Part shown: one piece after another, positions 1 through 64,000 of the stretch
Position numbering within the stretch: the stretch's first letter is position 1
How the letters are laid out: each line of letters starts with the position of its first letter
NCBI RefSeq assembly: GCF_014695385.1
Contig: NZ_JACJOD010000011.1
Location: 62,001-126,000, forward strand
Length of the DNA: 64,000 nucleotides
Source: Trichocoleus sp. FACHB-46
GTDB lineage: Bacteria; Cyanobacteriota; Cyanobacteriia; FACHB-46
Direction: 5' to 3'
Program-made: the position numbers and the translations under genes
Notes under the pieces: model-generated
Databases searched by the model: none
What the model was told of the DNA's origin: nothing
Seen by the model: the letters and a program-made list of their open reading frames with translations, nothing else

Positions 1-2032
1 CAGGTAGATGAATGTCCATCAACATCAGAGCAGGTAATGAAATGGCTAACGCTTGCCACATTTCGGTCGCATTTTTGACCCAGGTGACTTCATAACCCAG
101 CTTGCTCAGGTAAGCAATCAACAGCTTGGCATTGGGGACGTGGTCTTCGATCAGCAGGATATGGTAGGGCCGAGTGTGCGTACTCAGGGCTCTGGGGCGG
201 CTTGAAATTCGCATACCTGTAGCAATCTCTTCCGGAGTTGCTGCTATCACTGATTCTGTGTTGTGGCGTAGAGCAGCTTGAGCCGAGGGACTCGCTGCTT
301 GCATGGCAGTTCGCTTCAAGCGCGATCGCTGAGCCGTAGGAGTAGCTGAGCTAGTCGGGCTGGCAATGTCTGGGGTGGTTCTTGGCTTGCCTGGACTCTG
401 GTTAGACCGAGGGTTAGATCGAGGGCTTGAGTGAGAGGCAGTAATTTCAGTCTCAACTTGATACTTGGCAGCACTCTCCACGACAGCAGAAGTAGAGCTG
501 ACTGCGGGGCTGGCTGTTGTAGAGATTGCAGGCAAAGCTTCCGCGCATTCCCGCATAGGCTGAGTGTTGAGCTGCGGCGTTAATGGCAACTTGACAGTAA
601 AACGCGAACCCCGATTGAGTTCTGACTCGACTTCTACCCAACCGCCATGTAGTTCAGCTAGCTTCTGGGTTAAAGCTAAGCCTAAACCTGTGCCTTCGTC
701 TCGGCTCACCACGGCATTGGCAATCTGTGAATAAGGCCGAAACAACTGTTGTTGCTGTTCGTGAGAAATCCCGGTTCCGGTATCCCAAACAGTGAAGTCC
801 AGAAAAATCCCCGCTAACCGGACTTGTAAACCTACAGTGCCTTTGGTGGTGAACTTCAAAGCGTTGGATAGTAGGTTGAATAACATTTGCTTCAACCGCA
901 ACGGGTCAGAAACAAACGTTGTCACATTTGGATCGAGGTCAAGGCGCAACTCTAAGCCTTTGTCGCTAGCTTTTTCTTTGACTAATTTCAGAACGCTACG
1001 ACAAATCTCTTCAACTTTAGTCGTTTCACATTGCAAATCGAGTTGATTCGCTTCGATTTTGGACAAATCCAAAATGTCATTAATTAAGGCTAATAAATGC
1101 TGACCACTCGTCAAAATAATGTTGAGATATTCTCGATGGCGGAGGCTACTGGGGTTGAAGCCTTGCTCTCGTAACAAATGAGTAAAACCTAGAATGGAGC
1201 TGAGGGGAGTCCGAATTTCGTGACTCGTATTGGCTAAAAACTCACTCTTGAGTTGATTGGAGCGCTCTAGCTCCCGGTTACGAGCTTCTAGGTTTTGGCA
1301 CTGCGGACAAGTGGCATTCAGTTGTCGAGCTTGCTGAACTGCGATCGCACATTGATGGATCAGCCGTTCAATTAAATGGGTTCTTAAGGGTTCCTGCCAG
1401 GCTTGCAAGGTGGCCAGTTTGGTTTCGCCAACCGCATCACAAACAACATCAGAAGCAATTAGCCAACCCAAAGCTTTGCCATCCAAATTCAGAATTGGCC
1501 AAGCAATCGGATCGCTTTGGTCATGCAGCGTTTGTAAATCAGTCAGGGGCAACAATTCACCCAAACTAAATTTGAACGGCTTGCTAGTGGCGATCGCGAT
1601 GGGTGTCACGGAATTGCTGGAGCGCTGCAATTGCTGAGGCGCTACATGACCGATGCGAAAAGCCAGTATTGCTTCTGAAGCGGCTGGAACTGTCGCTAAG
1701 GGAGGAGTGGGTGACTGGTAAGGTAGGGCGATCGCAACGATTCCGCTGCCTAGAGCGCTTCTCAGCTCGTTGACAATGATTTGAAAAATTTCTGCTTCTG
1801 GCTGTAGCGCAGTCGCGAGTTCCGGTTGATGTTTGTGGTTCAGGAGTTGGTTGGCTAGGCGATCGCTGAGTTGATTGCAAAAGCGCTCGACCCAAAGCTC
1901 AGCTTCCAATTGCTGAATTCGAGACGAAGCTGCTCGCTGCGGTGCTCCGTGCGTCTGCAACTCTGGCAGAGATGTCTCTGACGACTCCTCAGCCTGCCAA
2001 CTTAAATGTTGATGTGTATTTAGCCTGTCCAC
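1..2032 (-). CDS. Hybrid sensor histidine kinase, GAF-like sensor, C-terminus cut by window edge
   Basis: The reading frame stays open from a GTG at 2032 to the left edge; an in-frame TGA lies 24 nt upstream of that GTG, so the start is well bounded. Order seen: an N-terminal region ending in a GAF-like helix (IAVQQARQL), a short CPQC linker, a HisKA domain with the H-box SHEIRTPL, a HATPase domain with N-box LLSNALKF and G-boxes DTGTGIS and GTGLGLAL, a Ser/Pro/Thr-rich linker of about 110 residues, and the start of a receiver domain with the acidic pair ED and the probable phospho-acceptor Asp in LMLMDIHLP. No transmembrane segment is seen, so it is probably cytosolic. No chromophore-type Cys is visible in the GAF-like part. 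The receiver end and any further output domain lie outside the window. Confidence 0.9.
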   Translation of the reverse strand, partial: MDRLNTHQHLSWQAEESSETSLPELQTHGAPQRAASSRIQQLEAELWVERFCNQLSDRLANQLLNHKHQPELATALQPEAEIFQIIVNELRSALGSGIVAIALPYQSPTPPLATVPAASEAILAFRIGHVAPQQLQRSSNSVTPIAIATSKPFKFSLGELLPLTDLQTLHDQSDPIAWPILNLDGKALGWLIASDVVCDAVGETKLATLQAWQEPLRTHLIERLIHQCAIAVQQARQLNATCPQCQNLEARNRELERSNQLKSEFLANTSHEIRTPLSSILGFTHLLREQGFNPSSLRHREYLNIILTSGQHLLALINDILDLSKIEANQLDLQCETTKVEEICRSVLKLVKEKASDKGLELRLDLDPNVTTFVSDPLRLKQMLFNLLSNALKFTTKGTVGLQVRLAGIFLDFTVWDTGTGISHEQQQQLFRPYSQIANAVVSRDEGTGLGLALTQKLAELHGGWVEVESELNRGSRFTVKLPLTPQLNTQPMRECAEALPAISTTASPAVSSTSAVVESAAKYQVETEITASHSSPRSNPRSNQSPGKPRTTPDIASPTSSATPTAQRSRLKRTAMQAASPSAQAALRHNTESVIAATPEEIATGMRISSRPRALSTHTRPYHILLIEDHVPNAKLLIAYLSKLGYEVTWVKNATEMWQALAISLPALMLMDIHLP

Positions 2033-2642
2033 TAAATTTCGGTCTCTTTTAATTCAATAGCTCGGATATTTGACCAGCCGCAGAAAACAGGGAACACACT
2101 ACTACTGCTTTGATGGAGCTAGTCATCAGCTCAGTAGTTTTAAGCTGTCATAACTCAGTCGCTATCCTAAAAACGCAGACCTTAGAGCACCTTCGCTTTG
2201 CGCAAGTTTACGCAAACACTTCAGGCTAAGATTGACTCCATAAAATCTGTCATTATCTAAAGTTGAGGCTGGCAGTTTTGTCTTACTTACAGTTCTGTCT
2301 TAGCTTAAAGCTGACTAACTGATCCTCACTGAAAAAATTAATTTAGTTAAAAATAGATTGCATGCTTTCGCTTAATTCTAACGTTACATGCGTGAACGTA
2401 CTGAAAACAAAAATTGTTGCTTTGTAAATTTTAGATAAATTTCATAAAGTTCATGCGATCGCTCACCTCACTCTCACGATTGTGAATAGAGATTACAGAA
2501 AATTTTTGGCATCTATTGCTCTGAGCCAGTGCTTTGAACCAGTACTTTGAGCCAGCCCCAACAATGATATTCTGGGAACGCAACTGGCCAAATGTCGCCC
2601 TAATAGCCGCTAAGCGCTGAGCAATCTGTGTGAGAAGTGACC
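2033..2642. other. Intergenic region of about 610 nt with tandem repeat
   Basis: Divergent spacer between the hybrid kinase and the rhamnose operon. I found no gene of credible length on either strand. It holds a 6-bp inverted repeat TTTGCG/CGCAAA at 2197-2216 and the three-copy 13-mer array described separately. It is A/T-richer than the flanking genes and should contain the promoters for both directions, but I could not assign one securely. Confidence 0.6.
2517..2555. repeat. 13-nt tandem repeat, three copies
   Basis: Three consecutive 13-mers, TGCTCTGAGCCAG, TGCTTTGAACCAG and TACTTTGAGCCAG, differ from each other at two or three positions. They lie about 90 nt upstream of rfbC. The period matches other short intergenic tandem arrays in this window. 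Confidence 0.8.
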
Positions 2643-3191
2643 ATGAATATTGTGCCAACTGAGATTCCAGATGTCTTACTGATTGAACCTCGGGTTTTTC
2701 GAGACGATCGCGGCTTCTTTTTTGAAAGCTTTAACCAAAAATTATTTGACGATAAGACAGGAATTCCTGTCTCTTTTGTCCAAGACAACCATTCTCGCTC
2801 CCAAAAGAATGTGCTTCGGGGGTTGCATTACCAAATTCAGCAGCCACAAGGGAAATTAGTCCGAGTGGTGGTAGGGGCGGTGTTTGATGTGGCCGTTGAT
2901 ATTCGCCGCAGTTCCGCCACTTTTGGGCAATGGGTAGGGCGCTTGCTCAGTGCCGAAAATCAGCAGCAGTTGTGGATACCTGCGGGTTTTGCTCACGGAT
3001 TTTTTGTGATTTCAGAGGTTGCCGAAGTTCTGTACAAAACGACGGATTACTACGCTCCCGGTGGAGAGCGCTGCATTTTGTGGAATGATCCAGAATTAGC
3101 GATCGCCTGGCCATTGGCCGGAGAGACCCCGATTCTGTCAGCAAAAGATCAAGCAGGACAACTTTTCAAAGCGGCAGAGATGTTTCCATGA
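2643..3191 (+). CDS. rfbC: dTDP-4-dehydrorhamnose 3,5-epimerase
   Basis: RmlC/RfbC cupin enzyme: epimerises dTDP-4-keto-6-deoxyglucose at C3 and C5 during dTDP-L-rhamnose synthesis. Diagnostic segments are FFFESFNQ near residue 26, RGLHYQ with the catalytic-type His at residue 62, and IPAGFAHGF. At 182 residues it has normal family length. ATG at 2643 is preferred because GAGAA sits about 6 nt upstream; a GTG at 2637 would overlap that site. It is the first gene of a compact operon: its stop overlaps the rfbD start as ATGA. Confidence 0.95.
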   Translation: MNIVPTEIPDVLLIEPRVFRDDRGFFFESFNQKLFDDKTGIPVSFVQDNHSRSQKNVLRGLHYQIQQPQGKLVRVVVGAVFDVAVDIRRSSATFGQWVGRLLSAENQQQLWIPAGFAHGFFVISEVAEVLYKTTDYYAPGGERCILWNDPELAIAWPLAGETPILSAKDQAGQLFKAAEMFP

Positions 3192-4096
3192 AAAGGATTT
3201 TAGTCACTGGGGCAGATGGCCAAGTGGGGCAAGAGCTAAGAACTTGCCTCACCTCTTTCGGAGAAGTCACCAGCTTAGGGCGAGCCGCACTAGATCTAGC
3301 CCAGCCTGAACAAATTCGGCAGGTGATGGATCAGATTCAACCAGAAATTGTGGTGAATGCTGCGGCTTACACAGCGGTAGACAAAGCGGAAGCGGAATTA
3401 GAGCAAGCGATCGCGATTAATGCCACAGCAACTCAAGTTTTAGCGGCAGCCGCCCAACGTGGGGGATCTTTTTTGATCCATATCTCAACCGATTATGTAT
3501 TTGACGGCACGCAAAGCCACCCTTACTTAGAAACAGATGCTACCCATCCCTTGGGGGCTTATGGCAAATCAAAATTAATGGGAGAAACCGCGATCGCGCT
3601 CAGCACTTCCAACTACGCCATTCTCAGAACCGCTTGGGTTTATGGCAGCTATGGCAAAGGTAATTTTGTCAAAACTATGTTGCGTCTAGGAGCTGAGCGT
3701 GAAGAAATTCGCGTGGTAGCCGATCAAATTGGTAGTCCCACTTGGGCTAAGGATTTAGCTCAGGCGATCGCTCAGTTCATTCCTCACGCAAATCCCAAAC
3801 ACGCAGGCATCTACCACTACACCAATAGCGGCGTAGCCAGTTGGTACGACTTTGCTGTTGCCATTTTTGAAGAAGCCAAACTATTAGGCTTGCCGCTCAA
3901 AGTGCAACGAGTGATTCCGATTACAACGGCTGAATATCCTACGCCCGCTCAGCGTCCAGCCTACTCAGTCCTCTCTTGTGCAAAAATAGCGGGAGTCCTG
4001 GGAACTTATCCCCCCCACTGGCGACAAGGACTCAGGCACATGCTAGCCGAACTTTATGCTCAAACCCATGAAAGCGCTAATTCTCTCCGGCGGTAA
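3188..4096 (+). CDS. rfbD: dTDP-4-dehydrorhamnose reductase
   Basis: RmlD/RfbD, an extended short-chain dehydrogenase that uses NAD(P)H to make dTDP-L-rhamnose. The Rossmann glycine motif TGADGQVGQE is at residues 7-16, STDYVFDG at 100-107 and the catalytic YxxxK (Y125, K129) in YGKSK. At 302 residues it is full length. It overlaps rfbC by 4 nt and its 3' end overlaps rfbA by 29 nt, implying translational coupling. Confidence 0.95.
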   Translation: MKRILVTGADGQVGQELRTCLTSFGEVTSLGRAALDLAQPEQIRQVMDQIQPEIVVNAAAYTAVDKAEAELEQAIAINATATQVLAAAAQRGGSFLIHISTDYVFDGTQSHPYLETDATHPLGAYGKSKLMGETAIALSTSNYAILRTAWVYGSYGKGNFVKTMLRLGAEREEIRVVADQIGSPTWAKDLAQAIAQFIPHANPKHAGIYHYTNSGVASWYDFAVAIFEEAKLLGLPLKVQRVIPITTAEYPTPAQRPAYSVLSCAKIAGVLGTYPPHWRQGLRHMLAELYAQTHESANSLRR

Positions 4097-5141
4097 AGGG
4101 ACACGTCTGCGACCGCTGACCTATACAGGAGCGAAGCAACTAGTGCCCGTCGCCAATAAACCAATTCTTTGGTATGGCATTGAAGGGATTGTAGCGGCTG
4201 GCATCACTGATATTGGCATCATTATTAGCCCCGAAACGGGTGCAGAAGTAAAGGCCAAGACGGGAGAGGGCGATCGCTTTGGGGCCAAAATTACTTATAT
4301 TCTGCAAGAACAACCCGCAGGTTTAGCTCACGCCGTGAAAGTGGCTCAACCTTTCTTGGGAGATTCGCCCTTCATCATGTATTTGGGCGATAACTTGATC
4401 CAAGATGGGCTGGAGCAATTCTTAGATAAATTCACTCAGCAAGACCTCGATGCCTTGATTCTGCTGCGCTCGGTAAAGAACCCCAGTGCCTTTGGGGTGG
4501 CAGAGGTGGCGGAGGATGGACGGATTGTGCGCTTGATTGAAAAGCCACAGCAACCTCCCTCGGATTTGGCTTTGGTGGGGGTCTATTTCTTCTCCCCCGT
4601 GATTCACCACGCGATCGCCAATATCCAACCATCTACACGTGGCGAATTAGAAATTACCGACGCGATTCAATACTTAATCGATCAACAACGCCAAGTCCAG
4701 GCGACTCAACTACTAGGTTGGTGGTTGGACACCGGCAAGAAAGATGATTTGCTCGCTGCCAATCAAATCATTCTCGACAGTTATGTAAATCCTCAAATTG
4801 TGGGCGAAATTGATGCCCAATCCCAGGTTAGCGGCAGGGTCGCGATTGGCGAAGGCTCACAACTGATTAACTGTACTGTGCGCGGCCCTGTGATCATCGG
4901 CCAAAACTGTCACTTAGAAAATTGCTTTATCGGTCCTTACAGCAGCATTGCTGACAAAGTCACCCTGATTGACACTGATATTGACCACAGCGTGATTTTG
5001 CAAGGCGCTAGAGTCGTCAATATTCATCAGCGGATCGTGGACAGCGTGATTGGTCGAAATGCCTCCCTGACAGTGCATCCCCGCCGACCCAAAGCCTTGA
5101 GATTTATGGTGGGGGATGACTGCCAAATTGAACTGGCCTAG
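4068..5141 (+). CDS. rfbA: Glucose-1-phosphate thymidylyltransferase, long form
   Basis: Nucleotidyltransferase that makes dTDP-glucose from dTTP and glucose-1-phosphate, the first step of dTDP-rhamnose synthesis. The N-terminal signature SGGKGTRLRPLT occupies residues 7-18; YLGDN, the metal-site Asp motif, follows near residue 105. The C-terminal third carries repeated hexapeptide-like strands (IGEGSQLINC, VIIGQNC), giving the long RmlA type of about 357 residues instead of the usual 290. ATG at 4068 fits the family N-terminus (MKALIL); an in-frame ATG at 4056 is possible. It is encoded inside the rfb operon, overlapping its upstream neighbour. Confidence 0.93.
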   Translation: MKALILSGGKGTRLRPLTYTGAKQLVPVANKPILWYGIEGIVAAGITDIGIIISPETGAEVKAKTGEGDRFGAKITYILQEQPAGLAHAVKVAQPFLGDSPFIMYLGDNLIQDGLEQFLDKFTQQDLDALILLRSVKNPSAFGVAEVAEDGRIVRLIEKPQQPPSDLALVGVYFFSPVIHHAIANIQPSTRGELEITDAIQYLIDQQRQVQATQLLGWWLDTGKKDDLLAANQIILDSYVNPQIVGEIDAQSQVSGRVAIGEGSQLINCTVRGPVIIGQNCHLENCFIGPYSSIADKVTLIDTDIDHSVILQGARVVNIHQRIVDSVIGRNASLTVHPRRPKALRFMVGDDCQIELA

Positions 5142-5151
5142 GGATACCAGC

Positions 5152-6153
5152 ATGCCAGGCCCAGAAAAAATTGCCATTGTTCTCGCTACTTACAACCCGA
5201 ACCCAGCCTATTTTCGCCAGCAAATTCAATCAATTCAAAGCCAAACTTGGCGAAACTGGGTTTGCCATATTGTCGATGATCGTTCGCAACCTGAGTCGCA
5301 GCAGCTAATTCGAGACACCGTAGGCAGCGATAATCGCTTTATCTGTCACTTCCATCCCCAAAATCTCAATTCCTATCACAACTTTGAGCGGGGTTTGCAG
5401 TCTGTAGCTACCGACTCCACAGTGACCGCGATCGCTTTTGCCGACCAGGACGATATCTGGCAAGACCATAAGCTGAGCCTGTTGCTAGAAACTCTACGAG
5501 CTGAGCAAGCGCTGCTAGTGCATTCTGACTTAGAACTGATTGATGGAAGCGATCGCACCTTGCACGCTTCGGCTTGGGAGTTCGAGAGCCGCCACCCGGA
5601 AAAACTCACAGCCGAGCTATTGCTTCTACGAAACACTGTGACAGGCTGTTCGGTACTATTTTGTGCGACGTTGTTGTCCTCGGTGCTGCCGTTTCCGCCT
5701 CAAGTAGAGGTGAATTGGTATCACGATGTTTGGGTGGCGATCGTAGCAGCACAGTTAGGAAAAGTTGCCCATGTGCGGCAGCCTCTAGTCAGATATAGAA
5801 TTCATGGTTCTAATACTATTGGAGTAGTTAGAGATGCCGGGAAACTCTACCGAGAATTGATTGTTTGGCTCAGTAAAAAATGTCGGATTACGGGTAAAAG
5901 TTACCTGATTCATCGAAATTTGAGTCAGGCTTTCTATCTACGCTTTCAACAATCTAACAATCCTGAATGGCAAGATCCGTTTAGCGATCGCCGATTAGAC
6001 TTTGGTTTAGGCATTCTTCGCTTAGGTTGGCAAAGTTGGCAAGCAGGCTATGGTTCTGAAGGAATTGCCTTAAGGATTTGGGCCTTAAAGCTATTATTTG
6101 ACTTGCGAAAATTGCGCCAAAAGTTGACGCCAAAATTATTCAAGATTGGTTAG
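5152..6153 (+). CDS. Family 2 glycosyltransferase, rhamnosyltransferase-like
   Basis: GT-A fold glycosyltransferase. The N-terminus VLATYNPN followed by HIVDDRS and the acidic motif ADQDDIW near residue 104 match rhamnosyltransferases and related O-antigen enzymes; the donor is therefore plausibly dTDP-rhamnose from the genes upstream. No membrane segment is evident, so it is probably cytosolic and peripheral. ATG at 5152 has AGGGA seven nt upstream and puts the first strand at the right distance; an in-frame ATG at 5116 would overlap rfbA by 26 nt. The acceptor is unknown. Confidence 0.85.
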   Translation: MPGPEKIAIVLATYNPNPAYFRQQIQSIQSQTWRNWVCHIVDDRSQPESQQLIRDTVGSDNRFICHFHPQNLNSYHNFERGLQSVATDSTVTAIAFADQDDIWQDHKLSLLLETLRAEQALLVHSDLELIDGSDRTLHASAWEFESRHPEKLTAELLLLRNTVTGCSVLFCATLLSSVLPFPPQVEVNWYHDVWVAIVAAQLGKVAHVRQPLVRYRIHGSNTIGVVRDAGKLYRELIVWLSKKCRITGKSYLIHRNLSQAFYLRFQQSNNPEWQDPFSDRRLDFGLGILRLGWQSWQAGYGSEGIALRIWALKLLFDLRKLRQKLTPKLFKIG

Positions 6154-6175
6154 CGTTGATGATATTTCCTGACTA

Positions 6176-7117
6176 ATGCAATTAGATAAACAAGATATTT
6201 TAGTTTCAATTATTTCAGTTAATTACAACGGCCTAGGAGTTATTCTAGACTACCTCGATTCGATTGAAAAATTTATTCATTCGGTTACTTATGAAGTCAT
6301 TGTGGTAGACAATGCCTCCACCGATGGCAGCCTAGAGCTAGTCGCACAAAAATTTCCTCAAGTGCAGCTCATTCAATCATCTAAAAATTTAGGCTTCGGG
6401 GCAGGAAATAATTTAGGTGCTCAAGCGGCCAAGGGAAATTTCTTATTTCTACTGAATACTGATACTGTCCTGCTCAGTGATCCACTACCACACTTATTGG
6501 CCTTGATGCAAACTCACTTGGATGTGGGGCTGATTGGGCCAAAACTGCTTAACCCAGATGGTACTTTGCAGCTTTCAGTAGTTCCTGCGATCGGCTTGCG
6601 AGGGGAATACCAAGCGCAACAACAGTTAAAAAAGTATCAAAGTGCCAATAATCAAGCAGCAATTAGCCAACAATTCCAGGTAATTCAAGAAGTCGAGATT
6701 GTAATTGGGGCAGCAATTTTCATTAGAAAAGAGGTGTTTGATAGCTTGGGTGGATTTGATGAAAACTTCTTTATGTACTTTGAAGAATCAGATTTGTGTC
6801 AGCGATCGCGAAACCAAGGCTGGAAAATTCTCTATACTCCTCAAACCGCACTGATTCACTTGAAAGGGCAATCTGTGAATCAGCGAGCTGATGCAATGGC
6901 AATTGAGTATCGCAAGAGTCAACTTTATTACTATCAAAAACATTGCTCTTTGGTGGAGCAAATTCTAGTAAGACTCTACCTTTTAATTAAATTTCTGAGT
7001 CTTTTTCTGAAAACTTTAAATCCCACTTTTGGTAAGATTCTTCTATTGTTATTCAACTTTAAGCAATATCCTTTAAGCTTTAAACCCAGATCAAGTCTCA
7101 ATGTCACTCCTCGTTAA
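6176..7117 (+). CDS. Family 2 glycosyltransferase, WbbL/RfbF-like
   Basis: GT2 enzyme of 313 residues with SIISVNYNG at the N-terminus, VVDNASTDGS near residue 45, NTDT as the likely metal-binding motif and FFMYFEESDLCQR, which is characteristic of the WbbL-type rhamnosyltransferase branch. A hydrophobic C-terminal stretch near residues 260-280 may attach it to the membrane. It starts 22 nt after the previous gene and overlaps the next by 17 nt. The base composition is visibly A/T-richer than rfbA or the genes beyond 8.2 kb, as is common for surface-polysaccharide genes that move between strains. Confidence 0.87.
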   Translation: MQLDKQDILVSIISVNYNGLGVILDYLDSIEKFIHSVTYEVIVVDNASTDGSLELVAQKFPQVQLIQSSKNLGFGAGNNLGAQAAKGNFLFLLNTDTVLLSDPLPHLLALMQTHLDVGLIGPKLLNPDGTLQLSVVPAIGLRGEYQAQQQLKKYQSANNQAAISQQFQVIQEVEIVIGAAIFIRKEVFDSLGGFDENFFMYFEESDLCQRSRNQGWKILYTPQTALIHLKGQSVNQRADAMAIEYRKSQLYYYQKHCSLVEQILVRLYLLIKFLSLFLKTLNPTFGKILLLLFNFKQYPLSFKPRSSLNVTPR

Positions 7118-8174
7118 TTTAGCCTTTTTGCCAGAAAGACCGACAGGTTGGGCAACCTATAGTCTCAATTTACTGAAGGCGCTGCCTCTGCCAGACATTA
7201 AAGCGGTTAGTCCAACACCTTTGACAGAAAATATAAAGACGTATCCAGCTCCTATAGGCTTAACAACAGAGTTTGGAGCCAAGGGGCATCTCAAACGATT
7301 ACTTTGGACTCAATTCTATTTGCCAAAAATTTATCAAAATCTTGGTTCTAAATTATTATTTTCCCCAGTTCCAGAGTCACCTATTTCAAAAAGCTGTAGG
7401 GCGATTGTCACAATTCATGACTTGATTCCTCTGCACTTTCCGCAGTGGTTTTCTTCGGCTCAAAAGCTGTATTGTCGCTACTATATTCCTGCTGTTCTAA
7501 GACAGGTAGAACAAATTATCTGTAACTCGCAGGCAACTGCTCAAGATGTCGTTGATTTTTTTGGTATCTCAGCTAAAAAAGTAATAGCAATTCCGTTGGC
7601 TTATGATGCCAGCAACTTTCACGACTTGCACTTACCCGGAAAAAATTATTTCCTCTATTTAGGCCGTCACAATCCCCACAAGAACCCACAGCGTTTGATA
7701 GCAGCTTTTGCGGCTTTGCCGAACTGCTCTGACTATGAACTGTGGCTGGCAGGACCCACCGACCCGCGATACACTCCCGCCCTACAAACCCAAATTGCCG
7801 AGTTAAACCTTCAACAGCAAGTGAAGTTTCTCGATTACGTGCCCTATGCTGAATTGCCCAGATTGCTGAATCAGGCGATCGCCTTGGTGTTTCCGAGCCT
7901 CTGGGAAGGATTTGGCTTACCTGTATTGGAGGCAATGGCCTGTGGTACTCCGGTGATCACGTCAGATTTGGCTTCTTTGCCAGAAGTGGCGGGTGATGCG
8001 GCTGTTTTGGTGAATCCCTATCGGGTGGCCGAATTAACCCAGGCCATGCAAGCGATCGCGACGGATACGAGTTTGCGATCGCAGTTGCGCGAGCGAGGAT
8101 TAGCGAGAGCCACACAGTTTAGCTGGGCGAAAACTGGACAGGCTACCGCAGAGATTTTGCAGCCATATCTCTAA
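7101..8174 (+). CDS. Family 4 glycosyltransferase
   Basis: GT-B fold enzyme (GT4/RfaG type) of 357 residues. The C-terminal half holds the nucleotide-sugar binding signature: [12 protein letters not shown], then [19 protein letters not shown], containing the EX7E acidic pair, then TPVITSD. The N-terminal half contains [13 protein letters not shown], typical of mannosyl/rhamnosyl transferases that act on lipid-linked oligosaccharide. It is the last gene of the rfb run, overlapping the preceding GT2. The sugar is not readable from sequence. Confidence 0.88.
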
Positions 8175-8211
8175 GCTCTCCGCCAAGTAGACTGGGCAAG
8201 CGCCAGCCAGT

Positions 8212-8580
8212 TTATTTTTGCCAAGCGACCAAAACTACACCGCTGACAATCAAACCCAGTCCGATGACTCGACTGACAGGGATGGTTTCGCGAAATAAAA
8301 AGTAGCCTAGCATCACCGCAAAGACGTAACTCAAGGCCACCGAAGGTGCGGCAATACTCAGCTTGACGCGAGTCAAGAGCAAAATATAGGCGATCGCGCC
8401 AAAGGCATAACAGGTCAGGCCCGCCAGCAACTCAGGAGTGAACAGAATGCTAAGGATGTGCCCTAACATATTGTCTACATTCACCTTGCCGAGTTTGAGT
8501 GCCCCTGCTTTGAGAAAGAACTGCCCCGCTACACTAGCGACAATTGACATTAACAACAAACTAAATTCTTGCAGGGTCAC
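8212..8580 (-). CDS. Small DMT-superfamily (EamA/SMR-like) membrane protein
   Basis: A 122-residue protein with four predicted membrane helices, at about residues 5-25, 45-68, 72-92 and 98-118. The single EamA-like unit (half the length of ordinary ten-helix DMT transporters) implies it works as a dimer, as in SMR and ArnE/ArnF-type flippases. Phrases such as SVALSYVFAVMLGYFLFRE are typical of the family. It is convergent with the glycosyltransferase operon, and a role in moving lipid-linked sugars is possible but unproven; the substrate is unknown. Confidence 0.75.
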   Translation of the reverse strand: MTLQEFSLLLMSIVASVAGQFFLKAGALKLGKVNVDNMLGHILSILFTPELLAGLTCYAFGAIAYILLLTRVKLSIAAPSVALSYVFAVMLGYFLFRETIPVSRVIGLGLIVSGVVLVAWQK

Positions 8581-8683
8581 AGAACTGCCTCACAGGGAAT
8601 TGCCAGTTTAGTTTACAGGTAGCTCAGCCAAGACTAGAGCTAAAATCGGTTCAAAATCGCAACTTGAAACTCAGTAGAATTTT

Positions 8684-9388
8684 ATGTCTGATCTGGCGCA
8701 ATCCCCTCCAACTAGCGATCAAATTTCTGCCTGGTTGAGAGGGCTACTCGCGATCGCTTGGGCTGATGGCAACTTTGACCGGGAAGAGCAAGAGCTAATC
8801 ACTAGCCTGACCCAGCAAGAATTGGCTCCCTCGAGCAGCTTAGAAGCCACAACAACAATCACACCGAGGGAACTGGCTGCCAGTTTGGGCCAAAGCAATG
8901 AAATTGCCCAACACTTCCTCCGCACGGCTGTGATGGTAGCGATCGCAGATGGTACCTATTCGGCTCAAGAAGACGCTCAGTTAGAGCAGTTTTGCCAAGC
9001 GCTGGGGCAAAGTTTAGAAGTGCTGGAAGCCTTGCGCCACACCCTCTATCATCCATCAGACACAACCTCGACCAGCCAAAACCTAGCTTCCGCTCCAGTC
9101 GCTCCGCTTAACCTGACAGAAGCGGAAAAAGCCGATTTGCTGCATCCGGTGCGGGAATGGCTCGATGAACTAGACGTTCAAGATCCTCAGGTGGCTCGCT
9201 TCCTTTGTAAGCTGATTCCCGCTCAATGTCCCTTCGAGCGCGATATTCAACTATTTGGTCGTAAGGTCGTGCATATTCCTCCCCTGTGCAAGCTAAATCC
9301 GCTCTACGAGCAGTTGGTGGGTTTGCGGTTTCGGGCGCTCTCTTACCTTGCCGATAAATGTGGTGAGGATGTAACGCCCTATTGCTAG
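8684..9388 (+). CDS. TerB-like plus Mo-dependent nitrogenase C-terminal family protein
   Basis: This 234-residue protein has two parts. Residues about 15-120 look like a TerB-type helical domain (AWADGNFDREEQELI and later VAIADGTYSAQEDAQLEQF, two EF-hand-like acidic repeats). Residues about 150-232 match the cyanobacterial Mo-nitro_C family (PF06967): LDVQDPQVARFLCKLIPAQC, then FGRKVVHIPPLCKLNPLY and ending in Cys. Despite its name that family is widespread in cyanobacteria and its function is not established. No nif gene is nearby, so this does not itself show nitrogen fixation. Not in an operon. Confidence 0.82.
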   Translation: MSDLAQSPPTSDQISAWLRGLLAIAWADGNFDREEQELITSLTQQELAPSSSLEATTTITPRELAASLGQSNEIAQHFLRTAVMVAIADGTYSAQEDAQLEQFCQALGQSLEVLEALRHTLYHPSDTTSTSQNLASAPVAPLNLTEAEKADLLHPVREWLDELDVQDPQVARFLCKLIPAQCPFERDIQLFGRKVVHIPPLCKLNPLYEQLVGLRFRALSYLADKCGEDVTPYC

Positions 9389-9410
9389 CAGGCTATTGGG
9401 TTGGCAGGGT

Positions 9411-10577
9411 TTAAATCAGCGATCGCTCCTCTGGGGTCATGTCTGCTTCCTGCACATCTCGGCGGAGTACCCAACCATTGGGACCCACAATGATTCTGGG
9501 TAGGTCTTGATGCTTTACCAGTTGCAGCGTGGTCATGTCGTAGGTGGTGTAAGTCGTCGAAGCTGAACCTAGCTTGACATCCACAATGGTTAAGGTCTTC
9601 TGTGGGGGGCGATCGCTGTTGAGCAAGCGCCTAGGTCCAGCTCCGATCGCCCCTGCATGCAGCAGTTCTAGCTTGCCGCGATGCCCCGGAAAGTAGGCGT
9701 GGTGGTGGCCGCTGATGTAAGTATGGACTCGATATTTTTCTAGCAGCGATCGCAACTTATCCGGCTGGTCGAGAATTTCACCCAGGCGATCGCGCCTCAC
9801 AGCTACGGCATAGAGGGGCAAGTGACCAATGGCAATGCGTAACTTGGCCTTTTGAGCCGCAGGACTGGCTAAGCTTTTTTCCACCCAAGCCAGTTGATCC
9901 GCTCGAATGGTCGCGCTAGAAGCATCCCAAACTAAATAGAAAATGCCATTTTGCTGAAACGTGTAGTAGAAGGGGAATTTACCGCGATCGACAAACTGCA
10001 AACCCGGATTGTGCTTTGGGTTATTCCAGTGGGCGGCAGCTAAATTGCGATCGCGTTGAAATAAGAAGGTGCCACCGGAGGACAGAGCTGCAGAAGCGTC
10101 GTGGTTGCCAACAGTAAAGCCGTAGGGCAGTTTGGCTTTGCGGAGCGGTGCCCCAATGTGGCGATCGAATGCGGCCCACATCGCTTGCACTTCCCCATCA
10201 GACAACGATTGAGATTGGCCTGCCACCATGTCGCCCCCACATAGCACCAAATCCGGTTGCCAAGCAGGAATTAGGGCGATCGCCTTATCTACTTCTGCCT
10301 CATAGTCCGTGGAACCGTATTGGCTATTTAAGTCGCTAATCACCGCAATTCGCACATCGCCTCTAGGTGGAGCAAACATCCCTTGAGGTGCGATCGCTTG
10401 GCCGACGTTGGCATTGGCAGGTTGGGTGGGAGTTGATGCTTTGGGTGGCGGCGGCTGGCTAGGAGCGGGCGAGCGCTGGATGGCTGATTCTGCAAAGGTT
10501 CTTTGCATTAGCACTGCTACACCAAAACCTCCTGTTAAACCGCTTAAAACCAGAAATTGACGGCGATTCAAGCTCAT
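9411..10577 (-). CDS. Tat-exported calcineurin-like metallophosphoesterase
   Basis: Starts with a twin-arginine signal (NRRQFLVLSG followed by a hydrophobic run to about residue 30), then a Pro-rich spacer, then the metallophosphoesterase core. The metal-binding blocks are visible in order: VISDLN, LVLCGGDMVAG, TVGNHDAS, IGHLPLY and ISGHHHAYF. In this superfamily these residues bind two metal ions and hydrolyse phosphate esters. The Tat signal places the enzyme in the periplasm or thylakoid lumen with its metals loaded before export. At 388 residues it is complete. The substrate cannot be read from sequence. Confidence 0.88.
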   Translation of the reverse strand: MSLNRRQFLVLSGLTGGFGVAVLMQRTFAESAIQRSPAPSQPPPPKASTPTQPANANVGQAIAPQGMFAPPRGDVRIAVISDLNSQYGSTDYEAEVDKAIALIPAWQPDLVLCGGDMVAGQSQSLSDGEVQAMWAAFDRHIGAPLRKAKLPYGFTVGNHDASAALSSGGTFLFQRDRNLAAAHWNNPKHNPGLQFVDRGKFPFYYTFQQNGIFYLVWDASSATIRADQLAWVEKSLASPAAQKAKLRIAIGHLPLYAVAVRRDRLGEILDQPDKLRSLLEKYRVHTYISGHHHAYFPGHRGKLELLHAGAIGAGPRRLLNSDRPPQKTLTIVDVKLGSASTTYTTYDMTTLQLVKHQDLPRIIVGPNGWVLRRDVQEADMTPEERSLI

Positions 10578-10709
10578 AGTTCAGTAGCAGGGAAGGGCAA
10601 GAGCGTCGAGAGAATATCGGTTGCTAGGGAGGAAATGATAGGCTTTGTGGTAACACCCGTAAGAATCTACCGCGTTTCCTGCGGTTTGCGTAGCCTAGAG
10701 GGAGATTCC

Positions 10710-11867
10710 ATGCCAGAGGAGCAGCCGAAGCAACCATCATCATCTGTCCCCCCAACTCCCAACCGCCCAGCCTCCACGGGTCAAGGTGGAACGAGCTTGC
10801 AGCAAGTCACCCAGACGTTGCAGCAGAAATGGGAGCAGGTTCAGCCTGGGTTGAAGGCGCAAAGTGCTAAAGTGCTGCGCCTCACTATCCGGAGCTTGGA
10901 AACAGCAGCCGAAAAACTGGAGACGGACACTCCACAATCTCCGTCTAGGCCAGCTTCGACTCAGGAAACTTCACCAACCCCCACTCAACCTACGGGCCAG
11001 TCTGCTCAACTTAGTTTCTCGGCCCTACTGGAGCGATCGCGCCCCTTCTTAGCTAAGCTCCAAACATGGGCGACGGCAGCACTGGAAAAAATCCAGCCTC
11101 AACTGGCACGTCTGCAAACTTGGTGGACTAAGACTCTGCCCCAAATTCGCAACCGCTTACCAGCTTCTCTGAACGAAAAACTATCTGATCGAGCTTTAAC
11201 CAACCTGGCGACCGCTGGGGTCGTGTTTCTTGTCCTGACAACGAATTCACTCTTCTCTTCCCCCCAGCCTAGGGCACCAGAAGTCGCCAAAGTGCCGATC
11301 TCGCAGCGAGTCCCCCCAGCGGAACTTACAGCACCTCCAGAACTCAGCGCTCCGGAAGCAGAAATTCCAATAGCGATTGCGCCACCTGAGGAAACAGCCG
11401 TGCCTCTGCCTGAGCCAATCGTGGCCGAGCCAGAAATACCTGCGATCGCTGATGCTCCAGAAGTACCTTTGGATCTTGTAGCTCCCGAACCTCCGGAGCC
11501 AGTTGAGGTGACGCCCCCAGCACCGATCGAGCCTCCTGCCCCTGTCTTGTCCCCACAAGAGCAAATCCTCGCCTCGATTCAAGCGAAGGTAGCAGAAGTG
11601 ACAAATCAGTACGCTGAGAATTTGGTGCAGTCGGTGCAAACGAACTTGGTTGGCAACCGCCTGACTGTAAAGCTGAGCGATCGCTGGTACAACCTGCAAA
11701 ACTCTCAGCAGGATCAGTTAGCTAGTGAAGTGCTGGCCAAGGCCAAAACCTTAGATTTCACCAAGCTAGAAATAACCGATGCTGAAGGCAAACTGCTAGC
11801 CCGTACACCTGTAGTCGGTTCAGGCATGGTGATTTTGCAACGGGGTAATCTAGCGACTGCCTCTTAA
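10710..11867 (+). CDS. Hypothetical single-pass membrane protein with Pro/Glu-rich linker
   Basis: Not assigned to a named family. ATG at 10710 has GGAG just upstream; an upstream GTG frame would extend to 10557 but overlaps the phosphoesterase start. The 385-residue product has a hydrophilic Pro/Ser/Gln-rich N-terminus, amphipathic repeats (LAKLQTWATAALEKIQPQL), one transmembrane helix (about residues 165-180, LATAGVVFLVLTTNSLF), a long Pro/Glu/Ala linker of about 100 residues, and a C-terminal domain of about 100 residues (from LSPQEQILASIQ to the end) with alternating amphipathic segments. The topology suggests a cytoplasmic N-terminus and an extracytoplasmic C-terminal domain on a stalk. 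The pattern is known from conserved cyanobacterial hypotheticals. Confidence 0.75.
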   Translation: MPEEQPKQPSSSVPPTPNRPASTGQGGTSLQQVTQTLQQKWEQVQPGLKAQSAKVLRLTIRSLETAAEKLETDTPQSPSRPASTQETSPTPTQPTGQSAQLSFSALLERSRPFLAKLQTWATAALEKIQPQLARLQTWWTKTLPQIRNRLPASLNEKLSDRALTNLATAGVVFLVLTTNSLFSSPQPRAPEVAKVPISQRVPPAELTAPPELSAPEAEIPIAIAPPEETAVPLPEPIVAEPEIPAIADAPEVPLDLVAPEPPEPVEVTPPAPIEPPAPVLSPQEQILASIQAKVAEVTNQYAENLVQSVQTNLVGNRLTVKLSDRWYNLQNSQQDQLASEVLAKAKTLDFTKLEITDAEGKLLARTPVVGSGMVILQRGNLATAS

Positions 11868-11896
11868 TTAACCTAAAAGTCTAACAACGCAACTTG

Positions 11897-12586
11897 TTAA
11901 AGAAACACGGCTCGGTAGGCTTGAACTTGCTGATCAATGCCTGTGATCGCTGTACCTACCACGACTGCATAGGCTCCTAGATTTAAGGCTTGGCGGGCCA
12001 TTGCAGGTGAAGCGATCCCACCCTCACAAAGGACTGGAATTTTCAACTGTTGAACCATCTGGGCTAGCAAGTCGAAACCGGGGGGAGATTGCTGCTGGGT
12101 GGCAGTGGTGTAGCCGTAGAGCGTGGTTCCTACTACGTCTGCTCCTGCTGCAACTGCGGCGATCGCGGCCTCCAAGGTATCGACATCGGCCATCACGGGT
12201 TTGCCGAGTTCTTGGTGTATCCGAGCGATCAAGTCAGTGATTGTCTCACCACCGGGGCGATCGCGCAAAGTCGCATCGATTGCGATAATGTCAGCACCTG
12301 CCTCAGCGATCGCGGCAGCATGGTGAAATTGCGGCGTGATGTAAATGTTAAACCCGGGAATTTGTTGTTTCCAAAGGCCAATAATTGGAGTCTGAAGGCG
12401 TTGGCGTACGGCTGCTACATGCTGGGGTGTATCAATCCGGACGCCGACTGCCCCTTTGTTAATCGCTGCTTCAGCGATCGCCGCAATGACGTTGGGTTCA
12501 TGCAGGGGCGAGTCTACCGGAGCTTGGCAAGACACGATTAACCCATGACGCAAAGATGAAATCACATCGCTAGAAATAGCAGACAT
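11897..12586 (-). CDS. nanE: Putative N-acylglucosamine-6-phosphate 2-epimerase
   Basis: TIM-barrel protein of 229 residues, matching NanE in length and motifs: GLIVSCQAP at the N-terminus, GAVGVRIDTP, IIGLWKQ with the catalytic-type Lys, IIAIDATLRDRP and VMADVDTLEAA, and the phosphate-binding CEGGIASP and GAYAVVVGTAITG. The enzyme interconverts ManNAc-6-phosphate and GlcNAc-6-phosphate. No sialic acid catabolic genes are adjacent, so in this organism it may serve amino-sugar recycling; that is inference. It is 43 nt upstream of the hybrid kinase on the same strand. Confidence 0.9.
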   Translation of the reverse strand: MSAISSDVISSLRHGLIVSCQAPVDSPLHEPNVIAAIAEAAINKGAVGVRIDTPQHVAAVRQRLQTPIIGLWKQQIPGFNIYITPQFHHAAAIAEAGADIIAIDATLRDRPGGETITDLIARIHQELGKPVMADVDTLEAAIAAVAAGADVVGTTLYGYTTATQQQSPPGFDLLAQMVQQLKIPVLCEGGIASPAMARQALNLGAYAVVVGTAITGIDQQVQAYRAVFL

Positions 12587-12629
12587 CGCCTCGACTGAGC
12601 CTGTGACTTTGTAACGTGATAAATGACTT

Positions 12630-15032
12630 TTAAGGAGAATACGCTGCTTCCAAGGCTGCTGGCGTAACCGAGTCCATTAGGGTTGCTACCTTGTATAGCA
12701 ATTGCTCCGGTTCAATCGGTTTCTCTAAACAATCGTCTGCGCCTGCTTCTAAATAGTGAGAATCGGTTTTGTCAGGACAGTGATTAGTTAAAACTAGAAT
12801 TTTGAGAGCTTGAGTGGCGGGTGAAGTGCGTAAATAGTGCATCACTTCATAGCCATCCATCCCCGGCAGTTGCATGTCAGCGACTACCACGACTGGATGC
12901 AAAATTTCAATTTGCTTCACCGCCGTTGATCCATCCACGAGCCAAACCACCTGGTAGCCTGCTGCGGTGAGCAGGTCGCAGATCAGCATGGCGCTCTCCT
13001 CATGGTTTTCGATCAAGACAATGCGGCCTTGCAAATTCCCTTGGCTGGAATGCGTGGTGGGGACATCTGTAGCGGCAGACGGCTGTTGAGCGGGAAGATG
13101 TACTGTGAACACCGAACCCATGCCGACTGTTGAATCAACATCGATCCAGCCGCCATGAAGTTCCACGAGCTGTTTGGTTAAAGCTAGCCCTAACCCGGTG
13201 CCCTCATACTTGCGTTGATAGGAGGTATCAAGCTGCTGAAACTTTTGAAACAGTAAGGGACGTTGGTGCTCTGGAATGCCAATACCTGTGTCTTCCACCT
13301 GAAGCATGGCTGTTTCGGCTTCGAGCCAAGCTCGCAGTGTGACTTGGCCGCCTTCTGGTGTGAACTTAATGGCGTTGCTGAGCAGGTTGAGCAATACTTG
13401 CTTCAGTCGCCGTTGGTCAGCGGTAAAGCGATCGCCTGCCGCCGGAATCCTGACTTCGCTAATCAGTGCAATGTCGTTAGACTCGGCTTTTTCTTGCAGC
13501 GTTTGCAAGCTTTGATTGACTAAGTTGGTGAGAGAAAACTCGCTCAGATTTAAGGTGGCTTTCCCAGCTTCTACTTGGGACAAATCCAAAATGTCATTGA
13601 TTAAAGCCAGCAGATGCTCGCCGCTATCATGGATCGTTTGTAGATAATGGCGTTGGCGATCGCTCAAGTGCCCAAAGGACCAGCGTAGCAAAGTTGCCGA
13701 CATACCAATGACACAAGTGAGTGGGGTGCGCAGCTCATGACTCATGGTGGCCACGAATTCGTTTCTAACTTGACTGGCGGCCTGGGCTACAGCCAGGGCA
13801 TCATGTAGCTCTTGAGTCCGTTCAATCACCCGCTCTTCTAAAGTTTCCTTCTGTTGTTGCACCTGGGCATAGAGCTGGGCTTGATCAATGGCGATCGCTA
13901 AGTGTTCAGCAATCCGCTGCAAAAATGTTTTTTCACTTTCCTGCCACTCTCTAGGCGCAAAGCACTGATGCGCGATCAACAATCCCCATAGCTCACCCTG
14001 TACCACAATGGGGGCCACCAACTTTGCTTGAATTTGATGCCGACGCAACAATTTCAACAGGCAGGGCGAAATGACATAGGTCGCTTCCACATCATTCACC
14101 GCTAGGGTGTAGCCTTGGCAATATTTTTCCTGGCAATTGGGAATCCCTACAAAGCAGTTTTCCTCTTCCGCCACATGCAGCACAGAAGAAATTTCTGCCG
14201 CAGCGCGCGCTTCATAGGTAATGCACCCATAACCAGGCTGCAAGTGTTGCAGAGGCTCAGAGTCAAAGGGCGTTTGCGGGTTGGGCCTAACCGCTGCTAA
14301 ATGAGCATCAAATTGATAAATGACTAAGCGATCGGCTTGCAGAAAGTGTCGGACTTGCTGCACTGCTGTTTCTAAAATGCTGGACAACTCCAAGCTTTGG
14401 CGCACTTGCGTAATCACCTGATTAAGTAAGCGCTCTTGCTCAACCTGCTGGCGCAGCGCTTCCTCGACGGGCTGGCAAACTGACACAAATGGGTAATCGC
14501 TGTTTAGCCCTGGGTTGGCTGTCCCAGCGATCGCCAATCGTTCCACCAATTGCAACGTAAACTCACTTTGCAGCTTGGCATCGTTGGGGCGAAGCTGCTG
14601 ACAAAGCTGCCCTAAGGTATCAGGAACATCAGACTGGTGACTAAACAGGGGACGAAGTTGAAATAAAAACTCCGCGATCGAGGCTGGCTCAAAGGTTAAA
14701 TTCACCTCGCAGGCAGCGGATTCAGTTGATGATTCGTAGTGCAACTCAGGCCCAGAATGAAGCTCAGAATGCAGTCCAGGCTCTAACCCAGACTCAGGCC
14801 CAACCGCTTTGGCAGACAGCAGCGCACTAAACGGCTCTGATACCACCACCACAAATTGTTCTACTTCTAGATCTAGAGAACGGTTGGTGGCAGAGAGAAC
14901 GGCTTCGGTCAGAACTGTAGCTGTAGCCTGAGGCGCGATCGCCAGAGCCGTCTGGTGCAGAAGGTCGCGTAGTTGGTTGAAGGTAGCACCAGGCAAAGTC
15001 CGACATACTGCTGAGGCTGGGAAACTAGGCAT
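12630..15032 (-). CDS. Hybrid histidine kinase with putative two-Cys cyanobacteriochrome-like GAF
   Basis: 800 residues. An N-terminal region (1-200) of unknown fold contains a degenerate Gly/Ser/Glu-rich stretch near 80-105. A GAF domain (about 215-390) follows, then a coiled-coil, HisKA with SHELRTPL (H432), HATPase (DTGIGIPEHQ, GTGLGLALT) and a C-terminal receiver with Asp in VVADMQLPGMDGY and Lys in LEKPIE. In the GAF, Cys324 sits fourteen residues before the LVAPI strand, the usual bilin-attachment position, but is followed by Leu where most cyanobacteriochromes have His. About 30 residues earlier ENCF (291-294) falls where the DXCF class carries its second Cys. A bilin photoreceptor is therefore plausible but unproven. 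The receiver has Glu-Asn at the place of its acidic pair. Confidence 0.88.
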   Translation of the reverse strand: MPSFPASAVCRTLPGATFNQLRDLLHQTALAIAPQATATVLTEAVLSATNRSLDLEVEQFVVVVSEPFSALLSAKAVGPESGLEPGLHSELHSGPELHYESSTESAACEVNLTFEPASIAEFLFQLRPLFSHQSDVPDTLGQLCQQLRPNDAKLQSEFTLQLVERLAIAGTANPGLNSDYPFVSVCQPVEEALRQQVEQERLLNQVITQVRQSLELSSILETAVQQVRHFLQADRLVIYQFDAHLAAVRPNPQTPFDSEPLQHLQPGYGCITYEARAAAEISSVLHVAEEENCFVGIPNCQEKYCQGYTLAVNDVEATYVISPCLLKLLRRHQIQAKLVAPIVVQGELWGLLIAHQCFAPREWQESEKTFLQRIAEHLAIAIDQAQLYAQVQQQKETLEERVIERTQELHDALAVAQAASQVRNEFVATMSHELRTPLTCVIGMSATLLRWSFGHLSDRQRHYLQTIHDSGEHLLALINDILDLSQVEAGKATLNLSEFSLTNLVNQSLQTLQEKAESNDIALISEVRIPAAGDRFTADQRRLKQVLLNLLSNAIKFTPEGGQVTLRAWLEAETAMLQVEDTGIGIPEHQRPLLFQKFQQLDTSYQRKYEGTGLGLALTKQLVELHGGWIDVDSTVGMGSVFTVHLPAQQPSAATDVPTTHSSQGNLQGRIVLIENHEESAMLICDLLTAAGYQVVWLVDGSTAVKQIEILHPVVVVADMQLPGMDGYEVMHYLRTSPATQALKILVLTNHCPDKTDSHYLEAGADDCLEKPIEPEQLLYKVATLMDSVTPAALEAAYSP

Positions 15033-15363
15033 TTTCGGGGTTGTTCACACAAATTAGCTGCCTGACTCAGTCAAGCGAAACGCTGTAAGCTGGTACGATG
15101 CAGCATGGCTGGAACCGCACCCAAATAATTGAATACTCAGTAAATTGCTTGATTAATGCTTGACCGCTATAGAGCGTCAGGCTTTTGAGTTAGAAAATGC
15201 GCGTCTGACATGATGATCAGCTACTAATCAGCATATCCTAATCAACTCCTCTCCAGATCCCTGGAGGAGCGGGAGTCCAGAGTCAGCCGTATTTGTCAGC
15301 AATATCTTAAAACCCAAATTTAGAAATCCAAGTTCAGAAACCAAATTTAGAAACCCAGAAACT
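15033..15363. other. Intergenic region upstream of cobN
   Basis: 331 nt between divergent genes. There is no gene here. I looked for a cobalamin riboswitch and found no recognisable B12 box, so B12 control is not supported. A short GC-rich hairpin (CTCCTC with GAGGAG) lies at 15246-15269 and a tandem repeat abuts the cobN start. Confidence 0.6.
15314..15361. repeat. 13-nt tandem repeat abutting the cobN start codon
   Basis: Copies CCAAATTTAGAAAT, CCAAGTTCAGAAA, CCAAATTTAGAAA and a shortened CCCAGAAA run up to 2 nt before the ATG of cobN. No Shine-Dalgarno sequence is visible between the array and the ATG, so the repeat itself is the ribosome-binding region of the message. Confidence 0.82.
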
Positions 15364-18300
15364 ATGCATCGTTTAGCTGCTACGCCCGGCGGTTGGAATC
15401 CGCAAGTGGAAGGCGTGATTTTTATCGAGCAAACGCCCGCACCCGTTGTTTTTTTGACTGCGGCTGACACTGACATCCAGACAATGGCGCAAGCTCTACC
15501 GCAATTGCCTCCAGAGTTTCCAGCTATTCGTGTGGTGAACCTGTTGCAGCTACAGCAACAACTCACCATAGATACCTATGCTGAGGAGGTGTTGGAGTCC
15601 GCTCAGGTGATCGTCTTGCGCCTGTTGGGAGGTCGTTCTTATTGGTCCTACGGTTTTGAGGTGGTCAAAGATACGGTTCAGCGCACCAAGGCGACTCTGA
15701 TTGTGTTGCCAGGAGACGATCGCCCTGATCCAGATTTGATCAGCCACTCAACAGTGCCTCTCACAGCGGTGAATCAATTCTGGCGGTACTTCACCGAAGG
15801 CGGTGTCACCAATCTAGTCAACGCCCTCAAGTTTGCGGCCAAAATCGGCCTCAATCAAGATTATGCTCCTGCACCGCCTGAAGCGATTCCTCAAATCGGC
15901 TTCTACCCCTGGCAGCCTTATTCTTACTCTTCATCCCCTCCCCTTCATCCTGCCCCCCAACCTACGGCAACGCTTGCAGCGGCAACCTCTCACCCCTCAC
16001 CTGCAAAAGTAGGCTTATTGTTCTACCGGGCTCATTACCTCGCAGGCAACACAGCTCCGATTGATGCCTTGTGCCAAGCTTTAGCTGAGCGGGGTCTAGA
16101 GCCTGTACCTATCTTTGTGCCATCCCTGCGCGACCCAGACTTGCAGACCGAGTTGTTGAAGTACTTCCAGACTCCGGATGCGGCTCCTATTCAGGTACTA
16201 CTTAATGCCACCAGTTTCTCGCTGGCTAAGTTGGAAACCGAGACTCCCAATTTAGAGCTTTGGCAGCAGTTGGATGTGCCCGTGATCCAGGTGATCTTGA
16301 GTGGCGGTACGGTGGAGCAGTGGGAAACCGAGTACCGGGGGTTGTCGCCCCGAGACACAGCGATGAATGTGGCTTTGCCAGAAGTCGATGGCCGCATTAT
16401 TAGTCGTGCCGTGTCGTTTAAAGCGGTCCAGATTCGCAATTCCGATCTGGAAACGGATGTGGTGGGCTATCAACCTGTGCGCGATCGCATTGAGTTTGTG
16501 GCTGACCTAGCTGCCCATTGGGTTACGCTGCGGCAAACTCCACCCGCCCAGCGACGCATTGCCTTGATTCTGGCCAACTATCCCACCCGGAATGGCCGAC
16601 TGGCGAATGGCGTGGGTTTAGACACCCCAACGAGCTGTGTGGAAATCCTCAAAGCATTGCAGCAAGCAGGCTATCACCTAGCAGATGTGCCCCAAAGCAG
16701 TGAGGAGCTGATTCAGCGTTTAACCGCTGGAGTCACTAACGACCCTGAGGGTTATGAATTACGCGCTGTGCATCAAAGCCTGGACTTAGCAGAGTACCAA
16801 CAGTATTTTGCTACTTTGCCTGCATCGGTCCAACAAGGGATGCGCGATCGCTGGGGAGAACCGAGAGTAGACGGCTTAGCGTCAGATCCAGAAAACCCAA
16901 GTGCCAATTCTGCTGCTTTCCCCGTTTCTGGGTTGCAGCTCGGCAATGTTTTTGTCGGCATTCAACCTGCACGGGGCTACGATTTAGACCCCGCCTTGAA
17001 CTATCACGCTCCTGATTTAGAGCCGACTCACGGGTATTTAGCGTTCTACTACTGGCTGCGGCAGCACTTGCAAGCTCAAGCGATCGTGCATGTCGGCAAG
17101 CATGGCAACTTGGAATGGCTACCGGGTAAAAGTCTCGCCTTGTCCCAGTCTTGCTATCCCGAAGTCGCCTTCGGCCCTTTACCGCACCTCTACCCGTTTA
17201 TCGTCAACGATCCAGGGGAAGGAGCGCAGGCCAAGCGGCGATCGCAAGCTGTGATTCTCGATCACTTAACGCCCCCCATGACTCGGGCCGAACTTTATGG
17301 GCCACTGCAACAACTAGAACGGTTAATTGATGAGTACTACGAAGCCCAAAGCTTAGACCCCACTCGCTTACCTGTTATTCGCGATCGCATCACGAATTTG
17401 GTGTTGCAAGAAAATCTCCATCAAGATTTAGGCATTGAGTTTAGCTCCACCTCAGCGCAGGCTCAATTGGCAGAATTTTTGACGCGAGCCGATGGCTATC
17501 TGTGTGAACTGAAGGAAGCTCAGATTAGAGATGGTTTGCACGTTTTCGGGTGCTGTCCAGAAGGGCGGCAACTCAGAGATTTAATCGTGGCGATCGCGCG
17601 GCATCCTGGAACGGGTCGTATGGGTTTAACTCGCGCCTTAGCCCAAGATTGGGGTTTAGATCTTGATCCACTCATGGCTGATTTAGCCAGTCCGTTTGGG
17701 TTAGCACCAGAACTCCCAGCCGGAGACCATGCCCCTGTAGCTAGTTCCCTGCTGCCTGTGTATCTCCAGCCGCAGTTGTCTGCCTGTCGGACTTTGGGCG
17801 ATGTGGTGGAATTCTTGGAGCAACAAGCCGCTTTGCTAGTGGAGCAGGTGATGGATGCCTCTAGCGATGCCTCTATAGATGCGCTTGCCTCTAGCGATCG
17901 CTCTCTCCCACCCCGAACCCAAGCAGAAATCACCTGGATTCGCACAGTTCTGCTGCCCAAGCTGCAACAAACCCCGCAAGAAATTACTCATTTATTGCAA
18001 GGTCTGTCAGGCCGTTACATTCCCAGTGGCCCTTCAGGAGCCCCCACCCGTGGTCGCCCAGAAGTGCTACCGACGGGCCGCAATTTTTACTCGGTTGATA
18101 TTCGTGCCATTCCCACCGAGAGCGCTTGGGATGTGGGGCGAAAGGCGGCTGAGGCGTTGATCGAGCGCTACACCCAGGAAAATGGTGAGTATCCTAAAAC
18201 GCTGGGCTTGTCGATCTGGGGTACTTCCACCATGCGAACCGGAGGCGACGACATGGCGGAAGCGTTAGCTCTACTGGGAGTCCAGCCGATTTGGGAAGGC

Positions 18301-19284
18301 CCTTCTCGCCGGATGGTGGATTTTGAGATTTTACCGTTGGCAATTTTGGGGCGACCGCGCGTGGATGTGACGTTGCGAGTGTCTGGATTTTTCCGCGATG
18401 CTTTTCCCAACTTGATCGATCTCTTCGATCAAGCTGTCACGGCTGTCGCCGCTTTGTCAGAACCAGCCGACCAAAACCCCTTAGCGGCTCAAGTCCAGCA
18501 GGAAACTCAACATTGGCAATCCGTAGGGCTGACGCCAGAACAGGCAGAACAGCGATCGCGTTATCGGGTCTTTGGTTCTAAACCGGGTGCCTATGGAGCG
18601 GGTTTGCAAGGCTTGATTGAAGCGCAGAATTGGACGGATGATCAGGATCTAGCGCGGGCTTACATCAACTGGAGCAGTTATGCCTACACCCGCAACGGCA
18701 CAGGCCGCGCTGCCCCCGAAGCCTTTGAGCAACGGCTGCAACAAATGCAGATCGTCCTGCACAACCAAGACAACCGCGAACACGACCTACTAGATTCGGA
18801 TGATTATTACCAATTTCAAGGCGGCTTAACGGCAGCAGTGCGATCGCTCACTGGCAAGAATCCTCAAACTTATTTTGGCGACCATTCACTGCCCCAAAAC
18901 CCTAAAATTCGCAAACTCCAAGAGGAAATTGCCCGTGTATACCGCTCGCGCGTGGTGAATCCCAAGTGGATCGAGGGAGTGATGCGGCATGGATATAAGG
19001 GAGCCTTTGAAATGGCGGCTACGATTGACTACTTATTTGCCTACGATGCCACTGCTCATTGTGTTGAGGACCACATGTATCAGGGAGTGGTCAATGCCTA
19101 TGTTTTGGATGAACAAGTCCAAGCTTTTATTCAAGCAAAAAATCCTTGGGCCTTACGCGATATGGCAGAACGGTTGTTGGAAGCCCACCAGCGCGGATTG
19201 TGGCAACAAGTGCAACCGGAAACTTTAGATCAGTTGCGAGCGATCGCCCATGAAGCAGAAGCGGTGATCGAGACTACCCTCTGA
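15364..19284 (+). CDS. cobN: Cobaltochelatase subunit CobN
   Basis: Large chelatase subunit of 1306 residues, the normal length for CobN/ChlH proteins. It binds the corrin ring and, with AAA+ I/D-type subunits, inserts cobalt in the cobalamin pathway. The family block HVGKHGNLEWLPGK and FIVNDPGEGAQAKRR is present near residue 575-620, and the C-terminal metal/substrate region includes VEDHMYQGVVNAYV. The N-terminus (GGWNPQVEGVIFIEQ) fits CobN, not the magnesium chelatase subunit ChlH. No cobS/cobT-like partner is in the window; cyanobacteria may share the ChlI/ChlD motors, which is inference. It is transcribed alone. Confidence 0.92.
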   Translation: MHRLAATPGGWNPQVEGVIFIEQTPAPVVFLTAADTDIQTMAQALPQLPPEFPAIRVVNLLQLQQQLTIDTYAEEVLESAQVIVLRLLGGRSYWSYGFEVVKDTVQRTKATLIVLPGDDRPDPDLISHSTVPLTAVNQFWRYFTEGGVTNLVNALKFAAKIGLNQDYAPAPPEAIPQIGFYPWQPYSYSSSPPLHPAPQPTATLAAATSHPSPAKVGLLFYRAHYLAGNTAPIDALCQALAERGLEPVPIFVPSLRDPDLQTELLKYFQTPDAAPIQVLLNATSFSLAKLETETPNLELWQQLDVPVIQVILSGGTVEQWETEYRGLSPRDTAMNVALPEVDGRIISRAVSFKAVQIRNSDLETDVVGYQPVRDRIEFVADLAAHWVTLRQTPPAQRRIALILANYPTRNGRLANGVGLDTPTSCVEILKALQQAGYHLADVPQSSEELIQRLTAGVTNDPEGYELRAVHQSLDLAEYQQYFATLPASVQQGMRDRWGEPRVDGLASDPENPSANSAAFPVSGLQLGNVFVGIQPARGYDLDPALNYHAPDLEPTHGYLAFYYWLRQHLQAQAIVHVGKHGNLEWLPGKSLALSQSCYPEVAFGPLPHLYPFIVNDPGEGAQAKRRSQAVILDHLTPPMTRAELYGPLQQLERLIDEYYEAQSLDPTRLPVIRDRITNLVLQENLHQDLGIEFSSTSAQAQLAEFLTRADGYLCELKEAQIRDGLHVFGCCPEGRQLRDLIVAIARHPGTGRMGLTRALAQDWGLDLDPLMADLASPFGLAPELPAGDHAPVASSLLPVYLQPQLSACRTLGDVVEFLEQQAALLVEQVMDASSDASIDALASSDRSLPPRTQAEITWIRTVLLPKLQQTPQEITHLLQGLSGRYIPSGPSGAPTRGRPEVLPTGRNFYSVDIRAIPTESAWDVGRKAAEALIERYTQENGEYPKTLGLSIWGTSTMRTGGDDMAEALALLGVQPIWEGPSRRMVDFEILPLAILGRPRVDVTLRVSGFFRDAFPNLIDLFDQAVTAVAALSEPADQNPLAAQVQQETQHWQSVGLTPEQAEQRSRYRVFGSKPGAYGAGLQGLIEAQNWTDDQDLARAYINWSSYAYTRNGTGRAAPEAFEQRLQQMQIVLHNQDNREHDLLDSDDYYQFQGGLTAAVRSLTGKNPQTYFGDHSLPQNPKIRKLQEEIARVYRSRVVNPKWIEGVMRHGYKGAFEMAATIDYLFAYDATAHCVEDHMYQGVVNAYVLDEQVQAFIQAKNPWALRDMAERLLEAHQRGLWQQVQPETLDQLRAIAHEAEAVIETTL

Positions 19285-19318
19285 TCTACGGATTCTTAGC
19301 CCGCAAGGTAGTTTTAGG

Positions 19319-21148
19319 TTAGTAACTGCCCTGCGAGCTTGCTTCTGGTACGGGAAGTGCGGCTACGGCTGAGTGGGAAGTTTGGGCATAGTTTTGTTGT
19401 ACCGGAATCTCAAGCCAGAATTCAGTGCCGTGCTGGGGTTGGGACTCGCAATGTAGGGTTCCTCTGTGTCGCTGCACCACAATCTGGTAGCTGATTGATA
19501 GTCCCAATCCTGTCCCTTGGCCCACGGGCTTAGTGGTAAAGAATGGATCGAATAGGCGCTGTTTGACTTCATGGGTCATGCCAGGACCATTATCAGCGAT
19601 GCGAATGGCGACCCGATCCGGTGACACGAGTTCTGTGCGAATGCGAATTTGGCTAGGATGACTTTGAAGATTTGCTGCCGATCGCGTCTGGTTGTAGCTG
19701 TCTAAGGCATCGATCGCATTGCTGAGAATATTCATAAAGACTTGGTTGAGTTGCCCCGTATAGCACTCGACTAGCGGCAGATCACCGTACTCTTTGACCA
19801 CTGCAATGCCTGGATGTTCTGGCTTAGCTTTTAGCCGATTCTGCAAGATTAACAGCGTACTATCAATGCCTTCGTGAATATTGACACGCTTCATATCCGA
19901 TTCATCGAGGCGAGAAAAGTTGCGGAGCGAAAGCACAATTTGGCGAATCCGTTGAGTGCCAACTTTCATCGAAGCCAGCATTTTAGGCAGATCAATTTGC
20001 AGAAAGTCTAGATCGATTGCGTCAGCATATTGCTGGACTTCCGCCGGAATTGAAGAAGAGTGCCGCTGGTAGCGATGAATGAGTTCTAATAAATCTTGCA
20101 CATAGGTATGGGTGTACTCCAAATTTCCATGAATGAAGTTGACTGGGTTGTTGATTTCGTGCGCTACTCCCGCCACTAGTTGCCCCAAGCTGGACATTTT
20201 TTCAGTCTGGATCAGTTGGGATTGGGCTTGTTGGAGTTCTTCGATGGCTTGCTCTAGCTGTTGAGCGCGATCGCGTTCCCGTTCCTCCGATTGCCGTAGT
20301 GAGTCTTCGGCTTGCTTGCGATCGCTGATCTCACTTTCCAAACTTTCATTGACCCGCACAAGTTCTGCCGTCCGCTCAGTCACCTTCTGTTCTAAGGAAC
20401 GATAAAGCTCGGCTAACTGCGCCGCCATCTGATTAAACTCTTGTGCCAGTTTCTCGATTTCATCCCCAGTGGAGATGTTTACCTGATGGTCTAAATTGCC
20501 AGCCCCAATTGTCGCCGCACCTACCTGGAGCTGATGGATAGAACGAATGACGGGCAGCAAAATCAATAAAAATTGACCGACCAAGACCAAAACAATTAGC
20601 CCAATAATGGCATAGGTAAAAGCTTGGGCTCCTTGCTTAAACTGTTGTCCAGCTTGCTGAGCCAAAACATCCTGCTGTTGAGCCGTATCGGTTAATAGAG
20701 CCAAATAAAAGTCGATGTCTTTACCAAAAGAGTCTAAGGCTCGTAAATCTTGCTGAATTTGATTTCCCTTGGCGGGTGTGTTGGTCAGGGTTCCTGCCAA
20801 GCGCACTAAGAAACGATGTCGCCGTCGCACGACAGGGATTTCTGCGGCCTCTGGCATAATGCGCTCCAACTCTTCCAAGCTGATCAAAAAGTTAGACATT
20901 GCCTTTTGGTAATCGGCCATATCCGCCGCTGCTTGATCCGTCAGCAAGAAAGCCTTGAGCGCTAGTAGTTGCTCGCGTAAGGAAAGTTGCAGCTCTAAGG
21001 AAATGATCCGAGCTTGAATGGTTTTTTCCCGGCTCGCTTGGATCGACTGATCGGCTTGTTTAATCAGGAGGGTACTGCCGCTCATGAAGCTAGCCACCAA
21101 CCCAGCCGCCACCAGCGATGAGCCAATAAACTTCTGCCAAATCTTCAT
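19319..21148 (-). CDS. Membrane sensor histidine kinase with HAMP domain
   Basis: 609 residues: TM helix about 7-30, an extracytoplasmic helical region 31-175, TM 177-200, HAMP 200-252 (IGAGNLDHQVNISTGDEI), coiled coil 253-320, HisKA with VAGVAHEINNP (H330) and HATPase with LSNAIDAL, DNGPGMTHEV and GTGLGLSIS. It is an orthodox transmitter with no receiver. The extracytoplasmic part resembles the four-helix bundle ligand-sensing module of chemoreceptors. Its start overlaps the stop of the PhnD-type binding protein gene by 4 nt (ATGA), so the two are translationally coupled and the binding protein is a good candidate partner for the sensor. The transmitter is a close paralogue of two other kinases at 22.2-25.0 and 29.8-31.3 kb. 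Confidence 0.92.
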   Translation of the reverse strand: MKIWQKFIGSSLVAAGLVASFMSGSTLLIKQADQSIQASREKTIQARIISLELQLSLREQLLALKAFLLTDQAAADMADYQKAMSNFLISLEELERIMPEAAEIPVVRRRHRFLVRLAGTLTNTPAKGNQIQQDLRALDSFGKDIDFYLALLTDTAQQQDVLAQQAGQQFKQGAQAFTYAIIGLIVLVLVGQFLLILLPVIRSIHQLQVGAATIGAGNLDHQVNISTGDEIEKLAQEFNQMAAQLAELYRSLEQKVTERTAELVRVNESLESEISDRKQAEDSLRQSEERERDRAQQLEQAIEELQQAQSQLIQTEKMSSLGQLVAGVAHEINNPVNFIHGNLEYTHTYVQDLLELIHRYQRHSSSIPAEVQQYADAIDLDFLQIDLPKMLASMKVGTQRIRQIVLSLRNFSRLDESDMKRVNIHEGIDSTLLILQNRLKAKPEHPGIAVVKEYGDLPLVECYTGQLNQVFMNILSNAIDALDSYNQTRSAANLQSHPSQIRIRTELVSPDRVAIRIADNGPGMTHEVKQRLFDPFFTTKPVGQGTGLGLSISYQIVVQRHRGTLHCESQPQHGTEFWLEIPVQQNYAQTSHSAVAALPVPEASSQGSY

Positions 21149-22113
21149 TGTCTTGGACCAGAATTTGCCTCTAAGGTCTTTTGTAATTGTCGAATCGGCT
21201 CATAATCAGCATCCTCGACCAATGTATATCCCGCAGATTCAGCTCCTGTAACGTCTGCAAGTCCCTCAGGAGCATTGATCAGAGCTTTTTTAAGGCTAGA
21301 AACGATTTCCGGGGAAAGCTTCTTGGAAACAACGATCGGTGACATGGGAATGGGAGCGGATTCCCAAATGATCTGGTACTGGCTGGGGTCAAGCTTGCCA
21401 GATTTTTGCCGCTTTAGCAAAGAGGGTCTGCTGTCGGCGATCGCGTCTACCACGCCTGCTTCCAAATCCGCCTGCGCTTTGTCATGGTTGCCAGAATATT
21501 TGACGGTGGCAAAGTCTTGGTCTGGACGCAGACCTATTTTCTGGAAGTGAGCCATTGGCACTAAGTAACCAGAGGTGGAGGATCGGCTGACGAAGGCAAA
21601 CCGCTTGCCTTTAAGATCGCTCAAGCTATCAATTCCAGCAGCTTTCCTAGCAATGATGACGCTGGTATACGAAGGACGACCTGTGCTTTTTTCAATCGGA
21701 GCGACGATCGGCTCAACTTGAGGGTTTTGCTGTTGGGCCAGTACGTATGTTAAAGGCCCCAAATAGGCAACTTCTACCTTTTCCTGTACTAGCAGCTCAA
21801 CTGCTTGCTCATAGCTCGGAGTAACTTGGAAGTAAATGGGATATCCCAGCGACTTTTCTAGATACTCTGCAAGAGATTCCAGTTGTTTTTCTTGTTCTTT
21901 AGGACTCAGAGCTGGAATTACCGCCACATCAATGACGTTGAACTCTTTGACTTCTCGATTGCTAGTTGTCGGTGGATTGGAGGCGGAAGGGGTAGGGCGA
22001 TCGCCAGATTCAGGCCCGCAACTCACACTGAGCAGCATCGGGAACAGTGCCAGGCTATAGCGAACCCAGGTGCGGCAGCTAAAACGAGTGAGAAAAGACA
22101 ATGTAGCTGGCAT
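21145..22113 (-). CDS. PhnD-type phosphate/phosphonate-like substrate-binding protein
   Basis: 322 residues; an N-terminal signal with a lipobox-like end (LLSVSC, Cys near residue 32), then a type-2 periplasmic-binding fold. Recognisable segments are VAVIPALSPKEQ, VAYLGPLTYVLA, LKGKRFAFVSRSSTSGYLVP and GVVDAIADSR, typical of the PhnD/SsuA-like family that includes phosphonate and phosphite binders. No permease or ATPase of that type lies beside it; the adjacent genes are kinases. It may therefore deliver ligand information to the downstream kinase instead of feeding a transporter. Ligand unknown. Confidence 0.88.
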   Translation of the reverse strand: MPATLSFLTRFSCRTWVRYSLALFPMLLSVSCGPESGDRPTPSASNPPTTSNREVKEFNVIDVAVIPALSPKEQEKQLESLAEYLEKSLGYPIYFQVTPSYEQAVELLVQEKVEVAYLGPLTYVLAQQQNPQVEPIVAPIEKSTGRPSYTSVIIARKAAGIDSLSDLKGKRFAFVSRSSTSGYLVPMAHFQKIGLRPDQDFATVKYSGNHDKAQADLEAGVVDAIADSRPSLLKRQKSGKLDPSQYQIIWESAPIPMSPIVVSKKLSPEIVSSLKKALINAPEGLADVTGAESAGYTLVEDADYEPIRQLQKTLEANSGPRQ

Positions 22114-22199
22114 GAGGTGGGGAGTTGGTTAATGTCTACGGTTTATTTTTATTCAACGGGCATCTCGTGCTTCGAGCCTGCCTACAACTATTCAGGAGA

Positions 22200-24971
22200 C
22201 TACTCAGGCACAGAGGCAGCTTCAGCTTCACTAACGAGGAATGGGGCACTTTGGCTAATGGGGATTTCGATCCAAAACTCTGCTCCTGTCCCCGGTTGGG
22301 TGTTGCACCAAAGGGTTCCCCGATGTTTCTCCACAATGATTTGGTAGCTGATAGAGAGTCCTAAGCCTGTTCCCTGACCGACGGGCTTAGTTGTAAAAAA
22401 CGGATCGAACAAGCGTTGAACCACAAAAGCAGCCATACCAGGGCCGTTGTCTTGAATCCGCACAGCGACTCGCTCTGGATGTAAGACTTCAGTGCGGATT
22501 GTAATAGTGGGTGCAGGCTCTGTCAGACCGGATGCGATCGCTGCCTCACTTTGACTATCCAAGGCATCAATGGCATTGCTCAAGATATTCATGAAGACCT
22601 GATTTAGCTGTCCGGCGTAGCATTCTACTTGGGGTAAGTCGCCATATTGCTTAATCACCTCAATCCCTTGAGAGCCTGGTCGAACTTTGAAACGGTTTTG
22701 CAGGATGAGTAAAGTGCTATCAATTCCTTCATGGATGTTGACAGGCTTCATCTCTGATTCGTCTAGCCGAGAGAAGTTGCGGAGCGACAGAACAATTTGG
22801 CGAATGCGATCGGCCCCGACTCTCATAGAACTCAGCATCTTCGGTAGATCTGCAACTAGAAACTCAAAATCGTTGGTTTGGCGATGTTGCTGAATTTCTA
22901 ACGCTGGCTCAGGATAATGCTGCTGATATAGATCAATGAGTTTTAGCAAATCCTGGGTGTATTCATTGGCGTAACTCAGGTTGCCGTAGATAAAATTCAC
23001 AGGGTTATTGATCTCATGGGCGATCCCTGCCACCAACTGACCCAAACTCGACATTTTCTCAGTCTGAATTAACTGGGTTTGGGTGGTTCGCAGTTCTGCC
23101 AAAGCTTGGGTGAGCCGCTGAGCTTGAGCTTGAGCCGCAGCAGCGGTGGCTCGACTCTGAGCGTAAAGCTCGGCTTGATCGATCGCGATCGCTAACTGGT
23201 CGGCGACATCCTGCAATAACTCCACTTCATCCGTACTCCAAGACCGAGAGCCGCTGTAATGCTCACAAACAATGGCTCCGATTTGTCCAGAATTGGTATA
23301 GATGGCGATCGCTAGCAAAGAAACGAGACCTAAATCCGTTAAAGCTTCTCGGCTCCTAGTGTCTAATTGAGGAGCCGTGGCAATGTTGTCAATCCACAGC
23401 GGGCTCAGCTTCAGCAAGATTTCCCCTAGCACTTCCACGGCGATCGTGGGGGGTGGCAAGGAGCGATGAGTCAGGTGAGGCGCAGAAACTTCATGGGCCA
23501 ATTTAAACCGGGCGGCTTCCTCGCTCTGGTTGTACCAAAGAAACTCGCAGCGATCGATCTCGAAGAGATGGTGAATTTCCTGGACAGCAGTCCGCACAAT
23601 GGTTTCTAGCTCTAGCGTGCTCCGGATTTGAATGGATAGGCGACGCTTCAGCAGTTCTTCTCGCTTGGTCAACTCTAGCAACTGATTTTTGGCTTGTTGC
23701 AGATGTTGATTGGTGTTTACCAGTTCGGCCATCGCCACTTCTAGTTCTCGCGACTTGCGCTCTAGCTGGCAGCTGTACTGGATGACCTGGGGCACTTCTG
23801 CTAGTAAGTCAAGGATTAAAGCTGAATCTCTCAAGTCAGATTCATCTACACCAAACCAGGGTTGGGGCTTGATCGAGCGTTCTGAGACATATAGCGACTG
23901 AAATTGCCCCGTGGGCAAAATCTCACCAATGCGGCAACTCTTCCAAACATGGTGATTCGGCTCAATCTGAATGAAACCACTAGGGGCAATCAAGGTTTGG
24001 CCATAGGCAGCGCAGCGAACTGGGTGGGTTTCAAAGGATTCAGCGGTTTCAACGGCTTGTTTCCATAGATAAACCTGGCTGTAAGCGGCTTCGACGGGAT
24101 CGCTGGTGACTCGCTCTGCTCCGTACAGCGTTTTGAACCGTTCTACGAAAGCCTGGTTTGGCAAACTGTCAATGCTTTGGAAATAGCTCCAAGTAGCGTA
24201 GTGTCCTGCCATTGCTGCTGGAGTGATGCGTTGCAGTTCGTCTTCGGTCACGCTCACCGCCATAATGGGAATTTCTGCCGCGGAAATCCCTGCTGCATGG
24301 TACTGCTGGTAAAATTCCACATTGCCGTTGCCGTTTAAAGTGCTAAAAACGACATCGGGTCTAGCTTGTTTGATTTGCTCAATCACGGAGCGATAATCTG
24401 TGGTTTCTAAAGCGGGATAGGCTTCGCCCACAGTCATGCCTCCCAGTTGCTTCAACCGCGCTTTGATAATTTTGTTCGCAACTCTGGGAAAGACATAATC
24501 CATGCCCAGGAGATAAAAGCGGCGATGTTGATGCTGAAACAACCAATTGACGGCTGGCTCCACTTGCTGATTGGGGCAGGCTCCGGTGTAAAAAATGTAT
24601 TTGGAACACTCCAAACCTTCATACTGCACGGGGTACCAGAGCAAGCGATCGAATTCTTCTAAGACTGGTAAGACCAACTTGCGGCCTGTAGAAGACCAAC
24701 CGCCAAACAAGGTGACGACTTGCTCATTTTTTAGGAGCTTTCTAGCTTTTTGTTCAAAGACGTAAGGGTCAGAAGCGCTATCTTCCACCACAGGTACGAT
24801 CGCTTGACCGAGCACTCCCCCGGCTTGGTTAATTTCAGCGATCGCCATTAAGGCAGCATCTTTCAGAGACGATTCGCTGATTGCTAGCGGCCCACTTAAA
24901 GAATGTAGGATTCCAACTCGGACGGTGCCATCTGGAGGATTCATCGTGCGCTGTGCTACCAAACTGCTCAT
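22200..24971 (-). CDS. Urea/amide-type binding protein fused to GAF and histidine kinase
   Basis: 923 residues with an unusual order: residues 15-375 are a type-1 periplasmic-binding-protein domain of the UrtA/AmiC/FmdD (urea, short-chain amide) kind, seen in VGILHSLSGPLAISE, WYPVQYEGLECSKYIFYTGA and GHYATWSYFQ; then a coiled coil (395-445), a GAF domain (445-605), HisKA with VAGIAHEINNP (H652), and HATPase with NILSNAIDAL, DNGPGMAAFV and GTGLGLSIS. There is no signal peptide and no membrane helix before or after the binding domain, so the sensor should be cytosolic and would read an intracellular ligand, as AmiC does. It begins 17 nt after the ABC ATPase stop on the same strand. No receiver domain. 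Confidence 0.92.
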   Translation of the reverse strand: MSSLVAQRTMNPPDGTVRVGILHSLSGPLAISESSLKDAALMAIAEINQAGGVLGQAIVPVVEDSASDPYVFEQKARKLLKNEQVVTLFGGWSSTGRKLVLPVLEEFDRLLWYPVQYEGLECSKYIFYTGACPNQQVEPAVNWLFQHQHRRFYLLGMDYVFPRVANKIIKARLKQLGGMTVGEAYPALETTDYRSVIEQIKQARPDVVFSTLNGNGNVEFYQQYHAAGISAAEIPIMAVSVTEDELQRITPAAMAGHYATWSYFQSIDSLPNQAFVERFKTLYGAERVTSDPVEAAYSQVYLWKQAVETAESFETHPVRCAAYGQTLIAPSGFIQIEPNHHVWKSCRIGEILPTGQFQSLYVSERSIKPQPWFGVDESDLRDSALILDLLAEVPQVIQYSCQLERKSRELEVAMAELVNTNQHLQQAKNQLLELTKREELLKRRLSIQIRSTLELETIVRTAVQEIHHLFEIDRCEFLWYNQSEEAARFKLAHEVSAPHLTHRSLPPPTIAVEVLGEILLKLSPLWIDNIATAPQLDTRSREALTDLGLVSLLAIAIYTNSGQIGAIVCEHYSGSRSWSTDEVELLQDVADQLAIAIDQAELYAQSRATAAAAQAQAQRLTQALAELRTTQTQLIQTEKMSSLGQLVAGIAHEINNPVNFIYGNLSYANEYTQDLLKLIDLYQQHYPEPALEIQQHRQTNDFEFLVADLPKMLSSMRVGADRIRQIVLSLRNFSRLDESEMKPVNIHEGIDSTLLILQNRFKVRPGSQGIEVIKQYGDLPQVECYAGQLNQVFMNILSNAIDALDSQSEAAIASGLTEPAPTITIRTEVLHPERVAVRIQDNGPGMAAFVVQRLFDPFFTTKPVGQGTGLGLSISYQIIVEKHRGTLWCNTQPGTGAEFWIEIPISQSAPFLVSEAEAASVPE

Positions 24972-24988
24972 AAACCTGACATGCCGAA

Positions 24989-25834
24989 TTAGCCTGGCTC
25001 AAGGCGATCGCGCATGGTATGAACGACCTGTCGTTTAATTTGCAGAAATTCCGGGGTCAACTTCAATTCCATATCCCGCTGCGTTGGCAAATCTATGCCA
25101 ATTTCTGCCTTGATCTGCCCTGGATGGGCACTCATTACATAAATCCTCTGAGATAGAAAAATTGCTTCTTCTACGTCATGGGTAATCATCAAAACTGTGA
25201 CGTGGGTTTGCTCCCAAAGATTGAGCACAAACTGCTGCATCTGCTCTTTGGTTTGGGCGTCCAAAGCGCCAAATGGTTCATCCATCAGAAGAACATCTGG
25301 TTCATTCGCTAAAGCCCGCGCGATCGCCACTCGTTGTTTCATCCCACCCGATAGCTGTTTAGGATAAGCTTTGGCAAATTGAGTTAGCCCAACTACGTCT
25401 AAATAATACGCTACCCGTTGCCTCCGTTCCGGTTTGGGTAGACGCTGCAACTTTAGCCCATAACCAATGTTTTGAGCGACGGTGAGCCAGGGAAATAGCG
25501 TGTAGCTTTGAAAGACCAAACCGCGATCGCGACCGGGGCCTTGCACTGCCACACCATCCATCAGCACTTGCCCAGACGTGGGTGGAACCAGCCCTGCCAC
25601 AATATTCAGTAGGGTTGATTTACCACAACCAGACTTGCCCACAATACAGACAAACTCATTAGGGTAAATGTTGAGGTTGATGTCTTGCAAGACTACCAGC
25701 GGCCGTCTCTGACTCTGAAAGGTTTTGTTGAGGTGGCGGACCGCTAGTTTGGGTTGGCCCATCGAGGTGGCTAGGCTATTAACACTGGAAGCAGTTTCAA
25801 GACTGGAATTAGGAGGTCTAGTAAACGGTGCCAT
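24989..25834 (-). CDS. ABC transporter ATPase, nitrate/sulfonate/taurine type
   Basis: ATPase of the NrtD/SsuB/TauB family. Walker A GKSGCGKST, Q-loop VFQSYTLFPWLT, signature LSGGMKQRVAIARAL, Walker B VLLMDEPFGALD and the switch His in MITHDVEEA are all intact. Three in-frame starts exist: TTG at 25870, ATG at 25858 and ATG at 25834; the last has GAGG nine nt upstream. It should power the permease encoded divergently at 26080 with the lipoprotein at 26962-27969. It is also the first gene of the minus-strand unit leading into the two kinases and the PhnD-type protein. Confidence 0.9.
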   Translation of the reverse strand: MAPFTRPPNSSLETASSVNSLATSMGQPKLAVRHLNKTFQSQRRPLVVLQDINLNIYPNEFVCIVGKSGCGKSTLLNIVAGLVPPTSGQVLMDGVAVQGPGRDRGLVFQSYTLFPWLTVAQNIGYGLKLQRLPKPERRQRVAYYLDVVGLTQFAKAYPKQLSGGMKQRVAIARALANEPDVLLMDEPFGALDAQTKEQMQQFVLNLWEQTHVTVLMITHDVEEAIFLSQRIYVMSAHPGQIKAEIGIDLPTQRDMELKLTPEFLQIKRQVVHTMRDRLEPG

Positions 25835-25949
25835 TGCGAATTGCCTCAGGGTGAGCATGAGTCCGACCAATGGTAGTGCCTCAGACCCTCTATCTTCAGC
25901 ATGCCCTTGGGCAATCTAGGCGTAACGGATGTAACCGAAGGGGTGTTGA

Positions 25950-25977
25950 CCTGAACTTTTAGCCCTGAACTTTTAGC
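25950..25977. repeat. Perfect 14-nt tandem duplication
   Basis: CCTGAACTTTTAGC occurs twice with no spacer and no mismatch, in the divergent spacer between the ATPase and permease genes. Confidence 0.85.
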
Positions 25978-26079
25978 TGGGGCGGGTAGGTAGGCGATCG
26001 CTGCCTTCAGATGACTAATTTGGGCGTGCTAACTTGGGCAACATCCAATGAATTTTTACAAGGAATTTTTACCAAAGTT

Positions 26080-26898
26080 ATGACTAAAAAGCTATTTCAG
26101 GCTTGGTGTAGTCTCTGGAAAATTCGGGGTGAGATTTCTAAGCGTCTATATTTTTTGATGGTGCTTCTATCTATTTCAATACCTCTGTTAGGTTGGGCTT
26201 GCATCACTTACAGCGGCTGGGTAGATAGCCAGTTTTTGCCAAGCCCCACTACTGTGTTAGCTCGTGGCTATACTTCACTACAAAGTGGGGAATTAATTGC
26301 AGATCTAATCGCTAGTTTGTCAAGAGTAATTTGGGGCTTCTTGGCTTCAGCTATTCTTAGCATTCCTTTGGGGTTAATGATTGGTGCCTTCAAGAGTATG
26401 CAAGGGCTTCTAGAACCAATTTTGGGTTTGCTTCGGTATATGCCAACTGCTGCTTTTATCCCTTTAATTATTTTATGGATTGGCATTGATGAGCCAGCCA
26501 AAATCGCCATTATCTTTCTGGGTACCTTCTTCTATAACATCTTGATGATTGCTGATGCCGTCAAGTTTATTCCGAGTGATTTAATTAAAGTTAGCTATAC
26601 CTTGGGAGCCAAAGAAAAAGACATCTTCTTCGATGTGATTTTTCCAGCTACGCTACCTCATATTATTGATACTCTCAGAATCAATATTGCGACGGCCTGG
26701 AATTTTGTCGTAATTGCCGAGTTGATTGCAGCTAGTTCAGGTCTAGGCTATCGGATTTTAATGGCTCAAAGAGCTTACCAAACCGATGCCATTTTTGTGG
26801 GGATTATTGTGATTGGTTTAGTAGGCTTACTAATAGATTTTAGCTTCAAGCTACTCTTTAACTTAGTCGTACCTTGGGCGACCGATAAAAATCATTAA
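26080..26898 (+). CDS. ABC transporter permease, SsuC/TauC/NrtB type
   Basis: Integral membrane protein of about 272 residues with six or so helices and the permease EAA-type loop, seen in LIKVSYTLGAKEKDIFFDVIFPATLPHI shortened here to its key residues LGA near residue 172 and FPA near 183. The family N-terminal block FLPSPTTV is also present. The frame is open from 26011, but ATG at 26080 gives the usual short cytoplasmic N-terminus. The gene is A/T-rich compared with its neighbours. It lies divergent to its likely ATPase and convergent to its likely binding protein, an unusual split arrangement. Confidence 0.9.
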   Translation: MTKKLFQAWCSLWKIRGEISKRLYFLMVLLSISIPLLGWACITYSGWVDSQFLPSPTTVLARGYTSLQSGELIADLIASLSRVIWGFLASAILSIPLGLMIGAFKSMQGLLEPILGLLRYMPTAAFIPLIILWIGIDEPAKIAIIFLGTFFYNILMIADAVKFIPSDLIKVSYTLGAKEKDIFFDVIFPATLPHIIDTLRINIATAWNFVVIAELIAASSGLGYRILMAQRAYQTDAIFVGIIVIGLVGLLIDFSFKLLFNLVVPWATDKNH

Positions 26899-26961
26899 AA
26901 GTTATTAGTTGGATGAGTGCGATCGCATCAAGCACCCACCAAACTTGCTAATTGAGTTAGC

Positions 26962-27969
26962 TCAAAGTAACTTCACCAAAGAATCATCATAGATTTTATT
27001 GACATCCACTACAACGGGAGTTAGGTTCATATCTTTGGCAGTTTTGGCTGCAAACTTCAGACTGTCAAAGACATTTCTAGGATGTTGAGGGTTAAAGACA
27101 ATCTTCTTGTTGTCTTCAATGCCGAATAACTTGACTCCCCCCACTTGTTGTGCGGCTTCTTCCGGAGTAACGTTGAGCCGCTTGGCTACAATAGCGATCG
27201 CTTTTTCATCTTTCTGCTGGACCAGCGTTACTGCTTTGTCGATCGCTTTCAGGTAGGCTAAAATTTCAGCTCTCTTGGTTTGAATCACCTTCTCCTTGGC
27301 GATCAAACCATCAGGAACAATATTGCTGTCTTTGCTAGTAAACAGAATCTTGCCGCCGCCTTGCTTTGCTGCCTTGGCCATCCAAGGATCATAAGTTACG
27401 GCAACATCAACTTTTTTGGCGGCAAATGAAGCAGCAGCATTAGCGGCTGAAGTATCAACAATCTTGATGTCCTTCTCTGTTAACCCGCCTTTTTCTAAAT
27501 AGCGTCGTAGTAGTAACACTTCAAACAAAAGATTTTCCCGAGCTACGGTTTTACCCTTTAAATCAGAGGGTTGACTAATGTCACGACCAATAATGCCGTC
27601 AGAGCCATCTGAATAGTCAAAGAGCATTAATAGTTTAATGGAAGTGTCGCGCTGAGCCAATGGCACTAAGTCAGGAACTCCCGTCAAAGCTAGATCAACT
27701 TTGTTGGCTAATAAAGCAGTATTAGGGTCGCTTTGGGTGGGGAAGAAAACCTCCTTAACTTCAATGCCCTCTGCTTTAAACAGATTCAAATCTGTCGCGA
27801 CATATTGGGCAGCAAATCCTGGCCAAGGAGGAACCCCAACAATCAAAGGCTGATTAGCAACAGAATTGGTTTGAGGTTGGGAACTACAAGCAATTGGCAA
27901 GCACAAGGCCAATGAAAATAAAAAGAATAGAAAGCCTGTTCGATAGCGATTAAGCATACTTCTGAACAT
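26962..27969 (-). CDS. ABC substrate-binding lipoprotein, NMT1/SsuA-like
   Basis: 335 residues with a lipoprotein signal (hydrophobic 11-27, Cys in LPIACSS) and an NMT1/THI5-like type-2 binding fold: IVGVPPWPGFAAQYVA, LANKVDLALTGVPDL, DLKGKTVARE and VDVAVTYDPWMAKA. The family includes binders of nitrate, sulfonates, taurine, pyrimidines and related small N- or S-compounds. AGGAA lies six nt before the ATG. With the neighbouring ATPase and permease it completes a single ABC importer; the acetamidase next door suggests a nitrogenous substrate, which is inference. Confidence 0.9.
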   Translation of the reverse strand: MFRSMLNRYRTGFLFFLFSLALCLPIACSSQPQTNSVANQPLIVGVPPWPGFAAQYVATDLNLFKAEGIEVKEVFFPTQSDPNTALLANKVDLALTGVPDLVPLAQRDTSIKLLMLFDYSDGSDGIIGRDISQPSDLKGKTVARENLLFEVLLLRRYLEKGGLTEKDIKIVDTSAANAAASFAAKKVDVAVTYDPWMAKAAKQGGGKILFTSKDSNIVPDGLIAKEKVIQTKRAEILAYLKAIDKAVTLVQQKDEKAIAIVAKRLNVTPEEAAQQVGGVKLFGIEDNKKIVFNPQHPRNVFDSLKFAAKTAKDMNLTPVVVDVNKIYDDSLVKLL

Positions 27970-28120
27970 ACTTAATTCCTGGTAAGTACCTGAACTTAGT
28001 TAATCATCATCCTACTTCCGGACTGTGTGATCCTTAAGCATTTGTGGCTGGCTGGTTTGCTCTAAGTTTATCTAAGCTATTGTTTAACTGATTCAGTGCT
28101 TGTCCCTGTGGGGTGGATCA

Positions 28121-29278
28121 ATGACAGAACATCAGCATGACTCTGATCAAGACTCATCTGCCTATGCAATGGAATTCTGTCGAGATCCGGAAGTCGCCAA
28201 ACTGGATATCTTGGCGATCGCTGAGACTGTGCGAGATGCGGGAAACCTGCATGTCCTTAAAGCCACACCTAACACCTGTTTCTGGGGCTTTTTTGATCAG
28301 TCTTTGCCCCCAGTCCTCACGATCAACTCCGGGGACATTGTTTATGTGGAAGCCTTGACTCATCAAGCGGGAGGAGCACCCGATTTGATGATGGACCAAG
28401 GTGTGCGGGATGTCTACGAACAAGTCAGCGATCGCGGTCCAGGCTTACACATCATGACAGGGCCGATCGCGGTGAAAGATGCTGAGCCAGGAGACACACT
28501 AGTCGTCAGAATTTTGAAGACCACGCCGCGTCTGCCTTATGGAGCCAACATTGCCGCTCATTGGGGCTACCTGTACAACAGCTTCCGCAAAGAGCGCATT
28601 ACTGTTTACAAACTAGATACTGAATCGGGATTGGCCCAACCTGCCTTTGCTTACGACTTCAGAGAGCGCCCGTTGTATAACCAACCGGGATTGATAGTGC
28701 CGCCCGTAGCCACCCACCGCGAGCCGATCAAAACCCATGTTGCTATTCCTCTACGACCTCACTTCGGCATTATGGGGGTGGCTCCTCCGCAGAAGGGTCG
28801 CGTCAATAGCGTTCCCCCTGGACCTTTTGGTGGCAATATCGATAACTGGCGCATGGGAGCAGGGGCTACGGTTTACTATCCCGTGTTTACGCCCGGAGCC
28901 AACTTCTTTGTTGGGGACCCTCACATGGGGCAAGGAGATGGCGAAATTTCAGGCACCGCGATCGAAGCATCAATGAATGCTTGGCTGCAAATCTCGCTCT
29001 TGAAAGACTTTCCCATCGGCAGCCCTCTCCTGGAAACTCAATCCCACTGGATTACCCACGGCTTTCACGATGATCTCAACCAAGCGGTGCTCCAGTGTGC
29101 CGATCAAATGCTGGACTTCTTACAAACCAAGCGTAAGATGACTGCTGACGAAGCTTATGCCCTCATGTCAGTTGCGGTAGACTTCGGGATTACTCAAGTC
29201 GTGAATCAGCGACGAGGCTGTCACGCTGCACTCCCCAAACAGCTATTTTTACCAACACCTGATCTACCTGAAGTTTAA
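28121..29278 (+). CDS. Acetamidase/formamidase family protein
   Basis: 385 residues of the FmdA/AmdA family, which hydrolyses formamide or acetamide to ammonia and the acid. Diagnostic parts are GDIVYVEALTHQAGG, GPIAVKDAEPGDTLVV, FGIMGVAPP, PPGPFGGNIDNW and GDPHMGQGDGEISGTAIE; the HMGQGDGE block is the family hallmark. ATG at 28121 has GGTGGA about six nt upstream. It lies divergent from the ABC binding protein and about 3 kb from the amide-type sensor kinase, so uptake, sensing and hydrolysis of an amide could be linked. Cytosolic. Confidence 0.92.
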   Translation: MTEHQHDSDQDSSAYAMEFCRDPEVAKLDILAIAETVRDAGNLHVLKATPNTCFWGFFDQSLPPVLTINSGDIVYVEALTHQAGGAPDLMMDQGVRDVYEQVSDRGPGLHIMTGPIAVKDAEPGDTLVVRILKTTPRLPYGANIAAHWGYLYNSFRKERITVYKLDTESGLAQPAFAYDFRERPLYNQPGLIVPPVATHREPIKTHVAIPLRPHFGIMGVAPPQKGRVNSVPPGPFGGNIDNWRMGAGATVYYPVFTPGANFFVGDPHMGQGDGEISGTAIEASMNAWLQISLLKDFPIGSPLLETQSHWITHGFHDDLNQAVLQCADQMLDFLQTKRKMTADEAYALMSVAVDFGITQVVNQRRGCHAALPKQLFLPTPDLPEV

Positions 29279-29419
29279 GTTACAGGCTCGCGCTGCATAA
29301 AAACTCGAAGCATTTTCTAAATTGTTTTTTAGAACACACTTTGGGGAACGCTGAGAGGCGAAGAAGGCGGTAAAACGTCGAAAAAAACGCAAAAAACTTG
29401 TCGAAATTGGAGTTTCCCT

Positions 29420-29806
29420 GTGCTCGAATACATTACTTTGCCTAATACGCTACCTCCTGTTGCGCCTTACTCTCACGCAGTTCGAGCGGGTGACTTTCTG
29501 TTTGTCACAGGTCAATTATCTGAAGACCCTGAAACTGGAGAGATTGTGCGAGGTCCGATTGCGGAGCAAACTAAGCAAGTCATGGAGAATCTAAAATTAG
29601 TTTTGGAGCATGCTGGTACAGGTCTAGACAAAGTGGTAATGAGTCGGATTTTTATTACTGATTTTCGGGAATATCAAACTGTCAATGAAATTTATTCGGC
29701 TTACTTTCCAGCTAATCGCTTACCGAGCCGAACCACAGTCGGAGTGATTGGATTGGCAGGGTTAGGTGATGTGGAAATTGATTTAATTGTTTATTGCGGT
29801 GATTAG
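29420..29806 (+). CDS. Rid family (YjgF/YER057c) protein, Arg-less type
   Basis: 128 residues, GTG start with GGAG eight nt upstream. Clear Rid fold: APYSHAVRAGDFLFVTGQL, then QVMENLKLVLEHAG, then LPSRTTVGVIGL. Canonical RidA enzymes deaminate reactive enamines/imines using the Arg equivalent to E. coli Arg105, within VARLPKD. Here the aligned stretch reads VIGLAGLGD, with Gly at that place, which puts the protein among the non-canonical Rid subfamilies whose functions are less clear. It follows the amidase by 141 nt on the same strand and could act in the same nitrogen pathway. Confidence 0.88.
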   Translation: MLEYITLPNTLPPVAPYSHAVRAGDFLFVTGQLSEDPETGEIVRGPIAEQTKQVMENLKLVLEHAGTGLDKVVMSRIFITDFREYQTVNEIYSAYFPANRLPSRTTVGVIGLAGLGDVEIDLIVYCGD

Positions 29807-31311
29807 GTGGCGATGGCGGGTTGGAGCGGTAACTTGAGGCAAAATTCTGCTCCTCGGCCTGATTGTGAGACGCACCAAAGTGCCCCTTGATGAGTTTCTG
29901 TCACAATCTGCTGGCTGAGAGCAAGCCCGATTCCAGTTCCTTTCCCCGTCGGTTTAGTGGTAACAAAAGGTTCAAAGAGTCGAGCTTTTACTTCATCGCT
30001 GATTCCGGGACCGTTATCAGCAATCGAAACAGTGATTGTGCTTGTATCTTCTGCTTTGGTGCGAATGGTAATTCTGGGAAGTAGGCAAGAATTGTCGGTG
30101 CAATTCTGAGTAGTGCGATCGCTACTTCTCAAAGCATCAATAGCATTACTCAAAAGATGCATAAAAACTTGATTAATTTGACCTGGATGGCATTCAATCA
30201 AGGGTAAATTGCTGTACTCTTTGATGATTTGAATCCCTGGAAAGCCACCCGCTGGTTTCAGGCGATGCTGCAAGAGTAACAATGTGTTGTCGAGGCTCTG
30301 ATGAATATTGGCTCGTCGCATGCAGGCATCATCGGGTCGAGAAAAGCTGCGTAAAGATAAAACAATGGATTGGATTCGCTTAACCCCAACCGCTAGCGAA
30401 GTTAAAACCTTGGGAAGATCCTGAACTAAGAATTCGAGGTCAGCCAGTTTGATTTGTTGTTGAATCTCTAGCTCAGGTTGCGGGTGGTACTTTTGGTAGA
30501 GCGCTAATAGGTTGAGTAAATTGTGGCTATACTCCCTCACATGCCCCAAATTACCATAGATGAAGTTGACAGGATTGTTAATTTCTTGAACAATACCTGT
30601 CACTAATTGACCCAGGCTAGACATTTTCTCAGTTTGAATCAGTTGCGCCTGGGTTTGTTTCAGCTCAACTAACATCGTTTCCAGTTGCTGCGCTTGTTGT
30701 TGTGCCGCTGCCGTCGCTGCCTCGCGCTGCTGAAACAGTTCTGCGTGACTTAAATCAATAGCTAGTTGTTCGGCTTCGCTCTCTGATTGATATTGGCTCA
30801 CGACTGCATCTAAGGTTTCTAGGAGCCTGGTAGAAGCAGCGCTCAGAATCGCTTGCAAATGGGGATTTTCTAAAGTTAGTTCTGCGGCTGGAGCCGTCGC
30901 GATCGCTCGCACCTGATAAATGTAGTCGCGTACTTGTTGGTCTAGATTCAACGGTGGCTCAAAATACATCGTTTGCAGAGCCGGAGACAAACGCCCTGGC
31001 AGTTTCAGTCTGGCATCCCCTTTTAGCAACCCTTGATGAGACTGCTCCATCAACGCGAGCGCTGATAGTAAGACAGACTGCAACCGAGTCCGCTCAGCTT
31101 CATCACGACTGCAAACTAGTTGCAAAGCGAACAAAGCTGTCCGTTGAGAGAGCATCCGCTGGCGACCGCTTACATTCACCACTGCCGCATTAATCTCTCG
31201 GCTGGTACTAAGCTGCTCTAAATCGAAACTGTTGCCAAAACTGAACACAGACAATAACTCCAAATGAAGTAACTTGTGAGAAACATCAGGATTCACAGAT
31301 GCATTATTCAT
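29803..31311 (-). CDS. Soluble sensor kinase-like protein lacking the phospho-acceptor His
   Basis: 502 residues. Residues about 30-180 resemble the PilJ/NarX-type helical sensing module (NVSGRQRMLSQRTALFALQL), here without membrane helices. A coiled coil follows, then a transmitter clearly paralogous to those of the kinases at 19.3 and 22.2 kb. In the H-box the residue that is His in both paralogues (GVAHEINNP, GIAHEINNP) is Gln242 (GIVQEINNP, codon CAA). The ATP-binding part looks intact: HLLSNAIDAL, DNGPGISDEV and GKGTGIGLALS. It is thus predicted not to autophosphorylate conventionally; it may act as an ATP-binding partner or trans-acting subunit. It overlaps the Rid gene tail to tail by 4 nt. 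Confidence 0.9.
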   Translation of the reverse strand: MNNASVNPDVSHKLLHLELLSVFSFGNSFDLEQLSTSREINAAVVNVSGRQRMLSQRTALFALQLVCSRDEAERTRLQSVLLSALALMEQSHQGLLKGDARLKLPGRLSPALQTMYFEPPLNLDQQVRDYIYQVRAIATAPAAELTLENPHLQAILSAASTRLLETLDAVVSQYQSESEAEQLAIDLSHAELFQQREAATAAAQQQAQQLETMLVELKQTQAQLIQTEKMSSLGQLVTGIVQEINNPVNFIYGNLGHVREYSHNLLNLLALYQKYHPQPELEIQQQIKLADLEFLVQDLPKVLTSLAVGVKRIQSIVLSLRSFSRPDDACMRRANIHQSLDNTLLLLQHRLKPAGGFPGIQIIKEYSNLPLIECHPGQINQVFMHLLSNAIDALRSSDRTTQNCTDNSCLLPRITIRTKAEDTSTITVSIADNGPGISDEVKARLFEPFVTTKPTGKGTGIGLALSQQIVTETHQGALWCVSQSGRGAEFCLKLPLQPAIAT

Positions 31312-31777
31312 GACCTTTCTGCACTCAATTACCTCTGTGAAACGATGAGCCTAGGCTAAACAGTTTGAGCACCCTAATTTCACCGAAAAGGTGATTAAAC
31401 CAATGGTAAAAACCTACTACTTGTTACCTCTGTGACCTAATGATGAGCTTTTTGGTCCTACCTTAGAGATGACAGGCAGCGAAGAGCTAAATGTGTTTTT
31501 GAATACTAAAACTATGAACTGAATAATCCGACAATATCGTGTCTTTTTATACTTGATTGCACTAACTTTGTGATCAAACTAAGAATTCTGGTGGCGATGG
31601 CGGTCATTCGGATGAATTTAATACTGAAGTAGAAAAATTTGCAAGATTGCTGAGCTTGAGGTTCAACAAATCCTCACAAAACTCGCGGTGAATAAACAGC
31701 TTTGTTGATCCCTCTATTGTCAAGTTGGTTTTGACTGCTAATATGTGGGGATCAGTTCCCTTTGTGGTCAGATTGGC
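31312..31777. other. Intergenic region of about 465 nt
   Basis: Divergent spacer between the His-less kinase and the ArsR gene. I see no gene. A small hairpin (CACC, loop GAAAA, GGTG) is at 31381-31393 and a promoter-like element lies at its right end. Confidence 0.55.
31717..31744 (+). promoter_or_regulatory. Predicted sigma70-type promoter of the ArsR gene
   Basis: TTGTCA (31717-31722), a 16-nt spacer and TAATAT (31739-31744) form a near-consensus pair. Transcription would start near 31751, which excludes the upstream GTG at 31745 and supports ATG 31778 or 31787 as the ArsR start. Confidence 0.55.
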
Positions 31778-32155
31778 ATGAAGTTAATGCAGCCCGTACC
31801 GCAAGAAGTGATGCAGCAAATTGCTGAGTACTTCAGTATCTTGAGTGAGCCAATGCGTCTACGAATCTTGAACTTGTTGCGCGATGGTGAGAAATGCGTA
31901 CAAGATTTGGTCGAGGCTACGGAAACTAGTCAAGCTAATGTTTCTAAGCACCTAAAGGTGATGCTGCAAGCAGGAATCTTGAGCCGACGGACTGAGGGAA
32001 CTTCGGCCTACTACAGCATCGAAGATGACCTGATTTTTGAGCTTTGTAACTTAGTTTGCGATCGCCTCGCCACCCGGATTGAGCAACAAGCTCACTACTT
32101 CCGCACCTTTGGTCTAGCTGAGCAGTCCATCAGCGTCAGCACTCCTGAACATTAG
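31778..32155 (+). CDS. ArsR-family transcriptional regulator
   Basis: About 125 residues; winged helix-turn-helix of the ArsR/SmtB superfamily. YFSILSEPMRLRILNLLRDGEKCVQDL leads into the recognition helix region TSQANVSKHLKVM (only the core residues SQANVSKHL are diagnostic) and the wing RTEGTSAYYSI. The classical ELCVCD metal box is not present as such, though single Cys residues occur in EKCVQDL, ELCNLVC; the inducer cannot be assigned. ATG 31778 is favoured because a likely promoter -10 lies at 31739-31744; ATG 31787 is also possible. No obvious target gene adjoins it. Confidence 0.85.
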   Translation: MKLMQPVPQEVMQQIAEYFSILSEPMRLRILNLLRDGEKCVQDLVEATETSQANVSKHLKVMLQAGILSRRTEGTSAYYSIEDDLIFELCNLVCDRLATRIEQQAHYFRTFGLAEQSISVSTPEH

Positions 32156-32177
32156 GCCAAAACACGAAATCAGAGTA

Positions 32178-32819
32178 CTAGAGCGGGAAGTCTCTGGCAA
32201 AGCTTTGGCGCGTAAAAGGTTGCTCGAGAAGTAAGCCTTCACCCCCTAACGTTTCTAGCAGTTCGCCATTGACGGAGAGCCAAACTTTAGCATCGGCCTG
32301 GAGACTGGTGGCGGTGTAAAGGACTTGCGCCACTCGACCCGTCATGGAGGCGCTGCCGCCCCCTTGAGTAAACTCCTCTGAGAAGTCAATATGAATACCG
32401 TCTGGCTCCACGGTTAGGCTGCGAAGTTTCGTGCCTTGAGGCAGGGTCGTGGCGATCGCAGTATCTCCCGCCTTAGGGCCAGCCAACAATTCAGCAAAGG
32501 CGGCTTTCAGAGCGGCTTCTGGCTGCAAGTCAGTCTGTAAAGCTGTCTGATTGGGTACAGTTTCTAGTCCTTTGCCTGTGTCTTGAAGCCAATAGGGGCG
32601 GGCTAATTCTTCTTGAGCAGGCTGAGCGACTTGGGTTTGCGGCGGTTTGGTAGTGGAAAAATCTGTAGAGTTGGTGGCATTGGGCATCCGGGTGGCGAGG
32701 TCCGGTTGAGAGGTTTGCCAAGCCAGCCAAGCGGCTCCTCCCCCTGCTGCCATAATCAAGGCTGACAAGCCCGCAATTAGACCGACGGAAACTGGACGGG
32801 TCCGAGATTGGTCTTCCAT
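32178..32819 (-). CDS. GerMN-domain membrane-anchored protein
   Basis: 213 residues: short cytoplasmic tail, one membrane helix at about 12-32, an extracytoplasmic linker, and a GerMN domain from about residue 95 on (TTLPQGTKLRSLTVEPDG, then IHIDFSEEF and SMTGRVAQVLYTATSL). GerMN domains are found in spore-germination and cell-envelope proteins and are thought to mediate protein or peptidoglycan contacts; the role in cyanobacteria is not established. It is upstream of nothing on its strand; the DUF2993 gene lies 131 nt before it in the same direction. Confidence 0.85.
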   Translation of the reverse strand: MEDQSRTRPVSVGLIAGLSALIMAAGGGAAWLAWQTSQPDLATRMPNATNSTDFSTTKPPQTQVAQPAQEELARPYWLQDTGKGLETVPNQTALQTDLQPEAALKAAFAELLAGPKAGDTAIATTLPQGTKLRSLTVEPDGIHIDFSEEFTQGGGSASMTGRVAQVLYTATSLQADAKVWLSVNGELLETLGGEGLLLEQPFTRQSFARDFPL

Positions 32820-32950
32820 AGGAAGCTCCTGTTGAAAGGTTAGTAGTGTGGTAAATGCACTACCAGAGCTGATGACGGTAACAACCCACCAAAGTCAGAT
32901 GGTGAAGTCCGAGTGACTACAAAAGCATACCCAAGTTTTTCGCCCAATCT

Positions 32951-33757
32951 CTAGTTTGATGGGGTGGCAGGAGAAGCTGGAGGTGTTTCAGCGCGGACAA
33001 AAGCGACAATATCGATCTGTTGCTCTGGCACTACCTTTAATTGTAGGACTCGTGCCGTTACTGCTGGCCCAGCTAATTGGTCAAGGTCAAACCGCTCCGT
33101 GACCCCCTTGGCGATCGGGTCGAGGATTTCCTGGGGCACTGCTTCCCCATTCACACTAATGCGTGGCTCTACTAATTGCAATCGCTTCCCAGCCACAACT
33201 GCTAGACCCGACTCGACGGTAATTTGCAATCGATCGCTTTGCCCCTGTTCTTGCAATTCCGCCTTGGCCCGAATGCGATTGTTGGGCAGCAACTCCACCT
33301 GCGGGTTGAGAAAGTCGTAGCGTTGTACTTGCTGGGCTTCCGAGTCCTCTAAGGCGCTAGCCCCCAAATCCCGCAAACGTTTGGTCACTGTAGGGGAACT
33401 GAGGGCGCGATTAATATCTGCTTGGGTCAAAACCAGATGCACCCCTGCTTGCAAAGGGCGATCGAGCTTCAGACCTTTGCCGCCACCACGAGGGTTGATG
33501 TCAATCGGATCGGTTTCAACGTCTAATGCTGCAATCCGAAATTCTGACAGGGGAAACAAGCCTCGACCGGCAATCCTCACCTTTTCTGCCTTGCCCTGGA
33601 CGATTTGGTAACTGGGGGCGTTATCAACTCGGACTTGCAACTGCTCCACTGACTTAAATTGCGATCGCACGGCATTTTCAGCTACGCGATCGAGCACTAA
33701 GCCTGCGGGTGAAACCAGAGCAATCAGGCTCGACAGAAAAATGGTGAGGAATTCCAT
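32951..33757 (-). CDS. DUF2993 (LmeA-like) envelope protein
   Basis: 268 residues with an N-terminal hydrophobic segment (1-20) and a DUF2993 body: AENAVRSQFKSVEQLQVRV, SYQIVQGKAEKVRIAGRGLF and the repeated beta-strand pattern that follows, with VLTQADINRALSS near residue 112. DUF2993 proteins are predicted secreted lipid-binding proteins (the actinobacterial LmeA is involved in lipomannan maintenance). In cyanobacteria they are common and uncharacterised. It sits upstream of the GerMN gene in the same direction, with a spacer large enough for a separate promoter. Confidence 0.87.
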   Translation of the reverse strand: MEFLTIFLSSLIALVSPAGLVLDRVAENAVRSQFKSVEQLQVRVDNAPSYQIVQGKAEKVRIAGRGLFPLSEFRIAALDVETDPIDINPRGGGKGLKLDRPLQAGVHLVLTQADINRALSSPTVTKRLRDLGASALEDSEAQQVQRYDFLNPQVELLPNNRIRAKAELQEQGQSDRLQITVESGLAVVAGKRLQLVEPRISVNGEAVPQEILDPIAKGVTERFDLDQLAGPAVTARVLQLKVVPEQQIDIVAFVRAETPPASPATPSN

Positions 33758-33789
33758 AACAAGTCCGGAGTTGAGGAGGTGCGACCGAC

Positions 33790-33872
33790 CTAACCCCCAG
33801 CCCCCTCCCTACTAAGGAAGGAGAGCCAGAGTCAAAGCCCCTCTCCGCGTCGGGGAGGAGTTGGGGAGGGGT
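33790..33872. repeat. G/C-rich inverted-repeat element (CCCCTCTCC/GGGGAGG type)
   Basis: About 80 nt of alternating pyrimidine-rich and purine-rich blocks (CCCCCTCCCT, AGGAAGGAG, CCCCTCTCCGCGTCGGGGAGG, GGGGAGGGG) that can fold into several overlapping hairpins. It fills the gap between proS and the DUF2993 gene. Elements of this look are scattered in many cyanobacterial genomes. It could also terminate transcription upstream of proS. Confidence 0.7.
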
Positions 33873-33876
33873 CTTG

Positions 33877-35682
33877 CTAGGAGCAGGCGGCGTTTACCCA
33901 TTGCTGAATCGTAGACACCACTTCGGTAAGTGGGAGTTCCTGAACTGTTTTGGTTGACCGTTGCACCACTTCCACTTTGCCGTCTTTTATCGATTTGCCT
34001 GTGACGATGCGGTAAGGAATTCCAATCAAGTCAGCATCTTTGAATTTGACCCCAGCTCGCTCATTCCGGTCATCCAGTAAGGTGTCGATGCCTGCTTGGT
34101 TCAACTCAGAGTAAAGCGTTTCAGCCGCTTTCACTTGCTCGGCATCATTCACATTAGGAATCACCACGATCGCTTGGTAAGGCGCGATCGCCACAGGCCA
34201 AATAATGCCATCTTTGTCGTAGGATTGCTCGACCGCAGCTTGAGCCACACGAGAAACGCCCACGCCATAGCAACCCATGATCAACGGTGCTTCTTCGCCT
34301 TGCTCGTTGGTGTAGGTGGCTCCCATCGCCTTGGAATACTTGGTGCCGAGTTGGAAGATATGCCCCGCCTCGATGCCACGAGCGCTTTGCAGCGTTTGGC
34401 TAGGGTCATGCACCGCGCGATCGCCGAGTTTGGCTTTTCGCAAATCGACCACGAGTTTGGGCAACTGGAACTGATCGCCCCAATTTGCCCCCACTACGTG
34501 ATAACCAGATTCGTTGGCTCCGGTGACAAAGTTTTTCAGCTCGGCTACGGTCGGATCAACCAACCGCAAAAACTTAGGTGCTAAATTCTTCTCAGAGTGG
34601 ATGTAGGTATCGGCAATATCAGGAGCAATGTAACCCAAAGGCAATGCTTGAGTCGCCCACTTAGCTTGAGCCGTAGCATCTGGAACGGTGAGCGCGATTA
34701 CAGTTTTGGCTCCGAACTGCCCTGCTTGCCGCACCAGTTCGTTCTGCAGTTTGACCTCGTTTACTTCCTGGTCACCACGAATGTTAATCAGAACCAAGAC
34801 GGTAGTGCCATTGTCATAAACCGCTTGGTACAAGACGTTTTTGACGATTTGGGTAGGGGAGCACTTGAGGAACTGACAGAGCTTGTCGATCGTGTCCGTG
34901 CCCGGAGTTTCACGCTTCTCGTAGGTTGTGAAAGCCGAAGGTTCAGCATCCGCAGGCAACGACACAGCTTTCTCTACGTTGGCCGCGTACTTGCCATCTT
35001 CGGTGTAGAGCACCTCGTCTTCGCCCGCTTCCGCTAGAATCATAAACTCATTGGAGCCAGAACCCCCGATCGCGCCAGAGTCTGCTTCCACAGACCGGAA
35101 AGCCAACCCACAGCGCCGGAACATATTGCTATAAGCCTGGTGCATGGCCTGATAGGTTTCTTTCAGGCTGTCCTCAGTCGCGTGGAAAGAATAGCCATCC
35201 TTCATGATGAACTCGCGCCCCCGCATCAAGCCAAAGCGAGGCCGAATTTCATCGCGGAACTTGGTCTGAATTTGATAGAGATGAGTAGGCAATTGGCGAT
35301 AGGAGCGAATCATCTCGCGAGCTACCGTGGTGATCACCTCTTCATGGGTGGGGCCGAGTCCCATTTCCCGCTCTTGGCGATCGACCAACGAAAACATAAT
35401 GCCTTCGGCCTTGGTGTAGGTATCCCAGCGCCCCGATTCTTGCCACAACTCAGCAGGTTGCAATTGCGGCAATAAGCATTCCTGTGCTCCCGTCGCGTTC
35501 ATTTCTTCGCGCACAATTTGGGAGACTTTTTGCAGCACTCGCCACATCAGCGGTAAATAGGCATAGATCCCGCTACCAATCCGCCGGATATATCCTGCCC
35601 GCAACAACAATTTATGACTGGGGATTTCCGCTTCCGCCGGATCTTCCCGCAGTGTGACAAAGAGCATTTGAGACAGGCGCAT
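33877..35682 (-). CDS. proS: Prolyl-tRNA synthetase
   Basis: 601 residues, bacterial-type class II ProRS. Motif 1/2/3 regions are visible: [36 protein letters not shown] reduced here to its core [12 protein letters not shown], and [14 protein letters not shown] at motif 3. The inserted editing domain lies between motifs 2 and 3 (about 230-400, containing the YLEK/INS-like stretch), and the C-terminal anticodon-binding domain follows. It charges tRNA-Pro in the cytosol. It is preceded by a 42-nt gap from the Cys-rich gene. Confidence 0.96.
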
Positions 35683-35724
35683 AGGTTCCCCTTCCAGACC
35701 GGAGATTATTATCTCATTAACCGC

Positions 35725-36651
35725 TCAGACGTAGCTGCCCTCTAAGCAAAAGCGATAACAAACGGCGATCGCAGAATCAGCAGTACCGTTCATCGGGCAG
35801 GTATGAGTGGCACAAATGCCACAGTTGGCTTGGGTAGGCAAAATTAACTCAGTGGCAGGATAAAGGCTAATCCCTTGTGTAATAAAGGCTTGCGCTTCCA
35901 ATTCCGCGATCGTGTTGCAAATTAAAATTGCCTGAGTGATGCCTAGCGCCGTTCTATCCGCATTGATTTGGCGGAGCGTTTGGCTAAAACTTTGGCTGTC
36001 CTCACGGACTATAACCAACACCTTCTGCGGCAAGCTTTGAAAACCTACAGGCTTGGTTTCAGAGAAATAATCTTTGTATTGCAGGGAGACGGTGCCGTCT
36101 GGGTAGCGCAGCGTGCGGATGTAGCGCAGAAACGGGATGGAGAACTGCCCTGTTGCATCTAAGGCGTACCACCAAGATTTATGCGAGGCTTCGTAGGACA
36201 GGTGCAAAATTTCCTGTGCTTGCTGCGGCCCAAATCCGACTTTTGTTAAAAGCGCGATCGCCTGAGCTAGAGAAACGTTGTGAGCTAGTGTCAGGGTTTC
36301 TGACTCGCATTTGGAGTGTTTGCTCTGGCTCGTTTTAGTCTGGTGGCGATAGGGACTATGGCACGATTGGGCTTCCTCTGAAGGCGTTACAGGGGGCGAA
36401 TCTGCCAAGACACATTTCACCGCCTCAAAGTGAACCACCGCATCCGCAGTTTGTTGATCCTGCAAAGGAATCCCGATTTCTGCGCTGACTTCGCCAATCT
36501 CCTGGGGTTGTGCGATCGCAGGCAAACAGTTCGTTAACAGTGACTTGAGAACCTGTGGATCAGCGATCGCCAAGGCAATCTGGATTTGGTCATGGAGTGG
36601 CGTGGCGGGTAGATGCTCAGAAACAGGATAAAACAGAGGGTGATTTGGCAT
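35725..36651 (-). CDS. Unknown protein with C-terminal Cys cluster
   Basis: 308 residues, not recognised. The N-terminal 110 residues are polar; the middle (about 125-175) contains AIALLTKVGFGPQQAQEILHLSYEA, which looks like a helical UBA- or HTH-like unit, then WWYALDATGQFSIPFLRYIRTLRYPDG, possibly a beta-rich part. Residues about 200-275 look like an alpha/beta nuclease- or Rossmann-like segment (KVLVIVRED, ITQAILICNTIAELEAQAF). The extreme C-terminus has a Cys cluster, CGICATHTC plus CYRFC, that could bind Zn or an Fe-S cluster. It is upstream of proS on the same strand. No signal peptide or membrane helix. Confidence 0.72.
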   Translation of the reverse strand: MPNHPLFYPVSEHLPATPLHDQIQIALAIADPQVLKSLLTNCLPAIAQPQEIGEVSAEIGIPLQDQQTADAVVHFEAVKCVLADSPPVTPSEEAQSCHSPYRHQTKTSQSKHSKCESETLTLAHNVSLAQAIALLTKVGFGPQQAQEILHLSYEASHKSWWYALDATGQFSIPFLRYIRTLRYPDGTVSLQYKDYFSETKPVGFQSLPQKVLVIVREDSQSFSQTLRQINADRTALGITQAILICNTIAELEAQAFITQGISLYPATELILPTQANCGICATHTCPMNGTADSAIAVCYRFCLEGSYV

Positions 36652-36821
36652 GGAGAGAAACCCAACTCTGCGATCGCTGACAAGCCTGAGCGCTTTCCCC
36701 TCAGAATCAACCTGTCGTGGTTAAACCTCCAAGTATCTCTAACTTCAAAATAGAAACTCGCTTTTCTCTGGATTGTCTTAAGAAATTAGGTCAGGGCCAA
36801 TAGTGGCGATCGCCAGCCAAT

Positions 36822-36863
36822 CCTTCCTTGAAAATCCCTTCTTGAAAACCCCTTCTTGAAATC
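36822..36863. repeat. 14-nt tandem repeat, three copies
   Basis: CCTTCCTTGAAAAT, CCCTTCTTGAAAAC and CCCTTCTTGAAATC run in tandem up to the last codon of the PEP-CTERM propeller gene on the other strand. Confidence 0.85.
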
Positions 36864-37749
36864 AGTACTTGAGCCGTAAAGACCAACAACCCAATGCTCC
36901 TAGGAGCAGCAAACTCATGACCGAAGTAGGCTCAGGAATAGAATTAGGGTCAGTGCTACCTGGGGAAGGGAGAATTGGCGGTTCGGATGGAGTACCGGGA
37001 CCAGAATCTGGATTGGTGGAGTTAGTTTCAAAAAATGCGAGTCCTGAGACGCGAGTAAAGCCTGTATTCCCAACCAAAGTCGCCGCCGCAGTTTGCGGAT
37101 TTAAGGTGTACAGGGCGTTATTTACGGCAGCGTAGAGGGTGCCATTGGGAGCGAAAGTTAAGCCTGCTACAAAAGAACTGTCTAAGCCCGGATCACCAAT
37201 GAAGGTGCTGGCTCCTGTCGCGGGGTCAATCGTATATAAATCTACTTGGTTTTGGCTAAGACCAAAGAGCACGCCAGTTGGGTCAAAGGCCAAACCATCT
37301 AGGCTGGGAGTCAAGCTGTCGCGGGGTGTAATTTGAGTAGAGCTAAGTCCCGCAAGATTAAAGCTAAACAACGTTCCGGTGGGTCCAAAGCTGCTGGTCA
37401 AGAAACCAGTGCCATCTTTGCGAAAGGCCAACTCTCCTTCCCCGTCTTCTTTAACGCCAACATCAAAGGTGTTGAGAGTCTTGGCAGTCAAAGGATCGAG
37501 TTGCAGAATCGTACCGCTCACTTGATCGTAGGTGTAGAGATTGTTGCCGTGGGTGGCTAAACCAAAAGGAGAGGCTCCTAAAGCTAATTGGCTAACCAGA
37601 GTACCTTGACCCGAATCGGGGTCAATTTGAATCAGCTCCGAATTCAGGGTTGTGCCGTACAGAGTTAAGCTTTGGGCTGGAGGTGCAATCGCTAAGGCGA
37701 TCGCTGTTGTGCCGATCGCACCTATTACTAATTGATTTGGCCAATTCAT
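36862..37749 (-). CDS. PEP-CTERM protein with beta-propeller-like body
   Basis: 295 residues: N-terminal signal peptide (GAIGTTAIALAIAPPAQS), a body of repeated blade-like units (GLATHGNNLYTYDQV, GLAFDPTGVLFGLS, GLTFAPNGTLYAAV), then the sorting tail SIPEPTSVMSLLLLGALG followed by RLKY. In PEP-CTERM systems an exosortase cleaves the tail and the protein is placed in the exopolysaccharide or cell surface. The blades resemble NHL/SMP-30-type propellers, a fold seen in secreted hydrolases and binding proteins. Function unknown; the exosortase is not in this window. Confidence 0.87.
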   Translation of the reverse strand: MNWPNQLVIGAIGTTAIALAIAPPAQSLTLYGTTLNSELIQIDPDSGQGTLVSQLALGASPFGLATHGNNLYTYDQVSGTILQLDPLTAKTLNTFDVGVKEDGEGELAFRKDGTGFLTSSFGPTGTLFSFNLAGLSSTQITPRDSLTPSLDGLAFDPTGVLFGLSQNQVDLYTIDPATGASTFIGDPGLDSSFVAGLTFAPNGTLYAAVNNALYTLNPQTAAATLVGNTGFTRVSGLAFFETNSTNPDSGPGTPSEPPILPSPGSTDPNSIPEPTSVMSLLLLGALGCWSLRLKY

Positions 37750-37960
37750 TGCATTTCTGCCTCCAGCTACCCTGTAATGGGATGCTCACCGTAACTGACT
37801 GTCGGCTGGCTGAAGCGTTTTCAGCTCAACTCTTTCAACAGTGATGACAATGAGCGATCGCCCTCTTTAATTAACGCTGGTTCCGCAAAATTTGCCAGTA
37901 GCAGTCAACACAAGCGCAGCTTAATAGTGCGCCAAGCAGACCGTCAAACGGGGCGCTAAA
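37750..37960. other. Spacer upstream of the PEP-CTERM gene
   Basis: Between the PEP-CTERM gene start and the dnaK terminator hairpin. I find no gene, RNA gene or clear promoter here. Confidence 0.5.
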
Positions 37961-38022
37961 CAAAAAGGTCTGATAGAGCAGAAGCGAGAGAAACCTCTCA
38001 TGCTACCTGAAACTATCAGACC
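37961..38022 (-). terminator. Intrinsic terminator downstream of dnaK
   Basis: Long stem: GGTCTGATAG (37967-37976) pairs exactly with CTATCAGACC (38013-38022), with a second inner stem GAGAG/CTCTC. Read on the minus strand, the outer stem is followed by TTTTTGTTT, as expected for an intrinsic terminator of the dnaK transcript. Confidence 0.8.
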
Positions 38023-38070
38023 CTAGGTTGTACAGATCTAGCGATTCGTTAAAGTTGACGAATCAACTGC

Positions 38071-39993
38071 TTATTTGGTTTCCGAGAACTCAGCGTCGAT
38101 CACGTCATCGTCACCACCGCCAGTGGGACCACCAGTGGGGCCAGCATCAGGACCAGGTGCTCCAGTTGCACCATCAGGAGCTGCACCACCACCTGCTTGC
38201 TGGTAGATGTTGCTACCAATGCTGTAGAGAGCTTGTTGCAATTCGGTCGTGAGTGACTTCATGCGATCGTAGTCTTCCTGGCTGGAAGCTTCCTTCAGGT
38301 CTTTGATCAAACCTTCAACCTTGGTCTTGTCGCCTGCAGGAACTTTGTCGCCTAGCTCACCCATTTGCTTCTCAGCTTGGTAAGCTAAGGAGTCAGCTTG
38401 GTTCTTGAGGTCGATTCTCTCGCGTCGCTCTTGGTCAGCTGCTGCGTTTTGCTCAGCTTCGCGGACCATGCGCTCGACATCATCCTTGGGTAGGGTAGAA
38501 GCTCCAGTGATGCTGATCGACTGTTCTTTGCCAGTACCCTTGTCCTTAGCGCGAACATTCAGGATACCGTTGGCATCAATGTCGAAGGTGACTTCGATTT
38601 GAGGCACGCCACGAGGAGCCGCAGGAATACCGTCTAGACGGAACACACCCAAGTCTTTGTTGTCGTTGGCCATTTCCCGCTCACCTTGCAGGACATGAAT
38701 TTCGACGTTGGTTTGACCATCGACCGCAGTCGAGAAGACTTCGGACTTCTTGGTAGGAATGGTAGTGTTGCGAGGAATAATCTTGGTCATGACACCGCCC
38801 AAGGTTTCCACACCCAGAGACAGCGGGGTTACGTCGAGGAGCAAGATGTCCTTGACTTCACCTGCAAGTACACCTGCTTGAATCGCTGCACCAACCGCTA
38901 CGACTTCATCAGGGTTAACGGTCTGGTTGGGGTCTTTGCCCAGCACGCGCTTCACAATTTCTTGTACCGCAGGAATCCGGGTAGAACCACCCACGAGTAC
39001 TACTTCGTCGATCGCGCTCTTGTCGAGTTTGGAGTCACGTAGAGCTGCTTCAACGGGAATGCGGCAGCGATCGATCAAGTCTGCACACAGTTCTTCAAAC
39101 TTGGCGCGAGTCAGGGTCGTGTCGAGGTGCTTCGGACCGTCTTGAGTCGCGGTGATGAAGGGCAGGTTGATTTCTGCTTGGGTGACGCTAGACAACTCAA
39201 TTTTGGCTTTCTCAGCAGCTTCAGTCAGGCGCTGGAGAGCTTGCTTGTCTTTGCGGAGGTCGATGCCTTCAGCACTACGGAATTGGTCAGCGAGCCAATC
39301 TACGATCTTCTTATCGAAGTCGTCACCACCCAGGTGGGTGTCACCAGAGGTCGCTAGTACTTCAAAGACACCATCGCCCACTTCTAGGATGGAAACGTCA
39401 AAGGTACCACCACCCAAGTCAAAGACGAGAACGGTTTCGTTGCTCTTGCGATCGAGACCGTAAGCCAAGGAAGCAGCCGTCGGCTCGTTGATGATCCGCA
39501 GCACTTCCACCCCAGCGATTTTGCCAGCATCTTTGGTAGCTTGGCGCTGGGAGTCGTTGAAGTAAGCAGGAACGGTGATTACTGCTTGAGTTACTGTGTC
39601 ACCTAAGTACTTGCTGGCATCCTCGATCAGCTTCCGCAGAACTTGGGCAGAAATTTCTTCAGGCGCAAACTGCTTGCCCTGAGCGGGAGAGTCGATTTTG
39701 ACGTTGCCGTTGCCGTTGAGGACTTTGTAGGAAACTTCGGTGAGTTCGTTTGATACTTCGTCAAAGCGACGACCGATAAACCGCTTCACTGAGTAGAAGG
39801 TGTTTTCGGGGTTCATCACGGCTTGACGCTTAGCGATTTGACCCACGAGGCGATCGCCATTCTTTGCAAAGGCGACAACCGACGGGGTGGTGCGGAAGCC
39901 TTCTGCATTTGCAATCACAGTAGGCTTGCCACCCTCCATCACCGCAACACACGAGTTTGTCGTGCCTAAATCAATACCAACAACTTTTGCCAT
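38071..39993 (-). CDS. dnaK: Molecular chaperone DnaK
   Basis: Hsp70 of 640 residues. N-terminal ATPase motif [17 protein letters not shown], phosphate loop [15 protein letters not shown], and the substrate-binding domain from about residue 385 with the linker [14 protein letters not shown]. The C-terminus ends in the conserved acidic DDDVIDAEF. This length and tail match the major bacterial DnaK. No grpE or dnaJ is adjacent. GGAG lies six nt before the ATG. It ends at a strong terminator hairpin. Confidence 0.97.
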
Positions 39994-40352
39994 AAAATTC
40001 TCCGGCTCTATTCAATTCAATACAAAAGACTTAGCGATTTCAGAGGCCAAGTTTGGTTAGAGGTGGGGCAGGGTGAGACCTGAACTGGAGTTTTGTCGGC
40101 AGCTAAGCTACTGTGTGACGCCAGACCAGACTAACCGCACTAATCTCTATACTGCTTGTCCTTGGCCTTTCTCTTGAAGGGGTATTTACCGAACCTGGAT
40201 GGTCGGTTCTGGAGAGATGGCTTCGTTTCTGCCCCTTTTTAGGAAGAGAATCCGAGCCTTGGGGGCACTCGCCCCCAAACCCCCGCTGAGGGACGGCTGC
40301 GTCCCCCAGACCCCCTCCAGAAGGGGTTTTAAGGTAGTCTGAAGGTTACTGT
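39994..40352. other. Intergenic region between hsp20 and dnaK
   Basis: 359 nt upstream of dnaK on the same strand as hsp20. No CIRCE-type heat-shock operator is visible. A weak stem ACCGA/TCGGT lies at about 40187-40207, and the GC-rich hairpin element fills the hsp20-proximal end. Confidence 0.55.
40259..40326. repeat. GC-rich multi-hairpin repeat element
   Basis: Consecutive hairpins: TTGGGGGC with GCCCCCAA (loop ACTC), GGGACG with CGTCCC (40290-40305) and CCCC with GGGG. This composition, G/C blocks with cytosine-rich linkers, is typical of intergenic repeats in cyanobacteria. It lies just downstream of the hsp20 stop and could also serve as its terminator in the minus direction. Confidence 0.72.
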
Positions 40353-40964
40353 TTAGGCAGTAGGGTTTTCAGACCAGACATCTGAGGTGAGTTCAAGGAT
40401 GCTTTCAGCTACCGGGGCTTGAGTGGGAGCTGAAGTTGGAACGGTTTCGGTAGTCTCAGGGGCTGCTGTTAAGGAAGTAGCGGATTCGGTGGTGCTTAAG
40501 TTGAGTTTTACAACTGCTTTTTCAGGGGCTACTTTTGGCAAGGTGAGGGTGAGAATGCCGTCTTTGAGTTCTGCTTGAACTTGGTCATTCTGCACAGGAA
40601 CTCCTAGGGGAATTACGCGACGGAAGTTGCCGTAGCGAAACTCAGAACGGAAGTGGCCTTGCTCGTCAGTTTTCTGCTCGGAGCGATATTCGCCTTGGAT
40701 AGCGACAGCTTCACGGCTGACTTGCACGTCTAGATGCTCTGCGTCTACGCCAGGAATTTCGGCGCGTAGGATTAGTGCGGCTCCGATATCGTTGAGTTCG
40801 ATCGCGGGCATCCAAGCAGCACTCCTTTCTCTAGGGCCAAGCTCTCTAGGTTTGACCAGGGCTGAGTCAAAATTGATATTGGAAATCTCGTCAAAGAGTT
40901 GGTCAAGTTGGCGACGGACAATGTCGAACTCACGTCGAGGTTGCCAGTGGATTAAGGTTCTCAT
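40353..40964 (-). CDS. Hsp20 small heat-shock protein
   Basis: 203 residues. Alpha-crystallin domain from about 40 to 145: AAWMPAIELNDIGAALILRAEIPGV, then VAIQGEYRSE, FRSEFRYGNFRRVIPLGVPVQ and LTLTLPKVAPEK. The tail beyond the ACD (about 55 residues, Thr/Ala/Pro-rich) is longer than in most bacterial Hsp20s. It protects unfolded proteins from aggregation under stress. Oriented with dnaK, which lies 359 nt downstream, and divergent from dus. Confidence 0.93.
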   Translation of the reverse strand: MRTLIHWQPRREFDIVRRQLDQLFDEISNINFDSALVKPRELGPRERSAAWMPAIELNDIGAALILRAEIPGVDAEHLDVQVSREAVAIQGEYRSEQKTDEQGHFRSEFRYGNFRRVIPLGVPVQNDQVQAELKDGILTLTLPKVAPEKAVVKLNLSTTESATSLTAAPETTETVPTSAPTQAPVAESILELTSDVWSENPTA

Positions 40965-41164
40965 GGGCTTAGGAGCATTGCTTGGGTTCCGATGTTTCTA
41001 CTGTAGGCAGCAACACTTCAGGCCGCATTCAGGGGAACCGTAAGCTCAGAGTCGTGTTTGCCGCCTGCTTCAGGAATTATCTAGAAAGGAGCGATCGCTT
41101 GTCCAAACCCAATGGGTTAGCTCAGTTTTATACAATATAAAAACTTAGAACTTACCTGCTTGTA

Positions 41165-42232
41165 ATGGTTTCTCTGTCTCCCAGTCTGAAGTCCCGTCTG
41201 TCCAGCCCGCTGAAAATTGGTTCTTTTACAGTTAATAGCCGGGTGCTTCAGGCTCCACTATCGGGGGTGACGGATCTGGTGTTTCGGCGGTTGGTACGGC
41301 GCTATTCTCCTGACTCGATGATGTATACCGAGATGGTGCAGGCGAGCGGACTTTGCCATGTGAAGCACCTGCCCAAAATTATGGAGATTGACCCTAATGA
41401 GCGCCCCATTAGTATTCAACTGTTTGACTGTCGCCCGGACTTTCTAGCAGAGGCAGCGCGGATGGCCGTCGCAGAGGGAGCGGACACGATCGACATCAAC
41501 ATGGGTTGTCCGGTGAACAAAATCACGAAGAATGGGGGTGGTTCTTCGCTGTTGCGCGATCCTCAAACGGCAGAGGCGATCGTGCGGACGGTGGTGCAAG
41601 CAGTGAATGTACCTGTGACAGTGAAAACCCGCATCGGCTGGACAGATGAGGAAATTAACATTCTGGAGTTTGCCGAACGTTTGCAGGATGCTGGAGCGCA
41701 GATGTTAACGGTGCATGCGCGGACTCGTGCCCAGGGCTACAACGGCTCTGCTAAGTGGGAGTGGATTAGTCGAGTCAAAGAAAAGCTGTCGATTCCAGTG
41801 ATTGCCAATGGCGATATTTTCTCGGTGGAGGCAGCGGTGGAATGCTTAGAGCAGACTGGGGCAGATGGGGTGATGTGCTCGCGTGCCACGATGGGCTACC
41901 CCTTCTTAGTGGGAGAGATTGATTACTTCCTCAAAACTGGCACTGAAAAATCTGTGCCGACTCAGATAGAACGGCTGCAATGTGCGCGGGAGCATTTACA
42001 AGCACTGTGGGAGTACAAGGGCGATCGCGGCATTCGGCAAGCTCGCAAGCATATGACTTGGTATGTCAAAGGCTTTGCTGGGGCGGCTGAGCTGCGCGGT
42101 CAGTTGTGTCTGATTGAGACGGTACAGCAGGGGTTGGATCTATTGGATGGCGCAATCGCGGCTTTTGCTGAGTTGGAGCCTGACACGGCAAAACTGGCAG
42201 ATGCCCTTCCCCTAATTTCTGTGGTTGCTTAG
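41165..42232 (+). CDS. dus: tRNA-dihydrouridine synthase
   Basis: 355 residues, flavin-dependent reductase that converts uridine to dihydrouridine in tRNA. FMN-barrel signatures: VLQAPLSGVTDLVFRRLV, MGCPVNKITKNGGGSSLLRDP with the catalytic-type Cys, TVKTRIGW, TVHARTRAQGY, and VIANGDIFS. The match is to the DusB/NifR3 clade. Lone gene between hsp20 and the phytochrome cluster. Confidence 0.93.
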   Translation: MVSLSPSLKSRLSSPLKIGSFTVNSRVLQAPLSGVTDLVFRRLVRRYSPDSMMYTEMVQASGLCHVKHLPKIMEIDPNERPISIQLFDCRPDFLAEAARMAVAEGADTIDINMGCPVNKITKNGGGSSLLRDPQTAEAIVRTVVQAVNVPVTVKTRIGWTDEEINILEFAERLQDAGAQMLTVHARTRAQGYNGSAKWEWISRVKEKLSIPVIANGDIFSVEAAVECLEQTGADGVMCSRATMGYPFLVGEIDYFLKTGTEKSVPTQIERLQCAREHLQALWEYKGDRGIRQARKHMTWYVKGFAGAAELRGQLCLIETVQQGLDLLDGAIAAFAELEPDTAKLADALPLISVVA

Positions 42233-42243
42233 CCGAAAACCGT

Positions 42244-42265
42244 TAAATATCAAGTAAATATCAAG
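42244..42265. repeat. 11-nt tandem duplication
   Basis: TAAATATCAAG occurs twice in tandem with no mismatch, a few nt after the dus stop. Confidence 0.8.
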
Positions 42266-42327
42266 CGGTTGAGACAGTTGAGTGTGCTGTTGCAAAAGTC
42301 AGAATTGGTGGAACCCTAAATTTATAA

Positions 42328-42359
42328 AGCTTTTTTGCTACACAGCTTTTTTGCCACTG
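42328..42359. repeat. 16-nt imperfect tandem duplication
   Basis: AGCTTTTTTGCTACAC is followed directly by AGCTTTTTTGCCACTG, upstream of the phytochrome-like kinase. Confidence 0.75.
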
Positions 42360-42381
42360 ACTAACTTCGCCCTAACTTAAG

Positions 42382-44556
42382 ATGAAACAGCCAGAGAGCA
42401 GTTTTAGAGAGGAAATAGAGCCATCCCTGCTGGCTCAAGGAACTCTACTAAACCGGATGACCAACCGCATCCGTCAGTCTTTGGAATTGCCTGAAATCCT
42501 GGCTGCAACTGTGGCAGAAACGCGCTCGTTTCTAGGTACTGATCGGGTCAAGGTTTATCGGTTCCACCCAGATGAAAGCGGTGAAGTCATTGCAGAGTCT
42601 ATTTACCAACAGCGATTACCTTCTTTGCTGGGGCTAAACTTTCCAGCGGACGACATTCCCCCTCAAGCCCGCGAAATGTTTGTCAAAGCTCGGCAGCGAG
42701 TCATTGTTGACGTGCTGAGTCAGCAAGTGAATGTGAGTTGGTTAAATAGCCCCGATACCGCAGAGGATTTGGCTGCTATTGGGCTTCTCCAGCGTCCTGT
42801 TGATCCCTGTCATGTCGAATATTTGACTGCGATGGGCGTTCAGTCTTCGCTGGTTGTGCCCATCTTGCATCACCAACAACTGTGGGGTTTGTTAGTTTCC
42901 CACCACTCTGAACCCAGAGTTTTCTCGGCGACAGATCTGCAAATTTTGCAGATGGTGGCGGACCAAGTTTCGATCGCGATCGCTCAATCTAATCTGCTAA
43001 CCCAGGCCAGAGAGCAAGCAGCGCGCGAGGCAATTGTAAACCAAATTTCTACCTTGCTACATGCGCCGCTCAGTATTCAAGCAATTCTGCAAATTGTCCT
43101 CCAGCGGGTAATTGAGGCGGTTCAGGGTTCGGGCGGCAGATTGTTTTTGGCGGGCACTGAAGCTACTGCTGGCGGCCATCTCTATGCTTATGGTACGCAA
43201 CCCCAATTGCCTGACGCTGCTCAACCTTTAGATTTAGAGGCAAGCAGTTTTTGGCAGGAGTTAATGGACGGCCAAACTAAACCTGTACAGCCAGCATTAC
43301 TGTTATCTCTGCTCCAACGATCGCCTCTAACTAAATCTGCGATCGCTGCTTCTCTAACTCCAGACCTGATGGAAATCACGGAAGAAGCGCAACCCGTCGT
43401 TTACCCAGCCATCCCTCATATCTGTGCGATCGCCGACTTGTATCAGGAACCAAAGCTAGCTGCACTACAAACCGCTTTTGCGACCAGTCGGATTCGTAGC
43501 ATTCTGATCATGCCCCTGCGTTATGGGCAGCAATCTTTAGGCTGCTTGAGTATTTTCCGCGATGAGGTTGATACAGAGAAAGCGTGGGCCGGACACTGGG
43601 ACTCCGATGAGCGGCAGCAACGACCCCGACAGTCCTTTGAAGTTTGGCGAGAATTGAAGCAAGCCCAAGCTCAGCCTTGGTTGGAAGGAGAAACTGAGCT
43701 AATTCGCGCCCTAGGCACGCATCTGTCAATGGCTGTGATGCAGAACCGCTTGTACCAGTACGAACGAGAACAACGGCTCCTGGTGGAAATGCGTAATCAG
43801 GAGTTACATACGGCACGGACCGTTGCAGAGGAAGCCAGCCGTTTGAAGTCTGATTTCCTCTCCTCTACCAGCCATGAACTACGCACACCTTTAGCCTCAA
43901 CACTGAACTATTTGAAATTGCTTAAAGAAGGATTTTATGACAATGAAGAGGAATTAAAAGAATATATTCAAGTGGCTTACCAGTCTGCCGAAAATTTGGT
44001 TGATATCATCAACGATGTTTTGGATATTGCCAAAATTGAAGCAGGTCGAATGAACATCAATTTGGAAGTGGTTCATCTACCAACACTGTTACAAGAAGAG
44101 CAGAATTTATTCAATTTAGATAGCCGTCGTAAAGGAATTGCATTAATCGTTGAATGTGAAGTGGACAACGTTTATGCCGATAAGATCAAGCTTCGACAAA
44201 TATTAACTAATCTGGTTTCCAATGCCCTGAAATTTACTAGTCAAGGAGAAATTCACATTCACGCGGTGAAGAAAACAGATAATTCCTCTCAGAGCAAGAT
44301 TGGTCAAATTGTGGAAGTTTCTGTGACTGACACAGGTATTGGTATCGACTTAGAGAAACGAGATTTATTGTTTGAGCCTTTTGTGCAAGCCGATGGCTCG
44401 ATTAAGCGGCGCTATGGGGGGACGGGCTTGGGTTTGACCATTAGTAAGCGTCTCGTAGAGCTGATGGGCGGCAGAATTTGGATTGATAGTGCTGGTAAAG
44501 ATCAAGGGACTCAAGTAAGTTTTACTTTGCCCCATATGGATACGCTCAATCCTTAG
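42382..44556 (+). CDS. Knotless (Cph2-like) phytochrome histidine kinase
   Basis: 724 residues in the order GAF1 - GAF2/PHY-like - HisKA - HATPase, with no PAS domain. GAF1 has the phytochrome motif FPADDIPPQAR (87-97) and DPCHVEYL with the bilin-attachment Cys143/His144. The second domain (about 215-465) contains WAG near 401-405 and PRQSFEVW near 415-422, the tongue motifs (PRxSFexW) that contact the chromophore in PHY domains. This combination defines group II, knotless phytochromes. The transmitter has SHELRTPL (H498), DTGIGIDLE and GTGLGLTIS. It is cytosolic and likely a red/far-red sensor; the spectral type is not readable from sequence. Two stand-alone receivers follow on the same strand. 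Confidence 0.93.
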   Translation: MKQPESSFREEIEPSLLAQGTLLNRMTNRIRQSLELPEILAATVAETRSFLGTDRVKVYRFHPDESGEVIAESIYQQRLPSLLGLNFPADDIPPQAREMFVKARQRVIVDVLSQQVNVSWLNSPDTAEDLAAIGLLQRPVDPCHVEYLTAMGVQSSLVVPILHHQQLWGLLVSHHSEPRVFSATDLQILQMVADQVSIAIAQSNLLTQAREQAAREAIVNQISTLLHAPLSIQAILQIVLQRVIEAVQGSGGRLFLAGTEATAGGHLYAYGTQPQLPDAAQPLDLEASSFWQELMDGQTKPVQPALLLSLLQRSPLTKSAIAASLTPDLMEITEEAQPVVYPAIPHICAIADLYQEPKLAALQTAFATSRIRSILIMPLRYGQQSLGCLSIFRDEVDTEKAWAGHWDSDERQQRPRQSFEVWRELKQAQAQPWLEGETELIRALGTHLSMAVMQNRLYQYEREQRLLVEMRNQELHTARTVAEEASRLKSDFLSSTSHELRTPLASTLNYLKLLKEGFYDNEEELKEYIQVAYQSAENLVDIINDVLDIAKIEAGRMNINLEVVHLPTLLQEEQNLFNLDSRRKGIALIVECEVDNVYADKIKLRQILTNLVSNALKFTSQGEIHIHAVKKTDNSSQSKIGQIVEVSVTDTGIGIDLEKRDLLFEPFVQADGSIKRRYGGTGLGLTISKRLVELMGGRIWIDSAGKDQGTQVSFTLPHMDTLNP

Positions 44557-44644
44557 AAATTGGCTTAGCTGATTGCGATCGCTTTACTAATTAACCGCTC
44601 TGATTGCTAATAGATTTAACGATTCAGGCAAAGGAACACAAACC

Positions 44645-45040
44645 TTGAATATTTTGCTAGTTGATGATGACCAAGTACTAGCTAAAGGAACCGCTAAATT
44701 AATTCAGCGTTTAGGTGGTCATCAAGTCTACATTGCTGACGATCCGGTCGAGATTTTCTATCGATGCCAAATCGGGGCAGTGGATTTAATCTTGATGGAC
44801 GTGAACTTACCTGGAGCTCAATGGAAAGGGCAAGCGGTGAGTGGCGCGGATTTAGCTCGTTTGCTGAAAAATCATTCCCCTACGGCTCATATCCCAATTA
44901 TCTTAGTCACTGCTTATGCCATGCTGACTGAGCAAGAAGCACTTTTGGTTACATCTCAAGCGGATGGTTTTTATACAAAACCTATTACAAATTACGATGC
45001 CCTTCTGAATGCGATCGCCCAGCTCTGCGGCACTAACTAA
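44645..45040 (+). CDS. Single-domain response regulator (CheY/Rcp-like)
   Basis: 131 residues, a lone receiver: LLVDDDQ at the N-terminus, phospho-acceptor Asp in LILMDVNLPG, Thr/Ala in LVTAYA and Lys in YTKPI. No output domain. The only in-frame start near the SD-like AAAGGAA is TTG at 44645. It starts 88 nt after the phytochrome kinase, so it is the likely phosphotransfer partner, analogous to Rcp1 beside Cph1. What it acts on is unknown. Confidence 0.9.
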   Translation: MNILLVDDDQVLAKGTAKLIQRLGGHQVYIADDPVEIFYRCQIGAVDLILMDVNLPGAQWKGQAVSGADLARLLKNHSPTAHIPIILVTAYAMLTEQEALLVTSQADGFYTKPITNYDALLNAIAQLCGTN

Positions 45041-45189
45041 TTGAGTTGTTAATTCATCTAACCTAGGTGAATTAATGCTGATTCATATTTAGGAAGAGAA
45101 AGTTTTGCTTGGAAATTCTCAATAGAATCGCTGAAATAGTTGTTTTAAAATAGTGATTAAAACTAGCCACTATAAAATAGAAGTTTCCG

Positions 45190-45576
45190 ATGTCTAAGAT
45201 TGCGGTGTTGGATGATGATCAACAATGGGGATTCGCAATTAAACGATTTTTTAGAAATGAGTTTGATGTATCTAACTATGTAGATGTTTATAGCTTCTTG
45301 CCCAAAGCCCATGAGTATGATCTGGCGATCGTCGATTTTTCCATTCCACCCGCCAGATTTGAAAAAAACATCAATGGCTGTGAGTTAATTTGCCAGCTAA
45401 AAAACGATTTACTCGATCCGCCTGTGCTAATCCTAGCCACTGGATTTTTGAGTCAACATGATTTGGAGGCTGGTAAAGCCCTTTGCCCGCAAGCCGATGG
45501 ATTTCTAGTCAAAGATATGGGTTTAGAAGCAATCCTGGCGCAAATCAAGCAATTTTTAGCGGCTAATCGTTCGTGA
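45190..45576 (+). CDS. Second single-domain response regulator
   Basis: 128 residues, again only a receiver: AVLDDDQQWGF, acceptor Asp in AIVDFSIP, Thr in LATGFL and Lys in FLVKDM. Compared with the first receiver the region before the Asp carries a Phe-Leu-Pro-rich turn and a basic insertion (PARFEKNINGC). The gap of 149 nt to the first receiver leaves room for its own promoter. The pair downstream of one kinase suggests branched signalling. Confidence 0.87.
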   Translation: MSKIAVLDDDQQWGFAIKRFFRNEFDVSNYVDVYSFLPKAHEYDLAIVDFSIPPARFEKNINGCELICQLKNDLLDPPVLILATGFLSQHDLEAGKALCPQADGFLVKDMGLEAILAQIKQFLAANRS

Positions 45577-45830
45577 AATCATTACTCATTTAGTCGAGTA
45601 GACGGGTTATCTGAAGCCGAGAAGATGTCGATATCGCGATCGCCCCTCAACCTGGAAATTGGGCTCTGCACTTGGATTGCTATATCAAGGTTTGCTGGCT
45701 AGGTTATCTCTTGAGGATCTGGTAGGGTTTTAAGACGGCCTCTCTGGTAGGCCGCTTAGGGTAGCCTTGTCGGTTGCCTACGCTTGTTTGTAAGCATCAA
45801 AGCATTTTGCTTCAGTTAAAGAGGGGCAGC
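45577..45830. other. Spacer before argF
   Basis: 254 nt with no gene. A short hairpin CGGCCT/AGGCCG (45736-45754, loop CTCTGGT) lies in the probable argF leader; no T-run follows, so it is not a clear terminator. Confidence 0.5.
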
Positions 45831-46754
45831 ATGGAGGCAATGAAAGGACGGGATCTCCTAAGTTTGGCGGATCTCACCCCAGACGAGGTGCAAGGGCTAC
45901 TGGATTTGGCAGGACAGATGAAGGCGGGCAAAGTCGCACCGCACTGTCCCAAAGTTTTAGGGTTGCTGTTCTATAAAGCCTCAACGCGGACGCGGGTGAG
46001 CTTTTCGGTTGCCATGTACCAACTAGGGGGACAAGTCCTAGACCTAAACCCAAACGTGACTCAAGTCGGGCGAGGAGAACCGCTGGAGGATACAGCGCGC
46101 GTTCTAGATCGCTATCTCGACATCATGGCGATCCGGACGTTTGAGCAGCAAGACCTTGAAACATTTGCCCATCATGCTCAGATTCCCGTGATCAATGCCC
46201 TGAGTGATTTGGAGCATCCTTGCCAAATTTTGGCGGATTTACTGACCGTTCAGGAAACGTTTGGTACTTTAGCGGGTCTGACGTTAACCTACTTAGGAGA
46301 TGGCAACAACGTGGCCCATTCTCTCCTATTGGGTTGTGCCTTAGTTGGAATGAATGTACGAGTAGCCACACCCCCTGAATACAAGCCTTTACCCGCAATT
46401 GTGGAACAGGCCAAAGCGATCGCCGAAGGTCGCTCAGAAGTGACTGTCACTCATGATCCAGAAACAGCCGTCAAAGCTGCTCAAGTACTCTACACGGATG
46501 TCTGGGCCAGCATGGGCCAAGAAGCAGATGCTGCCTCTCGCATTCCTATCTTTCAGCCGTATCAAGTGAATGAACCCCTGCTGAGCTTAGCGGACCCCAA
46601 GGCGATCGTTTTACATTGCCTCCCAGCGCACCGGGGAGAAGAAATTACCGATGGCGTAATGGAAGGCGAGCAGTCCAAGATTTGGGACCAAGCGGAAAAT
46701 CGTCTTCATGCTCAGAAGGCATTGCTGGCTAGCTTGCTAGGAGCCGGTGCGTAG
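45831..46754 (+). CDS. argF: Ornithine carbamoyltransferase
   Basis: 307 residues, the normal length. It makes citrulline from ornithine and carbamoyl phosphate in arginine synthesis. Carbamoyl-phosphate site KASTRTRVSF, ALSDLEHPCQ and the ornithine loop HCLPAHRGEEI are intact. ATG at 45831 has GAGGGG five nt upstream; an ATG at 45840 is also in frame, and a longer frame reaches 45774 but would add a non-homologous N-terminus. It stands alone, upstream of lexA. Confidence 0.95.
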   Translation: MEAMKGRDLLSLADLTPDEVQGLLDLAGQMKAGKVAPHCPKVLGLLFYKASTRTRVSFSVAMYQLGGQVLDLNPNVTQVGRGEPLEDTARVLDRYLDIMAIRTFEQQDLETFAHHAQIPVINALSDLEHPCQILADLLTVQETFGTLAGLTLTYLGDGNNVAHSLLLGCALVGMNVRVATPPEYKPLPAIVEQAKAIAEGRSEVTVTHDPETAVKAAQVLYTDVWASMGQEADAASRIPIFQPYQVNEPLLSLADPKAIVLHCLPAHRGEEITDGVMEGEQSKIWDQAENRLHAQKALLASLLGAGA

Positions 46755-46815
46755 GCGATCACAAGTTTATTTGGCTCAAGATTTGGCTCAGGGCTAGACA
46801 GACGAGAATTGTGAT

Positions 46816-46829
46816 GATACAAATGTTCT
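46816..46829 (+). promoter_or_regulatory. Candidate LexA (SOS) operator upstream of lexA
   Basis: GATACAAATGTTCT matches the cyanobacterial LexA consensus RGTACNNNDGTWCB at all but one fixed position (A where G is expected in the left half). It lies 34 nt before the lexA start codon, a position that would allow autoregulation. Confidence 0.6.
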
Positions 46830-46863
46830 ATGGGGTGAGAATAATCAACCACCTAAAATTTTT

Positions 46864-47481
46864 ATGGAACGCCTCACTGAAGCCCAACAGCAACTTTTCG
46901 ACTGGTTATTAGAGTATATCCGTCACCACCACCATTCGCCGTCCATTCGGCAGATGATGCAGGCGATGGAGTTGAAGTCGCCCGCTCCCATCCAAAGCCG
47001 CTTAGAGCACCTGCGCGCTAAGGGATATATTAGCTGGACCGAGGGCAAAGCTCGGACAATCCGGATTTTGCAAGCGGATACCCAGGGTGTACCTATTCTA
47101 GGCGCGATCGCTGCTGGTGGCTTGGTCGAGCCGTTTACGGATACAGTGGATCGCTTAGATCTGTCTAATCTTCTGCTGCAACCTCAATATTTCGCGTTGC
47201 GAGTCACTGGCGACAGCATGATTGAAGCGCTGATCGCTCCTGGTGATGTCGTGATTATGAAACCTGTCGCCGATCCTAAGTCTCTCAAGAACGGCACCAT
47301 TGTCGCCGCGATGGTGGAGGGACATGGTACGACTCTGAAGCACTTCCATCGCAAGGGCAGCAAAGTGACGTTGAAGCCTGCGAATGTGAAGTATCCACCA
47401 ATTGAAGTGTCTGCTAGTCACGTACAGGTGCAAGGCTCACTGGTTGGTGTTTGGCGCGGTCTTGAGACGGCTCTCGCTTAA
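46864..47481 (+). CDS. lexA: SOS repressor LexA
   Basis: 205 residues with the LexA layout: N-terminal winged HTH (SPSIRQMMQAMELKSP) and a C-terminal S24 autoprotease domain. All elements of self-cleavage are present: the Ala84-Gly85 scissile bond in AIAAGGLVEPF, the nucleophile Ser118 in TGDSMIEA and the catalytic Lys159 in TTLKHF. Some cyanobacteria, such as Synechocystis, have lost these; here the repressor should respond to RecA in the normal way. A near-consensus operator precedes the gene. Confidence 0.94.
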   Translation: MERLTEAQQQLFDWLLEYIRHHHHSPSIRQMMQAMELKSPAPIQSRLEHLRAKGYISWTEGKARTIRILQADTQGVPILGAIAAGGLVEPFTDTVDRLDLSNLLLQPQYFALRVTGDSMIEALIAPGDVVIMKPVADPKSLKNGTIVAAMVEGHGTTLKHFHRKGSKVTLKPANVKYPPIEVSASHVQVQGSLVGVWRGLETALA

Positions 47482-47585
47482 TTTTGTAACAGCTCCCTAC
47501 AATCAATGAGTGCTTGAATCTTCCTGTGGCATGATTGTCAGACTGCGACAGGAAGGCTCTGTTGTGGGAGGAATTCTAACTAACT

Positions 47586-48860
47586 GTGAAAGCGACTCAA
47601 TCTGTGCTGCAAGTATTTCAAAGCCGCAAAATGGCTGCATTATTGCTGTTGGGCTTTGCTTCTGGCTTGCCATTATTTTTGACTAGTAAAACCCTGCAAG
47701 CTTGGATGACGGTGGAAGGAGTCGACCTGAAGTCGATTGGCCTGTTTAGCTTGGTAGGCTTACCGTACTCTCTAAAGTTTCTGTGGTCCCCTATTCTCGA
47801 TCGGTTTATCCCACCATTTCTAGGGCGACGACGAGGTTGGTTAATTTTGACCCAAGGTGCATTGCTGCTGGCTATTGGCGCGATGGCGTTGCAAAACCCT
47901 GCTCAAGCTCTGCAACTGTTGGCGCTGAATGCTCTGATCATTGCTTTCTTCAGTGCCACCCAAGATATTGCGTTTGATGCCTACCGCACAGATGTGCTGG
48001 AAACCCATGAAATGGGAGCAGGGGCAGCGGTAGCGGTGTTGGGATATCGCATTGCTCTTTTAATCACTGGTTCCTTAGCCCTGATTTTGGCAGATCGGAT
48101 TCCTTGGCCCACCGTTTACTTGTTGCTGGCAGTGCTAATGGCAATCGGAATGATAACAGCGCTTTGGGCTCCAGAACCCGTGTTGCGCGATCGCCCTCCC
48201 GATTCTTTAGCAGATGCTGTCAGGTTGCCCTTCATTGAGTTTTTTCAGCGGCTCGGGGCAGTGCGAGGCGCTTTGATTCTGGTGTTCATCGTGCTCTACA
48301 AGCTCGGAGACGCCCTCGTCAATAATATGTCTACCCCATTTTTGCTGAAGACGGGTTTCACCCAGACCGATATTGGCGCGATTCAGGGAGGAATGGGGCT
48401 GCTGGCAACCATTGTTGGGGTGTTAGCAGGAGGTGCGGTCCTTAGTAAATTGGGCATTAACCGCTCCCTCTGGATATTTGGTGGGCTACAAGCGGTTAGT
48501 AACTTGGCCTACTTAGGGCTATCCCAGGTTGGTAGAGACTACTCGTTTATGGTGGTCGCAATTAATATCGAGAACTTCTGTGCAGGATTAGGCACAGCCG
48601 CTTTTGTCGCTTTCTTGATGAGCCTCTGTAACCAACGGTTTTCGGCGACGCAGTTTGCCCTACTTTCCAGCCTCATGGCGGTTAGTCGTGACATTTTGGT
48701 GGCACCCGCAGGTGGGATTGTGGAAGCAACAGGTTGGCCTTTATTCTTTACGCTATCGCTGGTGGCAGCGTTACCAGGTTTATTACTTTTACCTGTTTTT
48801 GCGCCTTGGAATGCCAAAGTTGAGGCGGTAAATGCTAATGGAGAGGACGGAGACGATTAG
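47586..48860 (+). CDS. MFS transporter, AmpG/PAT-like
   Basis: 424 residues with about 12 membrane helices. Sequence features of the AmpG peptide/muropeptide branch: GFASGLPLFLTSKTLQAWM, then SLVGLPYSLKFLWSPILDRF, then FFSATQDIAFDAYRTD. The start is a GTG at 47586; an in-frame ATG at 47631 would remove part of the first helix. In proteobacteria AmpG imports cell-wall fragments for recycling; whether the cyanobacterial homologue does so is not known. GGAGG is 13 nt upstream of the GTG. Confidence 0.87.
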   Translation: MKATQSVLQVFQSRKMAALLLLGFASGLPLFLTSKTLQAWMTVEGVDLKSIGLFSLVGLPYSLKFLWSPILDRFIPPFLGRRRGWLILTQGALLLAIGAMALQNPAQALQLLALNALIIAFFSATQDIAFDAYRTDVLETHEMGAGAAVAVLGYRIALLITGSLALILADRIPWPTVYLLLAVLMAIGMITALWAPEPVLRDRPPDSLADAVRLPFIEFFQRLGAVRGALILVFIVLYKLGDALVNNMSTPFLLKTGFTQTDIGAIQGGMGLLATIVGVLAGGAVLSKLGINRSLWIFGGLQAVSNLAYLGLSQVGRDYSFMVVAINIENFCAGLGTAAFVAFLMSLCNQRFSATQFALLSSLMAVSRDILVAPAGGIVEATGWPLFFTLSLVAALPGLLLLPVFAPWNAKVEAVNANGEDGDD

Positions 48861-48950
48861 CTGTATCGGTTGTAGGATGAAGAGAGAGTCGCTTCACAAA
48901 TCTTAGATTTTTTCTCAGACAAATTTTCTTACCTACGATTCCCTGTCACT

Positions 48951-49190
48951 ATGGCTTTCTTTCGTCAGTACATTGCCCCTCTGATTGTGGTCTTGGTCTT
49001 TCTGGTCGCTCTGGTTGCAGTCAGCGCTCGTATCTTTTTGCCAACGGATATGGCAGCACCTGCTCCCATTGAAGAAGTGGGTTTGCAAACTATTCCGGCT
49101 CGCCCAGACCAAGTGGCTGATTTACCACCAGCGCTGTCAGCCCTGATTAAAGGATTACCAGATGATCCAGCGTTGTCCGAGCAACTGTAA
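48951..49190 (+). CDS. Small single-pass membrane protein
   Basis: 79 residues, unrecognised. Residues 8-28 (APLIVVLVFLVALVAVSA) form one membrane helix; the rest is a polar, Pro/Ala-rich tail (ADLPPALSALIKGLPDD). The coding frame is clean and the gene stands between the AmpG-like transporter and the acetyltransferase on the same strand. Function unknown. Confidence 0.65.
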   Translation: MAFFRQYIAPLIVVLVFLVALVAVSARIFLPTDMAAPAPIEEVGLQTIPARPDQVADLPPALSALIKGLPDDPALSEQL

Positions 49191-49220
49191 CTCCTGGTTT
49201 TGTAGGGTGATTAAGTAGCG

Positions 49221-49748
49221 GTGTCCTCACCGAAGCTATTGTTGCCAGGTTATTGGTTGCGCTCTGGCTCTGGCTTGGAACGAGCGTTGCTGGTGAAGTT
49301 TATGCAGCGAACTTACCAGGAACTATACCCAGATCAAGATTTTTCTCATTTAGCGCAGACTGTGGAGCGCTACCTGACTCATGACAGTCCTGTCTGGTGG
49401 GTGGAGCTAGAGGAGCCAAGCCCTGCTACTTCTACGACTCTGTTGTCTCGTGCGGCTTTGTCACCCGTGGCCTGTCTATGGCTGGGTAACTCGGTTGACC
49501 AAGTGACAGGCGATCGCCATGCTTGTATCTTTTTGCTGTATGTCCTGCCAGAACATCGGCGGCGAGGGATTGCTGCGGCTCTAATTCAACATGCGATCGC
49601 TTGGTCTCAGGCAAGGGGCGATCGCCAACTGGGGCTGCAAGTATTTCAAGCCAACCAACCTGCGCTGAACCTGTACCAAAAGCTAGGGTTTCAAACGCAG
49701 GCTTTATGGATGGTTAAGCCGTTGGAATCACCGTCCACCGAAGGGTAA
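49221..49748 (+). CDS. GNAT-family N-acetyltransferase
   Basis: 175 residues with a GTG start. The acetyl-CoA motif A is visible: LLYVLPEHRRRGIAAALIQHAIAWSQARG, and motif B in LGLQVFQANQPALNLYQKLGFQ. It transfers an acetyl group to an unknown amine, in cytosol. The N-terminal half (about 1-60) is less conserved. It follows the small membrane protein at 30 nt and may be co-transcribed with it. Confidence 0.85.
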   Translation: MSSPKLLLPGYWLRSGSGLERALLVKFMQRTYQELYPDQDFSHLAQTVERYLTHDSPVWWVELEEPSPATSTTLLSRAALSPVACLWLGNSVDQVTGDRHACIFLLYVLPEHRRRGIAAALIQHAIAWSQARGDRQLGLQVFQANQPALNLYQKLGFQTQALWMVKPLESPSTEG

Positions 49749-50095
49749 GTATCGGTAACCAGGACTTTGGCAGAAAAATGGGTTTAAGTGGTACTAGCGC
49801 GATCGCCTTAGGCTTTGGCTTTGGCTCCGCGAGCTTGCCAAAGCGATCGCTAATATTTTCAGGAATGTTGTGGCTCGCTACTACTACGGTTGGCTTAGAT
49901 ACTGCATCCTGACCAATATTGTTATATTTTTGCGAAGAATCTGTAGCTTACTCCTTCCGGCACTACTACCTCGCAAGTTAAGTTGGGATAGAGTCAAAAC
50001 TGCGAAATCATCCCCCAATTCTGCAGTTCCACTACCGCAAAAACTCTACCTGTTGACCTGCTCCTGCACCCCGCTAAGTGCTGTAAAGTGACAGT
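49749..50095. other. Intergenic region with HIP1-flanked hairpin
   Basis: 347 nt without a gene. At 49799-49850 two GCGATCGC octamers flank an 8-bp stem, GCTTTGGC (49818-49825) with GCCAAAGC (49837-49844), plus a GGCTTT hexamer repeat. Elements like this are common in cyanobacterial spacers. No T-run follows, so it is not an obvious terminator. Confidence 0.6.
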
Positions 50096-50854
50096 ATGTA
50101 TGATGATGACGACCTAACAGTACTCGATCTTGAGGCTGAACTGGAGAGCCCCCTCGACCGCATGGGGCCAATTGATGCTGAGTCTGAGACACCGAAGCCA
50201 AATCCAGAGGCAATGCTGGCGCTCTTAGACGCACCGGAGACCAACCAGCGGATGTTGGCAGCTAGAGCTTTTTGTGAGTTGCAGGATGATCGTGCGATTC
50301 CGCAGTTGATTAGCCTGTTACAGGATGCTTGCCCGTTGGTGCGAGTCAGTGCAGCCTATGGTTTGGGGCGGAATCCGAGTCATGAGGCGGTGGAGCCGTT
50401 GATTGACCAACTGAATCGCGATTGGAATGGCTACGTGCGTAAAGGCGTAGTTTGGGCCTTGGGCAACTGCCGCGATCGCCGCTCTCTCTTGCCGCTGATT
50501 GATGCACTCAAGACTGATATTTCCGCCGTACGACTTTGGGCTGCGAGCGCCTTATCTCAAATGTCGGATGTGAACTACGAATCTGTGATTGCTGCGATTC
50601 CACCGCTGATCGAAGGCTTAAGACGTGATCCGGTAGCGGCAGTCCGAAGCAACTGTGCTTGGTCGGTGGGGCAACTGTGCCGTGAACTACCTTCCAACGT
50701 TGTGTATGCGACGGCGATCGATGCGCTAATCGAAGCCTTTGCTGAGGACGAAGAACTGGGTGTGCAAGAAGATGCCAAAACCGCTTTGCTGAAAGTGGGC
50801 GATCCGCGTGGCTTGCAGGTGATTGAAGAAATCGAGCGCGATCGCTTGATATAA
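50096..50854 (+). CDS. HEAT-repeat protein, PBS lyase-like
   Basis: 252 residues made of HEAT/PBS-lyase-type units about 30 residues apart, following a variable acidic N-terminus of about 60. Examples: AARAFCELQDDRAIPQLISLL, VRVSAAYGLGRNPSHEAVEPL, VRKGVVWALGNCRDRRSLLPL, VRLWAASALSQM and VRSNCAWSVGQL. Such proteins in cyanobacteria include phycobilin lyases and adaptor proteins; this one lacks an obvious CpcE/F partner here, so a scaffold role is as likely. Cytosolic. Confidence 0.85.
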   Translation: MYDDDDLTVLDLEAELESPLDRMGPIDAESETPKPNPEAMLALLDAPETNQRMLAARAFCELQDDRAIPQLISLLQDACPLVRVSAAYGLGRNPSHEAVEPLIDQLNRDWNGYVRKGVVWALGNCRDRRSLLPLIDALKTDISAVRLWAASALSQMSDVNYESVIAAIPPLIEGLRRDPVAAVRSNCAWSVGQLCRELPSNVVYATAIDALIEAFAEDEELGVQEDAKTALLKVGDPRGLQVIEEIERDRLI

Positions 50855-50950
50855 CGGTTAGCTGCAACGGTTGGTGACTATGGCGCTCTCCCGAGACAAT
50901 TTTACAACGCTGGTGGTAGCGATTGCACTCCGGTAGAACTAGCATGCTCA

Positions 50951-52180
50951 TCAACCGATCGCCTGACCTGCCAACCAAGCAGTTGTCCAAGCGCTTTGAA
51001 AGTTGAAGCCGCCTGTAACCCCATCAATATCTAGAATTTCTCCAGCTAGGTAAAGCCTTGGACAGCAGCGGCTTTCCATCGTTTTGAAATCCACTTCTTT
51101 TAAGCTGACTCCGCCACAAGTGACAAACTCCTCTTTAAAGGCACCTTTACCTTTCACGGTATAGGAACCCTGAGTCAGTTCTTGCAGCAGTTGGTTTAGG
51201 GCTTTATTAGAGAGCTCTGCCCAACGAGTTGTTTCTGTAATGCCAGCACTAGCAATCAACCGTTCCCACAGACGGCGAGGTAAGAGAACTGGGCAATTGG
51301 GGGCGATCGCTTTTCTGGGTAACTGAGACTTCACTGCAAGCAATTGCTCCCGAAGGGCTTCTGGTTTGTATTGCGGCAACCAGTTGATTTGCAGAGTGCC
51401 TTGATAACGGCTGTCATGCAGCGCCCTGGCTCCCCAAGCAGACAGTTTCAGTACGGCTGGTCCACTCAAGCCCCAGTGCGTAATTAGTAATGGCCCGCTT
51501 TGCTCGAATTGCTCATCATTGCTTGTCCGCAAGCGCACTCGGACTGAGGAGGCAGAAACACCTGCTAAGTCGTGCAGACGCGGATCGGAAACATTAAAGG
51601 TAAACAAAGAAGGTACAGGAGGCGCTACTTTGTGACCCAACTGTTTAGCGAGTTGATACCCTTGGGGACTGCTCCCTGTGGTGAGCAAGAGGCGATCGCA
51701 ACTGAGGGTCTGCCCAGACTTTAACGCCACCTCAAAGCCGGAATCTAAGCGAGTAATTTCCGCCACCGGAACTCCAGTGCGAATCTCCACTCCCGCCGCC
51801 TTAGCCGCATGAATGAAGCAATCCACAATGGTTTCCGAATCATCGGTGGTAGGAAACATTCGCCCATCAGCTTCGGTTTTCAGTTCCACACCATGCTGAT
51901 CTAGCCAAGCAATCATGTCTCGTGGCTGGAAACGGGTGAAAGCTCCCCGTAAAGCTTTGCCACCCCTGGGGTAGTACTGCGTTAAAACGGCTGGGTCAAA
52001 ACAGGCATGGGTCACGTTGCAGCGCCCGCCCCCTGAAATTCTAACTTTGGGCAAAAGTTGACGGCCTGCTTCTAGCAGCATGACTTGCGCGTGGGGGTGC
52101 GCCTCAGCACAGGCGATCGCGCCAAAAAAGCCTGCCGCTCCGCCCCCAATCACTAAAACTTTTAACGGTCGTGAAGACAA
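50951..52180 (-). CDS. FAD-dependent oxidoreductase, HI0933/BaiN family
   Basis: 409 residues. FAD-binding N-terminus VLVIGGGAAGFFGAIA, followed by the family-specific PKVRISGGGRCNVTHA and, later, KEEFVTCGGVSLKEV, then LYLAGEILDIDGVTGGFNFQ. These mark the HI0933-like flavoprotein group, known as aminoacetone oxidase-like or BaiN enzymes. The substrate is uncertain. Divergent from nothing obvious; its stop is near the HEAT gene, convergently arranged. Confidence 0.92.
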   Translation of the reverse strand: MSSRPLKVLVIGGGAAGFFGAIACAEAHPHAQVMLLEAGRQLLPKVRISGGGRCNVTHACFDPAVLTQYYPRGGKALRGAFTRFQPRDMIAWLDQHGVELKTEADGRMFPTTDDSETIVDCFIHAAKAAGVEIRTGVPVAEITRLDSGFEVALKSGQTLSCDRLLLTTGSSPQGYQLAKQLGHKVAPPVPSLFTFNVSDPRLHDLAGVSASSVRVRLRTSNDEQFEQSGPLLITHWGLSGPAVLKLSAWGARALHDSRYQGTLQINWLPQYKPEALREQLLAVKSQLPRKAIAPNCPVLLPRRLWERLIASAGITETTRWAELSNKALNQLLQELTQGSYTVKGKGAFKEEFVTCGGVSLKEVDFKTMESRCCPRLYLAGEILDIDGVTGGFNFQSAWTTAWLAGQAIG

Positions 52181-52254
52181 AGGAATTCTAACCCTGATTG
52201 CAAATCCTTGATTCTAGGCTAACGCTTCAGTTCCACAAAAAGCTGAAGCCAGCG

Positions 52255-53676
52255 CTAATCTCTCTTTTTGCCGTCTCCCTTCTCCTGCTCTTTAGCTCGC
52301 TCCTTTTCTTGTTTTTCTGCTTCTCGTGCTGCTTCTGCGGCTCGTTCTTCTGCCTCTTGCTGTTGCTCTGCGGCTTTTTCGTCTGGCGGTTCAGGAGGAA
52401 TGTTCTCAGATTCTGGGGGTAGAGAGGGACTAGTTGACGGAGGTGCAGGTTCTAAGTCGCCTTCTGGTTCAGGAGAGGTTGGAGCGGGCGGTTCAGGCTC
52501 GTCGGGGGGTGATGGCTCAGGAGCCTCTGGTAGCACCGGGGGTGTAGGAGTAGAGATGGCTTCTGGAGCGGGAGTTGCAGCTTCTTGAGTTGGAGCTGGG
52601 CTGGAAGGCGGAGCGACAGGACTCGGTTGGGCTACGGATGGGTTTGAAGTGGAGGGTTGTCTGGCAACTAAGGCTCCTACCGTTGCAGCTACGATCGCTG
52701 CCAGTCCACCAATCAGCACGTACCGCCAGAGTTGGGAGCGAGGAGATGCAGCAACGACCGTAGGAACTGACCGAGGAGCTGGCCGAGAAACTGGCCGATG
52801 TTGTGGAATTACGGCCACCGTTGCCGCTTGGGTGGTAGCGGAGGGAGTTGGCTGACTGGCAAATTGAGAGTCAGGTAGCAACTGGAGCCACTCATCAACA
52901 CTGGCTGGGCGTAATTGAGGTTCGACCGCCATGCCCCTGACGACCGCTTGGTTGACCCTAGCACTCAAGTCCGATCGCCACTCTCTGGGTTCTCGGAGGG
53001 GTTGGCGATCGCGAAGAATTGAGGGGGCAGGGACTTGAGCTGTCAGCAGCATGTAGAGAGTGGCTGCTAAGCCATAAACATCAGTGGCAGGGGTGCGCTT
53101 CTCCTGGGGCAGATATTGCTCAATGGGAGCGTAACCAGGTGATACGAAGCTGGTATGAGTCTGCACCGCTCCCGGCGAAAACTCCCGCGCAATGCCAAAG
53201 TCGATCAAAATCACTTGATCGGTTCCTTGGCGCAAAATCAAGTTCTGAGGCTTCACATCTCGGTGCAGTAGACCATTCTGATGGACAACTTTTAGTGCTA
53301 GCCCAATCTGACGAATATAGTGAATCGCAGTAGCCTCGCCCAGGGGCGTATTCGGCAGAACGACAGCATCCAAGGTAGCTCCGGGAATATACTCCATCAC
53401 AATGAAGGGCAGACCGTTTTCTGTGAAGAAGTCCATGACCCGAACAATATTGGGATGGATACACAACGCTAGCCTTTTCGCCTCATCCTGAAACTGCTGT
53501 TGCGATTGAGCAAAGTTGGGATCTCGGCGGAGAGACGCATCAAGCGTTTTGATCACCACAGGTTGCGCCAGCGAGTGCAGGATGGCTTTATAGGTAACGC
53601 CAAATCCGCCGCGCCCCAGCTCTTGTTCAACTGTATACTTGCCGTTTTGGAGGTGACTACCAACTAGAGTGCTCAT
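52255..53676 (-). CDS. Ser/Thr protein kinase with C-terminal membrane anchor
   Basis: 473 residues. Kinase domain about 12-265: glycine loop [11 protein letters not shown], Lys in [14 protein letters not shown] with the catalytic Asp, DFGIAREF and the activation-segment end SPGYAPIEQ. After a linker comes a membrane helix (about 320-340, [20 protein letters not shown]). The C-terminal 130 residues are Pro/Glu-rich and then strongly charged (Lys/Glu repeats at the very end). Eukaryotic-like kinases of this shape are frequent in cyanobacteria; the target is unknown. ATG at 53676 is preferred; an in-frame start lies 33 nt upstream. Confidence 0.9.
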
Positions 53677-53709
53677 ACCGCGTTTAGAACCACAAACCTG
53701 CGACCTCAA

Positions 53710-54096
53710 TCAGCCTAACCTGCGATCGCTGACTCTAAACACTAGCCTCATAATTACTGAATGTTCTTCGACTAACCTAGTGAAATTGCAGCGATAAACT
53801 CCAGCGAAGCCGACTAGCTGAAATCAAGCTGCCGTAATCCCACTCATCTGACCATTTGAGGTTGCCTTTACTACGTCAGCACACTAGCATTCCTAATTGT
53901 TGAACTCCACTTCTGCTACGTAGAAATACAGCTCGGACTTCCTATTTTCAAGGGCTGTTAAAGATTTTTTTGTCCGAAAGCTCTTCATCCTTGTGCTTGC
54001 TAGCTTAGTAAAGCCGTCATCTCTCTGTAAATACTTATACAACTGAGACGGCCCAATCACTAGCGTCTATCATCCTTGGGATATCAGAGAATAACC
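53710..54096. other. Intergenic region upstream of a PEP-CTERM gene
   Basis: About 390 nt between divergent genes. It contains HIP1 octamers and an A/T-rich segment at 53930-54000, but no gene or clear repeat. Confidence 0.5.
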
Positions 54097-54690
54097 ATGC
54101 GATTCACTTCCTTCACGAAGCTTCCTCTACTGGCAGTTAGCCTACTGGCACTTTCGGCGATTCCTGCCCAAGCCGCAAATTGCTCCGCTGGCACAGTCAC
54201 TGCCTTTGGCCTTGGTACTTCCACCTCTTGTATCGGCTCATTCGATGGTAATGATGCTCAAGGAGATGGCTCAGGAGCACTCTTTGGTAAGTTATCAACC
54301 GGAGTTTTTGCAGGAATTACGGATTGGGCCTTTGTCGGCAAATCAGATGCGGGGGCCTTTGATGTTACCTCTGGCAACTCTGGCACTTGGAGCGTTGATA
54401 CCGCTTTAACAGGTCCGTTTGTGCTCAGCTTGAAAGCTTCCAATTCCTGGAGCGCTTATTTCTTCGATGGCTCCAGCGATCCTTTTTCCGTGCTGAGTGG
54501 CAAGTGGTCCACAGCTGGAGTGTCTACAAATCGCAAAGGCATCGCTCAAGACCTATCGCACGCCACAATTTATCGAGCTGTGGTCAAGACCCCAGAAGAA
54601 CCCACCAGTGTCCCGGAACCTTCCGCAACTGCAGCGCTTGGATTGGTTGCGATTGGTACCTTCGCATGGCTTAAGCACAAGCAGAGTTAG
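54097..54690 (+). CDS. PEP-CTERM sorting-domain protein
   Basis: 197 residues from the ATG at 54097: signal peptide (SLLALSAIPAQAA), a secreted body of about 140 residues without a recognised domain but with two Cys near the N-terminus (NCSAG, TSCIG), and the tail VPEPSATAALGLVAIGTF followed by a short basic end. In the family this tail is removed by an exosortase and the protein is exported to the surface or matrix. A frame open from 54076 would add a few residues; ATG at 54097 is a better start for the signal peptide. Confidence 0.85.
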   Translation: MRFTSFTKLPLLAVSLLALSAIPAQAANCSAGTVTAFGLGTSTSCIGSFDGNDAQGDGSGALFGKLSTGVFAGITDWAFVGKSDAGAFDVTSGNSGTWSVDTALTGPFVLSLKASNSWSAYFFDGSSDPFSVLSGKWSTAGVSTNRKGIAQDLSHATIYRAVVKTPEEPTSVPEPSATAALGLVAIGTFAWLKHKQS

Positions 54691-54817
54691 AACGCCGGGT
54701 TGAGCCAGTTCCCAAGACATCAAGTCCACTAATATTTGATGTGATCGAGTTCTAGCGATCGCTGGCTTTTCCTCATTAATTTGCCACAGTGCCCTGAATG
54801 CCCTAAATTGTTGAGGT

Positions 54818-54982
54818 TTAAGATTCCTGTGGCTCAAAATCGTCTTTAGTAGCTCCACATAGCGGGCAAATCCAATCCTCTGGTAAATCGGCAAAGGCGG
54901 TACCGGGAGCAATTCCTGAGTCTGGATCACCTACGGCTGGATCATAAACGTAGTTACAAACTGTACAGACGTAGCGCTGCAT
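54818..54982 (-). CDS. Rubredoxin, 54 residues
   Basis: Small one-iron electron carrier. Four Cys ligands occur in the pairs [11 protein letters not shown] near the N-terminus (C6, C9) and [11 protein letters not shown] (C39, C42), with [12 protein letters not shown] between them, exactly the classical rubredoxin pattern. AGGAG sits six nt before the ATG. It is soluble and lacks the membrane anchor seen in the cyanobacterial photosystem-assembly rubredoxin RubA. It runs tail to tail with the PEP-CTERM gene. Confidence 0.93.
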
Positions 54983-55103
54983 CTTCACTCCTGCCAATCA
55001 CTGTGCTGCCATCGTACAAGCTCATCGCATTTACTTGCATAAAGAAGCGGCAAAATTCTAGAGTGATACAATTCCTGCATCCAGCTAGCAGTCCGAAAAA
55101 CTC

Positions 55104-55184
55104 ATGGCTATGAGACGCAGCAGAAGTGTTGCAACTGGCTTTTTGAAGGATTTTCAAAAATTTGCGCTGAAAGGAGTTTTCTAA
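55104..55184 (+). pseudogene. Possible remnant of a mscL (large mechanosensitive channel) 5' end
   Basis: The frame ATG to TAA encodes 26 residues, with RRSRSVATGFLKDFQKFALKG at positions 4-24 shortened here to its core, GFLKDFQKFALKG. This strongly resembles the N-terminus of MscL, where the amphipathic N-terminal helix is followed by NVVDLAVAV. Here that continuation is absent: after ALKG the frame reads Val-Phe and stops, and I see no MscL-like sequence in the next 140 nt. It therefore looks like a truncated gene. Coincidental similarity is possible because the match is only about 13 residues. Confidence 0.45.
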
Positions 55185-55324
55185 GTTTTGCGATCGCTAA
55201 AACTTTGCGACAAGACTTTGCCAAAACAGCTATGAATCCTAGGCAGTTTTGGGATTGCTAGGATTTAAGGACAAGAGCTAAGGATGACTGGGCTAGTAAT
55301 GGATGGCCTAGTTAATCCAAACTC
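55185..55324. other. Spacer with hairpin upstream of an alpha/beta hydrolase
   Basis: An imperfect inverted repeat, AATCCTAGGCA with TGCTAGGATT (55235-55265), is the only structure I noted. No gene. Confidence 0.5.
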
Positions 55325-56320
55325 ATGTTTTGGCAAAGTTATCCAGGCAAAGAGGCAGAAATGGTACAGGATTGGTGGCAAGTAACCTTTCCACAGGGCC
55401 GACAGCAAATCCAGATTTTAGATGCGAATGGTTATCCAGTAGCGATCGCCTATGGAGAAAAAGGCAGCGGCCCACCCCTAATTTTGGTGCATGGCGCTGC
55501 TAGCTGGAGTTATGCTTGGCGAGATTTGATTGATCCGTTATCGCAGCACTTTCGGGTCATTTGTTTTGATGCCAAAGGTTATGGTTTTTCTGAGCAGATT
55601 CGCCACTCTGAAGTTCCAGGACATCAACTTGTGGAGTTGGCGCGAATTATTCAAGCGTTGTGTCCCGAACCTGCGATTGTCGTGGGCCAGTCATTAGGAG
55701 CTTTAACTGCGATCGCTTTAGCGGAAACCTATCCAGAATTAGTCGCTCAGTTGGTGGTGATCAATGTCCCCATTTTTCCAAAGCGCTTGCCGACTTGGGG
55801 GATGCAGTGGATGGCCGATATCCCGCTGCCGTTGGTGCAATGGGTAGATGAATTGCAGCTAGCGCGTCCAGTCAGGCCACTGGTGCATTTACTAGTAAAA
55901 ATTGCTCGCCTCGAAGTAATGGTAGACCCCACCTCTACATCTCCAGAGGAAATTTATTGGTTGACCTACCCTTACACTGAGATTCCAGGGGCCATGACGC
56001 AATTTGCCGTAGATATGCGCCAATCTGCCCGCGAAATTCAGGCACTGCTGGCAGGACAGCCGAACCAAATTACACCGATTCAAGATAATCTAGGCGCGAT
56101 CACTTGTCCAACTTTGATTCTTTGGGGCAAAGACGATCGCTGGTTTCCCCTGAGTAATGGGGAGGAACTGCATGCTCGCCTGCCTCATGCTCAATTTCAA
56201 GTCATTATCAATTGTGGACACGACGCGGCTGTATGCTGCCCAGATGCTATTAGTGACGCAATTCTTCACTTTTTGAGTGATTCTCACCTACCACAACCCA
56301 CAAGTTCCTCACCAGCTTAA
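55325..56320 (+). CDS. Alpha/beta hydrolase
   Basis: 331 residues of the alpha/beta hydrolase-1 family. Oxyanion region ILVHGAASWSYAWR, nucleophile elbow VVGQSLGAL, and the C-terminal catalytic Asp/His region ILWGKDDRW then NCGHDAAVC. Similar proteins in cyanobacteria are often annotated as haloperoxidase/epoxide-hydrolase-like, but the substrate cannot be inferred. Cytosolic; not in an operon. Confidence 0.88.
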   Translation: MFWQSYPGKEAEMVQDWWQVTFPQGRQQIQILDANGYPVAIAYGEKGSGPPLILVHGAASWSYAWRDLIDPLSQHFRVICFDAKGYGFSEQIRHSEVPGHQLVELARIIQALCPEPAIVVGQSLGALTAIALAETYPELVAQLVVINVPIFPKRLPTWGMQWMADIPLPLVQWVDELQLARPVRPLVHLLVKIARLEVMVDPTSTSPEEIYWLTYPYTEIPGAMTQFAVDMRQSAREIQALLAGQPNQITPIQDNLGAITCPTLILWGKDDRWFPLSNGEELHARLPHAQFQVIINCGHDAAVCCPDAISDAILHFLSDSHLPQPTSSSPA

Positions 56321-56400
56321 TGCTTGTGATAGAAGCCCTTAACGCGATCGCTCAGCCATAATTCTCTCTACAAACCGTAAAACTGAGTGCGAGAGCGTTT

Positions 56401-56652
56401 ATGCCAAGAGAAGTTACTGATGCTGAGGGAATTACCTGGAGCTGTATTCAAGCTTATGCGGGTCTTTCCCAAACCGCCGAGAATCAGGAAGCCGCGAAAG
56501 TCAACGAAGACAAAGATACCTATCGAGTGGTCTGCACTCCGAGTGGTGGAGCACAATCGGTACGGCTAGAGTTACAAGGCGATTGGGAAAGCTCTTACTC
56601 TGATGATCAACTGCTGCAAGAGATTGCAAAACAGCGGCAAGCAGAGAGTTAA
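56401..56652 (+). CDS. Small conserved cyanobacterial-type hypothetical protein
   Basis: 83 residues with no membrane helix or signal. TWSCIQAYAGL, then YRVVCTPSGGAQSVRLEL, then WESSYSDDQLLQEI. The frame is clean and the composition normal. I know proteins like this only as small cyanobacterial unknowns; no function can be given. It precedes the endonuclease III-like gene by 38 nt on the same strand. Confidence 0.65.
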   Translation: MPREVTDAEGITWSCIQAYAGLSQTAENQEAAKVNEDKDTYRVVCTPSGGAQSVRLELQGDWESSYSDDQLLQEIAKQRQAES

Positions 56653-56690
56653 GCGATCGCGGTTTACGGGAGTGCCAGAGGTAACGCTTA

Positions 56691-57359
56691 GTGGCTGAGA
56701 AGCAACCGTTTGAGATTGAGGTAGCGATCGCCCAGATTCGGCAAGCTGTAGAACCTTTACCTAAAGCTGCATTGTTTGAACTCGCTGAGGAAGGCTATAA
56801 CTCTGTCTTCGAGCTTTTGCTGGCTTGCATGATCTCGATTCGCACTCGCGACGAAACCACCTTACCCGTATCACGTCGCCTCTTCCAACAAGCTCGGACT
56901 CCCGCAGAAGTGAGCCAACTCGCGATCGCCGAAATTGACCAACTGATTAGCGACTCCACTTTTCACGAAGGCAAAGCTCCTCAGATTCACGCGATCGCCC
57001 AACAAGCCGTAGCGGAACATAACGGAGTGTTACCCTGCGACCTCAACACCCTACTTTCTTTCAACGGCGTTGGCCCTAAATGCGCTCATTTGGTTTTGGG
57101 GATTGCTTGCAACCAGCCTTACATCAGCGTGGATATTCACGTCCATCGCATCACCAACCGCTGGGGCTATGTCCACACCCGCACGCCAGAAAAAACCTTG
57201 GCAGCACTAGAGAAGCAGCTACCACCCGAATACTGGATCGAAATTAATCGATTGCTGGTGCCCTTTGGCAAACATATTTGTACAGGCGATCGCCCCCGTT
57301 GTTCTACTTGCCCAGTTCTGGAAATGTGCCAGCAGTTTGGCGTAGAGGCCCACCGTTAA
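56691..57359 (+). CDS. Endonuclease III-like DNA glycosylase
   Basis: 222 residues. HhH motif with the catalytic Lys in FNGVGPKCAHLVLG (K130), the catalytic Asp in SVDIHVHR (D148), and a C-terminal [4Fe-4S] loop CTGDRPRCSTCPVLEMC with the exact CX6CX2CX5C spacing. The helix before the HhH reads ISIRTRDET, differing from the classical LSAQATD of Nth, which suggests a divergent clade. Nth removes oxidised pyrimidines in base-excision repair. GTG start. Confidence 0.92.
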   Translation: MAEKQPFEIEVAIAQIRQAVEPLPKAALFELAEEGYNSVFELLLACMISIRTRDETTLPVSRRLFQQARTPAEVSQLAIAEIDQLISDSTFHEGKAPQIHAIAQQAVAEHNGVLPCDLNTLLSFNGVGPKCAHLVLGIACNQPYISVDIHVHRITNRWGYVHTRTPEKTLAALEKQLPPEYWIEINRLLVPFGKHICTGDRPRCSTCPVLEMCQQFGVEAHR

Positions 57360-57404
57360 TAACGGCTTTAATTAGAGAGAAGTTGAAGACCTGACTACAA
57401 GTGC

Positions 57405-58319
57405 TTATTGAGTATCTATGGTTGAAGAATCGATCGCTGTTACGTCACCTAGCAAATTAGCGGTAATTAAACGAGCAGTACCGGAGCTATGCCAGTAAGC
57501 ACCATGAGCATCAGTCACTCCTATAGCCATCGCTGCCTGGGCTTGGCCGAAAGTCCGTGCGCCTCGCTCCGCAGCATTGGCATCAGCCCAAATATATTTA
57601 TCGCGAAAAAATAGGCCTGGAATAGATTTGCTATTGAGGCTGGCTTGAATGGGATAAGCAATAATATCTGAGGAATGAATAATATTAGTCCACCTTAAAG
57701 GGCTAGCTTGATACTTCCGAGCAAAATTTTCTATTGTTTCAAACTTAACGTTAAGCATCATATTAAAAAACAAGATGGGCGAGCCCATTTTTGTAATGCT
57801 TCTAAGCTTTGGCTCCTCATTTTTTACGACTCCCAGCAAGGCACGAATTTCATAGGCTGGATCATCAGATTCAAAGTTTTGCTCAGAAAACAAAACATCC
57901 CATAGAACTACGCTGCCTAGTGAGTGAGTAACAATGTGAATTTCATCATCTTCAGGATGCGCCCTGACAAACTTATAAAGTTGCTCAGCAATAATCTCTC
58001 TAATATCCTTGCCCTTGCTGGTGTTGAAGTAGGTGAGAATGTCGCCAAAAAATTGAGAGATAAAATCTTCTCTAAATTCTTGATAGCGAAAGACATCTCC
58101 CACATCTACTTGTGGATAATTCTTTTTGAGTTCTTGTAAATCTTGATGAATCCAGTGCCATAGTTGTCCTGTTTGCTTGTACACAACACCCCAGAAGCTT
58201 GAGTAAAAATGTGGCAAGGCTTCGTTTCGCCGCGTAAACTCTCTTTTCAAGAGATTTTGTAGATGCTTGGAATAGTCAGCATCTTTTGTAGCAACACCGT
58301 GGATGAAGAATACAAGCAC
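57405..58319 (-). CDS. Lipase-like alpha/beta hydrolase
   Basis: 304 residues, GTG start. An N-terminal FFIHGV oxyanion motif, a nucleophile elbow VTHSLGSVV (Ser near residue 133), a probable acid in SSDIIAYP, and a C-terminal His in AHGAYWHS fit a lipase/esterase fold. There is no signal peptide. The gene is A/T-rich and poor in HIP1 sites compared with its surroundings, and it borders an IS remnant. The 9-mer CAAGTGCTT and its exact complement lie at its two edges (see findings). Substrate unknown. Confidence 0.8.
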   Translation of the reverse strand: MLVFFIHGVATKDADYSKHLQNLLKREFTRRNEALPHFYSSFWGVVYKQTGQLWHWIHQDLQELKKNYPQVDVGDVFRYQEFREDFISQFFGDILTYFNTSKGKDIREIIAEQLYKFVRAHPEDDEIHIVTHSLGSVVLWDVLFSEQNFESDDPAYEIRALLGVVKNEEPKLRSITKMGSPILFFNMMLNVKFETIENFARKYQASPLRWTNIIHSSDIIAYPIQASLNSKSIPGLFFRDKYIWADANAAERGARTFGQAQAAMAIGVTDAHGAYWHSSGTARLITANLLGDVTAIDSSTIDTQ

Positions 58320-58347
58320 TTGTTATAGACCTCACTTGACTAATAGG

Positions 58348-59144
58348 CTACCTGGGGTTTTCTCCACTTACAGCAGTTCTCAGATGATATAGACCACAGT
58401 GAGCGAACCAGCCAAGAGCATCCTCATCAGAAATGCACTCGTTGAGCACCTTGCTTAATGCTTGGTCGAGTGCTTCGCTAGTTCGAGCTTTCGCCGAGCG
58501 TAACAGTTGCTTGAGTTTCGACCAACATAACTCGATTGGGGAAAGGTCGGGGGCTAAGTACAGAACAAAAATTGTAGAGCCTCGGAAAACTGATCTCCTT
58601 TGTGTTCCAAGTTGAGGACGATGTGACGCAGATGGTCAAATCCATAGCGAAACAGGCTCTTGGCTCTGCGCCCATGCTTCTTAACCACCAATGGCTTGAG
58701 CTGATGCAACCACTCCCCCGTCAGGAAGATCCAGCAGAGCACTAAGGAGAGCAACGCCAGCAGCTTATTGAGTCGCTCTCCATCGCTGAGGTGGGTCGAT
58801 TCCAAGCAGAACCCTCGACTCTTGAAGATGCCAAACAGGGTTTCAATCCCCCAGTGCTTGGCATAATCTGTAATTCCAGTTTGTTGGCAAAAGCGCTCAC
58901 AGAGCTCTGCCAAAAGGGCATCGGGTTGAGCCTGGACTAAGACTGCAACGATGGGTAAGTGCTCCTGACCCAACTTGGCAACGGTTCCTCCTCCATGAGG
59001 TTTGGGTTGCACCGTTCCTGTTGCACGATAGTGTCGCATCAAGTCTCTGCCAAAGGATAAGCTGACCTTGAAGCGCTTTGCTAGTTGGCGCTGCGAGCCT
59101 TCTTTTGCCTCATAGGCGTTAAGAATTCGTTGCCGTAAATCCAC
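58348..59144 (-). mobile_element. Decayed composite: IS630 transposase interrupted by an IS4-family fragment
   Basis: The N-terminal HTH part of an IS630-type transposase (from the ATG at 59144 to about 58872) has the start MDLRQRILNAYE and a CERFCQQTGI end. It then runs into about 105 residues of an IS4-family transposase C-terminus with the YREK-like signature YAKHWGIETLFGIFK (Arg replaced by His) and KSRGF; this frame stops at 58554. Beyond the stop, in a different frame, the C-terminus of an IS630 transposase resumes (58560-58348): APDLSPIELCWSKLKQ and ALGWFAHCGLY. The middle of the IS630 gene is missing. Neither transposase is functional. Confidence 0.88.
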
Positions 59145-59279
59145 AGACAGGGGGCAGGCATGAGTGGCTATTTCCTCATCTTGCCAGACTGACTTAGGCT
59201 ACCAAGCTGTGGCTTACTCAAGCAATAACTACTGTAAGATGGCGCTGAGCTGGGTGACCCAGAGTGGGTGATAGCTGCG

Positions 59280-60314
59280 TTAAACCGAAGGAGCTGAATC
59301 TGAAGCCAGCGATCGAGAGCAATCTGGAGCACTACTGATCGCTCGGTTTCTACCCTCAGATTTTGCTCGCAACAAATTTTGATCGGCCCGTCGCAGCAAA
59401 CTAATGCCTTTAGAGTCATCCTCTGCTTCTAAGGAAGCAATACCAGCGCTAATCGTGGCGTGGATTTCTAAGGTTGGATCGATTCTAAAAGTTTGCTCAC
59501 TAATCAGACGGCAAATGCGTTGCCCCACGATAGGAGCTTCATGACCATCGGTGTTGCTCAAAATAATGACGAATTCTTCGCCGCCGTAACGAAAAGGGGT
59601 GTCATAGAAGCGGAGATTATGCCGCAGACGAGCCGAAAGCAGCTTCAGCATGCGATCGCCCACCAAATGTCCATAGGTGTCATTGATCGCTTTGAAATAA
59701 TCCACGTCCAACATCACCAAGCTCAAAGGCAACGTGCGAGTTCGGGCGTTCTGGATTTGGCGTGGCAACTCCCACTCCAACGCTCGACGGTTATTGAGTT
59801 CAGTCAGAGGGTCGGAAAGGGCGATCGCTGACAGTAAATCATTGGCCCGCATCAACTCTCGATGATTTCGTACCACTCGCAATCCCGCTTGGACTTGAGC
59901 TTGGAGGAGACGATTTTGTCTCGCCGACAATTCTGCCACAACCAAGCTGCCATGCTGAACACTCAAATTCATCACTAAGTAAGCATCGGCTCCTCGTTCT
60001 AAGGCCTCTGCCGAACACTCCACCGCTTGACTAGAAATCTGGGAAACGGCCTCACTCAGCCTTGGGGCATCATCTGCTAGCAACAGACAATAAATCCAGG
60101 CCAGCCGAGACTGTTCCTTAATTTGCTGGCATAAATAGAGGCTGTCGGAACTAGCCTGTAAGATTAGCAAATCGGGCTGCTGAGCCTGAATCAGCGGAAT
60201 TGCCTCGTTGGCGCTCGTTGCTGTTTCGATGGTGCAGTCTGCCAAATCGCCAACCCGATCTAGCAGGGCGGCTAGAAAATAATTTTCTCCAACTATCAGG
60301 ATCGAAGCAGTCAT
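59280..60314 (-). CDS. GGDEF protein with degenerate receiver
   Basis: 344 residues. N-terminal receiver-like fold (1-120) in which the expected phospho-acceptor Asp is Gln53 (LLILQASS) and the conserved Lys is replaced (YLVMN), so it should not be phosphorylated. A helical linker leads to a GGDEF domain (about 155-325) with GGEEF at 244-248, LDVDYFK and NNRRALE, and an intact inhibitory-site RFYD at 235-238. It is predicted to synthesise cyclic di-GMP with product inhibition. Cytosolic. It starts 402 nt from alaS, divergently. Confidence 0.9.
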   Translation of the reverse strand: MTASILIVGENYFLAALLDRVGDLADCTIETATSANEAIPLIQAQQPDLLILQASSDSLYLCQQIKEQSRLAWIYCLLLADDAPRLSEAVSQISSQAVECSAEALERGADAYLVMNLSVQHGSLVVAELSARQNRLLQAQVQAGLRVVRNHRELMRANDLLSAIALSDPLTELNNRRALEWELPRQIQNARTRTLPLSLVMLDVDYFKAINDTYGHLVGDRMLKLLSARLRHNLRFYDTPFRYGGEEFVIILSNTDGHEAPIVGQRICRLISEQTFRIDPTLEIHATISAGIASLEAEDDSKGISLLRRADQNLLRAKSEGRNRAISSAPDCSRSLASDSAPSV

Positions 60315-60716
60315 TGGCGTTTTAGAAGCCTAGTGAAAAAATCAAGGCCGTAACCTTAGCAAAGCCAAGACTTTGCTACTGCTGTTAACGCCTAGATCTC
60401 GCAAATCCGCCTTAGGAGTGGCATCCCACCTCTAAGTGTTATTGAGTATACTCAGGCTGAAACTATCTACACCTACCATTAACGACCATCCGCAACCAGC
60501 AGTTGAATTACTGATTCCCTTGATAGGTTAGGGCTTTCAGCCTAAGCTGAAGCCGTATATTTCCCGGGGAAGACAAATGATCAGGTGTACTTGGGTTCCA
60601 TGCTCACAACATTCCTCTTGAGAATCTTGATGCTACCAAGCCTAGAGTTGGGCGAATCATGCGGCATCATAGATGAGAGGTCATTGTTCAGTCTGAATTC
60701 GCTTTAAAAAGGTTCC
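60315..60716. other. Divergent spacer between the GGDEF gene and alaS
   Basis: 402 nt without a gene. It holds two hairpins: TAGCAAAG/CTTTGCTA at 60357-60378 and GGCTTTCAGC with GCTGAAGCC (60532-60554, one bulged T). They may lie in the leaders of the respective transcripts. No T-box or other known riboswitch is recognised. Confidence 0.55.
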
Positions 60717-63347
60717 ATGTTTACCCCCCTCAGCGGCACTCAAATTCGGCAAAAGTTTCTTGATTTTTATGCAGCCAGAGGCCATCAGATACTACCGAGT
60801 GCCTCGTTGGTTCCCGAAGATCCGACGGTGCTGCTGACGATCGCGGGTATGTTGCCCTTTAAGCCGATTTTTTTGGGACAGCGATCGCCTGAGTTTCGCA
60901 GAGCGACGACATCTCAAAAGTGTATCCGCACTAATGATATTGAGAACGTGGGTCGGACCGCCCGCCACCACACTTTCTTTGAAATGTTGGGCAACTTCAG
61001 CTTTGGCGATTATTTCAAAGAGCAAGCGATCGCTTGGGCCTGGGAACTGGCGACTGAAGTCTTTGGGTTGCCTCCAGAACGCTTAGTCGTGAGTGTGTTT
61101 GAGGAAGACGATGAAGCGTTTGCGCTGTGGCGGGACAAAATCGGCATTCCGGCGTATCGGATTCAGCGTATGGGTGAGAAGGACAACTTCTGGGTATCTG
61201 GCCCCACCGGACCTTGCGGCCCCTGCTCAGAAATCTACTACGACTTCCACCCAGAAAAGGGCGATGCCCACATTGACCTCGAAGATGACACTCGGTTTAT
61301 CGAGTTCTACAACCTGGTGTTCATGCAGTACAACCGGGACGCCGAAGGCAAACTGACCCCACTGCAAAACCAGAACATTGATACCGGGTTGGGCCTAGAA
61401 CGAATGGCTCAAATCCTTCAGCAAGTCCCGAACAACTATGAAACTGATTTAATTTTTCCCATTATTAAAGCCGCTGCAGAAATCGCGGGGATTGATTACG
61501 CTCAGGCCGACGAGTCTACCAAAGTCTCGCTGAAGGTAATCGGGGATCACGTCCGGTCAGTTGTCCACATGATCACGGATGGCATTACCGCTTCTAATAT
61601 CGGTCGGGGTTATGTTTTGCGGCGCTTGATTCGTCGGGTAGTGCGACATGGCCGACTGATTGGCATTGAAGGTGAATTCACCACACGAGTCGCAGAAGCT
61701 GCGATCGCCTTGGCAGAAGCCGCCTATCCGAATGTACGGCTGAAGGAAAACAGCATCAAAGCAGAGTTGCAGCGCGAAGAAGCCCAATTCCTCAAAACCC
61801 TCGATCGCGGGGAGAAACTGCTGGCAGAAATTTTGGAGCGGGAGAAAACTCAAGTTTCTGGTCCCGATGCCTTCAAGCTCTACGACACCTACGGCTTCCC
61901 GGTCGAACTTACCCAAGAGATTGCTGAGGAGAAAAACCTCACCGTGGATCTAGAAGGGTTTGAGGCCGAAATGGAGAAGCAGCGCGATCGCTCTCGTGAA
62001 GCCCACGAAACCATTGACCTGACTGTCCAAGGCTCTCTGGATACTCTGGCTGAGCATGTGCATGCCACCGAGTTTCTGGGTTATGTGGAACGCTCGGCCA
62101 CGGCTCAAGTTGCCGTATTGCTAGTCGATGGCAAATCGGCTGAAGCCGCAGAAGCAGGCACCGAAGTCCAGATCATCTTAGACAAAACGCCCTTCTACGC
62201 CGAATCCGGGGGACAGGTAGGCGATCGCGGCTATCTTTCGGGGGATGCAGTGCTCGTGCGCGTCCATGATGTGAAGAAAGAATCAGATTTCTTTGTCCAC
62301 TTCGGGCGGATTGAGCGAGGCACGCTGCAAGTGGGCGGTACGGTCACAGCGCAAATTGACCAAGCTTGTCGGCGGCGCGCCCAAGCCAACCACTCCGCCA
62401 CCCATTTATTGCAAGCTGCGTTGAGGAAATTGGTGGATGACTCAATTTCTCAAGCAGGTTCTCTTGTGGCCTTCGATCGCTTGCGCTTTGACTTCAACTG
62501 CCCTCGCCCTCTGACTCCAGAAGAAGTGCAACAAGTTGAGGAGCAAGTCAACCTCTGGGTGGCCGAAGCGCATACAGCCCAAATTGAGGTGGTACCCATC
62601 GCTGAAGCCAAAGCCAAAGGGGCGATCGCGATGTTTGGCGAGAAGTACGGCGATCAAGTTCGCGTGCTGGATTTCCCTGGTGTTTCGATGGAGTTGTGTG
62701 GCGGTACCCATGTCAGCAACACCGCAGAAATCGGCGTGTTCAAAATCATTTCGGAAACGGGGGTTGCCTCCGGCGTGCGGCGGATTGAGGCGGTGGCAGG
62801 TCCCTCCGTGTTGGACTACCTGAATGTCCGCGATCGCGTGGTGCGGGATCTGAGCGATCGCTTCAAAGCCAAGCCAGAAGAACTCACCGATCGTGTCACC
62901 AGTTTGCAGAATGAACTGAAAAACACCCAGAAGCAACTGGAAACCGCTAAAGCTGAACTGGCGCTCGCCAAATCAGATCAATTGCTGGGCCAAGCTGAAT
63001 CTGTTGGGACCTTCAAGCTCTTGGTGGCGCAACTAGAAGGTGTAGATCCGGAATCGCTGAAGACTGCGGCAGAGCGCTTAGCGCAGAAACTTGGTGAGGG
63101 TGCAGTCGTGCTAGCTTCAGTGCCTGAACCCGACAAAGTTAGTTTGGTCGCCGCGTTTAGCCCTGGCGTGGTCAAGTCTGGTTTGCAGGCAGGTAAATTT
63201 ATTGGCGCGATCGCCAAACTCTGTGGCGGTGGTGGTGGTGGCCGACCTAACCTAGCGCAGGCAGGCGGACGGGATGCTAGCAAACTACCTGAAGCCCTTG
63301 CTGAAGCCCGCGAGCAGTTGCATCGCAGTTTAAGCAATGCCAACTAA
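60717..63347 (+). CDS. alaS: Alanyl-tRNA synthetase
   Basis: 876 residues, standard length. Class II catalytic core at the N-terminus ([36 protein letters not shown]), the editing domain ([13 protein letters not shown] and later [12 protein letters not shown], the Zn site), and the C-Ala domain ending in [16 protein letters not shown]. It charges tRNA-Ala and clears mischarged Ser/Gly. Transcribed alone, convergent with the folate gene. Confidence 0.97.
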
Positions 63348-63351
63348 CAAG

Positions 63352-63389
63352 CCAGAAGATATCAGAGGTTAGACTCCTGGTATCTCTGG
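63352..63389. terminator. Possible convergent terminator between alaS and the folate gene
   Basis: Imperfect stem: CCAGAAGATATCAG pairs with CTGGTATCTCTGG with two mismatches or bulges. One arm is in the end of the 5-formyltetrahydrofolate cyclo-ligase gene. No T-run is clear, so the assignment is tentative. Confidence 0.35.
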
Positions 63390-63971
63390 TACGTCAAACA
63401 GGCCAGCTTCTGTACAAACCGCTGATAGAGGCTGGTCCCAAGCATCAACAGGTAAGTTTGCTAGGCAAGCAAACTCGAACACAATGCCAATTGTAGGTTT
63501 GGTAGCCCAGGCTGGGTCACTCAGCAGGCGATCGTAAAAACCACCGCCATAACCGAGCCGATACCCTTGGCGATCGCAAGCTACAGCAGGGACCAAAATC
63601 AAATCAACTTGCTCAGGTTCTAGAGCGGGGCAGTCGGGATGAGGCTCTTTAATTCCATAAGCTCCCGACTGCAAAGGCAAATTGCTGGTAGCGGACCAAG
63701 CATGCCAGAACAGAGACTTACCGACACAGCGCGGAAAGCCCCAAACGCGATCGCTAGCCTGATTGATTAAAGGCATCAAATCTGGTTCTTGGCGAAAACT
63801 GAAGTAAGCCAAGATAGTTTGGGCTTTAGCAAATAGAGAAGCTGCTTGTATTTGGAGACATAGGCGATCGCTCTTGGCTCGCCAATCCTGAGTTTTGATC
63901 GCTTGTCGCTGTTGCAACAAAAGTCGCCGTAACTCTACTTTTTGATTGCGTGAGTCGCTCTCAGACTTCAC
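63369..63971 (-). CDS. 5-formyltetrahydrofolate cyclo-ligase
   Basis: 200 residues, the MTHFS (YgfA) family, which uses ATP to convert 5-formyl-THF to methenyl-THF. N-terminal RRLLLQQRQAI and the C-terminal signature VACDRQGYRLGYGGGFYDRLL are intact. ATG near 63971, with no clear promoter seen in the remaining 29 nt. It runs tail to tail with alaS. Confidence 0.93.
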   Translation of the reverse strand: MKSESDSRNQKVELRRLLLQQRQAIKTQDWRAKSDRLCLQIQAASLFAKAQTILAYFSFRQEPDLMPLINQASDRVWGFPRCVGKSLFWHAWSATSNLPLQSGAYGIKEPHPDCPALEPEQVDLILVPAVACDRQGYRLGYGGGFYDRLLSDPAWATKPTIGIVFEFACLANLPVDAWDQPLSAVCTEAGLFDVPEIPGV

Positions 63972-64000
63972 AGTTAAAGATTCCTTACATCCAGATCGGC

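Follow-up and report, generated by a model that had tools for sequence, protein, structure and literature searches.

A UrtA-like binding domain on a predicted cytosolic histidine kinase of Trichocoleus sp. FACHB-46, with relatives on several signalling outputs in cyanobacteria

Two kinds of described protein lie close to the one reported here. AmiC, the amide receptor of the Pseudomonas aeruginosa amidase operon, is used in the cytosol as a separate protein that acts on AmiR, without a kinase fusion; the structure title in our match list calls it an amide receptor/negative regulator. The other is UrtA, and in the Prochlorococcus protein nine residues surround urea: W120, S122, Y141, Q144, E146, Y190, F192, N246 and S274 (PMC10392092). 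In the excerpted text of that study, changing S122, Q144, Y190 or N246 to alanine weakens or abolishes urea binding, and a change at F192 has little effect. Binding-protein Pfam domains also act as sensors in signalling proteins of the cytosol and the membrane, according to excerpts of PMC9602780, whose list of such domains includes PF13433, and binding-protein-type domains occur in c-di-GMP proteins (PMC8846402, in the excerpts of which the word “urea” is absent). A literature search whose coverage left most subscription journals outside returned no account of a Peripla_BP_5 histidine kinase in cyanobacteria, no urea sensor kinase described for cyanobacteria, and no description of the UrtA-like cytosolic module discussed below.

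We analysed a window of 64,000 nucleotides from Trichocoleus sp. FACHB-46 (contig NZ_JACJOD010000011.1, positions 62,001 to 126,000), which encodes a histidine kinase with a UrtA-type domain at its N-terminus.

Domain order and location of the fusion kinase

The fusion kinase gene and its parts are as follows.

22200..24971, minus strand: gene for a 923-residue protein composed of a UrtA-like domain, a GAF domain and a histidine kinase (ORF, Pfam, NCBIfam)
23850..24923, minus strand: UrtA-type binding domain, residues 17-374 (Pfam, pocket mapping, model of residues 1-425)
23622..23873, minus strand: linker and coiled coil, residues 367-450, of which 367-417 is the part common to other output classes (protein matching; helix in models)
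23181..23612, minus strand: GAF domain, residues 454-597 (Pfam)
22254..23045, minus strand: kinase core, with HisKA from residue 643 including His652, and HATPase_c at 788-906 (Pfam, aligned motifs)

The open reading frame starts with ATG. Its N-terminal domain matches the whole Peripla_BP_5 profile (PF13433) at 484 bits against a Pfam cut-off of 27 (E = 3.7e-145, far beyond chance), and the NCBIfam UrtA profile TIGR03407 at 486.4 bits, slightly below the cut-off of 492.75. At the other end of the protein, the Pfam HisKA match covers residues 643-670, the start of that domain, and the kinase motifs are intact: H652, N799, DNG (841-843), G845, FFTT (858-861) and GTG (867-869) are invariant across an alignment of 12 sequences with this architecture, one of them the query. 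Three histidine kinase genes lie within 12 kb in this part of the window (19319-21148, 22200-24971 and 29803-31311), with cores 53-67% identical and different sensors. The core of the fusion kinase is 69.5% identical to that of its HAMP-containing neighbour and at most 64.1% identical to that of any fused relative, a likeness that may reflect local duplication or conversion.

The binding domain begins after only 16 residues, and the reading frame is closed by a stop 10 codons 5′ of the ATG, leaving no space for a signal peptide. On the Kyte-Doolittle scale the highest mean over 19 residues is 1.47, and 1.6 is reached nowhere, which gives no membrane helix. The same scan misses two leaders, one in the UrtA encoded in this genome (L060) and the other in the PhnD-like protein, so it is the short N-terminus and the upstream stop that speak against a signal peptide. 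Together these features make a cytosolic location well supported, in agreement with the first-pass annotation of this DNA, which had proposed a kinase with neither signal sequence nor membrane helix. The protein lacks the export signal of a UrtA transporter subunit, and it resembles AmiC in having this type of fold without one.

Export or membrane exposure of the binding domain, which is usual for type-1 binding proteins of the UrtA kind, appears barely credible here. The blindness of the hydropathy scan to known leaders leaves some room for it, as does a distant relative, L131, the sole fused entry with a hydrophobic stretch close to the N-terminus in that scan; the stop 10 codons before the ATG, the 16 leading residues and the absence of a membrane helix leading to a kinase that uses ATP all argue the other way. 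N-termini of the collected proteins were read from stop-to-stop frames, and one of them, L082, runs off its contig with its N-terminus outside the sequence. In seven relatives of the membrane-hairpin class, which also lack a leader, two hydrophobic helices separate the sensor from HAMP, and the sensor would therefore stay inside the cell.

Fold and pocket of the binding domain

A model of the full-length protein was poor (pLDDT 60.7, pTM 0.32), and residues 1-425 were therefore modelled alone from an alignment of 41 sequences (pLDDT 87.3, pTM 0.84). The closest solved structure was 8tg1 (Z 52.4, rmsd 2.1, 364 aligned residues, 56% identity), followed by 8hic (Z 50.7, rmsd 2.4, 370 aligned, 46% identity), 7s6e (Z 50.5, rmsd 2.7, 372 aligned, 47% identity) and 7s6f (Z 50.0, rmsd 2.7, 374 aligned, 45% identity). 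AmiC (1pea) ranked after these urea-binding proteins (Z 47.7, rmsd 2.1, 357 aligned, 34% identity), and Foldseek likewise placed urea-binding structures first. Residues 17-374 belong with UrtA both by sequence family (PF13433, with TIGR03407 just under its cut-off) and by fold (Z 50.0-52.4), and by sequence and predicted structure the domain is nearer to urea-binding proteins than to AmiC, the comparison that the first-pass annotation had suggested making. The placing of a UrtA-type fold at the N-terminus of this kinase was thus borne out by profile and model, and the idea of an intracellular binding domain serving as a kinase sensor, AmiC-like in location, is supported by the predicted domains, N-terminus and fold.

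At the nine positions that surround urea in UrtA, the query has W92, S94, Y113, Q116, E118, Y159, F161, N213 and S240, all identical to those of the Prochlorococcus protein. The same residues are kept in 24 of 24 exported UrtAs, which were chosen by position from the matches nearest to the query, and in the UrtA of the same genome. An exported UrtA-like protein of Vasconcelosia (L114, 9812-11173) is changed at three of the nine and may be a paralogue with a different ligand. In AmiC the positions of W, Q, F, N and S274 are occupied by Tyr, Pro, Tyr, Val and Thr, so that the query departs from the amide pocket of AmiC at five positions and has four in common with it. A urea or amide pocket had been proposed for this domain; the urea-binding UrtA type is the part that stands, and the amide-binding AmiC type is not what the residues resemble. 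The sequence indicates neither a membrane or secreted location nor a pocket incompatible with amides or urea.

Judged by these residues, urea is a more likely ligand than an AmiC-type amide. The query keeps 133 of the 176 columns that are invariant in UrtA, and agreement at nine of nine would arise by chance with a probability of about 0.075 if the columns behaved alike.

The AmiC-like cytosolic reading is likely to be right. The fuller proposition, that the protein senses urea or a close amide inside the cell in an AmiC-like manner and acts on the kinase through the coiled coil, we regard as evenly balanced. The ligand, urea or a compound very like it (a short amide, for instance), would be available inside the cell through UrtABCDE, diffusion or internal nitrogen catabolism, and would be clasped between the two lobes of the sensor, as in UrtA. 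Lobe closure might then shift the linker helix, and the movement could be passed to the GAF domain and a second coiled coil, and from there to the HisKA/HATPase core, where altered autophosphorylation would change phosphotransfer to a response regulator. We infer both the coupling through the linker and the direction of the response.

Neighbouring genes and genes for urea use

The genes around the fusion kinase are as follows.

19319..21148, minus strand: HAMP histidine kinase, with a 4-base overlap with the PhnD-like gene (ORF, Pfam)
21145..22113, minus strand: PhnD-like binding protein, downstream of the fusion kinase (Pfam, NCBIfam)
24989..25870, minus strand: ABC ATPase of the nitrate/taurine type, 17 bases upstream of the fusion kinase (ORF, Pfam, NCBIfam)
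26011..26898, plus strand: ABC permease (Pfam, NCBIfam)
26962..27969, minus strand: NMT1/SsuA-like ABC binding protein (Pfam, NCBIfam)
28100..29278, plus strand: divergent FmdA/AmdA-family protein (Pfam, NCBIfam, score comparison)
29420..29806, plus strand: RidA-family protein (Pfam, NCBIfam)

The first-pass annotation had taken a plausible ligand class from the adjacent amidase and ABC genes. The ATPase gene, 17 bases from the kinase, keeps part of that suggestion standing. The FmdA/AmdA gene does not serve it well: it lies 3.1 kb from the kinase on the opposite strand, and its product scores 112.7 bits over the whole protein; taken piecewise, it gives two stretches of 70.1 and 38.8 bits, against 640 and 637 bits for canonical members in two other genomes (G044 and G197). 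Two sister genomes of the genus (L132 and L133) have the genes from ArsR to BchH in the same order, including those for the PilJ kinase, FmdA, the PhnD-like protein and the HAMP kinase, and one sister (G001) also keeps the order of ProRS, DUF2993 and GerMN. The fusion kinase, the ABC genes and RidA had no match in the corresponding stretch of both sisters, so the FmdA gene is kept where the fusion is absent. An amide ligand deduced from gene neighbours is weakened by this synteny and by the divergence of the FmdA member.

The PhnD-like and HAMP kinase genes (19319-22113), a binding-protein/kinase pair of its own, are likewise kept in both sister genomes. In G044, genes for DUF2993, GerMN and ArsR adjoin the fusion kinase L064, and a PilJ kinase gene lies near the fusion kinase L084; from these matching neighbours we infer that the site may be old and that the gene was lost in the sisters.

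Across the 14 GAF kinases of the family described below, for which stretches of unequal length, several of them short, were available, RidA genes lie near four (the window, L091, L092 and L095), permease and ATPase genes near three (the window, L091 and L092) and FmdA genes near two (the window and L091). The permease and FmdA beside L091 are no close copies of those in the window (30% and 40% identity). A functional link of the kinase with the ABC and FmdA genes is possible, because the ATPase gene is so close on the same strand and a comparable set of ABC, RidA and FmdA genes lies beside L091; the kinase might then control the neighbouring ABC genes.

These neighbours bear on two other readings. 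The sensor could read short-chain amides (formamide, acetamide) as AmiC does, serving the FmdA/AmdA and ABC genes that lie nearby in the window and beside L091, and the fold of AmiC is indeed the same (Z 47.7). AmiC departs, however, at five of the nine pocket positions, the divergent FmdA member of the window persists in sisters that have no fusion, and an FmdA-family gene is found near just two of the 14 GAF kinases (several stretches being short), which leaves this reading a modest chance. Alternatively, the domain might not sense a ligand at all but act as a platform for docking or dimerisation, with the product of the upstream ABC ATPase gene as a possible partner, and permease and ATPase genes do recur beside L091 and L092. 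A platform would need no conserved ligand pocket, and, within the stretches available, homologues of both genes lie near only three of the 14 GAF kinases; we consider docking decidedly improbable.

The fusion kinase is not encoded with UrtBCDE, as a UrtA subunit would be: urtABCDE lies with ureG and ureD on contig C8, and the window lies on C11. A urease alpha gene is found about 10 kb from urtA on C8. All 20 genomes searched have urease alpha, among them the two fusion-less sisters, and the enzyme therefore does not discriminate between carriers and non-carriers. A gene for a CHASE4-HAMP histidine kinase is located between urtE and ureD (L060, 1401-3650, on C8 of the same genome), which gives the urea transport cluster its own membrane sensor kinase. 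NtcA control of the operon was considered and rejected, as the window holds five sites against 4.34 expected and none is near the operon. No RNA family in the window reached its gathering score, and promoter and terminator scans of the window fell below the shuffle means.

A family of UrtA-like fusions and comparison with known systems

A pattern scan of a species-genome collection yielded 48 loci, and fused open frames of at least 550 residues were present in at least 16 genomes among the matches listed (sample: 386 genomes of the phylum). The distinct cyanobacterial fusions number 66, the query included, with near-identical proteins retained, so that the entries are not independent; duplicates (L097, L125), fragments (L126, L127) and exported proteins (L060, L114) were left out. 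Carriers include Coleofasciculus, Moorena, Symploca, Leptolyngbya, Nodosilinea, Lyngbya and Pseudanabaena. The outputs are of the nucleotide-cyclase type in 30, GAF kinases in 14, SpoIIE phosphatases in seven, membrane-hairpin HAMP kinases in seven, GGDEF in four, other kinases in three and unrecognised in one (L112), classes having been assigned by Pfam for 26 proteins (including the duplicate L097) and by C-terminal similarity for the others; L093, cut by a contig end, was placed with GGDEF on a partial tail, a doubtful assignment. One locus (L083 of G012, 3591-9809) carries a tandem pair of fusion kinases, the second with an altered pocket and no linker match. A fragment on a contig filed as a Chloroflexaceae MAG (L126) is 62% identical to the query domain and has the Coleofasciculus-type Glu; the contig is possibly a misbinned cyanobacterial one.

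Query residues 366-445, mostly 367-417, match 58 of the 71 collected proteins, spanning the kinase, GGDEF, cyclase and SpoIIE classes. The 13 lacking a linker match are the seven hairpin kinases, two exported proteins, two fragments, the second L083 protein and L131. Matches to exported UrtA end near residue 373-378 (with a 444-residue query), so the linker is absent from exported UrtA; in both the full-length and the 1-425 models the region is predicted to be helical. Because the linker is common to so many of the fusions and UrtA matches stop before it, domain and linker look like one module that has moved among outputs, and the hairpin kinases, which have no linker match, look like a separate fusion. 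The hairpin kinases group with exported UrtAs with a support of 1.0 (86-sequence tree, midpoint root, several weak nodes). The GAF kinase L068, which has the linker, neighbours the hairpin kinases and UrtAs (0.997), apart from the other GAF kinases, and therefore fits poorly with a single clean split. Soluble fused domains contain a mean of 5.18 cysteines against 1.92 in exported ones, and the hairpin class 1.71 (the two duplicates being included in the means).

All nine urea residues are kept in 27 of the 66 fusions, with marked differences between classes: SpoIIE 7 of 7, GGDEF 4 of 4, hairpin kinases 6 of 7 and other kinases 2 of 3, as against 6 of 30 cyclases and 2 of 14 GAF kinases, namely the query and one relative. 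The altered GAF kinases number 12, with Q144E in seven (L064 and L084-L089, which form a clade), Y190I in four, and Y190H with F192Y in one. A cyclase clade from Pseudanabaena and relatives (L077, L080, L109-L124, L129 and L130) has a largely altered pocket, for example Gly, Ser, Tyr, Tyr, Glu, Gly, Tyr, Ser, Arg, and would accordingly bind a ligand other than urea, or none. Since 12 of 14 GAF kinases are altered at urea-pocket sites, urea is our best guess for the query protein and not for the GAF-kinase class as a whole.

This variation raises the reading that a different small nitrogen compound is bound, with guanidinium as the guess for the Gln-to-Glu clade, or that the domain is drifting away from urea. 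It draws on the changes at Q144, Y190 or F192 in its own class, the first two being positions where alanine weakens or abolishes urea binding in UrtA (excerpts of PMC10392092), and on guanidine-I riboswitches in 10 of 13 genomes searched (that of L084 being outside the sample). The query itself nevertheless keeps all nine residues, the guanidinium idea derives from charge only, and riboswitches accompany both the Gln and the Glu versions, so that their presence does not discriminate and was rejected as a pointer to guanidine. For the query we consider this reading unlikely.

Counted against a urea sensor are the pocket drift within its own class, the chance of about one in thirteen or so implied by the column comparison above, the ubiquity of urease, the sisters without the fusion, the lack of an NtcA site near the operon and the tree position of L068. 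With these in mind, we put forward tentatively, and as a possibility short of an even one, an intracellular urea-sensing module, consisting of the UrtA-like domain and linker, that serves kinases, diguanylate cyclases, nucleotide cyclases and SpoIIE phosphatases, alongside a separate hairpin HAMP fusion, with some pockets (Gln to Glu, Tyr to Ile and more) retuned to other small nitrogen compounds. If urea is the ligand, cyanobacteria would read internal urea or nitrogen turnover by a route apart from those of ammonium and 2-oxoglutarate. The occurrence of the sensor on several outputs suggests that cyanobacteria monitor urea, or a small molecule related to it, inside the cell; the soluble sensor with its various outputs also provides a set for side-by-side testing and a possible biosensor part.

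Compared with known systems, the query domain is like UrtA of UrtABCDE (8hic, 7s6e, 7s6f) and the Caldicellulosiruptor urea-binding protein 8tg1 in fold, at 45-56% identity and with nine of nine residues. UrtA is exported, feeds a transporter and is without the linker, whereas the query domain is predicted to be cytosolic, has the linker and is fused to a kinase. AmiC (1pea, 1qnl, 1qo0) places the same fold in a regulator, but is 34% identical and differs at five of the nine pocket residues. The binding-protein sensor idea is the same as in PMC9602780, the excerpts of which name no urea-type or cyanobacterial fusion kinase. Cytosolic sensors resembling binding proteins are thus an established concept, and the UrtA-like module common to several outputs is the part for which our literature search returned no description.
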